A DNA stretch of 64,000 nucleotides from Styela clava (taxonomy: Eukaryota > Chordata > Ascidiacea > Stolidobranchia > Styelidae), in assembly GCF_964204865.1 (NCBI RefSeq), contig NC_135264.1, forward strand, positions 5,176,001 through 5,240,000, written 5' to 3'. The translations under genes were made by a program, and so were the position numbers. Of the stretch, positions 1 through 64,000 are shown one piece after another. The notes below the pieces were generated by a model. The model worked only from the letters and a program-made list of their open reading frames with translations. It ran no database searches and was not told the DNA's origin. The stretch's first letter is position 1. Every line of letters begins with the position of its first letter.

Positions 1-2389
1 CTTTCTAGAAAACGAATGGTGAAAAGAAATTCAATGTTGACTAGCTGCTCTACAATAAATTCTGTTAGTTACAATCATTACATTTGAACCTCACTACAAA
101 CTTTCCGTATACCCCAGCACAAATATCATGGAACCATTTTTGACAAATTTCACATTGAATCCAACCTTCTTCCTCCTCATCATCGAAAAAATTTCCCTCA
201 CAAATACCACAAATATTTTCTAATAATTCTCTTCCTACCACTTTCACTTTTTTCTTAAGCAACTTCTTCACTTGTGTGCTTTGACCTGAACTTGACTGAC
301 CTGAACTATGATTTCCTGAGTTGCTGGCTTCATTAAGTGCTGAAAGTTCTTTTCTATAATTTTCGCTAGTAAGAACTCTGGACCCTGTTTCGATAGACTT
401 CTTTCGTGGTGGCTTGCTTTTACGAGACACTTTTGGGTAAGGCTGAATATCATCAAATGATCTCTCATTAACAGGAACTTCTTCATTTACTGGTACTATA
501 CCACTTGTAGAAGGTGATGAATCCATCACAATACCAGAAACATCAGTGGTTTCAGCAGGAGCATAAGCATGCTCTGGAATCTGATCTTTATCCAATGGAT
601 AAATACCTGTTGCTTTGAATGCCAAAACAGCATTTTTCAGAGTACATATTTTCATGTACGCTTCACAAAAAAGAGTTGGGAAATTGAATCTGGTCAAACC
701 AACCCCCGGATTGTTCCTCATGTGAACTCGCACAGCTTCCTTATAATAGTCCTTCAAGGGTTTAAAATGAAGTTTATCCAAAGGTTGCAGATAATGACTT
801 GTATGTGGGGGCAAACTGACAATTTCAATGTTGTTGTTGGCTGCAAAATCCAGCACTTCGATGCTACGCGTGTGTGAGCCATGTCCATCTAGTATTAGTA
901 CAACTTTTTCAGATGATATCTTTTTGTTAGCATTGAAATGCTGGATCCAATCCAAAAATATTTCTTTGTTCATATAGCCGGACTCACTATACTTGACAAC
1001 AGTGCCAGGTGGCATACCTTGCTGCAGAAGAGGATTAACCCGTTTACCTTTGTATATAACCATTGGTGGAACATAATCACCTACAGCGTTTACAGCCATG
1101 ACAACTGTCTGAGATAGTCCACGCTCACCACTTGTTATTTGACTCGAATACCTTGAACCTTTGAGGCCAACAATATTTTTTACTCCAGGCACTAAACTCA
1201 AACCTGTCTCGTCTGCATTATAAATTCGAGAAGGATCTCCAAACACAGAATTTTCCAGCATGGTGCTCTCTAATAAATCAAAAAATTTGTTGACAATTGG
1301 CCTATTGAGATGAACTGCTCGCTGAATTGAAAGTGACTGTGGCTTACGAATTGTGAGTAGGTCATTGTGCCTTTTGCGAAATCCACCCCACCAGTCCATC
1401 CCTGCCATTTTAGTTTCTTTTGAGAATCTGTGGGGCAAATCATTGATGATCGCAAATTCATATGCGAGTTTTCTGATATCATTGACAGTTAATGGGAAAC
1501 CACGCCTTTCAAACTCCAATATGTGGTTTATTAGATAAAGTTCATTTTTATCCCCCAATACGGAGCATTTGCCCAGATGATTTGACCCAGTCGGTTTTCG
1601 TAGCTTTCCTGACACATGACGAGAAAGAGTTGTTCTTGGCACATTGTATGCTAGAGCTATTGACTTAATTTTCCCTCCTTTTATAACTTCTTTAACTGCA
1701 GTTTCCATATTTTCTGTATTCCAACTACCTCTAGAAGTAGTTCTTTTATAATTTCTTGGCATATTTTCAATTGTCTGTTAAAAAAAAAAGTGAATGGGGT
1801 AAGATGGAATTTTACACCAGGACTACCTGCTAGTAGCCATGAAAATATTTATGGCAATGAGAGTGCATTTATCCTGTGTGGCAAAAGAGTATAAAATATA
1901 AATGAATAATTATATTCAACTCTCAAAGACGAAGGTCCATTATTATTTTCACAAGGCTAAATAATAAAAAAACATCCCCTCCCCCCAGCTCAAAACCCAC
2001 CCCACCTTTCAGTTGATCATACCTACTCAAATTAAGCAGTGGCAGTTTACTGACGGATGTATGTTATCTAATTAATCCACTTCGACCAGATAAACAATAA
2101 AAATCAGAGCTAACTTACATGTTTCAGAAAAAATTCCTCCTCGCAAAGTTGGAACCTTATAAAACGTCGTTTTTTCGCCCCGCAAAATTACACCTCTTCC
2201 GAAAAAGAACCACGCTGCAAGCTGTGCAGCGAAGCATGCAAATTTTTGCGGCGGAATTGTTCACAAGGTGTCACTCTATAACCCGATGCCTTTCAAGCGA
2301 TGATAAAGCGCGAGGTGTCGCTATTAGACGGATTTTACTTTGCCTGTCCATCATACCCCGGGTGTCCGAATTACCCCGACCTACTATAT
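1..2389 (-). mobile_element. Pogo/Tigger-like DNA transposon, one end outside the window
   Basis: The transposase gene lies at 65-1762. About 630 bp upstream of its start, on the minus strand, the sequence reads GTAGGTCGGGGTAATTCGGA from about 2389 downward, next to TA dinucleotides. This is a plausible terminal repeat with the TA target duplication known for pogo/Tc1-mariner elements. A related word, GGGGTAAGATGGA (1796-1808), recurs in inverted form at 2347-2359. The matching terminus would lie before base 1, so the element is cut by the window and its boundary is inferred. Confidence 0.5.
65..1762 (-). CDS. Pogo/Tigger-type DDE transposase with C-terminal PHD finger
   Basis: This 565-aa intact reading frame encodes a nuclear DNA-binding, cut-and-paste transposase. 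Residues about 10-55 form a Psq-type helix-turn-helix (VPRTTLSRHVSGK). Residues about 65-140 resemble the CENP-B-type second DNA-binding domain (GGFRKRHN). The DDE_1 core runs from about 150 to 400, with candidate catalytic acids D184 (YNADETG), D292 (LDGHGSH) and D329 (LQPLDK). The C-terminus is basic and Ser-rich, then ends in a Cys4-His-Cys3 PHD finger at about 518-564 (CGIC, CEIC, WFHDIC, FKCNDC). The family's DDD triad is complete and there is no frameshift or stop, so the copy is young or under selection. It could also be a domesticated pogo-derived gene; the nearby candidate terminus favours a transposon. The start MPRN is the first Met of the frame and sits directly before the HTH. Confidence 0.9.
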   Translation of the reverse strand: MPRNYKRTTSRGSWNTENMETAVKEVIKGGKIKSIALAYNVPRTTLSRHVSGKLRKPTGSNHLGKCSVLGDKNELYLINHILEFERRGFPLTVNDIRKLAYEFAIINDLPHRFSKETKMAGMDWWGGFRKRHNDLLTIRKPQSLSIQRAVHLNRPIVNKFFDLLESTMLENSVFGDPSRIYNADETGLSLVPGVKNIVGLKGSRYSSQITSGERGLSQTVVMAVNAVGDYVPPMVIYKGKRVNPLLQQGMPPGTVVKYSESGYMNKEIFLDWIQHFNANKKISSEKVVLILDGHGSHTRSIEVLDFAANNNIEIVSLPPHTSHYLQPLDKLHFKPLKDYYKEAVRVHMRNNPGVGLTRFNFPTLFCEAYMKICTLKNAVLAFKATGIYPLDKDQIPEHAYAPAETTDVSGIVMDSSPSTSGIVPVNEEVPVNERSFDDIQPYPKVSRKSKPPRKKSIETGSRVLTSENYRKELSALNEASNSGNHSSGQSSSGQSTQVKKLLKKKVKVVGRELLENICGICEGNFFDDEEEEGWIQCEICQKWFHDICAGVYGKFVVRFKCNDCN

Positions 2390-2749
2390 GTTTTAGCGTT
2401 TTTCTTTTTAAGTTAAGTTTTTGTCATCTCAAAATCCTTTCGACTAGTTTTTCTCCTCAGAATCCCAAGATTAAATAAATTGGGAAATTTTAACAAGGCA
2501 ATTTTCGGTTTTATCTTTTTATCTGACATTTTTACTGACAGTCATGCACGTGGATACCCGATTAATTAGAGGGAATTAAACCACATATATACTCTGTTCT
2601 GTAATTTTAGCGACGTCGGAGAAGGACTTTAACGAAGGATTCATGGTGCTTACACTTCGATATATGATTCAGTTTTCCGTTTGTGTTTTGGTATAGAGTA
2701 TATATAAGTTGATTACTACCGTAGTATGTGTACCGGGTAAGGATTACAC

Positions 2750-3334
2750 CAGAGTGGTCCAAACCCAGGCCCAGGCTTCATTATCTATGGCCTGCGTCGC
2801 CCATGCGGGAGGGTAAACAAAAAATTGAACAAAACAAAATTTGGTGTTGTTTCGTCATAAAAATAACCAAAAAAATCGTTTGACATATTGTTATGTCACT
2901 GAATTGACTAGTGTTATGGCTAGCTGAGGCAACCAGCGAAGTTGAATAATGTGCTTGGCTAATCTGAATTGTTGGCTTTCTCGCTTTTGTGTCAGGAATA
3001 TATGCTAACAAAATAGACTTAAATAAATAACTGAAAATCGAATGAGGAATCTATTAGCCTTGGTTGGCTATGCCTGATAACTAAATATTATTGTTATGGC
3101 TGAACAATATAATTCCTGCTGAGTGGTTTTTTCGCAATCAGCCCAAACAGTATTACAAAAAATGCTGCTTTTAGGCTATGTCAGAAAATTAAGTAACTAC
3201 CCCCCTGTATCTCAAATTTGTAAAATTCGGTATTCAATCAATCTGCAGTTATTTATAAGTTACGCTCCTGTGGCCCGCGAACACATCAAAAATGATAGTA
3301 TGGCCTGCGAGGCCCTCAACGCTGGACCACCCTG
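2750..3334. mobile_element. Degenerate hAT-like nonautonomous element
   Basis: The left end reads CAGAGTGGTCCA and the right end, on the other strand, reads CAGGGTGGTCCA, an 11 of 12 match. The word ATGGCCTGCG occurs near both ends. The flanking 8-mers gattacac and ggttcgac match at only five of eight bases, so the target duplication is eroded or the boundary is slightly off. No transposase is visible inside. Confidence 0.45.
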
Positions 3335-3546
3335 GGTTCGACCATACTTTTATTCCGATTAACCTTATTTTATTTCTATTACGAGTTCGGGGACTATCTG
3401 TGTTAGCCAAGTGAATATACCCCTGCCCATAGCAAGGCTTCCGTCCCTTTGTACAACTTGATGGTATGTGGGCGAACAAAATTAGTTACCTCTACATTGG
3501 TACACACTTCTGTAATATATTCGTTTCTGACTTTACATTTTTTTGT

Positions 3547-3618
3547 AGTGCCGGGGGGCGATGAAGTTGTATAAGCTACTGTAGGGGGGCGATGGTACAA
3601 AAAGTTTGGGAACCACTG
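3547..3618. mobile_element. Solo hAT-like terminus
   Basis: The sequence ends in AAAAAGTTTGGGAACCACTG, the complement of the CAGTGGTTCCCAAA type of hAT terminus, and is preceded by two copies of the subterminal word GGGGGGCGATG. I could not find a partner end with a matching 8-bp flank, so this is either one end of an eroded element or a truncated insertion. Confidence 0.35.
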
Positions 3619-5556
3619 TTCTAGCGTATGGCATTTTATAAACTATTGGTTGCGTGTACAATATAAGATGGAGCCTGCATGAGTTGTAACATGAGCATCT
3701 GTGGCATTTACATTTTCCTCATTTTCGACTTGTATTTCCAAATCTCTTGACTTTCAAATTCCGTACCCACCTGTCAGCAGAAATTACCCGAAATATCTGC
3801 ATTCTCTTATCTCTTCATTTTAGTGGATAAATCCCCGGGAATAGTACGTAGATTCACTACAGAAAGCAGAGCCAAGACTATCCCGCTAATCATCTGACAT
3901 TATGCACTTTTGAAAGATGAATCTACAGTGCATCCCCCACGCAGTGGGCGCGTAGACAGGCCGCGAGACCTTCAATTCGCTTCAAGGTCGCAAGCGCCTG
4001 GTGCCGCCAATACGCACTCTAGCAGCATACACCTCGATGGTCATATAAACGTAGCAAAGGCTGCCAGTTAACCACTAGGGATGGCGGGACCGAGTCTGGA
4101 TTCGATTACAGAATCGATTCTTTGCGCAATCGATTTCGATGCACTGGAATCGATTCTCGAGTTCAAAACTTTGATTGCAAACAATATGTAACGTTTTGTG
4201 GCAATTTCTTCACATATATGTATAAACTGCTTCACTGCTATGTTTAGTTGCTACGATGCCGCAAACTTCACTATATATAATACACCGTATATATATATTT
4301 TTTTTTGCGCCAGAAGGCTTTATCGTTAATTTATTTTAAAAATCTCTGTGGGTTCTGAGGGATTCGTTTTTATTGTGTGATTTTGTCTCCTGTGAAAGAT
4401 TGGATACTCATATTACTTAATTTCGGCCTCCTTTTCCGTCCAGAATTTGACTATCGTGCTCTTGTTTGATTTCGTATGGTATTGCTTAGGTGGGTATGTA
4501 CTCATACTTGACATCCTTAATGGTAAGCCTATATCAGCCCCTTGACGTAGTATATTGTTAATGCTGAATATATTTTGCTCTTTATAACTAACAAGAGAGC
4601 TATGTTTAAATATATGGACACAAAATCCATAACGAAATGTTTTACCATCATTTCCCCAAAATCATACGGTTTTCGTGTCCCATGGAAAATACAAATGTGT
4701 GCTATCCCATCCCATGGGACGTTTCCTCATTTGATTCCCATGGACAAGCCTGTAGATTCACCATATTCACATAGGCTAATATTCGTGATAAAAAACAGTT
4801 GGTCCACTCAACAACAACAATACATACATACAACGTCATATTTTATACAGTAGTTTTCCTCTGAAAAAATCGGTTGAACAGCATGGACACAAAAGAACTT
4901 CAACAGAAAATATTTTACATTGAAAGTTGACATTGAAAAGTTATTGAAAGTTAACTGTTCTCTTTTGCATTTAAAAAAATTCCAACATACAAAGACAAAG
5001 AAAAATGTCTTAAACACAAACACGTCAAAGTGATATATAAATTACTGTCAACGTGTGAATGGCCAAAATCAATAGAGTAGTATCTCACAGTGGGTTCTTG
5101 ACTGTTCGTTCTTCTCACTTGCGTGCGACATTTTGGTCGTAATACACCTTTTTCGTCATATTTTAGTTTGGTTATGACAAAAATTTAAGAATAATACGAG
5201 TCCGTATTTTTCACTGTATAATTTGTATTTCTACGGCTCCTGCGTTTATGTCAACGGCATGTATTATCATAATTAACCCAAGTTTAACGCTCGATTTGGG
5301 ATATCATAGTAATTTTTCATATATATTCGTGGTATATCACAAGTTTGAAACCCGATTACAGAGTATCTTATTGTGTTTTACCAATATTCTTGGTAAAAAA
5401 GTGATGGGTACTTTTATGCCTCATGTTTTGAATCTCAATCAAAGTTTTGGAAAAATTTCCGTGTGTGTGTTTGTTTTATGTAGCCTATATGTATATTTTG
5501 TATACTTACTGTATATTTTGTTGGTGGTTTTAAATAACCCATTAAACTTTTCGGTG

Positions 5557-5658
5557 CTCCTGAAGTATGCGCACCAAGATGTCGCATAACCTGAACCCTA
5601 ACCTGGTACACAACCTGAGTTCAGGTTGTGCGCCATCTTGGTACGCATACTTCAGGAG
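5557..5658. repeat. Foldback MITE, copy 1
   Basis: This 102-bp near-palindrome starts CTCCTGAAGTATGCG and ends with its complement. The arms also carry ACCAAGATG(G/T)CGCA and AACCTGAACC. The same arm sequence occurs in the copies at 22360-22450 and 48351-48575. Termini plus strong dyad symmetry indicate a nonautonomous foldback or MITE family. Confidence 0.8.
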
Positions 5659-8600
5659 GTCCAATTTTTCGAATGCTTTGACGTAACACGTTTTTCGTGT
5701 TGTTTACTCTTATCTCCGAAACGAGAGATGTTTGATTCGTGTATTTCTGAAAATGAGTATTAAAAATAGTGCAATAGTGCAAATAAATAGACACGAAGAT
5801 CGGATTGCCCTAGCAATTCACCTCAGACCGCAGCTGAGAATTGATCACCGCTTTGCCTGGAATATGTCGGTCTGGCCGAACGTGTGTCACGTGGTGGCGC
5901 AATATTGTAAGAAAATCAAAATTTTGTGTTCAACATCGAGCACGAATGGCACTCCGAACAAGTATTAGACTTCTAAACTCTTCTTCTAAGTTTTCTATCC
6001 TTCGAAAGCAACTAATCCGTTAGTTTTGGAGAATAGCAATACCAACGAGTTAGCAAAAACATCCACATGTACACTTTTTGTCCAATAATTACGTGAAATG
6101 GGCGTTTTCCACACTCGTGTTCAACTGTGAATCTATTCAAAACTATGCAGCGTTGCGGTGTGCGAGATTATCGAAAAAATGACAACAATATTAAGTGGTG
6201 CTAATTAGACCATTTTAGTGCAGTTCCTGAATGACCTGAATATACAAATACGACGTTGCTGAAGATACTTTTTGTTGATCCTAATTGAAGAAAAAATTGT
6301 TGAAAAATTGAAAAATTGAAAAAAAAAAAGAGAAATGTTATCGAAAAATCCATCTGATGTGACAACAAGGATATAACCCGCAGGTTAGGCTGTATGTAAT
6401 GTTTTTATGCATCGGGCAAGACGTAAGATATTTTAAAATTATTCAGAAGTATAGATCAATATATGATGTATATATATTTGATCCACACACAAACGGCATT
6501 CTCTGATGTGTGTTAATAGGCGACCGCTTCACGACGGACGTGCATGACGTGTATCGTCAATCTGAGACATTTTAAAAAATACCTTCATAAATATTCAGCG
6601 GCCATTTTGGTTTTAAAAAATAAAAACAACTCTGAGTGATGTTTTTAGTATCGATAAACGTTTACGGAGCAAAAGAAAATAAATTATATCAACCATAGTT
6701 TGATTTGGGTTCAAAATATTTGTCGAAGTCATTCTATGGGAGTGAAACACATATATATCCAATACTATTCAAGTTCTTTTAAACGGGTCAGCTCGATGGT
6801 TGAATTTATTAAAAAAAAAATTTAGAAGATTGATGTACACGCTGTTTTCAATATAAATTATCGCCCAAAGTTCAGTATTTTTTTTTTAAAAAATAAGAAG
6901 TAATGCATTTATAGAAAAATCATACTTGGTTCATTCTTCCAGAAGAATCTCAAGAAGCCACAGTTATCACCATGGTAATCATAGGATGGCAATGCATAAG
7001 CGCAATGTATAAATATTTTTTTGTTTGTTTATGAGATTGTGCCAAAACATGGATATCAGTTCTTTAAAGTTAAAATGGTGAAAACGGTAGTTTTTTAAAG
7101 AAAATTCGTGAGCATCATACCCAGCTACATTACGCGGAACTAACATGAACCATTTTGAAAAAGCGTATTCTTGAGTATGTGAAAACATTTATAACGCATT
7201 TGCCGCTGGCCGTATGTGTCGTATACGCCCACATATTCGAGAGGCACGATGTCACTGAATATATAACACAAAATACTGATTAAAAAACACTTTCTCCATA
7301 TTGATTTATCAGCACAAGAATCTTGCTTTGCAACAAAATTTTAATTTCAGAATTAAGAAAATAAAAGAATTTGAATTAAGAAATCAGCTCTCACGCTATA
7401 ACACTTCTCACCTAGTAGTTATATATCTATTTTAGATAGTCTGTGGTCGAAATAACACATCCTATGCGAAAATGCATTATTATACTTGTTATTTATCATA
7501 CTTCCTGTACTTTGTTGCACGATGGTAAATCTAATGTTGTATGTAATTTAACCATAATCTAAATGTAAATTTAGATTATGTTTCAAAACTCCGATTCTTC
7601 CGCCTAACCACGATCGATTTGATTCCTTCATAAAACCGTAACAGCTCAATGTGTATCGTTTACCAGTTTTTTTGTTCGGGAGGAAGATGTGAAATTACAG
7701 CATAATTAAAAAGTGAAGTGACCGAATTTTATCTGTCCATAAAAAGAAACTATTAGATTGAAATATTAGTGAACAATGGGGATATTCCATGCGGGTGTCA
7801 AATCTTGATGTCCGTTTTTACCTATACAGACAGAAAATTTTCCTGATATGAATAAAATGCGATTGCGATGTTTGTCTTGCTTAAAATAATATAACGTAAC
7901 ATTAAAGTTGTACATTGTCTGTAATTTCTTTTTGTATCTCATTTTAAAATTTAAAATTACAAATATAGGTTAATGATATTAAAAATTTCCATTTCCGTAG
8001 CAAAAAATTTTTTTTTTTTTAGAATGGCTTGTAATGGATTACACCAAAGGCTATTATTTTATACAATTATCCTATAATCTTATTTATGTAAAATTTCAGA
8101 GACGTTACGACAAGGGCCGGAAAAACCACTGTTTTCACATCTAGTCTTACCGGAGGGCAAAATGCTGTAAATGTCATTTTTTTGGGCAAAATGAAATTCC
8201 ATTTGCAAGCGCGCGGCATTAATTATATTTCGTGCTTGGTCCATGAAAAAGAGTAATCATTGTTGTCGTATTAAATAGCACATCGAGCATGATCCAAACC
8301 AAAATTATTATAACTAATATAGCTTGATTCAACATGAAAAATATTCCCGTAATTATTTATTTTTTGTCGACAATATGTTTGATTTAATGCTTTAATTCGT
8401 TTTTATTATACATCATATAATTATTATTTTAAAAAACGCAATTTTAAAAGAATTAAATTTTTAAGTAGTGAAACACATTCGGGAAACCATGTGTTTGCAT
8501 CGTTAATCTTTTTCTAATTTCGTGTTTGGATGAACATATTCAACACTGTTTCTTGATTTAATAGCAGAATTGCATAATGCCAAATTCCTGCCTGATTTTA

Positions 8601-10802
8601 CGGGATAAAAAATGACACTTGGATTTATACTATCCACTAATAGTCGCTAAGGTTCTTGCTTGTGTTTTTCGTATTAAAATTAAAACATCAAAATAACCTT
8701 GGCTAGATATCATCAAAGTTTTGAATTAACATCGATAATGCATATAAAAATATTTTTTACCAATTTCATCTTTTCTGAAAATGAAACTTTTCTTCCTGCA
8801 CGTAGATAAACAGAGTCTGTTTTTGTTTACCTATTTATCTGAAGACAAATCAAAAACCGTTGTTTGCCGAAAAAATGAAACTAAAGATCAATCACTTGCA
8901 AAAGTCTTTTTCTCTGGCTATAGCGCAACCGCGACTTTTTACTGCACAGTAGAAAAAAGCTATCCACACTATAATATAAATACATTTAGAAAGAATTTAT
9001 TTAAATAAACAATTGTTTGATATGGTGAATATTAGGAAAAGGTTGCATTTTTCCAAAATCTTATTCTATATTTCTGATTAGTCTTTTGGTCGAACAAGTG
9101 TATAATAACATGTGGTTATAGACATGAAGGAGCCGAGGGGTTCCTAATGGGCGGGGATGTGATATGTAAAATTGGTGGCATGTGACGTTTTATCTCAGTA
9201 GTAGTAAAATATAGGGGCTTATGCACGCATTCACTCCGTGGATTCATCTTTGTAACATGTATTACACCCAATCATTAAATAGTAAAATCTACACAAAAGA
9301 TGGAATCGACAAAACTTTCCCTCTTTGTTCCTTTGGAAATCTTTCCAAACTGCCAATTGAAAACTCCCAGCATAGACTATAGCATTGTTAGAAGCGAAAT
9401 TGATCGAGTGGGGAAATCATAAAGGGTAGAAACTTGACCAACAGGATTAATGATATGGAGGAGTCCTTTGCCTATGCATGAAAGCGAAATACGACTTTGT
9501 CATTCTTAACTTTTGAGGCAAATTTTGTTTATAACACAACGTCATTCAAATTTCGGATAGTTAATTTGAATTTTATGTGGGTGTGCTTTTTTAATAAATA
9601 TTGTTGATGAAATGACATGATAACATTCTAGAGATATCCGTACTTGGCTCTGTGGCGTCCTTTTCGTGTACAGATTGTGACAAGCACCTTCTATCTTCGT
9701 ATTGTATATATAACAGTTTAGGGTTTTAAAGGGTATGTTTTGTTAACGTTCCGTTCTGCGCTTAATCTTGATTGTCAAACCATTGTTGTGCGTCGAACTT
9801 GTAATTACACCTCGGGCAAGGTCATTAAGTGGTGTTGTACCTTACACGGAGTATGCCAAACTAATGCAATGTTCTAATGAAATTAATTGTAAAAATTTAC
9901 ATGCTCAACAATGAATGGATTATAATTAAGATTAACGTGCAAAAATTAAAATAATTGAATGAATGCAACAAATGAAATTTGCGTATTTTTACAATGCTTG
10001 GTATTTTCAACTATATTATGAAATACTTGGATTAATTCACAACAGGGAAATTCAGAACATTTCTGATTTTATATTTTTGTGAAAAAAAATTCGTAAATTG
10101 AGTAGGTCTAGTCGGTATTCACATCATGTCGTAAAAGAGACAACTGTATTAGACACCGCTTCCCAATCTGATGATTAAAATATGATAATTATCATTACGA
10201 CCTCTCACCTTTCATCTTTCGACTAGTAATCAATCGAAAAAACTATGGCCTTAGCCGAACTCGGTATCATGTCGTATGATAAGTAAATATTTATAGAATG
10301 ACTATTATATTAAACCTCGATCACTGACAAGCACGCTCGCAAAAAAATAGAATTTTTAATCACGAATATTCGACGCTGAAACACAAATTTAAATGTGACA
10401 TTTGTGACAATGTGACATACAATCATTTTGTGGGTTAACATGATTGCTAGAGATACCTTTTCCGAATTGTCATTTAACAACGACACACAATCGTGGAGGC
10501 TATAAATTCATTGAAGAATTCGAACAATTCACGAGTTTGTGAAAACCTTTTTCGAGAAACACAGAATTTCAATTCCAAAATGATTAGCATTCTTTACATT
10601 TGTCAATTCCGTAACAGCGCCATGTCGAACATTGCATCATCAAAATTCCGAAAATCTATCCCTGGACTCGTTTAAATATATATATCCATAGAAATTCATT
10701 TGACAATTGTGTTATTCAAACATTCACAGACTGCAAATCATGAAATGGTGAGTTTAAAGGGCAGTAAAAACCAATTTTTGGACACGAAATGAACCCCTAG
10801 AT

Positions 10803-11764
10803 CAGGGCTTCCCAAACTTTTGAGCTCGCGGCCCCTTTTGATATATTAAAATTTTTCGCGGCCCTTGTTCACGTTAATAATGCTAAAAAGTTCAAAATAT
10901 GCTTTTTTGATATTTTATTGACACAGCCAATTCTTAACTTTTAATAGGGCTACTCAATAACAAAAACATCTGTACTCAGATTATTCAATGTAATGGGTGC
11001 AAATCTTTCTTTCTTAACTCTGCCTAGTTTTTCTTTAAAATGCTCGAAACTCACCCATGTTCGATGAGATTCTCATGTTCTGAAAATTCGTTTTTCTGTA
11101 GATAAAGATTATTTTTACTTGGTTCAAAAAGCGTTGCGCACCACATCTCCTTTGCGATTTCGTATTTATATTAGGCAGGCTTTTCTACCATGAATTTGGT
11201 TTCATTGAATTTGATTTCACTGACTGTTGTTAGATTTTGTTCGTTCGTTTATATAAAACTCAATGCAAAAAAGGTATTATATTGAAATGTATCAATACGT
11301 ACGGTATTTTTCATGGGAAGTCGCAACTTGAGCATATTTCTGGAGGTCGTCACAATACAATTAAGTTCGAAAACTACTGAGCCCTATAGTTGAAAGAAAT
11401 CCACTTTTTAAATTGTTAATAACCTATATGTAGCCGCTATTTTTAATGGAAACGTGCTATTAAATTTGTATCATATTTTGATATTCATATTTCGTATATT
11501 AATCTCGTTATTCTCTACATCCCCCTAAAATGAGCTCCAGTGTTCAAAAGAAAATTGATGACAATGTCTTATTTTCGGGAAAACACGGTGTGATGATGTA
11601 TATTCACTCGGAATCGTGAATTTATCATTTTACACTATTTTTAATGATTGTATTTCAAATTAAGAGTCTGAAAAAGTGCAATAGATATAGTACTTTGTGT
11701 AAAATAGGTGTTCTCTTCGCGGCCCCTAGAATTCGTTTCGCGGCCCCTAGTTTGGGAAGCCCTG
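10803..11764. mobile_element. hAT-like nonautonomous element with 8-bp target duplication
   Basis: The 16-bp termini CAGGGCTTCCCAAACT are perfect inverted repeats at 10803-10818 and 11749-11764. They are flanked by ccctagat (10795-10802) and tcctagat (11765-11772), a 7 of 8 match. The subterminal word CGCGGCCCC occurs near the left end and twice near the right end. Eight-bp duplications and CAG termini are hAT hallmarks. No transposase frame survives. Confidence 0.9.
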
Positions 11765-14104
11765 TCCTAGATCGTTTTTTATTAAGTTTTTGTTGTTGTT
11801 CTTGTTTGTATTTTCTTTGGTATGAAAAAACTCCCTCTCTCTCAAACTGCCGGACCAATGTCTTTGGAATTTTTAGTGGTGGAGTGTATGAGATTCGTTA
11901 TTTGTGTACAATGGCGGCACAAAAATTAAATTTGCACACGATGCGGCGGTTTCGCTCTCGCGTCAGGCGAAGTCGCAGTAAGTCCCGTTACAAAATTCTT
12001 CTCATCGATTTGTTTAACGTTAGTATGGTCTGAGCGTTGACGTAATTGAAACATGACGTCATAATAGCCTTTTAAAGTTCTGAACATGGTCCAGCAACAA
12101 TCGACACACTGACTCTGTCACATTTTTAACAGTCGGATGTGTTTGAGGTTTCGAGTCGCGTGTTTTTGTATTGCGATTTGCAGGGGCGCCCGATAATACT
12201 TCATATTATATATGGTTCATGGACCTATTTTTACCTTGCGGTATTAAATAAAAATGAGCACATATTGTATTGTGCGTTTACAGATTGTGAATGACATTTT
12301 CAGGACTGAAAACTTTGATACGACCTGTGCGACGTGTAAAGTGAACATTTGGAGATCAATCCCAGGGTGTAATGTTAAGGTAATTCAATTCAAATCATCG
12401 CTTCATGTTCCCATCAAATAGAAACTCAAAAAAAATCCGATTAGTTTTAATAGGAATGAAAAAAATAAGATGCAGTTTAAAACGTCAGCCACGTTTGTTA
12501 TAATCATTTTGTCAACTAAATGATAGTGATTAAATTGTCATGATACATGGGGCGTAATTACAAAACATTCTAACAGGTTCAATTGGAAATAAAGCTGGGG
12601 AACCTTGCGTGTAAATCTCCAAAGTGGCGCTTAGAGGAATAATTGTACAGTTTACCAAAACATGGGCCACGTGACTGTACAAATCAAGTTTTCCAAATAT
12701 AAAACATGTAAAATTATACAGAAATTAGAAGACCTTTAAAAAGTAATGTTATCAAATCTGATATGCAGAATTCGACTGCATAAAAATAGTGCAAATAAGT
12801 TGGATTACGTGATCGAATTCTATATCACGAGGATCAAAGTCGTATCATACGTGACCAATAGATAGAGTTGAAAAACGAAAATAAAAAAGATTTTTATCAA
12901 AACCCCTCCACACGCGAGTGTTTGAGTGCGATGTCTCGGTTTTACCGCATTGTAATAATAATTAAATAACGGAAAACCTTTATTGTTCACATTTCTATTT
13001 CAATGGAGCTCTCCAACGTGAAAATGAATTTGCATATAATTTATACTAAAAAAAATTTTACGTTTTATTTCACATTTTTGCAAATGACGTTAATCAGCGA
13101 AATAAAATTGTTTGAAAATACTCATTTTGTTAATTTACCGGATATAAATATATATAATCTACAGTAGTAATTTAAGGCAAAATAAATTTTTATTTCTTTT
13201 ATTCTAAATACAGATTTATTTTTTCGCCCCTCATTTTTCCCCGTGAGTGGACAGATACGGTTTTTTAAGGGAATTCAATTGAAATATATGAGTTTGATAT
13301 CTTCCTTGAAACGTGTGGCCCAAAGGCAGATAGCAACAACCTAAACCAGGTTCAAGTCGTCGTACATTAGTGCCAGGTAAAGCCACGACTGTAACTTCTC
13401 GGTCATAGCTTTACTTTATGACATTATAAATAAAATGCAGAAATTAAAATTACATAAAAAAACAATATCTTGAAAAATTTAATTTTAAATTCATTCTATA
13501 GAATGGTAAACTAAGTTTTACTTTTTCTTAAAACACCTAAAACATAATGGCGCAGTGCTTTAGAGGTAGTTTGACGGGGTAGTCAGTCTTGTTCATTACA
13601 TGAAAAAGTGATGAACACATAGCATGAACCAAATATACTAAAGTTCGAAGATTGCAAAGTTTGGCAACTATTTCGAAGTAAAATATCAGAGTTAGTTTTC
13701 TCAAGTTACAAGATACATTCATTATGTGTTCTAATACAACAGCGCACTAATTATTGTTTAACTTTAAGGTAATGCAACTCCGTATCGGGAACCGGATTAT
13801 TTTTTCGCTTATCCATTCTTGAGACCGCGTTCTGTTTATTGTTAAGTCATATTATTAGTTGATTTTAAATGCCGAGGGCACAGTGCGATTTTAATAATTG
13901 CTATTCATGAGAAAATCAGCAGTATCCAGTAGTATTTTATAGTTATAGTTATTTTGGCCAACAAATCGTTAGTCTATAAATTTGCACGGAAATAATGAGT
14001 TCAATTTTTTTCGTTGAAATGGAGTTGAGAAAAAAGAGATGAAAAAAAAGAAAGTTAATCGATAGAGATCGTGAAAATATTACGTATCATGAACGGACTC
14101 TTGT

Positions 14105-14111
14105 TATATAA
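14105..14111 (+). promoter_or_regulatory. Candidate TATA box of the collagen-like gene
   Basis: TATATAA lies about 70 bp upstream of the ATG at 14181. Transcription would then begin near 14135 and leave a short leader. This is placed only by motif and distance. Confidence 0.35.
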
Positions 14112-14180
14112 TGCCACGATGTTCTCGTAATTCTGCATTCTGTTGTTAGTCGCTGGTCTTGACCAGCCGATTTCGGCAAG

Positions 14181-17100
14181 ATGAAGTTAGCACTTGCATT
14201 TCTTGTCGCATATTCTGTTGTAACAGTTGTGTCAGCATATAACCCATTTGAATTATCGGATTCATTAAGTGCCAATGGTGATAATGATGAATTTAATGAT
14301 TTATTAACAAACTACGATAAGAACAAAAACAAGGACAAAGATAAAAACAAGGATAAAGACAAAAACAAAGACAAGGACAAAAATAAAGACAAGGACAAAA
14401 ACAAAGACAAGGACAAAAACAAAGACAAGGACAAGAACAAGGACAAGGACAAAAATAAAGACAAGGACAAGAACAAAGACAAGGACAAGAACAAGGACAA
14501 AGACAAAAATAAAGACAAGGACAAGAACAAAGACAAGGACAAAAACAAAGACAAGGACAAAAACAAAGACAAGGACAAGAACAAGGACAAGGACAAAAAT
14601 AAAGACAAGGACAAGAACAAAGACAAGGACAAAAACAAAGACAAGGACAAGAACAAGGACAAAGACAAAAACAAGGATAAAGACAAAAACAAGGACAAAG
14701 ACAAGAACAAAGACAAGGACAAAAACAAAGACAAGGACAAGAACAAGGACAAAGACAAAAACAAAGACAAAAACAAGGACAAAGACAAGAACAAAGACAA
14801 GGACAAGAACAAAGATAAAGACAAAAATAAAGACAAAAACAAAGGCGATCCTGGTCCTCCCGGGAGCAAAGGCAACCCTGGAGATGATGGTCCCCCAGGA
14901 AGCAAGGGCGATCCTGGAGATCCTGGAATCAAGGGCGATACTGGAAGCAAGGGTGATCCTGGAGATACTGTAAGCAAGGGGGATCCTGGAAATCCTGGAA
15001 GCAAGGGCGATACTGGAGATACTGGAAGCAAGGGCGATACTGGAGGAGATGGTCCTCCCGGAAGCAAGGGCGATACTGGAGGAGATGGTCCTCCCGGAAT
15101 CAAGGGCGATACTGGAGATAATGGTCCTCCCGGAGACAAAGGCGACCAGGGAGATAAAGGAGAACCTGGTAACCCGGGAGGAGTGAAAGGCGACAAGGGA
15201 GATTCAGGAAGTAAAGGAGACTCAGGCTCCCCAGGAAGTGACGGTAATGATGGCTCGTCAGGAGGACCTGGGCCTAAAGGAGATACAGGAAATCCAGGTC
15301 CACCGGGAGCTCCCGGAATTCCGGGAAAGGATGGAGAACCTGGAGGTAAAGGATCTAGTAGCGGCAAAAAAAACAAGCTTTTACAGACATTGGCACTTTT
15401 CTCTATATTAGGAAAACGACCGAGCAATAGAAATGTTGGAGGTCGAAGACCACCTCCTAATCGAGCGGTTCACAGTCATGGCGGCTTACCACCACATAGC
15501 CACGGGCCAGGAAACACAATGTCTGGAAATGCTGGATACCATGTGCACTCTCCTCCAAATTCTGGCACGACAACATACACACGGCCTCAAATAAACCAAC
15601 ACAATCATGGACAGGGCGGAGATGTAAGAAATCCTATTGGCTATGTCAAACCTCACATGCACACAAGTAATGGAGCTATTATTGGAGACGTTCCAGCACA
15701 TTCTCACCGACAGTCTCCGGCCGGTATAGGTTTGCATTCCCACGGTCCGAACGGATATGTTGAACCTCAAAATAGTGCAACCAACCATAGGCACGATCCC
15801 GTTAGTGGTCTTCCCGATCGATCTTACGGTGTCCAGCCTCACACTCACACTCAAACAAGAAGACCTCAGCTGCAATTAGAAACACACCAGCACGCACCAG
15901 ATGGACGTGTGATTGGAAATCAAATCCCTCATTTTCATTTCTCTCCAGGTGGCAGAGTCTCTTCCGGAAACGTCCCGGATCATACCCATACCCAAACAAG
16001 CAATATCCCTCCTCGGCAAAGACCAGTTGGATCCCACGTTCACAATTCTCAAGGAAATGCAATTGGAAATGAGTCACCACATACACATGGAGTTTCTGGG
16101 GATATCAGTAGCGGATATAACGTTCCTCCTCACACTCATCAAAGGCAAGTAGCGTCTAACGGCATACATACCCATGGAACAGACGGTAGAGTTTTCGGGA
16201 ATTCTGGTGTTTCTCAGCATATCCATAACAATGACGGGAGTATAACATCACTATCGTCAGGACAAATAAATTATCACACCCACAATTCAGTTGTTCGAAC
16301 GATTGTGGAGCAACATGCACACATTGGCGGCCAGGCAACAAATGGCGTCGAAAGTCATAATCACAATGCAGATGGTAGTGTGGTGGAACCACACGTAGCC
16401 CAACACAGGCATGTACACGGTTCGAGTGGAACGGCATACAGTGATGGTCAATCGGGGACTGTTGGAGGTCATATGCACATTTCGGGTGGAACAACATACA
16501 GTGGTAGTCAATCGGGGACTGTTGGAGGTCATATGTACAGTTCGAGTGTAACGACATACAATGGTGGTCAATACGGATCTTCTCCCGGAACAACCCATTC
16601 CGGGAGTCACGCGTATAATCACGGAGGAAGTTCACACTACGGAAATAGCTGCCAAAAACACGTTTCGGTGGGTAGATTAAATTTCTAACGCTTAAACTAA
16701 TTTTAATCGATTACACTTCGTTTGTTCTTATATATGAATAGCAAACACGACACCAATACCATACAATACCAAAATTTGAACGTACAAACACACATTTAAA
16801 GTGGAATACTTTATCAATATCTACTGACTTCTACACAAAATATAGATCGATATCTAAAAATTTGTAAAATGGAATCACTTGAACAATCGTTACTTCCTCA
16901 ATATTAAAAAGGCGATCAAAAATTTTTGCTTGTATTAAACCGAAAATATTTAAAGTGATAACGTAATCATTTTCTTCATATTATCTTTTTTTATTCAGCT
17001 TGGGCTTCAAGAATGCAGAACTGATCCAAAGTAAGTCTCATTTTGTATAAAGTCTCATTTTTTGGGTAATGCTTTTGGAACTTTTATTTCAAAAAACAGT

Positions 17101-18405
17101 TGGATAGAAGCATAATTATTTAATTATAACAATATACTTAACAATTGATAACTTTGAAGTTTAAAAAACACTTCGTGCTATTTATCTACAATAGTATTCA
17201 CAAAAATGTTTTATCAAATCAAAACCACTTTCCCAACAGTTCTGCGCATTTATTACGCAAATGTCTGTCGTCTCTGCCATACGGTCAAATTGAAGATCTA
17301 TGCAAAACCAAAACGGACATTTGTCAAGTGACCATAAGTGTTGGATCGAACACTCAACACAGCAACGTGAAACTCTCTCATCCTATTTATCTTAGAGGAG
17401 AGCAATGCGAGTAAGTACCTAAATTATATAGAAAAAATAATTGTACTGTAATATATTTTGTAACTGGTCCATTTTTCTGTCCTATTTTATCCCGTAACTT
17501 TCTTTACGGTAGCAATGAAAAATACTCGTTTATAATATATTTGCTTTGGCGCATTCTGCTAGCCCAGTCACTATACCGATTAGAAAAAATGGATTTTAGA
17601 ATAATCTGTTTTAGAACGAACACATTAGATTAGTGCGGCGCTAAATCAAGCATAGGTAAAGAGCATAAGTTACAATATCGCCGTGACCCATCTGACGAAT
17701 CTTTGTAGCATAATTGTTTGATTACAACAAAAATATAGAAAGTTTCCAGCATTACTGTGTCATTTTGTAGTGGTGGAGTAGTTGACGCAATGCTAAATTA
17801 GAGGCCAGGAGGTAAGCTTTCTATTATGATAGTTTTGCTTTCAAACAACACAAATGGTTGATACATATACACATGCTATAATGAATACAAATTCGTTTTC
17901 AGAGGCCGCGACGGACATCCTTGTGGGACGACTGCAGGAAGCTACTTCGATCCTTCTTACGCTTCTTCATGTAGATGTCGCACAAAGATTTGTGAATCAG
18001 TCGTAGATACGTGTTACGTCTATGGTGGAAAATTATATTCATCAAAAGCTAGAGTTAAAGTAAGTGTATTATTGTTACCCATTGTGTGATAATAATGTGC
18101 TTTTAATGTTTGTGTTTTTCACAATAAATGCATAATTCGTATAATATAGAGAAGTCGTAATAGCGCAGATTGTGCAGGGCCGTCGACTCACCCGGGCAGT
18201 AATAAATTGATGACGATGTCGTAATAAATAACGATTTTTTTATTGTTACTCATAATTATTTATTCTTAGATTGTAATCGTCAACTTTATGACGTCACTTA
18301 TGTAATCGCCTTGTGAAAACTTTAAATTTTTTTTTACAGCGCCCGTGTGGTTGTGAATGTTATCAGGAATACACACATGTCCAGACGAAGACCCCGACAA
18401 AATAG
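14181..18405 (+). CDS. Secreted collagen-like protein with KDKN repeats, HxH-rich region and Cys-rich tail
   Basis: My splice model is 14181-16667, 16999-17030, 17240-17410, 17903-18059 and 18340-18405, joined in frame to 970 aa. A signal peptide covers residues 1-19 (cleavage VVSA/YN). Residues 46-221 repeat a Lys/Asp/Asn hexapeptide. Residues 222 to about 392 are Gly-X-Y collagen, with Gly replaced by Val264 and a four-residue break at GGVK. Residues about 430-765 carry about 22 His-X-His motifs spaced roughly 12-20 residues apart, often in the setting H-x-H-x-x-x-G-x-[IV]-x-G. The last about 145 residues hold some 14 cysteines, ending RPCGCECY. The first exon stays open to 16688, but the donor at 16667 extends the protein into Cys-rich exons. 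Family knowledge: collagen helices trimerise and HxH repeats can bind metal. Inference: an extracellular trimeric metal-binding fibre. The Cys-rich tail could be a cystine-knot-like domain; I cannot assign it. Confidence 0.85.
14316..14843 (+). repeat. 18-bp coding minisatellite (Lys-Asp-Lys-Asp-Lys-Asn)
   Basis: Tandem 18-bp units encode a charged hexapeptide over 176 residues. Units differ mainly at synonymous third positions (aaa/aag, gac/gat, aac/aat). Four-residue units (KNKD) shift the phase near the 3' end. The frame stays open because every unit is a multiple of three. Confidence 0.95.
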
Positions 18406-19099
18406 TCAACCTGTAGGAGAGACATGAAAAGTTTTGACGTTTCTACTGAAATAGACTAACATTGTGGATTGTTCGATTATTTCAAAACATAGTAAATCTG
18501 AGAGGGAATTTAAAAACTATAATATATATGTTCTGCTCTATGACTGATTTCAATTCGTAAGCATGAATTGTAAAAGTGGATTTCAGCAAGAATGCTTTCC
18601 CGCTTGGCACATGTTTAATGCGGTACATTATTTAGCTTAAATTATATTAAAAGTTGGCACATACTTGACTGAGAAGGAATGGACTCTAAGGTTTACTGTG
18701 TTATTTTTTTCATATAGCGCTTTTATGTGGTGAATGTTATTAAAACTGGTTCTAGATTTTATTAATTAATATTCTGTTTATGACGTCACTAAATTGCGAC
18801 ATTTAAAGTCTCTTGGCCAGGTCAGAAAACTTACATTCGATAAATGAATAAAAAATGTAACAGAAAATTTTATATTGGTGTTATGTGTTTAAATTTTTTG
18901 GTCGTGGATGATAAATCATCAAATTATTCGTTAAAATTTTCTAAACAATAGCGAATTTGTGAAGAATATATGTAATAGTGTTAAAAGGCCTTACTTACTT
19001 GAATAAAGTTCGTTCTCTTCGTCAAGTCCAGAAAATGTTGCGTTTTAGGAGATAAGTAGGTAGATAGAATACGACGTTCGAGCGTACCAGATCACGTCA
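18406..19099. other. 3' flank of the collagen-like gene
   Basis: No gene is seen here. The stretch contains the probable 3' untranslated region, with the AATAAA at 18847, and then AT-rich sequence up to the hAT-like insertion. Confidence 0.5.
18847..18852 (+). terminator. Candidate polyadenylation signal of the collagen-like gene
   Basis: AATAAA lies about 440 bp downstream of the TAG at 18403-18405. It is the first canonical hexamer I noticed in the 3' flank, and no transcript end is known. Confidence 0.35.
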
Positions 19100-19107
19100 C
19101 GTTAGCG

Positions 19108-20293
19108 CAGGGGTTCCCAACCTTTTTATCTTAATTTCCCACTTCCGATTTAGGCTGAGTTACTATTTCCCACTAAATATTGACTCCCTTAAAAAGAATA
19201 AGTTTTTCATCAATAATAATGGGTAAGACTTCCAGTAATAAAAGCTTGCACAATTGGTGTAAAAGTTAAAACCCCGATGAAACATTCATTTCGCCCTCTA
19301 GCATCCAAAGATAGTGACGATCCGTGTAAAAAAAGTGTTATTCACCGAATAGAACAATTCAACACATACGATTACAAAGGACGCATCAAAGTTTACATTG
19401 TGCCGTCAATATCAGTTTTGCTTTTTTTATATGATAGACCGGATGTCTGAATCTATTTTGACCCGTTCATCTTTGACGTCGCTGACTCACTCAGCAAAAT
19501 ATCAGAACACTCCACCAGACAAAGTTTCATCAATGTCTCACCGATGTTATGGGACTTTTTAGTCCTTGCTATTCCTAGGACAACTGCATAAGACGCAGTC
19601 ACTTTAAACTTGTCTGAAATTGCCCCATGTTGTCGAATATCATATTGCTTTTATTTTTCGTTTTTTTTTTGCAAACTGATAAAGAAATGGACATTGGAAA
19701 TATGTTGCTTCATTTGATGGGGCTTCATAGAACCATTGGAGATGGTCTTAGTGCAAACAACGCATTGCGTCAATTGCTCGAAATTTTTCTTCAAAAACGT
19801 GAATAGTAGCCGAGATAAATATGATCGTACTTTATTTAGACATTAGCCATTATCTTTAATAAAAGTTGACCACAATGACGGGACGGACCAGACATTTGTT
19901 CATCAGAGCGTATGCCTACCCAATATCTCCGAGACATTTGAAAATAGACTGTGCCCCTTAGCGGCTCTTCAACGAAAATCTTTTTGCGTAACAATCAGAG
20001 CCTTGGTACTCGTTCGAGACATATCTGTGAGGTTGTTATCGGTCGACCAAAGATCAAAATTAGTTACATGAGCACGATCAGAATAACATGGCCAACACCG
20101 TGATAGTTTACCAAAGTTTCAATTAATTGAATGGGAATCTTTTTCCGCTTCATGGCTTATATTGTGATTTTCATTGTGTAATATATAATAATTGTGTTAT
20201 TGTGCGTATATTTTTAGAGGAGCATTCTATTTCTCACCAGGAACCCCCAAATTTCCCACTAGTGGGAAATTTCCCACCGGTTGGGAACCACTG
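19108..20293. mobile_element. hAT-like nonautonomous element with 8-bp target duplication
   Basis: The ends are CAGGGGTTCCCAACC and, on the complement, CAGTGGTTCCCAACC. The flanks cgttagcg (19100-19107) and tgttagcg (20294-20301) match at seven of eight bases. The subterminal word TTTCCCACT recurs near both ends. The 1186-bp body has no intact transposase. Confidence 0.88.
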
Positions 20294-22289
20294 TGTTAGC
20301 GTATATTGTTCATGGTTTTAATGGGGGATGTTTAGATTCGTTTTTAGTTATCAAGTCAAGATCTATAGGATTCCCTGACAGCCCTTGCTTGAATTGTTTT
20401 TGAATCCCGTGTCAACTAAATATGTGAGATTCAGACCCAATGACTCTATTCTAAATTCTACCGTTTCGCGGACAGCCGGGATTTTACTACTTTCAATTTT
20501 AGACCGCTGCGACAAACTTTCCATTATGGTTAGACGTATAATAAAGGTGAACAAAATGATACATCAAGTTTTAATAGGTTCTTTTTGTATACGTCGAAAC
20601 GGGAGGATGGGTTAAAGGAGTGCTGTTATCTTTCAAAGAATCCGGCTGTGCTTGCTGGTATACTTCGCCGTTTATTATTATGTTTAATCACCAGTTCCGC
20701 GAATTAATTACGAACGTCGGTATCGCAAGGCGATACTTTTAAGTAAAAGTACTTGTTTGTGTTTCGCTTATTGTAAGATAAAGTTATTATGCGTTCACTG
20801 TCTCAAAACAATGAGTATACGTCTGAATGATTCGTGGCTTGTCCGCATTTATATATTTCTGTACAGTATATTCATATTGATTTTTATTGTTATTGCTCAA
20901 TTTCTCCGCCAAGGAAACATACATTGTAGCAGAAAACCTATTTCGCAAATTTCAGAATTTGCTTAATATAACCCCTTCAAAATGATAAAATTCAACACTT
21001 CGTCAATTTCTTGCACATTAGCGGCAAATTGGGATAAATATTTTTCCAGCATAAATATATAAAATAATACGTAGTTCTGGCAAATTTTCTCTGCTTTCTC
21101 CGAATATTTCATTTCTTGCATGTGCAAATTAATTCATTATCAGCAAGGTGTAATTAAGCCGGACGTAATATAAATACGGCGGTGCTTGGTGCCGCCAGCC
21201 GTAAACAATAAATAATGAGCGATTATAAATGTCAGTTGATGAACATACGTGACGTCATAATACTTTATTCGCAGAAAAAAGGCGAGAGAAATGCCTGCAC
21301 CTATTACCTATATGGAATACCATACAAAAATTTTAGTTTCGGGCGAACAGTATATATACTCGGTTATGCTATAGGAACAAATCGAGGGAGCACCAACCCA
21401 TCTGTTTCTATGCAAGAACATAAAAATAATTTGTATAGTTAACTTCGGATCCTATTTATCTAAGACGTAGCTGCACAACGTACGGCCCGCGAAAGTTTTT
21501 TATGCGGCACGCCATGTAATTTTAAAACATTTATTCACGCATACAGAAATGCATGCGATAGGTGACAAAGAACGATAACAAGTTAATTCTCGATAAATTT
21601 ATCTCATTTTTCAAATTACTAATCCAAAATAACATGTATGTATGTACGATGTATGTATGTATTTGATATTAAAATTGTTACTTATCGATCTTGATCGGTA
21701 AGTGTGTTGATAGGTATCTGTTTGTTTGTCTGTTAGATACACGCGATCTCACGAAAGCGAGGTTGAATCAGCTCAAAATTTTGCATGTGCATCCATCATA
21801 TCAGAAGCCCATTGATTTTGGATGAATTATGTCGTATAATTAGCGAGTTATCAATTAATTCGTGCTGGGACACACGGTTTCGCTATGAAGTAAGAGCGAA
21901 TAAATCGAATCCGCAGTTTCTGTTTTGGGGATTCCCTAACTTTCGATCGATAAGTCTTCGGTCTCCGACCGATATTCTCGTTTGTTACATTATGATATCT
22001 CGTCCATTAGAGAGTAATAGTAACGTTAGGTCCCAGATTTTTTCAACAAAACCGCAACGACCGAAAAAGGATTGAGCACGGGTTAATGAATATTACCTAC
22101 TTGTAGCCGAAAATTCTTGCGTGCCACGAAGTGGCGCCAGTTTCACTTCACAATAAGCAAAGTTTAAAAACCTACTGGTATTAAAAAAGCAATTTTCCAA
22201 CTCGGTGGGAAGGACTTATATGTAGGCAAGCAAAACTTTTCTGAACTGTGGTCTCTGAACTTGTGAATTTGGTGATTCTGCCCAATTAT

Positions 22290-22356
22290 AAGGAGCTTGT
22301 CACCTGCAAAAGAGTCGCCATTTCTCATTAAAAGCTGGCTGTGTCGAATTGATCAT
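22290..22356 (+). repeat. Interspersed repeat fragment, copy A
   Basis: GAGCTTGTC, then AAAGCTGGCTGTGTCGAATT and GATCATG match the fragment at 28608-28675 in the same order and orientation. The first MITE-like arm starts directly after it. Confidence 0.55.
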
Positions 22357-22359
22357 GAA

Positions 22360-22450
22360 GAAGTATGTGAACAAAGATGGCGCACATCCTGAACATAGTA
22401 TGTGTACCAGGTTAGGATTCAGGTTGTGCGCCATCTTGTTGCACATACTT
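22360..22450. repeat. Foldback MITE, copy 2
   Basis: The 91-bp unit begins GAAGTATGTGAACAAAGATG and ends with a near-complement (GCGCCATCTTGTTGCACATA then CTT). It shares the core AAGATGGCGCAC and CAGGTTGTGCGCC with copy 1. The outer bases have diverged, so it is the most degraded of the three. Confidence 0.75.
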
Positions 22451-23736
22451 TTTTCGAAATATCAGAATCTGGAAATCGGAAAGATAGAATTTGATTCATC
22501 CGTTAAAAATTATGACTTCATACTCAAAACTCAATACTGAAGTTCAGTTATTGATTCTAGAAGCTTTCTAATTAAACGTATAACATTACGACAGCTGTCA
22601 AACCGTAGTAGTATATATTTACGGTCAAACTACAAATGCAGTAGTTGAATTTACCGTTTTACAAATACTGTTAAATGTCCGGTTGATTTGAATGTCGCAA
22701 ATCAGTACCGGTGTTTCATGAGTGCAAGCAATACAGAATAAAAAAAACTGTTCCAATCAATTTAAAACTGCAAAATTTTTGATGAACAATCGGTTTCCGC
22801 AAGGCCAAAGGGAAATTTAAAAAAAATTAAGCAATAGGTTTCTAGCGACTTCTTCCGTCTGCAACAAAAATAACCACAACGAGAATTTAACAAAACGATG
22901 CATATGAACATTTCTTGTTCAATAATCGAAATTATATATGTAAAGTAATTGAAAATGATATTATCACAAAAATTATGGGAAAGTTATTTTTTAGTATAGA
23001 TATTCCTAATTCAGGTATGTCAACTTATTCAAATACAAAATAAAGTTATCCTATAAAAGGCCGAGTATAGTAATTTTATTTTGAGGATGTGGTCGCGCAA
23101 CCGACATAAGCACTCTTAAGAATTGTTATAGGAATATATTGTTCATTCGGTATTCCCCTACGTTCCGATAGATTAAGGATAAGAAATGGTTTATACTCTA
23201 TACACTTAAATCCCTTTGTGTAGATGGTGAAATTGTCAGCAAAAACAAAGAAACATTGTTGACAATGGAAAGGCTTTAATAGATTGAAGACAATGTTTGT
23301 ATAGAGACGAGGGTCTGTCTCGCGCAAATACTTTATTATGTCAGATGGAGGTATTAGACTGCAAGGGAAAATAGCATTTATAAATGATATAACTTGCTAA
23401 AAGCAATCTCATAAATTCCTAAATTGAAAGAGCGTATAACCAACGAGAGTGTGATCAACTTATATGTTTATTTAGAAGTAAGTAACCTAGCTTGAACCAT
23501 TTATGTTTCCTTTCAGACGTGAAAAATAATTTAAATTAGCTTCCGTGTTTAATCGAAGAAAAGAATAAAAACTAATGCGTTGAAGCTGAAAAAAAGATTA
23601 TAGCAAGTCGAGGAACATATATCTGGTCGAAATATAATTCTATTGTATTTATTTTTATCAAAGTATTGAATAGCGGAATAGGTAGATCCAGGCTTTGAGC
23701 AAAAAGGATTCCATACACGAAAACAATTTGGACGAT

Positions 23737-26700
23737 ATGGGATGTGGTTCAAGCAAAGGAACGGTTTCCGTTTCGAAATCGCAGCCATACGCAGTAAGTT
23801 AAAATATATATTCGACCTAAAGTCAATTTGAAATTTAAAGAAAATTTCAAGCCTATATAGTGTGCATATATTGATTTCTTAGACTGATTTTGTAGAGCAG
23901 ATTTTTAAATGTTATTTTAAGCGAAATTACTTCATATGAATTGACCTGCTTCTAACTGACCAATATGATATTTGAGGTGATTGCATCTAAGCGTAGTACA
24001 GCAAAACTCACTTATTGAAAATTAGAATTGAGTTTCGTCATAAATTACTGAAAAATTGTTAATTTGAAGATTTTATTTATATTAAAAAATATTATTATTC
24101 ATGATATTTAGACCAATAATTCATCATTACCTCCATACAATGGAATATCAACGACTTCACATCATAAGACAAACTTGTCATCCAAGGTAACGAAAAATAG
24201 TATTTCAAAATTAGTCGATTTGCAAAATTCAAACATGTACGATATCAGTGCATATTTAGGGATCGCATTGTATTATAACTCAATTTTATGATGTCAGATG
24301 TATTCTGATGGAAGTGAATTGCCCCCACCCAGACCTCCCGACCAAACTGTAGAAGAGTTGTTGAAGGACAAAAAAGATTTGATGAAGATAATGGACCAGC
24401 ATGCAACACAGGTAGGGAATAAAATTAAATATATTCAATGATTCTATGTTTGGAATTTGATTGCATGCACTCTGCACAATTTTTGTTTCATATTGTGTAT
24501 ATTGGAAAATAAATGGAACGTCCGGGTCCGTAAGATGCTTAAACTGAAAAATCGCAAAGTTTAAATGTGTGTGATAAACAGATGAACATCATCTTTATTT
24601 GATGAATTGCCAGAAGAAAATCAGCAAACACTAAAAAATTGTCGCTACTGACTTTATAACACCATAAAAATCTCCCTTTTATACGTTAACTTGAGTTTTG
24701 CTCCTCCGAATGAATACTGGACTGATACTTTCTACTTATGGCAGTTTTAACTTTACTCTGTTATTTTTCCAGGTTTCGTTTGATAAGGCAGTCAAACAAG
24801 GTCTAAATGAGTTCACAGACGAGACATTGATACCGAAAGATACGATTACAGAACATGAAACACTGGATGTCGTTGAAAATAACAATCAAGTTTGAGTTTA
24901 AATTTTTTTTTGCGGGGGGTAATTATGTGCGAGAGGATTTCTGGACTCATTCTGGACGCCATCGTAGATTCGTTCATGTAATTGTAACACTTGGCGGTTG
25001 CGGCTTCCTCTCACCACGCTCATCGGCGTTGCGTTTCACAACTTGGCTATCAAGAGTTCTATATTATACTGTATATGGAAGTTCCTAATGATTGCTTGAG
25101 GTTCGAGTTATTGGTATGGTAGAATTTTATTGTAAATGGCGATTTGATTTGATTTTAACTAATTTAATGAACATATTAATACGCCTTACATATACAAAAT
25201 GTTATCATTTTGTTTTGCATGTTTGAAATATGTAAAGTGCTAACCTATACCACCTGTTTGCCGTTCAGCGTTTCCATGGCAATAATCTATAATATGTGTG
25301 TGTGTCAGGAGGATGATAATTGAATGAAATTTTTCACACGTCATCAAACTAAACTAACGTATAAAACCATATCACGTACGTCCTTTGAGGAGACGATAAC
25401 AGTATTTGTTATTCCGGTTAGCAAACCTTTGAAATCGATAAAAATATTCACTCGAACTACATCTGGTCCATGGCCAGTCCCAACCTCTTCTTACCTCTAA
25501 TATCAATATTCGCTCTGCGGATGAAATCATTCGAATGGCAATTGGAAACATACATCCCTATTTCAATGGATGGAATTGCGGAACTGCAATGTGAATAAAT
25601 TTCAAAATAAACAGTTTCCTTATTTTTTTACAGAGTAGCCAATTAGAAACCGACGCAATAATTGCCACGACGTCGATTGAAGACGATCAATCTGATGATG
25701 TCATAATGCAACCACCGGAAAGCACATTTGATCCCAGTAAGATTTCTTCGAAATAAGTTTCTTTTCATTTTGCGCACCTAGGAGAAAAGGAGCAAGTTAC
25801 ATAAGTATCTTCCTTTATGCATGCTTATTGTTACATCATCGTAGCCATGGTAACTTGGATGTCATTATTTCACAATGATTCAAAATTGCGAAAATATTTG
25901 ATTGCATGTGAGGTCAGACGATAAAATTACTTTCAAACTGTAGTGAGTTTGCCATTTGTTTCTACTTGTACTTGGAACTGGCGCAAAGTACAAATATAAT
26001 CAAACCAAGAGACGTAGCTCGTTTGTAGAATGTTTATTGAACGCTGTAAGATATACATAAAACGATTAACAATTATGTGCCTTACCTTGTCCTGTCTAGA
26101 CAAGTACTTATGTTGGACATTGATACGTCTTTCTAATTCATGGTTTGAAGACTCAATATTTACGCACTGTTGAATGTTATTGTATTTAGGAGTTAATGAT
26201 ATTTCAACTTTAAAGAAGTGCGTAAAGCGTGAAGCTTCAAAATTCAAACTTAGACAAAAATATTAGTCTTGATTGTCATCAATTTCAAGTCTCTTTAAAA
26301 ATTTAATGGGGTATTCTGTGATTGTAATCAATACTATGATTTTAAAATGGGTTTAAATGTTTTAAACAATGAAATCCCTATTTTCATGGAAAAGGTAGCG
26401 TTTGTAGCCTCTGCCTGCACTACATTCACAGTAATAATTAGTCCGTGTATCTTATATGTTAACAGCAGACAAGGAGGCTACGTCGTTAAACCTACCGAAT
26501 CTTGTTCTATATAATCACATTGTTGTTTTGAGAAAACTTTGTACTTGAAACAAAAAAAAATACGCTGCTATGTATTAAATTAATGAGTTTTATTTTATCC
26601 AGCATCATTGGGAAATGAAAAAGATAATGCTGACGCGGCGGAACTTTTGCTGGAAAAATACAAGCGAGATACAGAAAAGTATGTCTTTTGTTTATAATTT

Positions 26701-29700
26701 ATTGGCATGCAATGTTTTACAAACAGTGTTAACGCGTTCCTGTTCTACAAGTTAGGTTTTTCAGCTTTCCTGAAGATTCACTGCAAAGCTGAATCTATAC
26801 CGCGACAAGTTCGCGACAAATTTTAGACCGATAGTATGTAAATGCCAGGGGTTCTTTACAAAAGATATATATATGATTTTACCTGATGATAGTTTCCCCC
26901 TATAGACTGTTGTTTTTCCAATGTCTCCATTCAACAAATTCAACCATTCAAGAAGATAACCAATTCAACTCTTCGCTTGGTAATCGCTGATGAGGCGACC
27001 GCATAAACACCATTTAGGCATTACATACAAACGTTTTGCAAACAATTTTGCAAGCAATAATTCAATTTTTAGCCTAATAACAATGAAACTGTTCGAATAT
27101 CAAAATTACCAATTTCAATTCTATACAGTATTTTTAAATTATTATTTTTTTGCTGACTGCAAGATGGTGAAATAGGTAGATATAAGTTCCCGTTTCCTTA
27201 CATTTCACAATATAATTATTTTCAATCGCCCAAGATTTTATCAATAATATTTGCATATTTCAATTTTATAAGTCTGATTCAATGTCTTTTCTTCGTAAGG
27301 GCCAAAAACTTGATGATGGTTGATAAAATGAGACACAATATTACACTTCAAGACAAATTAGCCAAGAGAAAAGAAATGAAAAGAAGAGCACAGGAAGCAG
27401 CAGCGGTGTCTCATAAAGGTGAATTGAGCAACGAAGGCGCACGAGTGCAGAGACAACTTTCCGGGGAAATGGGAGATAAGAAAATGGTAATGATACGAAG
27501 TTTACTTAAATTAATTCTAAGACGAATACTGATATATTTTCACCATCAATAAAGTCATAATTTGGAAGTTAGTCGTCAGACTATTACCTACCTTGATAAT
27601 CTTTATAAAAGAAGAATATAGCCTTCAAATGTCGCAATTTTAACACAACGTTCTTAAAATATACTTACTAGTCTTTTATTTTTGCCAAAATACAGATTGA
27701 GAACACTGACTTCAATCAACAGCAAACAATAAATCAACCGTTAGATTCGTTGGTGAATGTTGCTAACAATACTGAAGACGGAGAAGTGGAAGCGGCACAA
27801 GACAAATACGATGCTGTAATGGCCGAAGCTGCACCTATGCCAACAGCACCGGAGACAAGAAAAGAAGCTATATACGGGTAAGCAGGAATTGCATTTTCAT
27901 GGATTCCTTTAGCATTCCTAAAAATAGTATATGGAATGTTCGGAATAGGTTTATGACAACGTTAAAAGCCACCCTTTACGCGGAGGAACTGGTGATAAAG
28001 TTGGCTTCACTTTACCCCAGAAAAATCTTGGTATAAATACTTTTTAAGTTAATATGGGACTCATAACAGGAGTCGTCGCCCTATTGCAACTTCTTTTGAC
28101 ATAAATGTAAAATACTATTCTATAATGAACTTTTCTTATTTAACTAAAGAGATGAAGACAACATAGAACTGTTCAAAGATTTGGAAGATTTTGCAATCAA
28201 CATGGAGCAAATATCTTCACCTGCAACAACATTTGCAATCTTAATGAACTCTTTGCTCATAAATCAATTGTCCGACTTGGAAAAGGTATTTACAAATAAA
28301 TATCAATTGATAACACGATCACCGACAACATATTTTCTACAATGTTACAAGTAAAAGCAGGTAGGGAAGGCCTTACTAATTTAAACAACATCCAAGTTAC
28401 CCACTTGCACTTACACTTAACTTATACTTTCACACCCGACTATGATTTTTGCACTATGATTCTTTGTTATATTATAAAATTTCGTGCGATGTAAGAAACA
28501 AATTTATTGGGGCACAATAGGAACGTTTGGTTTCAGTATTTCATAAAATCGCAACGGCCAAAAAAGCAAACAGATAAATAAACACACAATTAAATGAATA
28601 TTTATGAGAAGCTTGTCGTCAGCAGAAGGTAAAAAAAATATCCCATTAAAGGCTGGTTGTGTAGAATTGATCATGTGTTACACTGTTTATACGCTATATC
28701 AGAAAAAATACGACATGATATATGCTATACCATGATAATGATAACTTGTAGCCCGTGAACAATTGCTTTTATATATATGTTGCGGCCATTGCGTTCATTC
28801 ACGTTGTGCATGCCTGAGGTAGGGCTTAAATAAGGAATATGATTGCTGTGTACCTCCGGAACTTTGTTCTAGGCTAGGGTGCAGTTATAGTAAGTTTTCG
28901 CACAATTGTATTCCAATGTTGGCACCTGATTGGAAATATGTATTCCTGATTACAGGCGCATAGCATACATTTGAATCGAAATGTTGATTTGTAATCTGAC
29001 TTAATACGGCCAAATTCTTAATAAGAGTGTCTAGTTTTCTAGTGCCTGTTATGTTGTTGCTATTGTCAAATCTATTTGCCTAGCTTTGAAACACTATACA
29101 TATTTGCGCTTGTTCATATCATACGTAGGTATTAGCATGTGTTCAGCTCCTATAATATAATATTTTATGTCGGCGTTAGGTAATTAAGCATACAATTTCA
29201 TTTTATGTAGGTTCGTATCTTGTTTCATTGGATAACAAAGCAAGACCTGAACACAATCAACTTTCCTGACAACATAGATGAAGACACGCCGATGGGATTT
29301 TTATTCGCCATAAAACACGGACGAAAAACATACGCCGAATTATTCTCGCGTCTTTGCAGGTAAATTAGGATCAATTACATTTGAATATTAATGAAGATGG
29401 ATAGTGGATTAAATACTAGATACCAAATTTGGAAATGACAGAAAGATTCCTTAGAGCAGGGGTTCTCAAACTTTTGGTGTTGCGGAGCCCTTGAAAAGGT
29501 TGACTATTATTCACGGAGCCCCAAAATAAATGTTAAAATTGTTACTTTCAGATTAATATTCCTGAGCAAGTTAAAAGTACTTTACCCAATTTAAATGCTG
29601 AACCTTTTTTAATAGGGTTGATGCAAGTCATAAATAAAACTAAATTTTAAGCATAAATTATATATATATACTAAAGCTGTAAATTTGACACTTGACAAAC

Positions 29701-32700
29701 ATACTAATAAATTAGGGGTCGATCGGCATATACATGTATTGTTACACAATGACGACGTTAATTGCTTTTTTGTTCTCGTGGGGAATCATCAGTTGAATGT
29801 GAAAAATATGTTACCATATTATAGTCATCGACGATGAAATGCTAAAAATAATAATTAATAAAGAGGTAAATCCGCAACTCACATTTCTTGATTGAAAAGC
29901 AGGATTCTAAAATATTAAAACTAAAACTTAAAATGGAAGATCACACGTTTGGTTTCAGCAGACTCGCCTCAGATTGAAAACGCTTTTATAGACATTGTAA
30001 ATCACAAAATTCGGTGTTATGTTAGGTTTTCATCTTAGTAGTAACTGCGAAATCGAAACACAGTCAATTGTGCGCGCGATGTACCTTTTTTTCCCATTTT
30101 GAAACTACCGACGGAGCCGCACGCAATCAACTGTGCGCGCGATCCGCGATGTACCCTTTTTCATTCTGAAACTACCAACGGAGCCGAATGCAATAAAATA
30201 AATTTCAATTGTTCGTATTTTGCCCAGACATTGCGATTTTTTAAACGGCGATATCTTGCTTAAAAATAATCTCAAGTGCGAAAGAACGAATCAAGTTTGA
30301 CAAATTCCAAGATCGCAAAAATACGACTCCAATTTATTTATAGTTGGCAGTTTATCACGTATTTTATGTTATTTTAGAATAGTATGCTTTCATTTTAGTA
30401 ATCCTAATAGTAATCTCGAATCAAACGTGAGTAACGATTGAATATGTGGACATGGACATGGATTGAATATTTTACGCAACAGAAATCTCGTTATCCTTTT
30501 TAATCGCAAAGAATGTTGCGCGGAAATTTCCGATTCCAATTTTGAACCACCTCCCTCTTAAGAATCCTTGCTGCGCTCCTGCTTATAAATAATGTCATTT
30601 TTTAATTCCGCCTCTTTGCCATATTTCGAGGCTATACTGTTGTCATATATTATCAAAGCTGTTATTGCTTCTTTGAACAGTTACGAAATTAGTCAGTATT
30701 TTGAAAAGTAATCGAATAGCTCGCGGAGCCCCTGGGTTTCTCTCGCGGAGCCCTGGGGCTCCGTACGGAGCACTTTGAGAACCTATGCCTTAGAGCAGTG
30801 GTACCCAACCTTTCTTGTAAAATTCCACCCTTTGCGTATTTTATTTAAAACTCTTCACTCCTTCCTCCCTAAATTAAACTACTTTAGTCAACCTAAGAGA
30901 ACTTTCCTATAAAACAGGTCACCAGCAGGCCTAGGCTTATCGATTTTGAATACCATTCCTGAGTGACGCCACACACGATTACATACAATTTATTGTGATG
31001 TCATAATACCAATATGAAAATTTATAGTATGTCGTCGCGAAAGAATGAATAAATATTCGCAAAACACGGAATTTTAGTCGCCGGCGCCAATCACGCAAGT
31101 ATCTTGGAAAGTAATTCGAGTTCAAAAACAATATAAAATTACTTTTTCAAATTTAACAAATCTTGGATAAAAATAATCTTTGAATGCTTAAAAATATCCG
31201 ATAACTTTCGTAAACGCTCGTAGCAATAAATAGTTATAAAACGTGCCTATACCTCCACATGAACAGCGCAAGCGGTTGAGCGTTTTCAAGTTATTTACAA
31301 CCATCCCAATTTTCTCATGTCATTATATCCTTAACACAAAAACATATCTACATCAATCATTTTCATTAACTATATTTGACACCGGAAAATGATGAACTCA
31401 TTCAGTAACAAAATGAAATACAAATCGATCTATTTCTTTCAGCGCTGCCGGACTTCATGCCAAAGTTATCACTGGATATTTAAAAGGAGTTGGCTATTTA
31501 CCAGACTACAAATTTACTGGTGCAGGAGATCCTTTTAGGGGATCATGGAATGCAGTGTTAATAAATGGCCAATGGAGACTAATCGATACACACTGGGGAG
31601 CGAGACATGTTCTAGGTCAGAGGTTAAGTATTACCTGAAGTCGTGATGTTAAGAAACTGTCGTTCAAACTTTTCAGATCAGCCTTGATTTCGAAAGACTA
31701 GTATATTCAAAATGCTCGGACATTTGATCAATATTTGATCTAGTTCACTGTTCTTTATATTCAATCATTGCATCGTTAAAAATCTAATTTCAATCCACAC
31801 AGGAAATTGAAATAACTCTTGGTAATAAAATAAATGCTTTGTGAAAGTTTTATAGCTTTCGTTCCGAGGACATAAAGTGACACTATAACAAATATACGAA
31901 TAACACTAAGTTGTTCAGGATTTGAATATAAACCCAACCTACTAAAGAAATTTTATATTACTTTATATTATTCAATCGTAACGAGGAATATTTTTAATAC
32001 AGAGGATGACGATGTTCCCAGTGCAGAACACGAAACAATCTACAGATACGAAGAACATTATTTCTTAACTAATCCAGATCAACTTATTGTAACACACTTT
32101 CCTGATGAAGTAGAATGGCAACTATTATCAAATCCTATAACATTGGAGCAATTCCAGGTACATAACAAGAATATATATGCAGTATATAATGTAACATGGC
32201 ATGTACTGTAATATGTTGATTCATTCCAGAAATTTGAAAACAAGTAAGTTTTGTTTAAAGTTTTCATGGAACAACCCAGCTTTAAACCATGGGTGTTGCA
32301 TTCAACACCTTCACTGTTAATTAGTTTCACTCTATACAAATTTTGCGCTCTACAGGAAACAGTCAAGATATGGCCTCTCCATTACAAGCTGAAGTTACAG
32401 TTATACTCACATCTACATGGCGTTGTTCAAGCTCCACAAGATGGCGTAGTAGAAATTCGAGTAAAAACATCAGATTTTGCAAGACGAGATGCAGAATTCA
32501 AATGTGACTTCATGACGAAACAAAAGTTACGCAGTGTTGGGAAATTTAAACTTGCATGCTTCACGTTTCACTATACTGAAAAAGAATTTCAGGTAAAATA
32601 ATAGAATATACAACAGGATTTAAATAATTGCGATGTGTTGGCTTTAACGATGTTGCAGTATATCATTATTCTGTTTGAATACTCTTCATAGACTATAGAA

Positions 32701-34536
32701 AAAATATGGGGTTAATATGCTAGTGCTTGGGGAACCTATTTCATCGTGTTCCATTTTATATTACAGGTCTTTCAGGTTCATTGTCCTGCTGTTGGTGAAT
32801 ATATTTTAAAGATATTCGGGATGTCTAAAAAATTTTCTGACGAAGAAGTATTCACCAATATAGCTTTATATCAAATCAATTGTCCAAAATTGAAATCGAA
32901 AGGAAAACATACTCCGAAAGATCCGACAAATGTACTGCCATCTGAAATATCCGCTCCATTCCCCGAAGTAAATATGCCATGGGGACCACCAACAGGACCA
33001 AGAGCTCTTGCTGTATCCCCCATGTCACACGGAGGGCCAATTATAACCTGTGATAAGAATGGCGAAGCAACTTTAGTTATGCAAATACTGAGGGGAGAAA
33101 ATTTATGCTTTTTACAGCAGCTGTATGAAGCGGATGGTAGAGTTGACACAACAAAACAGGCTCTTCAAGATAATGCTGTGCATTTAACAACTATGACAAG
33201 GAGTCAACATCGAGCAGTCGTGTTTTGTATTCGCACTCCCCATTCTGGAAACTTTTCACTGAATCTTTATCTCAATACGGAATCTGAAGGAAATTTCACC
33301 GGTTTCTGCAACTACCTAGTTGTTTCACCCTCACAGTCGAAGCAAGCCGTACCATTTCCAATAGTACCAAATGGAGATCTGGGGCCAAACGCGAAAATCT
33401 GTCGTGACTTGGGAATATTTCCCAGAGCTTTTAATAAGTACGTGACGCATAACGCGGGTAAATTCCTATCAGATTTTGGTGAATCATGGATTCAAACAAA
33501 TGAAGAAAATATGGCATTAATCACATTTACCCACTCGGAACCTATGGTCTTTCTGGCTGATTTGTCCGGAACAGGTCGCTGTGCTGGCGCAGACCTCTCC
33601 AGAAACATTTTGATAGAAGATACCGGCAAAAAAGTACGAATTATCATCCACCCTCCAAAATTTGACCATGATTCTCCTGAATGCGCGTTAAAAGTGTTCG
33701 CCGCGCCTGCCACTCAAAAGACAGGTATACCTGTAGTTTACACAGCGTTTGTTCAAAACGCTAGTAAAGAACCAAAACTTCTCCCTCAATCTCCAACAAA
33801 AAGATGGGGTCCCGGAACAAACAACCTTGATGCTGAGTTTTCTGTGGTATCGATCTTGAACTCAGAACCATCTTGGACGGTAGATTGTGAAGATGACGGA
33901 AAAGATCCTACGCCGTGTCAAATGTATAAAGGTGGCAAAGATATAGTCTTCCAATTTGCACTAAAAAGGCCATTGATTTTGAAGCCTGTTTTTTCGATCA
34001 TCCAGCAGAACGGGTCATTTACTGAAGTTGGTGATGGTTTCTCACTTATATCCAAAATGGATCATTTGAGTGTTACATTATCTATCCGAATTCCGAAAGC
34101 TGGTGATTATTGTCTATCGCTTTTTGGAGGAGATTCGAGTGGTCAAAGCGTTCAACTGTTGCCTCTATACTATAGTCTCTTGTCAGCCACGGCATCGAGT
34201 GAATGCACAAGTCAGTTTCCACGTTCCTTCCCCATATGGAATTCAAGTATATCGCATCTACACAGCCCTTCAAGTAAAGATCTGCAACGTAATAATGTTA
34301 ACAAAATCAGCGTCTCAATAAGCGAACGTTTAGATACAACTTCACGGCCATATACAAAAGTTATGTTGTTAACCGATAAATCACAAGCAGTGTCACCTTC
34401 CAGAACCGATGCAAATATTAACCTCTATGAATGGGAATATGTTCCAGGCCCAGGAGAAAAGATTGTTAGCTTGGTTGTACAAAAGACAGCTCAGGACTCA
34501 TCCTTGACATATGCACTACAGTTTGACGTAATTTAA
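23737..34536 (+). CDS. KY/hillarin-type transglutaminase-like protein, probable pseudoenzyme
   Basis: My 14-exon model totals 1176 aa: 23737-23793, 24112-24186, 24298-24411, 24773-24889, 25634-25736, 26603-26678, 27300-27486, 27696-27877, 28150-28285, 29211-29359, 31443-31615, 32003-32157, 32356-32592 and 32767-34536. All junctions keep frame. The start MGCGSSKG fits N-myristoylation plus palmitoylation, so membrane anchoring is likely. Residues 20-300 are acidic and low in complexity, with a basic stretch in exon 7. The transglutaminase-like core lies at about 345-520 (VRILFHWIT, KTYAELF, GSWNAV, LIDTHWG, EHYFLTNP). The large last exon holds the KY-type C-terminal repeats. KY relatives act as cytoskeletal or cross-linking proteins. 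The usual catalytic Cys (C-x-G-Y) and His (H-x-W-N) positions are Arg387 and Gly432, while Asp447 remains. The donor after exon 4 (GTTTGA) is weak. An unseen 5' untranslated exon is possible. Confidence 0.88.
28608..28675 (+). repeat. Interspersed repeat fragment, copy B
   Basis: GAAGCTTGTC, AAAGGCTGGTTGTGTAGAAT and TGATCATG repeat the fragment at 22290-22356. It lies in intron 9 of the KY-like gene. Confidence 0.55.
29457..30787. mobile_element. hAT-like nonautonomous element in KY-like intron 10
   Basis: The ends are CAGGGGTTCTCAAAC and, on the complement, CATAGGTTCTCAAAG. The flanking 8-mers ccttagag at 29449-29456 and 30788-30795 are identical. The subterminal word GCGGAGCCC occurs near the left end and twice near the right end. 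The insertion does not disturb the surrounding exons. Confidence 0.92.
30796..30818 (+). mobile_element. Second hAT-like terminus abutting the first element
   Basis: CAGTGGTACCCAACCTTTCT begins immediately after the shared 8-mer ccttagag. It looks like the left end of another hAT-like element, but I found no matching right end in the intron. Confidence 0.45.
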
Positions 34537-37535
34537 TTCTTTTTAATTAATAAGTAGAAAGTAATTTAATTTAATTTTTAATTTTTAAGTAGAAAGATGT
34601 AGAATTTCTGAGAAATCGTTAATATTCATTTGACATGATTCTCGTGATGCCACTTTGAAATTATTTAGTGCCCTATGCCATTTGCATTTTTTTGAAACAC
34701 ATAATATATATATATATATTTACAATATATTTCATTTAATGATTGCATGTATTGCCTGATAGAATTATAGTGTGAACATCGCTCAAGATGAGTGCACTGT
34801 GTCATTTGCATTTTTCAAAGCACAAAATATATATATTTACGATATATTTCGTTTAATAATTGCGTGTAATGTCTGATAGAATTATAGTGTGGACATCGCT
34901 CAAGATAAGCTACTCAAAGTTGAAGGTGTAGTCCACTCTTCAGCCTCGATAACTTTGCGACTGAAGTGAAAGTAAACTCTTGTTCTACTTTTTTCACATG
35001 CAACCATTATTATAATTAGTTGTAGGACATCCAGAGATATAACAAAATTGTACTGCGTCGTTGCGATGTATTGGGATATACCACATAAACATGGATCAAA
35101 ACACTTAACTTCGATTTTATAGAAATTTTTCTGCATATTTCCATAGAAAATCGGCAGTGTCTCACAAGCACAAGGTATATGTGGAAATAAATGAATGCCT
35201 TCATAAATTTCTATTGCGTCGCCCTTGTGTCGTGTGCCTGTCGTAATAGACCTAAGTCATTCCAACCTCATCAAATGCAGAAAAATATAAAATGGCAAAA
35301 AAACGCAAAAATTTCAACCTTATGTCTCATGGGGAATGTGGTCACAAGATTATGGTGAGAAGTGTCATCACGGGGAGGCGGGATGCTGGTTCTGGGTTGT
35401 GCTTACTCACAGAGACATAAATTTTGGCACGACTGGCTGATGAAAGTCAAGTTAAGTTTATTTTTCCAACCAGTAAAAAAGTCAGTTACACAAAATACGA
35501 AGAACAAAACTGGTTATCGAGCAGCGCCACCAAAGGATCTAATATATATCTAATAAAAAATATCGGGAAGTTCAGTTTCGGAACTATTGTTTTTTTGTCT
35601 AAAATATAGTTTTTATTTATTGTATCAAAAATTAATAAACTAATATATTCGGGGATAGATAAATATTTGAGATTATAGTAGAAAGCCATCAGATCATAAT
35701 ATTGTCGGGGTATCCCCCATTTCAGCTGCATTGTTTGAAATCCGAAAGCAAAGTTAGTGTGCTGAAGAAAAATATCAAATTAATATGTATGTATATATAA
35801 ACAATAAACATGTACAATGTGCATGTCAGGATTTGATCCCCATATTTATGCCGGGATAGAGGAAAACAATATCCCGACCTAGCATATGTGTTACTAGCCT
35901 ACGGTATGAGAATAGTGATCTAATTATTTGTTCAAGATTCATGAGATTGATGAATAAGTGCAGCAAGTAAAAACCTGACAACGGTAACACGATCTACCGG
36001 GGATCCATGGTAACGAGGATCCGAGAGTTCACTCGTTCATTTTTTTATTGATTGATACTGACCAAAACTGAACGAGTACTGCCCTACCACAAATGGTAAA
36101 TATACTGGATTATTGATGAAAACTTTTGCTTGCTTTGACATTGGGCGGAATATTATCATTTGTATATTTAGTTTTGCAGACATGAGTAATTAAACTCGTG
36201 GAGTCGGCAAAGGGGTGCTATTTCAATGGCCTATATTTAGCCGATCAGGTCACTCGAGTTCTGGCGTTGTGGACCTCCAACCTCGCCTGTTCGCTTGGTT
36301 CAGCCTGATTTCATGGTTTCGCTTATCAGTGATTGAAAAATCATTGATGAATCCACTACATCATCACGCTTCCTGGTAGTCCACGGTGCTCTGTTTCACC
36401 CTTGATCTCAGAGCAAAAATATCGCTATGATTTGGCACAACACGGAGCCTATGTTTGGGCGATGCCTTCGTGGATGTCTCAAATCGCATACCATCGCGGT
36501 AACGTTCTGGTATAAAGAATGAAAATCATTCTCCGCGGTGTTTGCCTGGTGCACTTTTCCGGCCATGATGTGCGCCGGATGTGATCGCTAACGGCCAGGG
36601 CTACAAAGACATTCTTGCTCTGTGTGACCACAACAGCTAGAGGAGCAATAGTTAGGGGAGCAACTATCGATACATGAGGAGTTGAGCGGTGATATGGATT
36701 ATGGAATGAAATTCAAATTATCAAAATGTCGTGCTTCATTCGGATGACACGACGGTCCTGGACAGTGGAGTGATTTTATGTGGCAAGGGCGCTTTTCTCG
36801 GCCGGGATGACTTCTTTGATACCCTGGCAAGATGAGATACCGGATTGTCGGATGTAGGAATTTCTAAACAAAATTCCAATTCATATTGATAGGCTCTTCC
36901 GAGCTCATTGGTTTGGTATTTTCCTCTGCACGATCTCGAGCGTCTGTCTAATATGACCCGCTATTTGGTTTTGTCCGGAAGACCTCGGATATGTCACCGG
37001 TTGTCCATTTTATGGCTGCAGCCAAATGTCTGTCTGCCCCGAAAGTTTTCCTGCGAAGTGGACACAATTCGTGTTATCCGTGCGTTCTAAATCTTGAACC
37101 CGTAGCCTGTTCGGTTGTCCGTGATTGGCTGAGCGAGGTTGTGGCAGTTTCACTGGCCGCTCAAGCCCTGATAATATACTTTCTTAATCTTGATAATTTC
37201 TGGGACCCATATGGATGGCGCAGACAGCGCACATAGTTACTTGTAGTAATTGATTGAAAAGTGCAAGATATACAAGTTGATATAAACTACAAAAACTAAC
37301 TGACAACTCTGATCTCGCAAAATTGATTGTGGTGAATTTTAATGACTATGTCCGTAACACATATCCCAAAAACTCAAAAATATTCACAGATGGATCCAGA
37401 AGTGCACAGAGATGTGATCTGCAAAATGTTTTATACCTCATTGGAAACCTTCGTGCAAGGAAACAAACAACTCTTTGCAAATGTACAGCTATTTAAGTTG
37501 CATGATTTGGATTATGGTGGACTCTATGGCATAGA
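34537..37535. other. Noncoding region downstream of the KY-like gene
   Basis: This begins with the KY-like 3' untranslated region. The tandem duplication at 34678-34908 follows. The part from about 36200 to 37200 is visibly richer in G and C, but its reading frames are broken and I recognise no protein in either strand, so it may be an old insertion. Confidence 0.5.
34678..34908 (+). repeat. Two-unit tandem duplication with TA microsatellite
   Basis: Two units of about 110 bp, starting with CATTTGCATTTTT and ending with ACATCGCTCAAGAT, lie at about 34678-34791 and 34802-34908. Each contains a TA-rich run that differs in length. Confidence 0.85.
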
Positions 37536-37543
37536 GTCTATGG

Positions 37544-37982
37544 CAGGGGTCGGCAAACTACGGCCCGCGGAACAATATAATCCGGCCCGCGACGCTTCAC
37601 TGAATTATATTAACAAAACAACTGTATTGACGATTATATTCTTTACGTAACAGAATTTATTTTGAGACACTAAATTATATTATACCCTAACAAGTATATA
37701 ATTCACAATCACTCGTTTAATGAGCTTATAAATTGGTTATAATTAGACAAATGGCAACAAAACGTAAAAAAGTTGATGCTCAGTATAAATATTTTAATGG
37801 CGCAGAATATATTCAAATGATCAGTTTTTGCGCGCTGCTTGAAATTTAACTGAAATATGTGTGAAAAATGTGATTCATTGGCCATTCCCTCTATTTTTAA
37901 CTTTCTAAAAATATGTGCGGCCCGCCAATGACTTGCAACCTCTAATTTTGGCCCGCGAACGACAAAAATTTGCCGACCCCTG
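37544..37982 (+). mobile_element. hAT-Charlie-like element with 8-bp target duplication and transposase relic
   Basis: The termini are CAGGGGTCGGCAAACT and, on the complement, CAGGGGTCGGCAAATT. The 8-mers gtctatgg flank it perfectly (37536-37543 and 37983-37990). The word CGGCCCGC recurs near both ends. A short frame from 37751 reads MATKRKKVDAQYKYF, which resembles the N-terminus of Charlie8/GTF2IRD2-type transposases as I remember them. The 439-bp body would then be an internal-deletion derivative. Confidence 0.92.
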
Positions 37983-39294
37983 GTCTATGGTATATAGATA
38001 ACACAAACATTTTTAAATAAATCAAAGTAACAGCCTTCTAGCGAAAAATACGATCTTCAACCACTGAAATTTCAAAGTAACTGGTCCCGTAGTTAATGAG
38101 AAAAGCAAAAATATTTTTACAAGAAAAAAAGAAATACTAACATGATGATTAACAACAATTTCGTGTTCAATAACAAAGCAAAGAGGGTTTCCATATGATT
38201 ACACAGGTCGTAGGGTTATACATACACAATATTGTTAGATCGAGATTTGGTACATTCTCGGGCAAGTTCAATTCTATGTATATATCATAAGTATGTAATA
38301 GTGAAATACACAAATCATAACCTGACCCAATCGCATTTCACATATTCTAATCTTCATGTGTAATCGATCTTCCTATTTTTGAGCTTTGGGGGTTACGTGT
38401 GGAAAGATCTATGGTTGATGCTGCACAACGGTTGGCAGTCGGGCCACAGAATGAAACCCAGTCGACAAAGCATGCTGACATAGTTTGTCATTGCAAAACG
38501 TTGGCGACGAACTGAAATTATTCTTTTTTTCGACATGTTAATCACTGTGCAAATATTTAACAGTGACAAACTATAGATCTAGCTAGACCTCGGATAACCC
38601 AGAAGAACGTCAATCTGCTCGAGTTTCATATTTGTTCGATGCTATAGCATCTATATTGCGAAATCGTACCGCCTGCAGGTGCGCCTCGTAAATTCAGCAT
38701 ACTCATTGGTTGAAAAAATGGGCGTGTTAATAAGTTTTAACTATGAAATAGCACTACTTGAAACAGGTTTATAATTTTTATAAATTGGATTTGGAAGAAT
38801 GACGTGCTAGGCTTAACGTTCATTTTACGGATTTCGTGTTTGGCTTGAAACAAAATAAGCTGCCAAAGAAATACTGATAATTTTAACCAATGGAATACAG
38901 GAATGTGAATAACTTTAAAGAAAATACTCGAGACTCAAATAATCACGTTTTTGACCAAACTGTGATTTGGATCAACAATTTTTTTTACTTTATAACATTA
39001 AAGTGCGAGAAAACAGACATGTTGACTGGGTATTTTCATCTTGAAAGAAAACGCACATAACGAAGCATTGGTGATCATAGTGCATCTGTTTGTCAGTACG
39101 GGTGAAAAACGAGTGTCAATGGATGCAGAGATACAAATGCAAGCAAGGATCAATGAATATTGTCTGGTTGTATATTGATATAGATTATCACTACCTATGT
39201 GCCAATGAAAGTTGTCTATTATCACCTATCAGCTTTCAAGGTTATTCGCAAGAACTCTGCAAAACCTGACGATGCGCCAGCGAGCCGATATATG

Positions 39295-39303
39295 TATAAA
39301 AGG
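39295..39303 (+). promoter_or_regulatory. Candidate TATA box, distal aldolase promoter
   Basis: TATAAAAGG is a strong TATA match on the same strand as aldolase, 1.3 kb upstream of the first coding exon. A leader intron would be required. No transcript evidence is available from the sequence. Confidence 0.3.
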
Positions 39304-39759
39304 CACCATATACTGTGTTCAAGCAGTCACGTAGACAGACGAAAGTCAACATCTGGAAGCGCCTTGCTTGGAAATTTACACAGTCGAGGATATGATTTAA
39401 GCATTTTCTATATTTTACAAGTCAAAATGTTACTGCTATGCTGAGATATGAGTTTTTTGTAAACACAAGTATGCCGAAGACGTACGGTAGTCTACAGCTT
39501 GTTTTTAGTGCAGAAGTGATAGAATGCGGCACTAGCCCAATGGCAGAATGGGGATAGGTAACATGAGACGAGTGGATTGATCAATATCAGAATGTAAAAA
39601 CTAATAAAAGCGCTGATTCTCCTGTCACTTTCTTAGCTTGATGAAGTCATAATGAATTTACGGGATTATTGCGCAACAATGCGTTATAAAACTGCAATCA
39701 AAATTGAATTTCTCATTGAGTTTTGGAAGATACCCTACCGTAGGTCGTAGTTCGGCAGA

Positions 39760-40500
39760 TTTGTTAACATTCAGACATTGTCAGATTGTCAAGTTAGCTA
39801 AGGTCTGTTTTATTACTGTATTAATACTGCGCTGCTGTATTGTGCTATAACTCTAGGAACTTTTACAAAAAGACGAGTTCGTTGTCAGACTATTACAGTA
39901 TTAACTATTCTGTTGTTTTGCAACTGTCAGACTGTGCAAGGAATCTTGGTGAGTGAGACTGTGAACGTCAAAACATTTGAATTTAAATTTAGTCTATCAT
40001 TTCCCAATATTCAGATATTTCAGCTGACAGTTGTTACAGTATTATTTCAGGCTATAACTGTATAACAGCCTGACAGTTACTGTATCTGTATTACTGCTGT
40101 ACTGACAGACTGAGATATAAAAAATTTTGAATGAAGTAGACTAAACACAATCTGACAGTCGGAGTAAATTCAGAAATTGCTAGTTTTGAAATTTTATAAA
40201 TGTCAGACTGGACCGTATGTTAGCAATATAAGAACTGTGCGTCTACAGGCAGACTGACGGTTTCACCTCGAAAAAAATAGCAGGCAAATCCAGACAGCCA
40301 GATCTGCAGAATGAGGCTTAAATGATCTTATCTCACATGTCTCAGCACAAAAGTGCAGATGCTGCTAGTGCTATTCTATATTTAGACTAGATCTCTTGTT
40401 AGATTCATGTCTTATGGTAGGCTACTAGCCGAGCTGCAACTAGCTAGCCCCCAATAATATTGATTATTTCCAGTCTTCACACTAACAGACTGAAATTCTG
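39760..40500 (+). repeat. CAGACTG/CTGACAG word cluster upstream of aldolase
   Basis: At least nine copies of TCAGACTG, CAGACTG, CTGACAG or CTGTCAG occur in about 740 bp, irregularly spaced. This is neither a tandem repeat nor a recognised element, so it may be an old degenerate repeat or clustered binding sites. Confidence 0.4.
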
Positions 40501-40571
40501 TTTTAAACAGTTCTGCAGTTCGATATTATAACATATCATACAATTTTCATCTGCTGTAGGCATCAACAAAC

Positions 40572-43500
40572 ATGACTCACCAAGCACAATATCTTCCTGA
40601 AAGCCGCAAAAAAGAACTTGCGGAAATTGCAGCGAAGATCGTGGAAGGAGGACGTGGAATACTTGCTGCAGATGAATCCTCAGGTTTCTACCAGTTTACA
40701 CTTTTCAGTATATTATTGAAACATTTATGTGCTTGATTATTTGTGTGTTGCTCTTGCTTCTTTGCACTATTAGTTATTTGCTTTGTTGGTTTGCACTGTG
40801 TAATGCATCCATGACAGTATTATTGATCAACACTTAAACTTCGAATCATTTATTTTTTAATAATTTCAACAAATGAATAAATAATATCCAATATCACTAC
40901 ATAACATCTTCCTAAACTGTAAAGATTATTTCTGAACAATCTAATACATCGTCGAAACTCCATTTTTGGCTCAAGGTTTTATCCAATGAAAAATAGTGCG
41001 AGAATGCTTATTGGATATATCCTACTAGTAATGCTTGTGATTTGGATTTTGAATTTAATGCCACTGTTTAACATGCATATTGGTCGATTTCACTTCATGA
41101 CGGCTGCTTTCACCATCATTTTAGTCAACAATCGCTTAGTTTCATTGTGATTACTGTGCTGCTCTATACTGGCAGATGTCATTTGTGTATTTCATTTCCA
41201 TGTACTTTGGCTTCGTCATGTAGAATATTTTGAACAGCAAATTGTTACTAAATTAACTTGTCACACATTTTATGGCTTTTATATTAATGACTTTTTAGCC
41301 ACCATAAGTTATGTAGATTATGAATATGATTTGTTGTATGCCATGTTTGTTGGAATTTGTACTTTAAAATTGTTGTGTATTAGGTTATATCTCTTACTCG
41401 TTACCTATCTGTTATGTTGAAGTTTGGTTCTGACATGATTCTCTTCTACATTAAATTAATCAATATAAAAATCTGATAAATCAAAATAAATATCTGATTC
41501 CTTATTAATTTATGAATTAGTTCTGTCTGTTCTGTAGTTATATAATAATAATGATTCACTTTTATTTTAATTTCCGTTTGGTAATATAGTTCTGTTTAGG
41601 TAATTTTTATTTAACTGGTTTTCACATTAACCCCACATTGCAAAATGACTCTCTGTGGCACTAATATCAGTGATGAAACTAAAGCAATGCTTAGAAAAAC
41701 GGCAGCAAAAATTGTTGGAACGCCGGGAAAAGGTATTTTAGCGGCTGACGAGAGTACAGGTATGTGTTAACTGAGAAAAAACTGACACATCACACTTACT
41801 GACATTGTTTTCATTTATCATTGCCTACATGGCATGACAATGCAAATTTTCAAGACGTTTAAAAACAACATGATCGTTAGTATGCCAAATCTATTAAAAT
41901 ATATCATATTGTGAATTCGATTTTTCTAAATTGAACATAGTTACGCTTACACTTTGATAGAAAGTTATACTTTTGTGATTTCAGTATTGTTTAATGCATG
42001 CGAGTTTTGTTGCTTGCTGCTTCAATTGCTGTTTATTTTGCTTTGTTTATATTTGTGTACTGACTCAATGTATCACATACTTATTAATAATTGCAATAAT
42101 ACGCCATACATTACTTCATTTTTAGGTACAATGGGAAAAAGATTGTCCCAGATTAAGGTAGAGAATGTAGAAGAAAATCGCCGCCAGTACAGAAAACTTC
42201 TTTTCACTTCTGGTGATCAAATGAGTGAGTTCATGATTTCTATTGTTTGTCGGATATTAAGTCTGCTACAACCTTCATGCTAACCATGTAATCCTTTATT
42301 TAAATTTCAGACAAAAGCATAGGAGGAGTTATCCTATTTCATGAAACTTTATATCAAAAGGACGACAATGGAAAGTTTTTGAGAGATTATCTTAAAGAAA
42401 AGGGCATTGTTCTTGGAATCAAGGTAATAAATATATTATGGTAATTGTGTAGTTTATTCGCAGTTACTTTTTTAATACTCTCAATCTCAATATCACAAAA
42501 TGAAATTTGCTAAGCATCAAAAATCACCTTCGTAGCTCAAATATATAAGGAAATTTCTGCTATGGTGCAAGCATAGCGATAATTAACTAGACTAAGTTGT
42601 TTGAAAATAGGATTTAATTTTTTTGCTGCATATTTTGTTACAAATACTGTGGCATTATGTACAGCGCAGCACAATATTTTGTATAACAGTATTCAAAATA
42701 TTATTCCAGAATATATGTTCAAATGTAGAATGATTCAACCAGCTATGACTTGCTCATTATAATTATTCCCTATGGTTTTTCTCATTCTATAAGTTTATTC
42801 CATTATTAGTTGCCGTAGAATGAATGTATGTAGAAGTAGAAACCTTGTGTTGTGTATTATTTATATCCTTCTGTCTCACCACAAAAATATAATACAAAAT
42901 CATTATTTTCAGGTGGATAAGGGTGTTGTACCATTAGCAGGAACCTTCAATGAATGTACAACTCAAGGTACATTGTATAGGCCAGTATAAATTAGTACCA
43001 GTTTCATTAGATAATGTGGTAAAACGTTGATGTTTTTATACTTGTCTGAACTTGTCTCTGGAGAGTCTGTGGATCTGGTGAAAATAAATTCGCAAGCAGA
43101 CAGCCATGTATGGTCCGCTGAACAAATGTGTCACAAAGGCTTTGTTTATATGCAGCTCATGTTTGGTTTTACATAAAAGTTATCAAACTGTTTCTGCTTG
43201 GTCTGCAATTTGAGTTTATTCAAGAAAGGTTAAATATATATATTCCTAACGTTACCTGAATGTAATCATGCTGAATGATGGATTAGTATTAGTTGATCAT
43301 TAATTTTATGTTCGTTGAGCAACCCGCTGCATTTCTTGCAAAATAGCGGTTTAAACTTGATTGACCTTGGAAGTATTTTGTAAGTTTCGAGTAGCACAAG
43401 AATTAATTTACAAATTATTTCATCAATTCAAATTGATGTTACATAGGCTACTGCAAAATGGATATATTTTCTGTAATTGTTGGTAAATTTCAATACAATT

Positions 43501-46500
43501 AAAGGTGAAAATTTTCAGTGATATAAATTTATTAAAATTAGGGACTGATACTGCTTCCAAAAGGCATCAATAAAATTGTAACCTGTAATTTCTTGTAGCA
43601 TGCCTATGCTGCTTTCAAACTACTCTCAATTATGTTTCCTTTCTCACCTAATAAACCATATTGCATGCTTAGGTTTGGATGGACTTGGTGAAAGATGTGC
43701 TCAATACAAAGCTGATGGTTGTGATTTTGCAAAATGGCGATGTGTTCTGAAGATCACAGACAAGACTCCATCTCAACTTGCTATCAATGAGAACGCCAAT
43801 GTTCTTGCTCGTTATGCTTCGATTTGCCAGCAGGTAAAGCCCAATGGGATTTGGTATAAATTGGTAGTATAAATATGTCTAACCTTTGCAGACATATCAA
43901 TCAACTTGTTTAACTCTTTTCAGTTCTTAGTTATAAGCCACTTCAAGTTATAAGATGTAAAGTTTCGGATGGATAGTTAATTGAAATTTCTGATGTCTTG
44001 ATTTCAGCCTAAAGCGAAATTTATAGCCTACCTGATGCCTACACTACCATTACGGCATCGTGTTGTAGAATTTTTACTTTTGAATGAGTGCACATGCATT
44101 CCTTAGATAGGCTATTAAAAATATTATTATATTAGTGAATGAAAAATTTGTTTTTTAGCATGGCATCGTTCCCATTGTTGAACCGGAGATTCTTCCAGAT
44201 GGTGAACATGACCTGGAAAGATGCCAATATGTTACCGAAAAGGTAGAGTTCTTACTAGGATTTTTTGAATAAATTAAGTCTAGTTAAAAGTAACAATCAT
44301 TCAACTTCCTCCTCACCTTTTATCATTGTGACTGTGACTATCAGGAAACGTAAAATTATAAACAGTTAAGCATGGCCATGGATAGAGAGCACTCTGAGTC
44401 ACTGTACTTTGAGTGGGAAGCCATTTAGTTAAAGTGAAAATATTTGTCAAGATAAATAATGATATTGGCATGAACTACAACAATTCTTGTGTCAATCAAT
44501 GGTTTGTGTACCTACCAGACAACAAAAAATTCCATTCCCGAAGTTTTTTTCAGTTTTATGAAATTCAGTACTTCAGTACAAATAATGACATGTTAATCAT
44601 AATCCAGGTCTTGGCGGCTTGTTACAAAGCCTTGAGTGACCACCATGTCTACCTTGAGGGAACACTTCTCAAACCAAACATGGTCACTGCTGGACACAGC
44701 TGCCCAATCAAGTACACGCCACAGCAAGTCGCTGAAGCTACTGTCACTGCTCTTAGAAGAACTGTACCCTGCATTATGCCAGGTAGGTATTTCTAGTTAG
44801 TCTTCTGTGCACTGTACTTTATCTTATAATCACCAAAAGTTATACTTTGAATTAGTTGTGTTTATTTATATGTAGTCTTCATAAATTGTGCAAAGCTGGA
44901 GTCGGAATTGCTATGGGATAATTAGTATTAGAATATTCTTGACTGGTTATGCTTCATATTTTTTTAGTTTTGATGCTTATGACTGAATTTTTTTCGAATT
45001 GGTGACATTGCCAGCAACTTATGTTGAGAATATTTTATAGTATTGCTGTTAGGGGCATGTGTATAATTATATGCACCCTTATTGTGGGTAAAGTGGGTTC
45101 TATCATGAAACCGATTCAAACTTGAAAATTTTGCTTTAAATTATATAGGCATTATAAAAAATTTATGATATTCTGATTTTATAATCAATAATAACCTTAT
45201 AAGTCTACTTCACCGTCGGCGACTATATTATATGTGATGTATTAGTGCTCACTGTCTATTTGATATTGCATTTCTTAGATTTGGTTCGATATCTGGTAAA
45301 GGATCCCTTGGGATTGCTAAAGTAAAAAAATGAGGCCAATGCATTATTTTTCAAGAATTTTTAGAGAATCGGTCGGAATTTCTCTAGCCCATGTTTGGTC
45401 TCCTTGCTTCCAGCTGAGAAACGCTTGTGTAGTGTGAATGTATGAATGAGTGCTTCTGTTACGTTAATTTTTTTTATCTTTATCCAGGCGTCACTTTCCT
45501 CTCTGGTGGTCAATCAGAGGAAGAAGCTACCGCTAATCTTAATGCCATCAACAATGTACCTGGTATCAAACCATGGGCCCTCTCGTTTTCGTTTGGCCGT
45601 GCATTACAAGCATCTGTCTTATCAGCATGGGGTGGAAAAGCTGAAAACACGGATGCCGCAAAGAAGGCTTTGCTTTACCGTGCACAGGTTTGTGAAATAA
45701 GTGATTTGTTTACATTTGTCTCATTGATGGGGAAAGTGAGTTTCATGTTTTTCCATTGCACACTCATTTCATTAGGAAACTCAATTTGCGCACATTTGAA
45801 ACCAATCCCTAAAATCATGGCGCAGATTTAGTATGCACACTAGAACATCATTTCTTGAGCATGGATATGATTTACATAATTATCCTGGGGGAGAGGAAAG
45901 TCGATAAGGCGGCTTTATCATATGATAAACCACGGCCTCTCGTTCGGTTACCATTTCATGTAGGGTATGGCATGGCATTAGTTATTTATTTGTTTTCGAA
46001 AGCATTTACGTGAACCTACGACGGCGAGGAGTCCAGCAATCCTCTTGCACATAATCATCCCTGCAAGAGATTAGAACCTGCGAACCCACGCAGGGTAATC
46101 AGAGGTGTAGTGGCGAGTGTATATTCCTAACGGTTAGCACGATGAGCCACACCGGGGCGCATTGATGTTCTGCATTGGTTTGCAGGTTTGAATCCTGTGG
46201 GGGGGGGTGAATATTCGTGAGAATTTTTCTAGAATCCTCGCCCGTCGGCGCAGGGTGGTTACAACATCTTCGCGACCGTTAAGTTCATGCATATGAATGT
46301 TTGCTAACTATTCCCATACCCAACATGGACTGGTAACAGCATAAGAAGCCATGAATCACCATATAATTGAGCCATCTTATTGGCTTTCCTCTCTCCGAGG
46401 TCCCAGGATAAATACTCAAATTTATCCTTTTTCAGATGAACAATCTCGCAGCACAAGGAAAATACGAAGGCGAAGTTGCTGGTGGAGCCGCAGCTCAGTC

Positions 46501-46528
46501 TCTTTACGTCGCAAATCACCAATACTAG
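40572..46528 (+). CDS. aldo: Fructose-bisphosphate aldolase, class I (isoform with first exon 1a)
   Basis: The enzyme reversibly cleaves fructose-1,6-bisphosphate to dihydroxyacetone phosphate and glyceraldehyde-3-phosphate in cytosolic glycolysis. Exons: 1a 40572-40683, then 42126-42224, 42311-42423, 42913-42967, 43673-43833, 44159-44242, 44608-44782, 45488-45687 and 46436-46528, giving 363 aa, the usual family length. Visible active-site landmarks are the AADES motif, IKVDKG, WRCVLKI, the Schiff-base lysine in [10 protein letters not shown] (K230) and the C-terminal Tyr of NHQY. Exon 1a encodes a start [20 protein letters not shown] and has a weak donor (GTTTCT). An alternative first exon lies 1 kb downstream. 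Intron 8 carries SINE sequence. The 3' end of the gene is copied in inverted orientation at 60471-60703. Confidence 0.95.
41539..41545 (+). promoter_or_regulatory. Candidate TATA box, proximal aldolase promoter
   Basis: TATATAA lies about 100 bp upstream of the ATG of exon 1b. This fits an internal promoter that would give the second aldolase isoform. Confidence 0.3.
41645..41759 (+). CDS. aldo: Aldolase alternative first coding exon 1b
   Basis: This exon encodes [20 protein letters not shown] and ends in AADEST, parallel to exon 1a, which ends in AADESS. Both end in phase 1 before the same exon 2 (G/GT ACA ATG), both have their own ATG, and exon 1b has a strong donor (GTATGT). Joined to exons 2-9 it gives 364 aa. 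The two exons cannot be used together without losing the shared segment, so they are alternative first exons, probably with separate promoters. The pair probably arose by exon duplication: the KIV and GILAADES positions align, while the N-terminal 15 residues differ. Confidence 0.88.
45883..46160 (-). mobile_element. tRNA-derived SINE in aldolase intron 8
   Basis: On the minus strand it reads TGGCTCATCGTGCTAA, then ACCTCTGATTACCCTG, then GGGTTCGCAGGTTCTAATC, a tRNA-like head with A-box-like and B-box-like parts. The remaining body matches the SINE at 59287-59577, including GGTTACCA and GGAGAGGAAAG near its end. It is absent from the corresponding short intron of the duplicated fragment. Confidence 0.75.
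46165..46300 (+). mobile_element. Partial SINE-like sequence, plus strand
   Basis: TTTGCAGGTTTGAATCCTGT resembles the B-box part of the SINE head in the opposite orientation to its neighbour. A G-run and unrelated sequence follow. It is probably a 5'-truncated or rearranged second copy. Confidence 0.45.
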
Positions 46529-46917
46529 TTCTATACTCTCATAAGTTCACATATAATCTTCTACTCCAATCTCCACTAATTATATATATTTACAATTTCG
46601 CATTGCTGATGCCATAGGATTTTTGTGCTTCTATGTTTGACCAATCATGTAATTGTAATTAAAATAGCTTTAGAGCTAGATTTTTATTCATACATTATTG
46701 GTCAATAGTAGTGTCAAATGGACAGCAAGTTTGAGTTCATGCATGCATTAAAATAATCTCTGTAATTTTAAGTGCAGTAATGTATACAAGTGTTATTGTT
46801 TATTCAAGAAATTTCCTCCGATAGATTAGGGCTGTCAAGGTAGTTCACCTTTTTAGCACCTTAAGTTACAATACTGTATTTAGTTCCGTATATGTTTGGC
46901 CTAATTAAATTCCTTGA

Positions 46918-46923
46918 AATAAA
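46918..46923 (+). terminator. aldo: Candidate aldolase polyadenylation signal
   Basis: AATAAA lies 390 bp after the aldolase stop codon. In the inverted copy the same site reads AACAAA, so the signal is lost there. Confidence 0.5.
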
Positions 46924-47429
46924 TACGAGTTCAATGGCAGAGGGTTATAGCTGTATTGCAGTTTATCCACAGTTGTTAGGAATCCGTGCTGCATCATATG
47001 ATTATGCCGACATTGTTTTTGCTTGATTTTTCACATTTGATTCAGTGTGACATGATGTCGCAATGCTGGATAGAAATGTTTTGGTTCCCGTGTTGCTTCT
47101 TCAATTCATCAGTTTTCTCCCTTTTCGCATTGATTCTGTAAAATTAAGAAAGCATTGTTCTTTTGCGTGCAAAGGAGAATGGGGTGGGGTATTAAATAGG
47201 GGTGGACAAAATAGAGTTACCATATATTCTCGAATTGCGAAAAACCGATCCACAGTCATTGCGAGTATTTCGAATATCCGACACCCTGATGTTTGTGGGC
47301 AACCTTTCCCCTTTTTCAAAACGCGAAAGATGATAATAATTTATTTTTTGGATCGTGTGTGTTCTATTTTCGAGTTTAATAAAAAAAAGTCATTGCGTGT
47401 TGTATTCCCCATTTAAATAGTGATAATAT

Positions 47430-47560
47430 CGGCTCGGTAATGTGGCGCATCGTGCTAAGAGTTGGGTATACGCTCGCCACTGCGCACCTCTGATTACCCT
47501 GGGTAGGTTCGCAAGCTCAAATCCCGTGGGAGGAATTGTGGGACACCCTAGGGTGATTCA
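47430..47560 (+). mobile_element. tRNA-derived SINE in the left arm
   Basis: GTGGCGCATCGTGCTAAG, CTCGCCACTGCGC, CCTCTGATTACCCTGGG and CTCAAATCCCGTGGG form a tRNA-like head. The copy at 59287-59577 is its partner across the inverted duplication, so it was present before the duplication. Confidence 0.75.
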
Positions 47561-48350
47561 AGTAGCCGCTGATAGGTTTCAAAAATTTTAAACCTTTAAA
47601 TTTGAAGTCTCACAGTTTATTAGAGTGATGAGCTGTAGCCGGAACGGTGTTCCGGTTGTTGAACATTTTACTGCATTTGCGTTCCTGTTGTTGAAATAAA
47701 ATTGTGGTACAAAAAGTCTAGTTTCTTTGGTAAACTCGGTTATTAATTTATGTTTTGTTACATCATAATTCGTAAGTCTTTTCACGTCACATCACGCAAC
47801 TACTTAGTACAGCAATTACGTGCAATAGATGTTTTCCCGATCTTTGACTCCATGAATATTCATTCATTTGTATTGAATTGCTAAGAATACTCGTGTAGTT
47901 TTACACAAACATATTTCATATAATTTCTTCACAGTTCATTGCAGTTCTGTAAACGTCCGCGTCGTGTTGTGAATATATTATATTTTTGTGAATTAGGTGC
48001 GTTCCGGTTGTTACGATTTTTCCAGCTCGTCACTGGACATCCCCATTGTGCATCAGGGTGTGTTCAAATGTGATTCACTTGTGGGTGCAGAAGGCCACTT
48101 GACAAAACGTATTTTAGAGGATTTTGGTGGTGAGATGCGTGTTGCTAGGAAATTTCTCAGTTGCTGAACAAAAACCACATTTACCTCTCTCTACATTAGC
48201 CCCACAATGTCAAATGAATGTGCCGGTTATGGGGGTTGAAATAAAAAAGTGACCCATAATACAAAAGCACGTTACTCATTGATTCGGATGTTGATTACAT
48301 ATATGTTATCCATGGTTTCTGTTTCAGAATGAGAATATAAATTTTGGGGG

Positions 48351-48575
48351 CTCCCGAAGTATGCGAACCAAGATGGCGGACATCGGAATGTAATATGTGT
48401 ACTAAGTTAGGGTTAGGCCATAATTTTAGTTATAAATACTACGGGAGGCTCTTGGCTAGTCTTCGAACAGATAATAGAACTAAAATAAGGAAAATTGGAA
48501 AAAAAATTATCGCCTAACCCTAAGGACCCATGTTACGTTCCGATGTCCGCCATCTTGGTTCGCATACTTCGGGAG
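48351..48575. repeat. Foldback MITE, copy 3, with long perfect arms
   Basis: The 225-bp unit begins CTCCCGAAGTATGCGAACCA and has perfect inverted arms of about 38 bp, through AAGATGGCGG and ACATCGGAA. An inner inverted pair contains TTAGGGTTAGGC and its complement. It is missing from the right arm, so it probably inserted after the duplication, or was lost from the other arm. Confidence 0.88.
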
Positions 48576-49043
48576 CGCCAAATTTTGAATCATTCATCAA
48601 AAACGTTTACCATTCCCGCCCTAGTGCATGTCGGTAAATAAATTTCTGAGGAATATGGACGAGGTAGAATTTCTCTTAGAACTTGTTGCGGATAAAGCAC
48701 GCTTGATGACTATTCACATTTTAAATAGAACTGACAACAAGTACCTTACTAGTTGCATTCCTATGCTTTCCAAGTATTTTTAGAAGCCGTAGAAGCTTTA
48801 CAGTTTCAGTAGTCACGTAAGGTTAAATTTTTTTAAATATTTCGGTAAGAATATTTTTAATAACATACATACGGATGCCAGTTTACCGATATGTCGCATT
48901 CAAATTTCGGACCCTTTTCAATTATACAAACAGATTAGAATTTACGTAATATATATATTAGAATTAGTAATTTTGCAATTTGCAAATATATTCGCAGGAA
49001 GCTAAGTTGGGCAAGTTTGAACGTTTTTGCTAACTATTAATCA

Positions 49044-52000
49044 TTATTGAAAAATATTCCTACCTTCAATTTTATCCAAGTCCGTCGCATCAAATCTAAA
49101 TTTGTGGTGAAAAATGGAGCCTCGGATTCTCAATTTGCTCATCACTACATACAACAACATATGTGCACAGTGGTTTCGCGGAGTTGAAGAATGCTCCTCT
49201 CTACATAGAAGGTTCCAGAATCCACTTGCAGCATTGGTGAGTTGTCCAGCTTCGATATTTTCTAGGCAGCAATTGAACTCTATTGTAGCATCCGTAGTAG
49301 GATTGATTGAATATCGCGAAACGAAATTTTTACTGTATCTTCTCAAGCGAAGATATAAAGCGGAATGTCGAGATTTATCAGCGGCATGTAGGAGTAAGTG
49401 GCAGCACTTTGCTTTCAGCGAAGGCGAGTCATGATGTGATTGTAAAATATTCCACACGATAATTGAACATCCCCTCACATCGCATTTGCGAAGACATTTT
49501 AAAGCTTGGATATATATCAACGTTGAATCATTTTTTTCGGAATGAAACCAATTTAGTAGCATATGATCGTTTTCTGGAAAATTCATCAAGCTTACGGTTT
49601 TTTCCGTTGTCAAACCCATGGGATACTGAACAATGTTTGCATACGTCCAGGTTTTCAAGATGAGCGCCTCAAGATAAAAACAAGAATGATATGTGAAACT
49701 GTCAAAAATATCAAGCAAGTTAGTAAGTTGAAGATACACTTTATGAAATCCACCGTCTAAAATATTTTTCGTAAATCGTTTAACCAGGCGATCTACAGGA
49801 CCATACATAACGGGATGACGTAACACCTGCATTGGAGCTTGACTAAAACAGACTTTGTATTTTGAGAAATTGTGTATATGAAGAAGTAGCGTTGCTAACA
49901 ATCCTGCATACCATGTAATTATGTGCACACTTTTGTGTCCACGATTGTATGCGACACTAAAGTCGTTCAAAGCTTGACAAACGTAATCAATGCGTTTTTT
50001 ATCAGGCATTTTCGTTTCCATTATAATAGGAAGATGGGCAAGGTTGGCTAACGCATCATTATAAATTGTTTGTTTAATTTTAGATTCCCGAATTCTGTAT
50101 TGAAATTCCACAGGCTTCAAAGCGTCTTCTATGCAGTTTTGTCGGCGTTGTGTTGCAATAATTTTGTTTAGTGAAACAAGCAAAAATTTTGCAGGGATAT
50201 TTCTCAATTCAGCTTGACATATCTCAAATGATTCCTGTAGAATTTTTCGTGCCTGACAAAAGTTTTCCATCTTAATATTTGCATGAACGATTAAGGATCT
50301 GAAAAGTAGTCGTGAAATACCGTCAGTATGCTCTGCAATACATTTATTTGAGTAGTTTATAATATCTTTCATCTGCATACATTTTCGTAGTGACTGGACT
50401 TGTATATTTCTCATATAAATGAAATTTTCCGATTTAATAAAATCTTCGTTTGTTTTTGCTTCATCGTATTGCTTTGCTATCCAGATTTCAGCCAATTTTA
50501 GACATTCAGTGTACTGTTCGCGAAAATAGTTAATGGTACACATCATCTCAGTGAAGTATTTCGGTTTTTGCTCCACGCAGTTGTCGAGTGTTTTTTCCAG
50601 TTTTGTGATACATTCCTCTTTTTCAAATTTGTCGTCGCAATTCTGCGCAAGGTTCCAATATACTTCAGCAAGATCCCATGGTGGTGTACTATCCGTGCAT
50701 ATATTCTGCAGTAATTGCTTATGCTGGATATCAAAACCATATTGCATAAGTGATAGATTGTTATGATACCCGTTTTCTTCAATAGAGGAGTATGTGTTAA
50801 CTATTCGAATCATTCTCATTCCAAAGTTTACGAAGTCAGCGTCATCGATCTTTTTATAATTGAACATATGAAATGATGCTATCATAATACGATTACTTAG
50901 TAGTAAACATTTTCTGCCGGCAAACTTTGAAAAGTCTATATTAGTAGTGTTTCTGCGGTTTCGTTCGCCTAAGGAATAAACTTTGATTCTAATCTCATTC
51001 GCAACAGTAATTGCGTATCTAAGATCTGTGACGTATTCTAAAACGTCTTTATAGTACGTTTCAATATCTACGTCAGAGTTTCTTTTAGTAACTTTAGGCT
51101 TTTCATTTTCGAAATACTCGATTAAAGTGTCTATCAGAGCGAAACTTGTAAGTTCCGTTGCACCGAATAAATTCGCCATAAGCAATAACCATGTCGTCAT
51201 TGGGCGGTATAATCTATCCTTATAGCTTGCTCACACGGGCCAACCTGGAATCGTCGTGATCCAGAGAGATTTCGATTTACATTTTTAATTTTATACTTTC
51301 CACATGTTCTTTGACTAACAAATCTCTATATTTGCTTTGTAGGAATGTTCTCGATTGTTTTTGGAATTGATCATAAACACCATGAAAGCCTTGAACAAAA
51401 TGGGTGCGTACTAAAATATCTTTAAGATAGTAATCGTTTTAATATGTTCTTCGGAAGTTAAATAGGACACCATTTTACTCACCGGTTGAAGGAGTTCAAC
51501 GATATGTTTGCGATACCTTGATGGTTCTTGTTTTCCCAACGGTGTATTGCACGAATGCGGCACCCTTCCATCAAATGCGACACCTCTTGGAGTAAATGTG
51601 TCGTAAAACCAGTTTTGTGTTTGATTTCTAGGGTACAAATCATTGATACTTTATACTCCAACACTGCAAATAAGAGTTTCACCAAATCCAATAACAATAA
51701 TTTGAAACAAGACAGAAAACCAACGAAAATATTTTTTACGTTGTTGTATTCCGATGGATACTGAATTTTCTCCTCGATAATTATCACATGCACGAAATCA
51801 GAATAAAGTGTGATTTCCTTGCGAGCCAGTGATCCTAAACCAGCAACAGCATATTTGCAAGGTGGTTTCCCAAGAATATCAATACATTGTGACGATGTTG
51901 AACTCATTAGCCACGTAAATTTTTGTGTGTTACTGCACAGCATATTTCTGATAATTTCTACCTTTTTCAATCGTCTTTCCAGAAGTAAATTTTCTGGAAG

Positions 52001-52435
52001 ATCATCTTCTAAAATGGGCAACTTTTCTTTGATGTTCATTTTTTCAACTTCTCGCCATGTGTCGAGTTTTAACTTTTTAGTAGTGGAAATTTCCATCAAA
52101 TCAATATCCATCTTCTGAGCGTGACACTCTCGTAACAATTTAGAATTCATTATTTTTATCATTTGTCGAACTTTTTTTCCTTGATCGAAGTCTTCTAACA
52201 ATTCTTCAAATCTTACTCTTGATCCATGTAACAAGGCGGCACACTTTATGAAATTTAATTTTTGCAGCATGCCTTGGGTTTTAGTTGCTTTTTCTAAATA
52301 GATTTCTCCCATTTTCAATAATATATCTGCGGATTCAGCAAGAGTATTCTCCATTTCGTCCCCAAAAGGTGTGCAACAAGCTCGAAGTGCTTCAGAAAGA
52401 ATTTTTTCACTCTCGGATATTTCATCATTTTCCAT
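49044..52435 (-). pseudogene. Frameshifted copy of the NTase-like helical-repeat gene
   Basis: This is the inverted paralogue of the intact gene at 55278-58676. The first about 235 codons are open from 52435, then several small indels (near 51,730, 51,435, 51,290 and 51,225) break the frame. A long open part of 718 codons runs from 51200 to the original stop at 49044. By hand count about 33 of the first 232 residues differ from the intact copy. In the NTase motif the intact YSDFE is YSDFV here, so an acidic residue is gone as well. The 3' two thirds remain open, which suggests recent loss. A shortened product from the 51200 Met cannot be excluded, but it would lack the NTase motif. Confidence 0.85.
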
Positions 52436-53075
52436 ATCTCTGACAATATACTTTGGTATATTCTAACTTTTTAATAATGGATGTGGAAAATAAGGCAAAA
52501 AAAAAGAAAAACTGTTGCAATAGTTAGATTTGATTGTCTTTTCCAAATATATATATCTCAAGTTGACGCGTAAAATTTTTATCCACTACTCTACATCTTC
52601 GGTACTGTTTCCATGTGAATAACGTTTCCAACCGTCTGCGTAACCGCGGAGATATTATATTACGATATATTGGTTTACGTCTTGATGAAGTTGGTAAAAC
52701 TTACTTTTGTTCAGCAGAAATCTTAAAACCAAAAGCTAGAAGTTTGCGCATAAAACCCATGTAGGCCTATCTCCCGAAGTCATTTGTTAGTAAGATTTTG
52801 GCTGAGATTGGTAGCGACAATCCTGTATGATTGGGTGAAATTGGACCCAAATAGTCATTAACTAACAGTTTATTTTTTGCATTTTAACACAGTATGGAAT
52901 ATCATGCTAGTATTGTTGCGTGACAAAATGAGGCTGAAGCTAAATTATGCGTAAACTGTGGAATTAGTTGTAATACTGGGTATTAGCAAAATTATACTTG
53001 TCGGCGACTCATATCCTTGAAGAACACGGTTTGCTCGTTTAATTTTCGTGAACACGACAAGTTCGGGCAATGAGA

Positions 53076-54660
53076 ATAAATTTTACATGACCATCCGGGC
53101 GAACAAACATTGAAAATGACAAAAAAAAACATTGTTTCTGATTGCTTTCGAGACGATTTGAATTTTGAATACTGATTACCGTTACTGTATTACTATTCGT
53201 CTGCATATTGCCATGCACATATACGTGATTAAAAATAAGCTTAAGGATATAAATTCAGATTATTATCCGCAAAACTTAAATGAAAACTAAATACCAAAAA
53301 TGGTAAAACAATAATTGTTCAAAAATAAGTGGATTAGGTGCAAAACGTGATGTTTGGCTTGTGTTCTGCTATGTGTAATTATCACTTCGAGGTAGGTGAG
53401 GTGAGAACATCAAACGAATTGTTCTTGATTTGTCTAAATTTTAAAGATGAAATTGAGAGTCCCATATATCCGTCTTTGATAGACGAAATTAAAATGACAA
53501 AAATAAAAAGAAATTTTACTTATAACTACAAGACTTTACAAGGAAATAAATATACGTCTATTCTAAATATAATGCGTCGAACCATATGGTTTTTGACGAG
53601 CTCGAATAAGATTTAAATATGGTTTGGCTTAGTTACTTTATTTTGCATTTCTACCAATTGGATTAGGTGGAACACGCGATAATATCACGATATTGGTATA
53701 GTTTTCATTTTACTATTGATTTCTGATTTCTCGCAAATTTCTGAAGAGAATTTCTATGCAATTTTTATATATTATATTTTTACCCACTATCAGTCAGAAG
53801 CTACGAAATAGTATAGCCCTCGTTAGCCCTCATATAGCGAGAACAGCAAAGAAGAATTATCGTACCCTCTCGTAAAATTTCTGATCCGAAGCAAAGCTGG
53901 TTGAAAATTGGGGACATAATGAACAATATTCAGCATGGTTTTAGTATAATTCATTCGTATGTATCACACGAGGACGTCAATTACTTTAAACACGACAAAG
54001 TGTATTCTTATAATTTCGTGGAAAGATATACACCTTGCATTAAGATTATCACATATGGATCGAGTTATCGTAGCTTTAGGTTTTAGGTATTGGGTAAATA
54101 CATGCATAATTGGTCAATAGCAGTGTTAAATGGACAGCAAGTTCAAATTCATGTACTATTCAAAATAACCTCTGTAATTTTAAGTGCTGTGTAACAGTGG
54201 TATTGTAGTATACGAGCGTTTTAGTCCTTTTACTTGCAAAAATTGTTGGTTTTGTTGTTTATTGAACGAAGTAAACAGTAAAGTGATTGATAAGAATTAC
54301 ATTAGAAATTACGTTTTTTGTTCTTTTTGAACAGCACTCAAAACCCGTATATTATTTTTATGCATTTTTTAAAGGAGAATTCTTATCGTCATTGGAAGTT
54401 TCAGGACTCATTTTCAATCGAATAAAATTAACCATAATCCGGAATTAAAACATATTTTGGTTGATCATTGATTTCAATAATTTTAAATCTTCAAATTTGA
54501 AGTTCCACAAAATTTGCAAAAGCTCACTGATTCCGATATTGATTACATTATCTATGACAGATAGTTTTCTTTTTCAGAATGAAAATACAAATAATATCGT
54601 AAAATATTTTTTATGTTTTTTTCGCTCGGATAGTCATACACAATCTATCCTTATAGCACC
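53076..54660. other. Spacer between the inverted arms
   Basis: No gene is supported; the open frames are short and AT-rich. The second half contains the partial direct copy described at 54085-54600. The first half looks like unique noncoding DNA. Confidence 0.6.
54085..54600 (+). repeat. Third, partial, direct-orientation copy of left-arm DNA
   Basis: AATTGGTCAATAGCAGTG with TGGACAGCAAGTT and ATTTTAAGTGC at 54100-54190 match the aldolase 3' flank at 46695-46790. TTGATTACATTATCTATG and TTTCAGAATGA at 54530-54590 match 48285-48335. Order and orientation are as in the left arm, with large gaps. Confidence 0.7.
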
Positions 54661-55277
54661 CCTGTCTTGTCGTGTTTATAAAAACTAAACCAACGAACCT
54701 TGTTTTTGAAGGATATGCGTCGCCGTATAATTTTGCTAAACCCAGTATTACCACTAATTCCACAGTTTACGCATAATTTAGCCTCAGCCTACTTTTGTCA
54801 CGCAACAATACTAGCACGATATTCCACACTGTGTTAAAAGGCAAAAATTAAACTGTTAGTTGATGACTATTCAAGTTCAATTTCTATCATTCATACAAGA
54901 TTTCCGCTATTAATCTCAGCCAAAATCTCACTAATGACTTCGTCCGGAGATAGGCCTACATGGGTTTTATGCACAAACTTCTAGTTTTTGGTTTTAGGAT
55001 TTCTGCTAAACAAAAGTTAATTTTACCAACTTCATCAAGACGTAAACCAATATATCGTAGTATAATATCTCCATGGTTACGTTGAGGGTTGGAAACGTAA
55101 TTCACAAGGAACAGAACAGAAGTTGTAGAGTGAAAATAGATAAAAATTTTTTGTGTAAACTAAAGATATATTCGGAGAAGACAGTCAAATACACATATTC
55201 TGAAAGTTTTTTCTATATTTTCCACATCTTTTATCAAAAATATAAGTTAAAATATACTTAAATATATTGTCAGAAGT

Positions 55278-58200
55278 ATGGAGAATGATACAATATCCGA
55301 GAGTGAGAATATTCTTTCTGGAGCACTTCGAGCTTGTTGCACACCTTTTGGGGACGAAATGGAGAATACTCTTGCTGAATCCGCAGATATATTATTGAAA
55401 ATGGGAGAAATCTATTTAGAAAAAGCAACAACAACTTCAGGCATGCTGCAAAAATTAAATTTCATAAAGTGTGCCGCCTTGTTACATGGATCAAGGGTAC
55501 GATTTGAAGACGTGTTAGGACACTTAGATCAAGGAAAAAAAGTTCGACAAATGATAAAATTAATGAATTCTAAATTGTTACAAGAGTGTCACGCTCAGAA
55601 GTTGGATATTGATTTGATGGAAATTTCTACTACTAAAAAGTTGAAACTCGACAAATGGCGTGAAGTTGAAAAACTTAACATTAAAGAAAAGTTACTCATT
55701 ATAGCAGATGATCTTCCAGAACATTTGCTTCTGGAAAAACGATCGATAAAGGGACAAATTGTCAGAAATATGCTTTGGAATAACACACAAAAATTTACGT
55801 GGCTAATGAGTTCAATATCGTCACAATGTATTGACATTCTTGGGAAACCACCTTGCAAATATGCTGTTGCTGGTTTAGGATCACTGGCTCGCAAGGAAAT
55901 AACACTCTATTCTGATTTTGAGCATGTTATAGTTCTAGAGGAGAAAATTCAGGATTTACCGGAATATAACAACGTAAAAGAATATTTTCGTTGGTTTTCT
56001 GTCTTGTTTCAAATTATTGTTATTGGATTTGGTGAAACTCTTATTCGAAGCGTTGGAGTAAAAAGTATAAATGATTTGTACTCTGAAAATCAAACTCAAA
56101 ACTGGTTTTACGACACGTTTACTCCAAGAGGTGTCGCATTTGATGGAAGGGTGCCGCATTCGTGCAATACACCGTTGGGAAAACAAGAGCCATCAAGGTA
56201 TCGAAAACATATCGTTGAACTCATTCAACCGGTGAGCAAAATGGTGTCGTATTTAACTTCCGAAGAACATATTAAAAATGGTTACTATCTTAAAGATATT
56301 TTAGTACGAACCCATTTTGTTCAAGGATTTTATGAGGTTTATGATCAATTCAAAAAACAATCGAGAACATTTTTACAGAATAAAAATAGGGATTTGTTAG
56401 TCAAAGAATACGTGGAAAATTTGATTAAAAATGTGAATCGAAATCTCTCTGGATCACGACGATTCCAGGTTGGCCCCAATGAGCAAGCTAAGGATAGATT
56501 GTACCGTCCACTGACAACTTGGTTGTCATATATGGCAAATTTATTCGGTGGAATGGAACTTACAAGTTTTGCTCTGATAGACACTTTAATCGAGTATTTC
56601 GAAAATGCAAGTAAAAAGTCTAAAGTTACTAGAAGAAACTCTGACGTAGATATTGAAAAGTACTATAAAGACGTTTTAGAATACGTCACAGATCTTAGAT
56701 ACGCATTTACTGTTGCGAATGAGATTAGAATCAAAGTTTATGCTTCTGGCGAACGAAACCGAAGAAATACTACTAATATAGACTTTTCGAAGTTCGCCGG
56801 CAGAAAATGTTTACTGCTGTGTAATCGTATTATGACAGCATCATTTCATATGTTCACTTATAAGAAGATCGATGACGTTGACTTCGTAAACTTCGGAATG
56901 AAAATGTTTCAAATAGCTAAAATATACTCCTCTACTAAAGAAAACAGACACCATTACGATCTACTACTCAAGCAATATGGTTTTGATATCCAGCATAAAC
57001 AATTACTGCAGAATATATGTACGGATAGTACAAAACCATGGGATCTTGCTGAAGTATATTGGAACTTTGCGCAGAATTGCGACGACAAATTCGAAAAAGA
57101 GGAATATATAACAAAACTGGAAAAAATACTCAAGAACTGCGAGGAGCAAAAACCAGGCTACTTCACTCAGATGATGTGTACCATTCACTATTTTCGCGAA
57201 CAGTACAGTGAATGTCTAAAATTGGCTGAAATCTGGATAGAAAGGCAATACGATGAAGCAAAAACAAACGAAGATTTCATTAAATCGGAAAATTTCATTT
57301 TTATGAGAAATATACAAGTCCAAGCATTACAAAAATGTATGGAGACAAAAGCTATTATAATTTACTCAAATAAATGTATTGCAGAGCATACTGACGGTTC
57401 TTCGCAACTACTTTTCAGATCCGTAATCGTTAATGCGTACATTAGAATGAAAAACTTTTGTCAGGCACAAAAAATACTACAGGAATCATTTGAGATATGT
57501 CAAGCTGACTTGAAAAATATCCCTACAAAATTTTTGCTGGTGTCACTAAACAAAATTATTGAAATACAACGACGACGAAACTGGATAGAAGACGCGCTAA
57601 AGTCTGTGGAATTTCAGTACAGACTTCGGGAATCTAACATTAAACAAACAATTTATAATGATGCGTTAGCCAATCTTGCCCATCTTCCTATTATAATGGA
57701 AACGCCCATGCCTGATAAAAAACGCATTGATTACGTTTGTCAAGCTTTGAACGACTTTAGAGTCGCATACAATCGTGGACACAAAAGTGTGCACATAGTT
57801 ACATGGTACGCAGGATTGTTAGCAACGCTACTTCTTCATATACACGATGTTTCAAAATACAAAGACTATTTTAGTCAAGCTCCAATGCAGGTATTACGTC
57901 ATCCCGTTTTGTATGGTCCTGTTGACCGCCTGGTTAAACGATTCACGAAAAATATATTAGACGGTGGATTTCATAAGGTGTATCTCCAACTTGCTGATTT
58001 GCTAGATATTTTTGACAATTTCACATATCATTCTTGTTTCTATCTTGAGGCGCTCATCTTGAAAACTTGGACGTATGCAAACATTGTTCAGTATCCCATG
58101 GGCATGACAAAGGAAAAAACTGTCAGCTTGATGAATTTTCCAGAAAACGATCATGTACTACTAAATTGGTTTCATTCCGAAAAGAATGATTTAACGTTGA

Positions 58201-58676
58201 TGTATATCCAAGCTTTGGAATGTCTCCGCAAATGCGATGTGAGGGGATGTTCAATTATCGTGTGGAATATTTTACAATCGGATCATGGTTCATCCTCGCT
58301 AAAAGCAAAGTGCTGCCACTTACTCCTACATGCCGCTGATAAATCTCGACATTCAGCTTTATATCTTCGTTTAAAAAGCCACCGAAAAAATTTCGTTGCT
58401 CTATATTCAATCAATTTTACTACAGACGCTTCAATTGAGTTCAATTGCTGTATAAAAATAATCGAAGCGGGACAACTCACCAATGCTGCAAGTGGATTCT
58501 GGAACCTTCTATGTAAAGAGAAGCATTCTTCAATTCTGCGAAACCGCTGTGCACATATGTTGATGTACGTAGTGTTCTGCAAATTGACAACTCGAGGTTT
58601 CATTTTTCAACACAAATTAGGATTTCATGTGAAGGACTTGGACAAAATTGAAGGTAGGAATATTTTTCAATCATGA
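55278..58676 (+). CDS. Intact NTase-like protein with long helical-repeat C-terminus
   Basis: A single-exon frame of 1132 aa. Residues about 1-170 look helical. Residues 195-222 carry AGLGSLARKEITLYSDFEHV, which fits the nucleotidyltransferase pattern G-S followed by D-x-[DE] and resembles the GlnD/DUF294-type N-terminal NTase (GS, then D213 and E215). A possible third acid is D289 in RGVAFDGRVPH. Residues about 350-1130 are Leu-rich, with tyrosine- and cysteine-bearing helices of TPR-like appearance (for example YFREQYSECLKLAEIWIE). I cannot name the gene or its substrate. Family knowledge: this NTase fold transfers nucleotides to proteins or small molecules. The intact frame beside a broken twin suggests this copy is the functional one. 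No signal peptide or membrane segment is obvious. It could instead be a catalytically silent scaffold. Confidence 0.8.
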   Translation: MENDTISESENILSGALRACCTPFGDEMENTLAESADILLKMGEIYLEKATTTSGMLQKLNFIKCAALLHGSRVRFEDVLGHLDQGKKVRQMIKLMNSKLLQECHAQKLDIDLMEISTTKKLKLDKWREVEKLNIKEKLLIIADDLPEHLLLEKRSIKGQIVRNMLWNNTQKFTWLMSSISSQCIDILGKPPCKYAVAGLGSLARKEITLYSDFEHVIVLEEKIQDLPEYNNVKEYFRWFSVLFQIIVIGFGETLIRSVGVKSINDLYSENQTQNWFYDTFTPRGVAFDGRVPHSCNTPLGKQEPSRYRKHIVELIQPVSKMVSYLTSEEHIKNGYYLKDILVRTHFVQGFYEVYDQFKKQSRTFLQNKNRDLLVKEYVENLIKNVNRNLSGSRRFQVGPNEQAKDRLYRPLTTWLSYMANLFGGMELTSFALIDTLIEYFENASKKSKVTRRNSDVDIEKYYKDVLEYVTDLRYAFTVANEIRIKVYASGERNRRNTTNIDFSKFAGRKCLLLCNRIMTASFHMFTYKKIDDVDFVNFGMKMFQIAKIYSSTKENRHHYDLLLKQYGFDIQHKQLLQNICTDSTKPWDLAEVYWNFAQNCDDKFEKEEYITKLEKILKNCEEQKPGYFTQMMCTIHYFREQYSECLKLAEIWIERQYDEAKTNEDFIKSENFIFMRNIQVQALQKCMETKAIIIYSNKCIAEHTDGSSQLLFRSVIVNAYIRMKNFCQAQKILQESFEICQADLKNIPTKFLLVSLNKIIEIQRRRNWIEDALKSVEFQYRLRESNIKQTIYNDALANLAHLPIIMETPMPDKKRIDYVCQALNDFRVAYNRGHKSVHIVTWYAGLLATLLLHIHDVSKYKDYFSQAPMQVLRHPVLYGPVDRLVKRFTKNILDGGFHKVYLQLADLLDIFDNFTYHSCFYLEALILKTWTYANIVQYPMGMTKEKTVSLMNFPENDHVLLNWFHSEKNDLTLMYIQALECLRKCDVRGCSIIVWNILQSDHGSSSLKAKCCHLLLHAADKSRHSALYLRLKSHRKNFVALYSINFTTDASIEFNCCIKIIEAGQLTNAASGFWNLLCKEKHSSILRNRCAHMLMYVVFCKLTTRGFIFQHKLGFHVKDLDKIEGRNIFQS

Positions 58677-59286
58677 AAAATAGTTAAAAAGAACTTTCAA
58701 ACTTATTGTCTAAAACCACACGTTGCATCCTGCAAATATATTTGCACATTGGCAAATTACTAATTCTAATATATTACGTAAATTCTAATCTTTTTGTACA
58801 ATGAACAAGGGTCCAAAATTTGAATGCGACATGTCGGTAGACTGACATCCGTATACACGTATTTAATCAAATTATTCATACCGAAAACGACTCGATTTTG
58901 CAACTTGGTGGTTCAATAAGATATAAAAAACGGATTCCAATAGAGCCCGCAGAAATTATTGAAAAAATAAATTACAGACTTCCATCTACAACAACAATAT
59001 TTCCCACTGAAAATTTCAAAATTCATCTGACACTCAAATTTTCTCACGGCTCTCACAAACTGGCATAAACGACAAAATCGAGTATTCGTTGTCTCTGTTT
59101 TTGTTTTTGTTCAAATTCAGTGCCTATCTATCTTTCAATTTCTAAATGAGCATAATGCGCGCGAGATTTTCAATAATTTTTGGGCCATTTCGTGAATTCA
59201 GAAACACTGTATTCCATGAAAAAATTTCGATATTATCAGAAGGAACTGTGATTTTGGCGTGTAGAATTAGATAGGATTCACGTGTT
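58677..59286. other. 3' flank of the intact NTase-like gene
   Basis: No gene is seen. A canonical AATAAA occurs at about 58966. Homology to the left-arm flank fades at about 58,860. Confidence 0.5.
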
Positions 59287-59577
59287 ATCCAAGGGGAGAG
59301 GAAAGCCGACAAGAAGTCTTAATCATTTGGCAAACTATTTCCTCTCGTCCGGTTACCAGTCCATGTCCATTAGTTTACTAGGTATTTATTTCAGATACAC
59401 TTAATAGTGAAGAAAATCGTAACCGACCAGCGCTTACTCGAATCACCCTACGTCCAACAATCCTCTCGCACATACTTATCTCCCTCGGAACCCAGGGTAA
59501 TCAGAGGTGTGAGGTGCGGTGGCGAGCGTATTCCTAACGCTTAGCACGATGCGCCACAAAGTCGAGCCGATTTAGTC
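59287..59577 (-). mobile_element. tRNA-derived SINE in the right arm
   Basis: On the minus strand it reads GTGGCGCATCGTGCTAAGCG, GAATACGCTCGCCACC, CCTCTGATTACCCTGGGTTC, then a body ending near GTCGGCTTTCCTCTCCCC. This is the most complete head in the window and shares its body with the SINE in aldolase intron 8. Confidence 0.8.
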
Positions 59578-60470
59578 AGTATTTTGAGGGGGAATACAAC
59601 ACGAGATGAGTTCGTTTTTATTCAACCGATTACAGCACACACACGTGCGAAAAATATATTATTATCATCTTTCGAGTTTGTGAAAAAAAGGTAAAGCCAC
59701 AAACATCAGGGTGTCGGCTGTCCGAAATTCTCGCGCCGACTGTGAATCGGTTTTTCGCAATTCAGTTCGATATTATAACTCCAGTTTGTCCACCCCTATT
59801 CATTACCTCATTCCTCTTTGTGAGCAAAAAAATATCCTTTCTTAATTTTACAGAATCAATGCGGAAAGGAAGAAAACTGGTGATGAATTGAAGAAGCAAC
59901 ACGGGAACCAAAACATTTCTATCCAGCGTTGCAACATCATGTCACATAAAATCAAATTGGAAGCATCAAGTAAAAACAATGTCGGTCTAAACTAAATAAT
60001 GATACATCGCAGCACAGATTTCTAATATCCGGATTAACTTTAATACAGCTATAACACTCTACAATTAAACTCGTATTTGTTTCAAGGAATTTAATTAGGC
60101 CAAACATATACAAAACTAAATACAGTATTGTAACTAAGGTGCTAAAAAGGTGGACTATCTTTGACAGTCCTAATCTATCGGAGGAAATTTCTTGAATAAA
60201 CAATAACACTTGTATACATTACTGCACTTAAAATTACAGAGATTATTTTAATGCATGCATGAATATAAACTTGCTGTCCATTTGACACTACTATTGACCA
60301 ATAATGTATGAATAAAAATCTAGCTCTAAAGCTCTTTTAATTATAATTGACTGATTGGTCAAACATAGAAGCACAAAAATCCTATGGCACCAGCAATGCG
60401 AAATTGTAAATATATATAATTAGTGGGGATTGGAGTAGAAGATTATATGTGAACTTATGAGAGTATGTAA

Positions 60471-60703
60471 CTAGTATTGGTGATTTGCGACGTAAAGATA
60501 CTGAGCTGCGGCTCTACCAGCAACCTCGCCTTGATATTTTCCTTGTGCTGCGAGATTGTTCATCTGAAAAATGATAAATTAGAGTATTTATACTGGGACC
60601 TGGAGGAGAAGAGAGACGACATGATGAGAAAAGCAACCATTTCCTAACAATATAAATAAAATCACTTATTTTACAAACCTGAGCACGGTAAAGTAAAGCA
60701 TGG
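60471..60703 (-). pseudogene. Duplicated aldolase 3' fragment
   Basis: The last aldolase exon is copied at 60471-60563: the same 93-nt length, open, ending VANHQY then TAG, with a TTTTTCAG acceptor. The end of exon 8 is copied at 60679-60703 (LLYRAQ, then a GTTTGT donor). The intron between them is only 115 bp. There is no upstream coding part, so it cannot make aldolase alone, and its AATAAA has become AACAAA. It ends next to a hAT-like terminus. Confidence 0.88.
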
Positions 60704-60710
60704 TTTACGG

Positions 60711-60735
60711 CAGGGGTTTGCAACCTTAATTACAT
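60711..60735 (+). mobile_element. hAT-like terminus at the duplication edge
   Basis: CAGGGGTTTGCAACCTTAAT begins within eight bases of where aldolase homology stops. GGGGGCC and CAGGCCGCACG follow, in the style of subterminal words. The other end may be near 61080-61130 (GGCAACCGCATGCGGCC) but is not clear. Confidence 0.45.
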
Positions 60736-62364
60736 GGGGGCCAAATATAAGTATCTGGGTGAAACCGCAGGCCGCACGTAGAAACTCTACAAACAAGAAG
60801 CTCTGGGTACGAAAATTCCAACTTACAAAAATTATTTTCGTGAAAATAGTGCTTTGGCTAACGTAAGATTTTCCACATATGGAAGGCAGGAAACTTGAAA
60901 AACGCGTGTAGTGATATTCGTTCATGTCAGGGTAATGCAGTGCTTGAAAAAGGGAAGTCCAACTCGAATATCGTTTTTACGTGTTTACAAGAATAACGAA
61001 TATCTTGCACATATCCGAGCAACGCCGTCTACGTTTTGATTTAAACCACATTACAATTATTTTATTTTGTCGTAATTAAAGGCAACCGCATGCGGCCATC
61101 TCAATGGCCCGTTTGGTTCCCGCGGGCATGTACGATGCGTTGCTAACAAAATTAAGTGGGGGGACAATAACAGATAAAAAATAGAAAATGAAGTGGGAAA
61201 AGATTGAAATTTTTGCATTTTATTTGTGTGTGCTGATTTCTGTTCATTATACATTGTTTCTCAGCTGTCAACTTTTGCCGTCTCTTCCCAGTACAATTCG
61301 AATCTCACTCACGGTGATACTGGAAGTGTCATGCCACAACAAGGCATTTAGCTTTTAATTATGTCATCGACCATAGTTTAACAAGGCATATGTGAAAAAT
61401 CAATCTTATTGTCTTCATCCGCGTCTCTGCACTGGTTGTACAACATTATTAAAAGTGTAAATACGTGTTTTATTTGCCATATCTGGTGAATTATTATACA
61501 CTGTTATTTTTCACGAAGTATATTCTCCACGAACAGCATGTCATGGGGTGATGTCATGTTTACGTCAGCGATGGCAGCTAACATATATATCGGTCCTAAA
61601 CCCACATGTGCCTTATTCTTTTGAATATCGTTTGGAATGTTGTTATCTTTGCCATGGCACTGTGATTGAGTCTCGAAATCGGAAATAAAATGTCATTACG
61701 GAAACGCTATGTTCACTATATCAGATTCAGGTCAAATGCACGCAGGAATAGATCTACGGCTTTGAGTCGAATTCGTAATTACTCGTCAGCTTAACAGTGT
61801 GTAAGGAAATAGGTTTCTTTCTTGCCACATTAATAGTCAAGTCAGGGATGAAATTTTCAGTGCGTCTGAGGACGTGGTAATAAAATGTAGGTAACACACA
61901 GGACAAAGTATCCCGCATTATATTTCAAGACACAGTGTACGTTTGATTGAGGCCTTGTTCGCAAGCTTGTAGGCTCCGGTTTTGGCTGACTTGAGTAAAA
62001 ACTGAACAGAGCTGTCGTTTGGTATCTGTAATTAAGGGGCCCCGAAGAGCGTTCCTCTCGATCATTTGAACAGATGTAACAGAAGATTCATATGCGTTTA
62101 CAATAAGTCAATTCAGAATTTAATTCCATGCGAGAGCCGCCCGGGTAGGCTACGCCACTAGCGCCGTATTATCATCACTCCTTCATTTTTAACGCTCGGG
62201 CTAGGCGTACTCAGAATAACAAAAAAACAAACATATTTATATTTGTTTTAATAAATCTTCCATGGCATAAGGCTTCAACAGTAAATCTGATCAGTTACAT
62301 CCCAAATAAAATCTACGTTTTTGTTCATCAAGTAGCGCGTTAATCGTAATATTCTGTTGGTGGC
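60736..62364. other. Noncoding region between duplication and retroelement
   Basis: No coding sequence is supported. The first 400 bp may be the body of the hAT-like element starting at 60711. The remainder is AT-rich sequence without recognisable structure. Confidence 0.5.
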
Positions 62365-62372
62365 GTTTAAAG

Positions 62373-62671
62373 CAAAGGTTCCCAAACGGGAACCGGGAGC
62401 GGTCGGGAGGGGCCATAATGCTAGGGTCGAAACTGATTTTACTTTTCGTTTTACATAAAATCTCCCCGTTCCCTCTAGTTCTATGGCTTGATAGTGTCAT
62501 CTCGCAGGGTGTTTATCACTTGGTCAATCACGAATTATTTGTACACAATGGGATTTGAAATCTATTTATTCAAAATAACACTATAAATACCACTGGAATG
62601 ATAAACAGGGGGCATGAGTGCTAATATCCTCTGGAAGAGGGCCACGAGCCACGGTAGGTTGTGAACCACTG
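62373..62671. mobile_element. hAT-like nonautonomous element with 8-bp target duplication
   Basis: The ends are CAAAGGTTCCCAAAC and, on the complement, CAGTGGTTCACAACC. The flanks gtttaaag at 62365-62372 and 62672-62679 are identical. The 299-bp body carries no coding sequence. Confidence 0.88.
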
Positions 62672-62839
62672 GTTTAAAGCATTGGAATTAATTATGATTG
62701 TAGTGTCAGTGTTTCTTTACAGTGTAATTATTAGATAAACAATGTACTCTCGATTACCCTAGTTCAGTCGCACTGCATACTTTACTGTTTGTGTGTTATT
62801 CTATTGTTTACAGTGTTACGTTGTGGTAGTGGTGTTCTT

Positions 62840-64000
62840 ATGTTTAATAAAGCCTAGAATCGGTATAAAGTTTTAAAATCTGAGAAACCAGACACAGATC
62901 CCGATACCTGTGACGCGGAATGTGGATGGCTTCATTGGCAAAAGACATTCGAAAATTTCTTAGAAGCTTTACCCACTGAAGGACTGGATAAATTGACAGT
63001 ATTAATAAACTATGTGTGCCTAGAATTTATTTATAGATATGATGAAGCCATAGATACGTTGGAAGGGATCTTTGTACACTCAAAGAATGAAATATATGCA
63101 CGTCATGTGTTGGCCACGCGATCCCAAAAAATCTGCTAAACGTATTTGCTAAAAAATACCAGAATGAATATATTCGGTAGTGGCTTGAATTCTAGTTGGA
63201 TACGACTACTAGAGAACAAGAAATTGACACTGGACGAAATGGTTGATCAAGCCAAATCATTGGAAACTGCTGTTCGGAATTCACAATCTTATGCGGTAAA
63301 CGAAAACACTTCCGTCGGAGCAGCACCTTCAACCATACAATCTAACGATTTCGATGTCGGATCATTGCAAGATAATGCAGCTATGATTAGTAGAAGTAAA
63401 TGCTTTTCCTGCGGTAATAATAACATCCACGATCGAAATGTCCAGCTCTGGAAGTAATCTGTTTTAAGTGTCAAAAGAATGGACATTTTGCAAAGGTCTG
63501 TCGTGGAAGAACTAATTCGAACAATGACTCAACAGTCGCCTTGATATTTCAGCAATGATACACATTCAATATTGGCTACTATTCATGACAAACCATATAC
63601 TCATGTTGGATACATTCCGTCTACATTACGACAAGTCACTGCTTTGGCAGGTAGAGGTCGGCCATCGAAAAGTAAGAGCTTTGTTCGACAGTGGTAGTTC
63701 GGAAAATCATCTTCACCCAAGGCTAAATTGCTTAGTCCCAACATTCGTCCGACAATGAATGCCATTGCCATGGCATCGTCTAAATGTTCAGTTAGAAGAC
63801 TTTGGATGTAGTGAAATGGATTTATACTACAACAATCATAAATATTGCGGAGTTGAATTTGGTGTTATGGACAGCTTATGCGCTGATATGATCCTGGGAC
63901 TCAATTTCCTGCATGAAAGTGTAAGATTTCACTAAGGTGGTAAATAACCTGAATTATTAATATGTGGTTCCTCGTCATTGAAAATAACCCCACCTGAACC
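62840..64000 (+). pseudogene. Decayed Ty3/gypsy-type retrotransposon gag-protease, cut by the window end
   Basis: From 62840 the frame encodes a gag-like segment (LHWQKTFENFLEALP, KNEIYARHVLATRSQ) with stops at 62855 and 63137. A zinc knuckle follows after a frameshift (CFKCQKNGHFAKVC). An aspartic-protease-like site, ALFDSGSSENHLHP, is at about 63685, and DMILGLNFL near 63890 fits the end of the protease. This order matches gypsy-type elements. Several stops and shifts show it is dead. Reverse transcriptase would lie beyond base 64000. Confidence 0.8.

Follow-up and report, generated by a model that had tools for sequence, protein, structure and literature searches.

The closest described systems to the gene reported here are the mussel preCols and a set of phage and pyocin fibres. 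According to the available excerpts of PMC6477608, a preCol has a collagen core flanked by silk- or elastin-like stretches and, at its two ends, His-rich domains of 20–100 residues; these domains interact with metal, which has been modelled as reversible bonds, and His-rich peptides from preCols assemble upon a rise in pH and form gels also without metal. In pyocin fibres and T4 gp37, the HxH motifs of a trimer yield six-His octahedral iron sites (excerpts of PMC6116203), and a trimeric model containing iron sites has been presented for the tail fibre of alterophage R22Y, which has six HxH motifs with a central spacing of 22 (excerpts of PMC11705849). HxH is also required by the enzyme METTL9, homologues of which have been reported in all metazoans, and 1-methylhistidine reduced zinc binding by an HxH peptide (excerpts of PMC9006661 and PMC7873184).

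The protein predicted from the present locus of the ascidian Styela clava resembles preCol-D, -NG and -P in being a secreted collagen with a His-rich non-collagen stretch, which in the preCols is held to cross-link via metal. Compared by the layout description in the excerpts of PMC6477608, it differs in having one spaced array of 336 residues between the collagen and a Cys-rich tail where the preCols have short terminal His-rich ends; a collagen and a His-rich stretch are present, whereas a central collagen with flanks and His-rich domains at both ends are not. The first-pass annotation had stated that no animal protein with this layout had been described. The preCols, as collagens with His-rich metal-binding ends, qualify that statement, although their layout is a different one. 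Among the literature matches listed, no title or abstract opening names an animal collagen that carries an HxH array, and the available passages on a larvacean house proteome (PMC3390340) make no mention of histidine.

Gene model and domain order

The gene lies at positions 14181–18405 on the forward strand of the window, the whole 64,000-nt stretch of DNA that was analysed, and all features given below are on the same strand. It was predicted from the DNA as a five-exon model coding for 970 residues, with GT-AG introns throughout and frames that join. The domain order proposed in the first-pass annotation, namely a signal peptide, a charged NKDKDK repeat, a Gly-X-Y stretch, an HxH array and a Cys-rich tail, was borne out by this model. 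A pattern scan placed a putative TATA box at 14105–14110, about 75 bases 5' of the start codon, and a candidate polyadenylation signal (AATAAA) lies at 18847–18852, with a second AATAAA at 19002 and ATTAAA at 18646 and 18739. Neither Rfam nor tRNA scanning of the window yielded a match, and a scan of it with a 17-base pattern was likewise negative.

Exon 1 (14181–16667; donor GTGGGT after 16667) is a single open frame of 829 codons and codes for everything from the signal peptide to the first Cys of the tail. Since the signal peptide, charged repeat, collagen and HxH array share this one unbroken exon, only the Cys tail needs splicing. The signal peptide (14181–14234, about residues 1–18) was judged by eye. 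The charged repeat (14316–14843, residues 46–221) is made of K, N and D only, with 27 exact NKDKDK units accounting for 92% of it; at the DNA level it contains an 18-bp tandem array of 29 copies (14319–14836), and the 175 codons counted are AAA 47, AAG 40, AAC 26, AAT 5, GAC 52 and GAT 5. The collagen stretch (14844–15353, residues 222–391) follows with 56 Gly-led triplets that run nearly uninterrupted, and the sequence KGD occurs 13 times in it. It has the Gly-X-Y repeat of the collagen superfamily and matched Pfam Collagen with an E value of 6.3e-21; its two imperfections are a Val in place of Gly at residue 264 and one extra residue at 336 (GGVK), which causes a register slip. Judging from this sequence, trimerisation would be expected, as had been proposed at first reading. 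A linker (15354–15470) that contains basic sites and the brief hydrophobic segment LLQTLALFSIL leads to the HxH array (15471–16478, residues 431–766), and exon 1 closes with a Gly/Ser/Tyr/His tail (16479–16667) that includes two degenerate units, HMY and HAY. At the DNA level, 2.6 tandem copies of a 60-bp unit (16416–16572) extend into this tail.

The remaining exons code for the Cys-rich domain. Exon 2 (16999–17030) spans 32 bp and its phases match those of a relative described below, exon 3 (17240–17410) carries the first half of the domain, exon 4 (17903–18059) the second half (CRCRTKIC...), and exon 5 (18340–18405) the PCGCEC end and the stop.

The HxH repeat array

Within a 409-residue stretch containing 52 His, HxH occurs 23 times with overlaps counted and 22 times without. 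In 20,000 composition-preserving shuffles the mean was 6.5 and the maximum 17. The motifs are spaced 15.9 residues apart on average. Their coefficient of variation is 0.19, the null sets average 0.79, and none of these 20,000 sets was equally regular. About 22 regularly spaced motifs had been noted earlier, and both their number and their spacing are indeed far above chance. The spacings range from 12 to 22, odd and even, except for a first pair at 8, and nowhere in the 409-residue stretch do two His stand at a distance of 1 or 3.

The repeat unit approximates V-x-[PQ]-H-x-H-x-x-x-G-x-V. The units were selected by HxH itself and aligned as non-overlapping blocks, so the His are invariant among them by definition; at least two adjoining units in the tail (HMY and HAY) lack one His. 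The conserved non-His positions are −3, +6 (Gly) and +8. More specifically, a hydrophobic residue stands at −3 in 16 of the 22 units (4.6 expected), a count that no offset reached in 5000 shuffles, and Gly stands at +6 in 11 (3.8 expected), with 0.18% of shuffles reaching 11 at any offset; in these shuffles the His were held fixed and local composition was not kept. Pro is found at −1 in six units and at −2 in four. The central x is never Gly or Pro (0/22, p ~0.001) and is strand-favouring, by our own residue classes, in 15 of 22 units against a background of 42%. The units have diverged at the DNA level (mean nucleotide identity 0.39), and their His codons are mixed (CAC 28, CAT 24). Overall, the HxH array is a non-random repeat with conserved positions other than His.

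A Pfam hit of the HxH stretch to NAD_binding_8 (E 2.3) was taken as chance. Genome searches for a second HxH gene, using a 407-residue stretch and a 122-residue core, found only this one; the first pass was loose, so a single copy is not proven.

The Cys-rich tail and its family

The last 149 residues hold 14 Cys. This tail has no Pfam match, and the fold of the Cys domain had no match in the PDB. It nevertheless belongs to a family spread over the same genome and defined by a conserved Cys pattern ending PC.C.C. The members form a cluster on C10, with weaker matches on C4, C5, C16 and C19. A genome search for the family returned 22 matches at E ≤10, of which three were the query's own exons, six others had E ≤0.01 and the rest were weak, the exon of the window gene being among these weak matches (E 0.17). 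One relative that could be spliced has the same five-exon structure and intron phases (0, 2, 2, 0) as the window gene, and this agreement backs the join between the HxH exon and the exons of the Cys tail. The Cys alignment of the family was joined by eye, and the family claim rests on the spliced relative together with the sound rows. In row 6, the first C4 copy, the first half is out of frame and the exon seems frameshifted relative to its neighbour; the X in row 4 (C5) is an in-frame TAG; and row 2 is one residue short at a join, where exon-based splicing of the relative restores the residue.

The relatives share with the window gene the Cys tail, the exon number and phases (in the one spliced case) and the presence of repeats beside the Cys halves. 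However, their repeats sit in the equivalent of the fourth exon, whereas those of the window gene are in exon 1, and neither a collagen nor an HxH array was present in the stretches read, outside which the upstream exons of most members lie. The five relatives that were measured carry Ser/Gly/Tyr/His arrays of 74–297 residues in which HxH does not occur; HxH metal binding is therefore not a trait of the family. The relatives are secreted repeat proteins whose Cys ends agree with those of the window gene, and their Ser/Gly/Tyr/His arrays fit a structural role. That the HxH units descend from the same source as the PHG or SHRG repeats of the relatives was rejected: nine of ten profile comparisons scored no higher than the best of 20 shuffles, and the tenth gave 2.8 against 2.4 bits. 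A CNRIP1 hit for one relative (E 0.11) was likewise taken as chance.

Possible roles of the array

By analogy with the preCols, the gene may code for a secreted, structural and trimeric matrix protein whose HxH strands bind metal, a proposal to which we give about an even chance. Three chains would fold into a collagen triple helix along the Gly-X-Y stretch, and the HxH units would form short extended strands in which each His pair could act as a bidentate metal ligand. The His pairs of side-by-side chains or molecules might form reversible metal cross-links (with Fe, Zn, Cu or V), as is thought for the His-rich ends of preCols, while the K/N/D repeat would serve as a soluble charged spacer and the Cys-rich tail would set assembly via disulphides. 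We infer trimerisation, strand conformation, metal binding, cross-linking and disulphide assembly, as well as the tissue in which such a matrix protein would lie. The proposal is suggested by the number and spacing of HxH beyond chance, the conserved −3 position and Gly at +6, the strand-type x residues and the retention of 22 pairs despite diverged units, and also by the Pfam Collagen match, the secreted repeat proteins among the Cys-family relatives and the metal interaction described in the excerpts on preCols (PMC6477608). Counting against it are the tail units without a His, the relatives' arrays without HxH, the Val and the register slip in the collagen, and the fact that the His-rich ends of preCols are short and terminal where the present array is long and spaced.

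Alternatively, the protein could carry or store metal instead of forming a mechanical link, as a secreted collagen-like sponge located in the blood or the tunic and loaded with vanadium, iron, copper or zinc; we consider this unlikely. A GH6 exon and vanabin-type exons are present in the genome, markers of ascidian type that agree with the ascidian source considered in the first-pass annotation. The vanabin matches are barely over the cut-off (26.2–27 bits against 25), and vanabin-type exons make vanadium handling plausible; 46 His lie within residues 431–780. Nothing ties the window gene to the vanabins, however, and a collagen with a Cys-rich tail would in our judgement be an odd build for a carrier. 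When scanned against Pfam, neither exon 1 nor the HxH stretch nor the Cys tail matched vanabin PF11437.

It is also unlikely that the array serves a non-metal end, be it pH-switched assembly or adhesion or histidine methylation by METTL9. Such roles would fit the action of METTL9 on HxH and its occurrence across metazoans, the lower zinc binding of a 1-methylhistidine peptide (PMC9006661, PMC7873184) and the pH-driven, metal-independent gelling of preCol peptides (PMC6477608), as given in the excerpts cited above. The array has HxH in common with METTL9 substrates, but the x residues that the enzyme prefers (A, N, G, S, T) show no clear enrichment, occurring in 13 of 22 units against a background of 51% (p 0.30), and Gly is absent.

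The likeness to a T4 needle put forward in the first-pass annotation found no support in sequence. Worked out in full, such a needle would have three parallel chains, held by the collagen, that wind into a slim beta fibre in which axial His pairs form a row of about 22 octahedral iron sites with six His each, and we regard this as quite unlikely. Like the window protein, the T4 gp37 tip, the R-pyocin fibre and the R22Y fibre carry HxH in chains for which a trimer is expected, and the iron sites of these fibres (PMC6116203, PMC11705849; both in excerpts) speak for the idea. The collagen could moreover set the register of three chains, the x residues are of strand type, gp37 is also hydrophobic at −3 (3/7), and position +8 of the array is in phase with the His. 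On the other hand, the unit pattern is unlike that of gp37, where hydrophobic residues stand at +4 in five and at +6 in four of seven motifs and Gly at −2 in six, against one, two and five of 22 in the window array, a comparison with the seven tip motifs of one protein whose pattern may not hold for all such fibres. In a regular strand, the strongest hydrophobic position of the array, −3, would not be in phase with the His. The Pro at −1 and −2 and the mixture of odd and even spacings (8–22) also count against the needle. These spacings compare with 9–37 in the gp37 tip and, in the R22Y excerpts, 22 in the central run.

Repeat profiles scored ≤0.8 bits on gp37, and the two HxH repeat profiles had no match in the PDB (E 10). 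Phage origin or homology of the array was rejected, a 406-residue stretch having no match in PHROGs, NCBIfam or the PDB (E 1 in each case). A 128-residue piece of the array had no match among 50,697 phage records (E 0.1), and when residues 500–709 were compared with IMG/VR and GTDB contigs, in a search that detects close relatives only, 2 and 11 stretches, respectively, fitted a short pattern and none was confirmed. We think it improbable that collagen-aligned HxH chains of 336 residues form an independently evolved beta fibre filled with metal, in which up to 22 six-His sites would line up, possibly holding vanadium or iron. To our knowledge, such an in-line design is otherwise seen in phage and pyocin fibres and spikes.

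Lastly, that the model is a relic or mis-joined and lacks a functional HxH collagen is very improbable, as the single Val in a Gly place is set against an exon 1 open over 829 codons, a peptide repeat that is exact although its codons vary, and a relative with identical intron phases whose Smith-Waterman score is 158, where shuffles reach 74 at most.

The window protein is probably a metal-crosslinked matrix protein and an unusual member of a secreted repeat protein family. Two themes seen apart elsewhere, collagen trimerisation and spaced HxH metal ligands, would be joined here in one chordate gene. The family itself, clustered in the genome and without a Pfam match, keeps its Cys-rich ends while the adjoining repeats change completely. 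Should the array bind metal, it would offer a chordate parallel to byssal threads, and the protein, being defined and expressible, could be used to study how metal is incorporated into the extracellular material of ascidians.

Gene model and HxH array

The window (G000:C19:5176001–5240000, from a genome of 376.6 Mb) was found to carry a five-exon gene model on the plus strand at 14181–18405, in which every intron has GT-AG ends and the reading frame carries on across each join. Exon 1 (14181–16667) provides 829 open codons that run unbroken through the signal peptide, charged repeat, collagen stretch and HxH array, and four short exons (16999–17030, 17240–17410, 17903–18059 and 18340–18405) contribute the Cys-rich tail. 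A TATA-like motif lies upstream at 14105 and an AATAAA downstream at 18847. The first-pass annotation had linked the HxH exon to both signal peptide and Cys-rich exons, and this is borne out to the extent that genomic DNA can show it: exon 1 encodes the signal peptide together with the HxH array, and the exons that follow belong to the family described below. The collagen stretch holds 13 KGD (Lys-Gly-Asp) triplets. Within an otherwise regular part of it, a GTA (Val) codon replaces the collagen Gly at 14970–14972, as a variant, an error or a natural interruption.

Within 409 residues holding 52 His, 23 overlapping HxH motifs were counted (shuffles: mean 6.5, maximum 17 in 20,000), and their spacing had a CV of 0.19 versus 0.79 under random placement, with equal regularity in 0 of 20,000. 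Both number and regularity exceed chance. As the units were selected by HxH itself, the invariance of His among them holds by definition; the repeat nevertheless comprises more than His alone. Sixteen of the 22 units are hydrophobic at offset −3 (expected 4.6), with Val in 11, Ile in three and Leu in two, a count never attained at any offset among 5000 His-fixed shuffles, while +6 is Gly in 11/22 (expected 3.8) and +8 hydrophobic in 11/22 (expected 4.4). Gly and Pro are absent from the middle position of HxH, which holds a strand-favouring residue in 15/22, by a classification made for this analysis. Based on this preference and the conserved −3, +6 and +8 positions, the unit looks like a short strand bearing the His pair, a turn at about +5/+6 and a second short strand. 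The units have diverged (mean nucleotide identity 0.39, His codons mixed) and 22 pairs are nonetheless present; two further units, in the Gly/Ser/Tyr/His tail after the array, have H-x-Y in place of HxH.

The Cys-tail family

A genome search with the Cys tail, which had no match in Pfam or PDB, returned three relatives at weak E values (0.05, 0.6 and 2), all with a separate downstream stretch that fits the PC.C.C end and is suggestive of a common intron. Splicing of one relative, on contig C10, gave five exons whose phases, 0,2,2,0, are identical to those of the window gene, and a signal peptide as judged by eye. Its tail scored 158 against that of the window gene, whereas shuffles averaged 37.6 (sd 6.7, max 74, 0/2000). 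With this relative as the query, 22 exons matched at E ≤ 10, of which three were its own; the six non-self matches at E 0.01 or better all lie on C10 (12.29–12.43 Mb). Weaker matches fall on C10, C16 and C19, and the search with the window-gene tail adds C4 and C5.

In five measured C10 members, arrays of 74–297 residues with units resembling PHGSNSGSYEPSSV or SHRGSNSGGYGAS sit between two Cys halves, and HxH occurred in none of the five arrays. Because the members' arrays differ while the Cys halves stay, the family retains its Cys-rich ends and exchanges its repeats. Among the member stretches read, which take in the upstream exons of a minority of the relatives, collagen and HxH, both in exon 1, were found in the window gene alone.

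A cluster of Cys-rich genes with Ser/Gly/Tyr/His arrays was observed at C10:12.32–12.43 Mb (L035–L038, L028), in which the unit differs and the Cys halves are conserved. RYKR-type basic sites lie upstream of all five measured arrays. The overlapping C10 stretches L029 and L034, which view one neighbourhood, hold short array versions only. On C4, a minisatellite-like frame abundant in Gly-Thr-Arg/Ser triplets (17945260–17945949) lies about 14–17 kb from the pair of Cys-rich genes, on the opposite strand.

Other features of the window and genome

A large inverted duplication occupies 47002–59990 (arm pieces 82–95% complementary) and may extend further, the search having started at 47000. Its right arm holds a DUF294-type open frame of 1141 aa (55251–58676), with a counterpart in two open frames (49044–51230 and 51479–52462) in the left. 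A DDE_1 transposase frame of 570 aa (65–1777, minus strand; E 3.2e-22), which we take to resemble pogo/Tigger, has a PHD-finger-like C-terminus under the Pfam cut-off. At 32716–34536 and 44413–45831 lie an exon for a KY-type Ig-like domain and two for fructose-bisphosphate aldolase.

Among animals, a fusion of GH6 with cellulose synthase is a marker of tunicates. One exon with a GH6 domain was found in the genome (PF01341, E 1.5e-6; control genomes 0/14). Four vanabin-type exons barely passed the cut-off (PF11437, 26.2–27 bits, cut-off 25; control genomes 0/14), and their translations are Cys-dense. C17 (10.37 Mb) and the short contig C112 carry two each of these near-identical exons, which are perhaps a single array divided by the assembly. 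The excerpt of PMC9486056 names vanadium-accumulating ascidians as the source from which vanabins were isolated. From the GH6 and vanabin-type exons, the genome is very probably that of an ascidian with vanabins, in line with the first-pass annotation, which had considered an ascidian source.

Proposed metal cross-linking and its alternatives

Lys-Gly-Asp-rich collagen triplets favour a stable triple helix, and strands carrying HxH bind metal well as bidentate ligands. Since the KGD-rich collagen suits such a helix, three HxH arrays would begin in register. In the excerpt of PMC6477608, the collagen-attached His-rich domains of preCols (mussel byssal collagens) are modelled as reversible metal bonds. 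The most likely reading, to which we would give about an even chance, is that the window protein similarly cross-links extracellular material through metal, its Cys-rich end serving assembly.

Metal storage by the protein is the foremost alternative and an improbable one. Next comes a non-metal role of the array, for instance methylation by the histidine methyltransferase METTL9 or pH-switched assembly, which we also regard as unlikely. The phage-type needle put forward in the first-pass annotation, with the His pairs of three chains on a common axis, ranks below these as doubtful. Motifs of the T4 long tail fibre (gp37) tip tend towards G-x-H-x-H-[ST]-hydrophobic-x-hydrophobic, whereas the window array is hydrophobic at +4 in 1/22 and at +6 in 2/22 units; its strongest hydrophobic position, −3, is out of phase with His, and its HxH spacings are odd as well as even. 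On the other side, 3/7 gp37 motifs are likewise hydrophobic at −3, and +8 in the window array is in phase. This unit comparison, made on sequence, argues against a slim needle. That the gene model is an artefact seems very improbable.

Among the matches listed in a limited literature search, none names an HxH array in an animal collagen, and preCol is the nearest described design among them. The window protein presents a known theme, collagen with His repeats and putative metal binding, in a repeat family of ascidian type that had no Pfam match.
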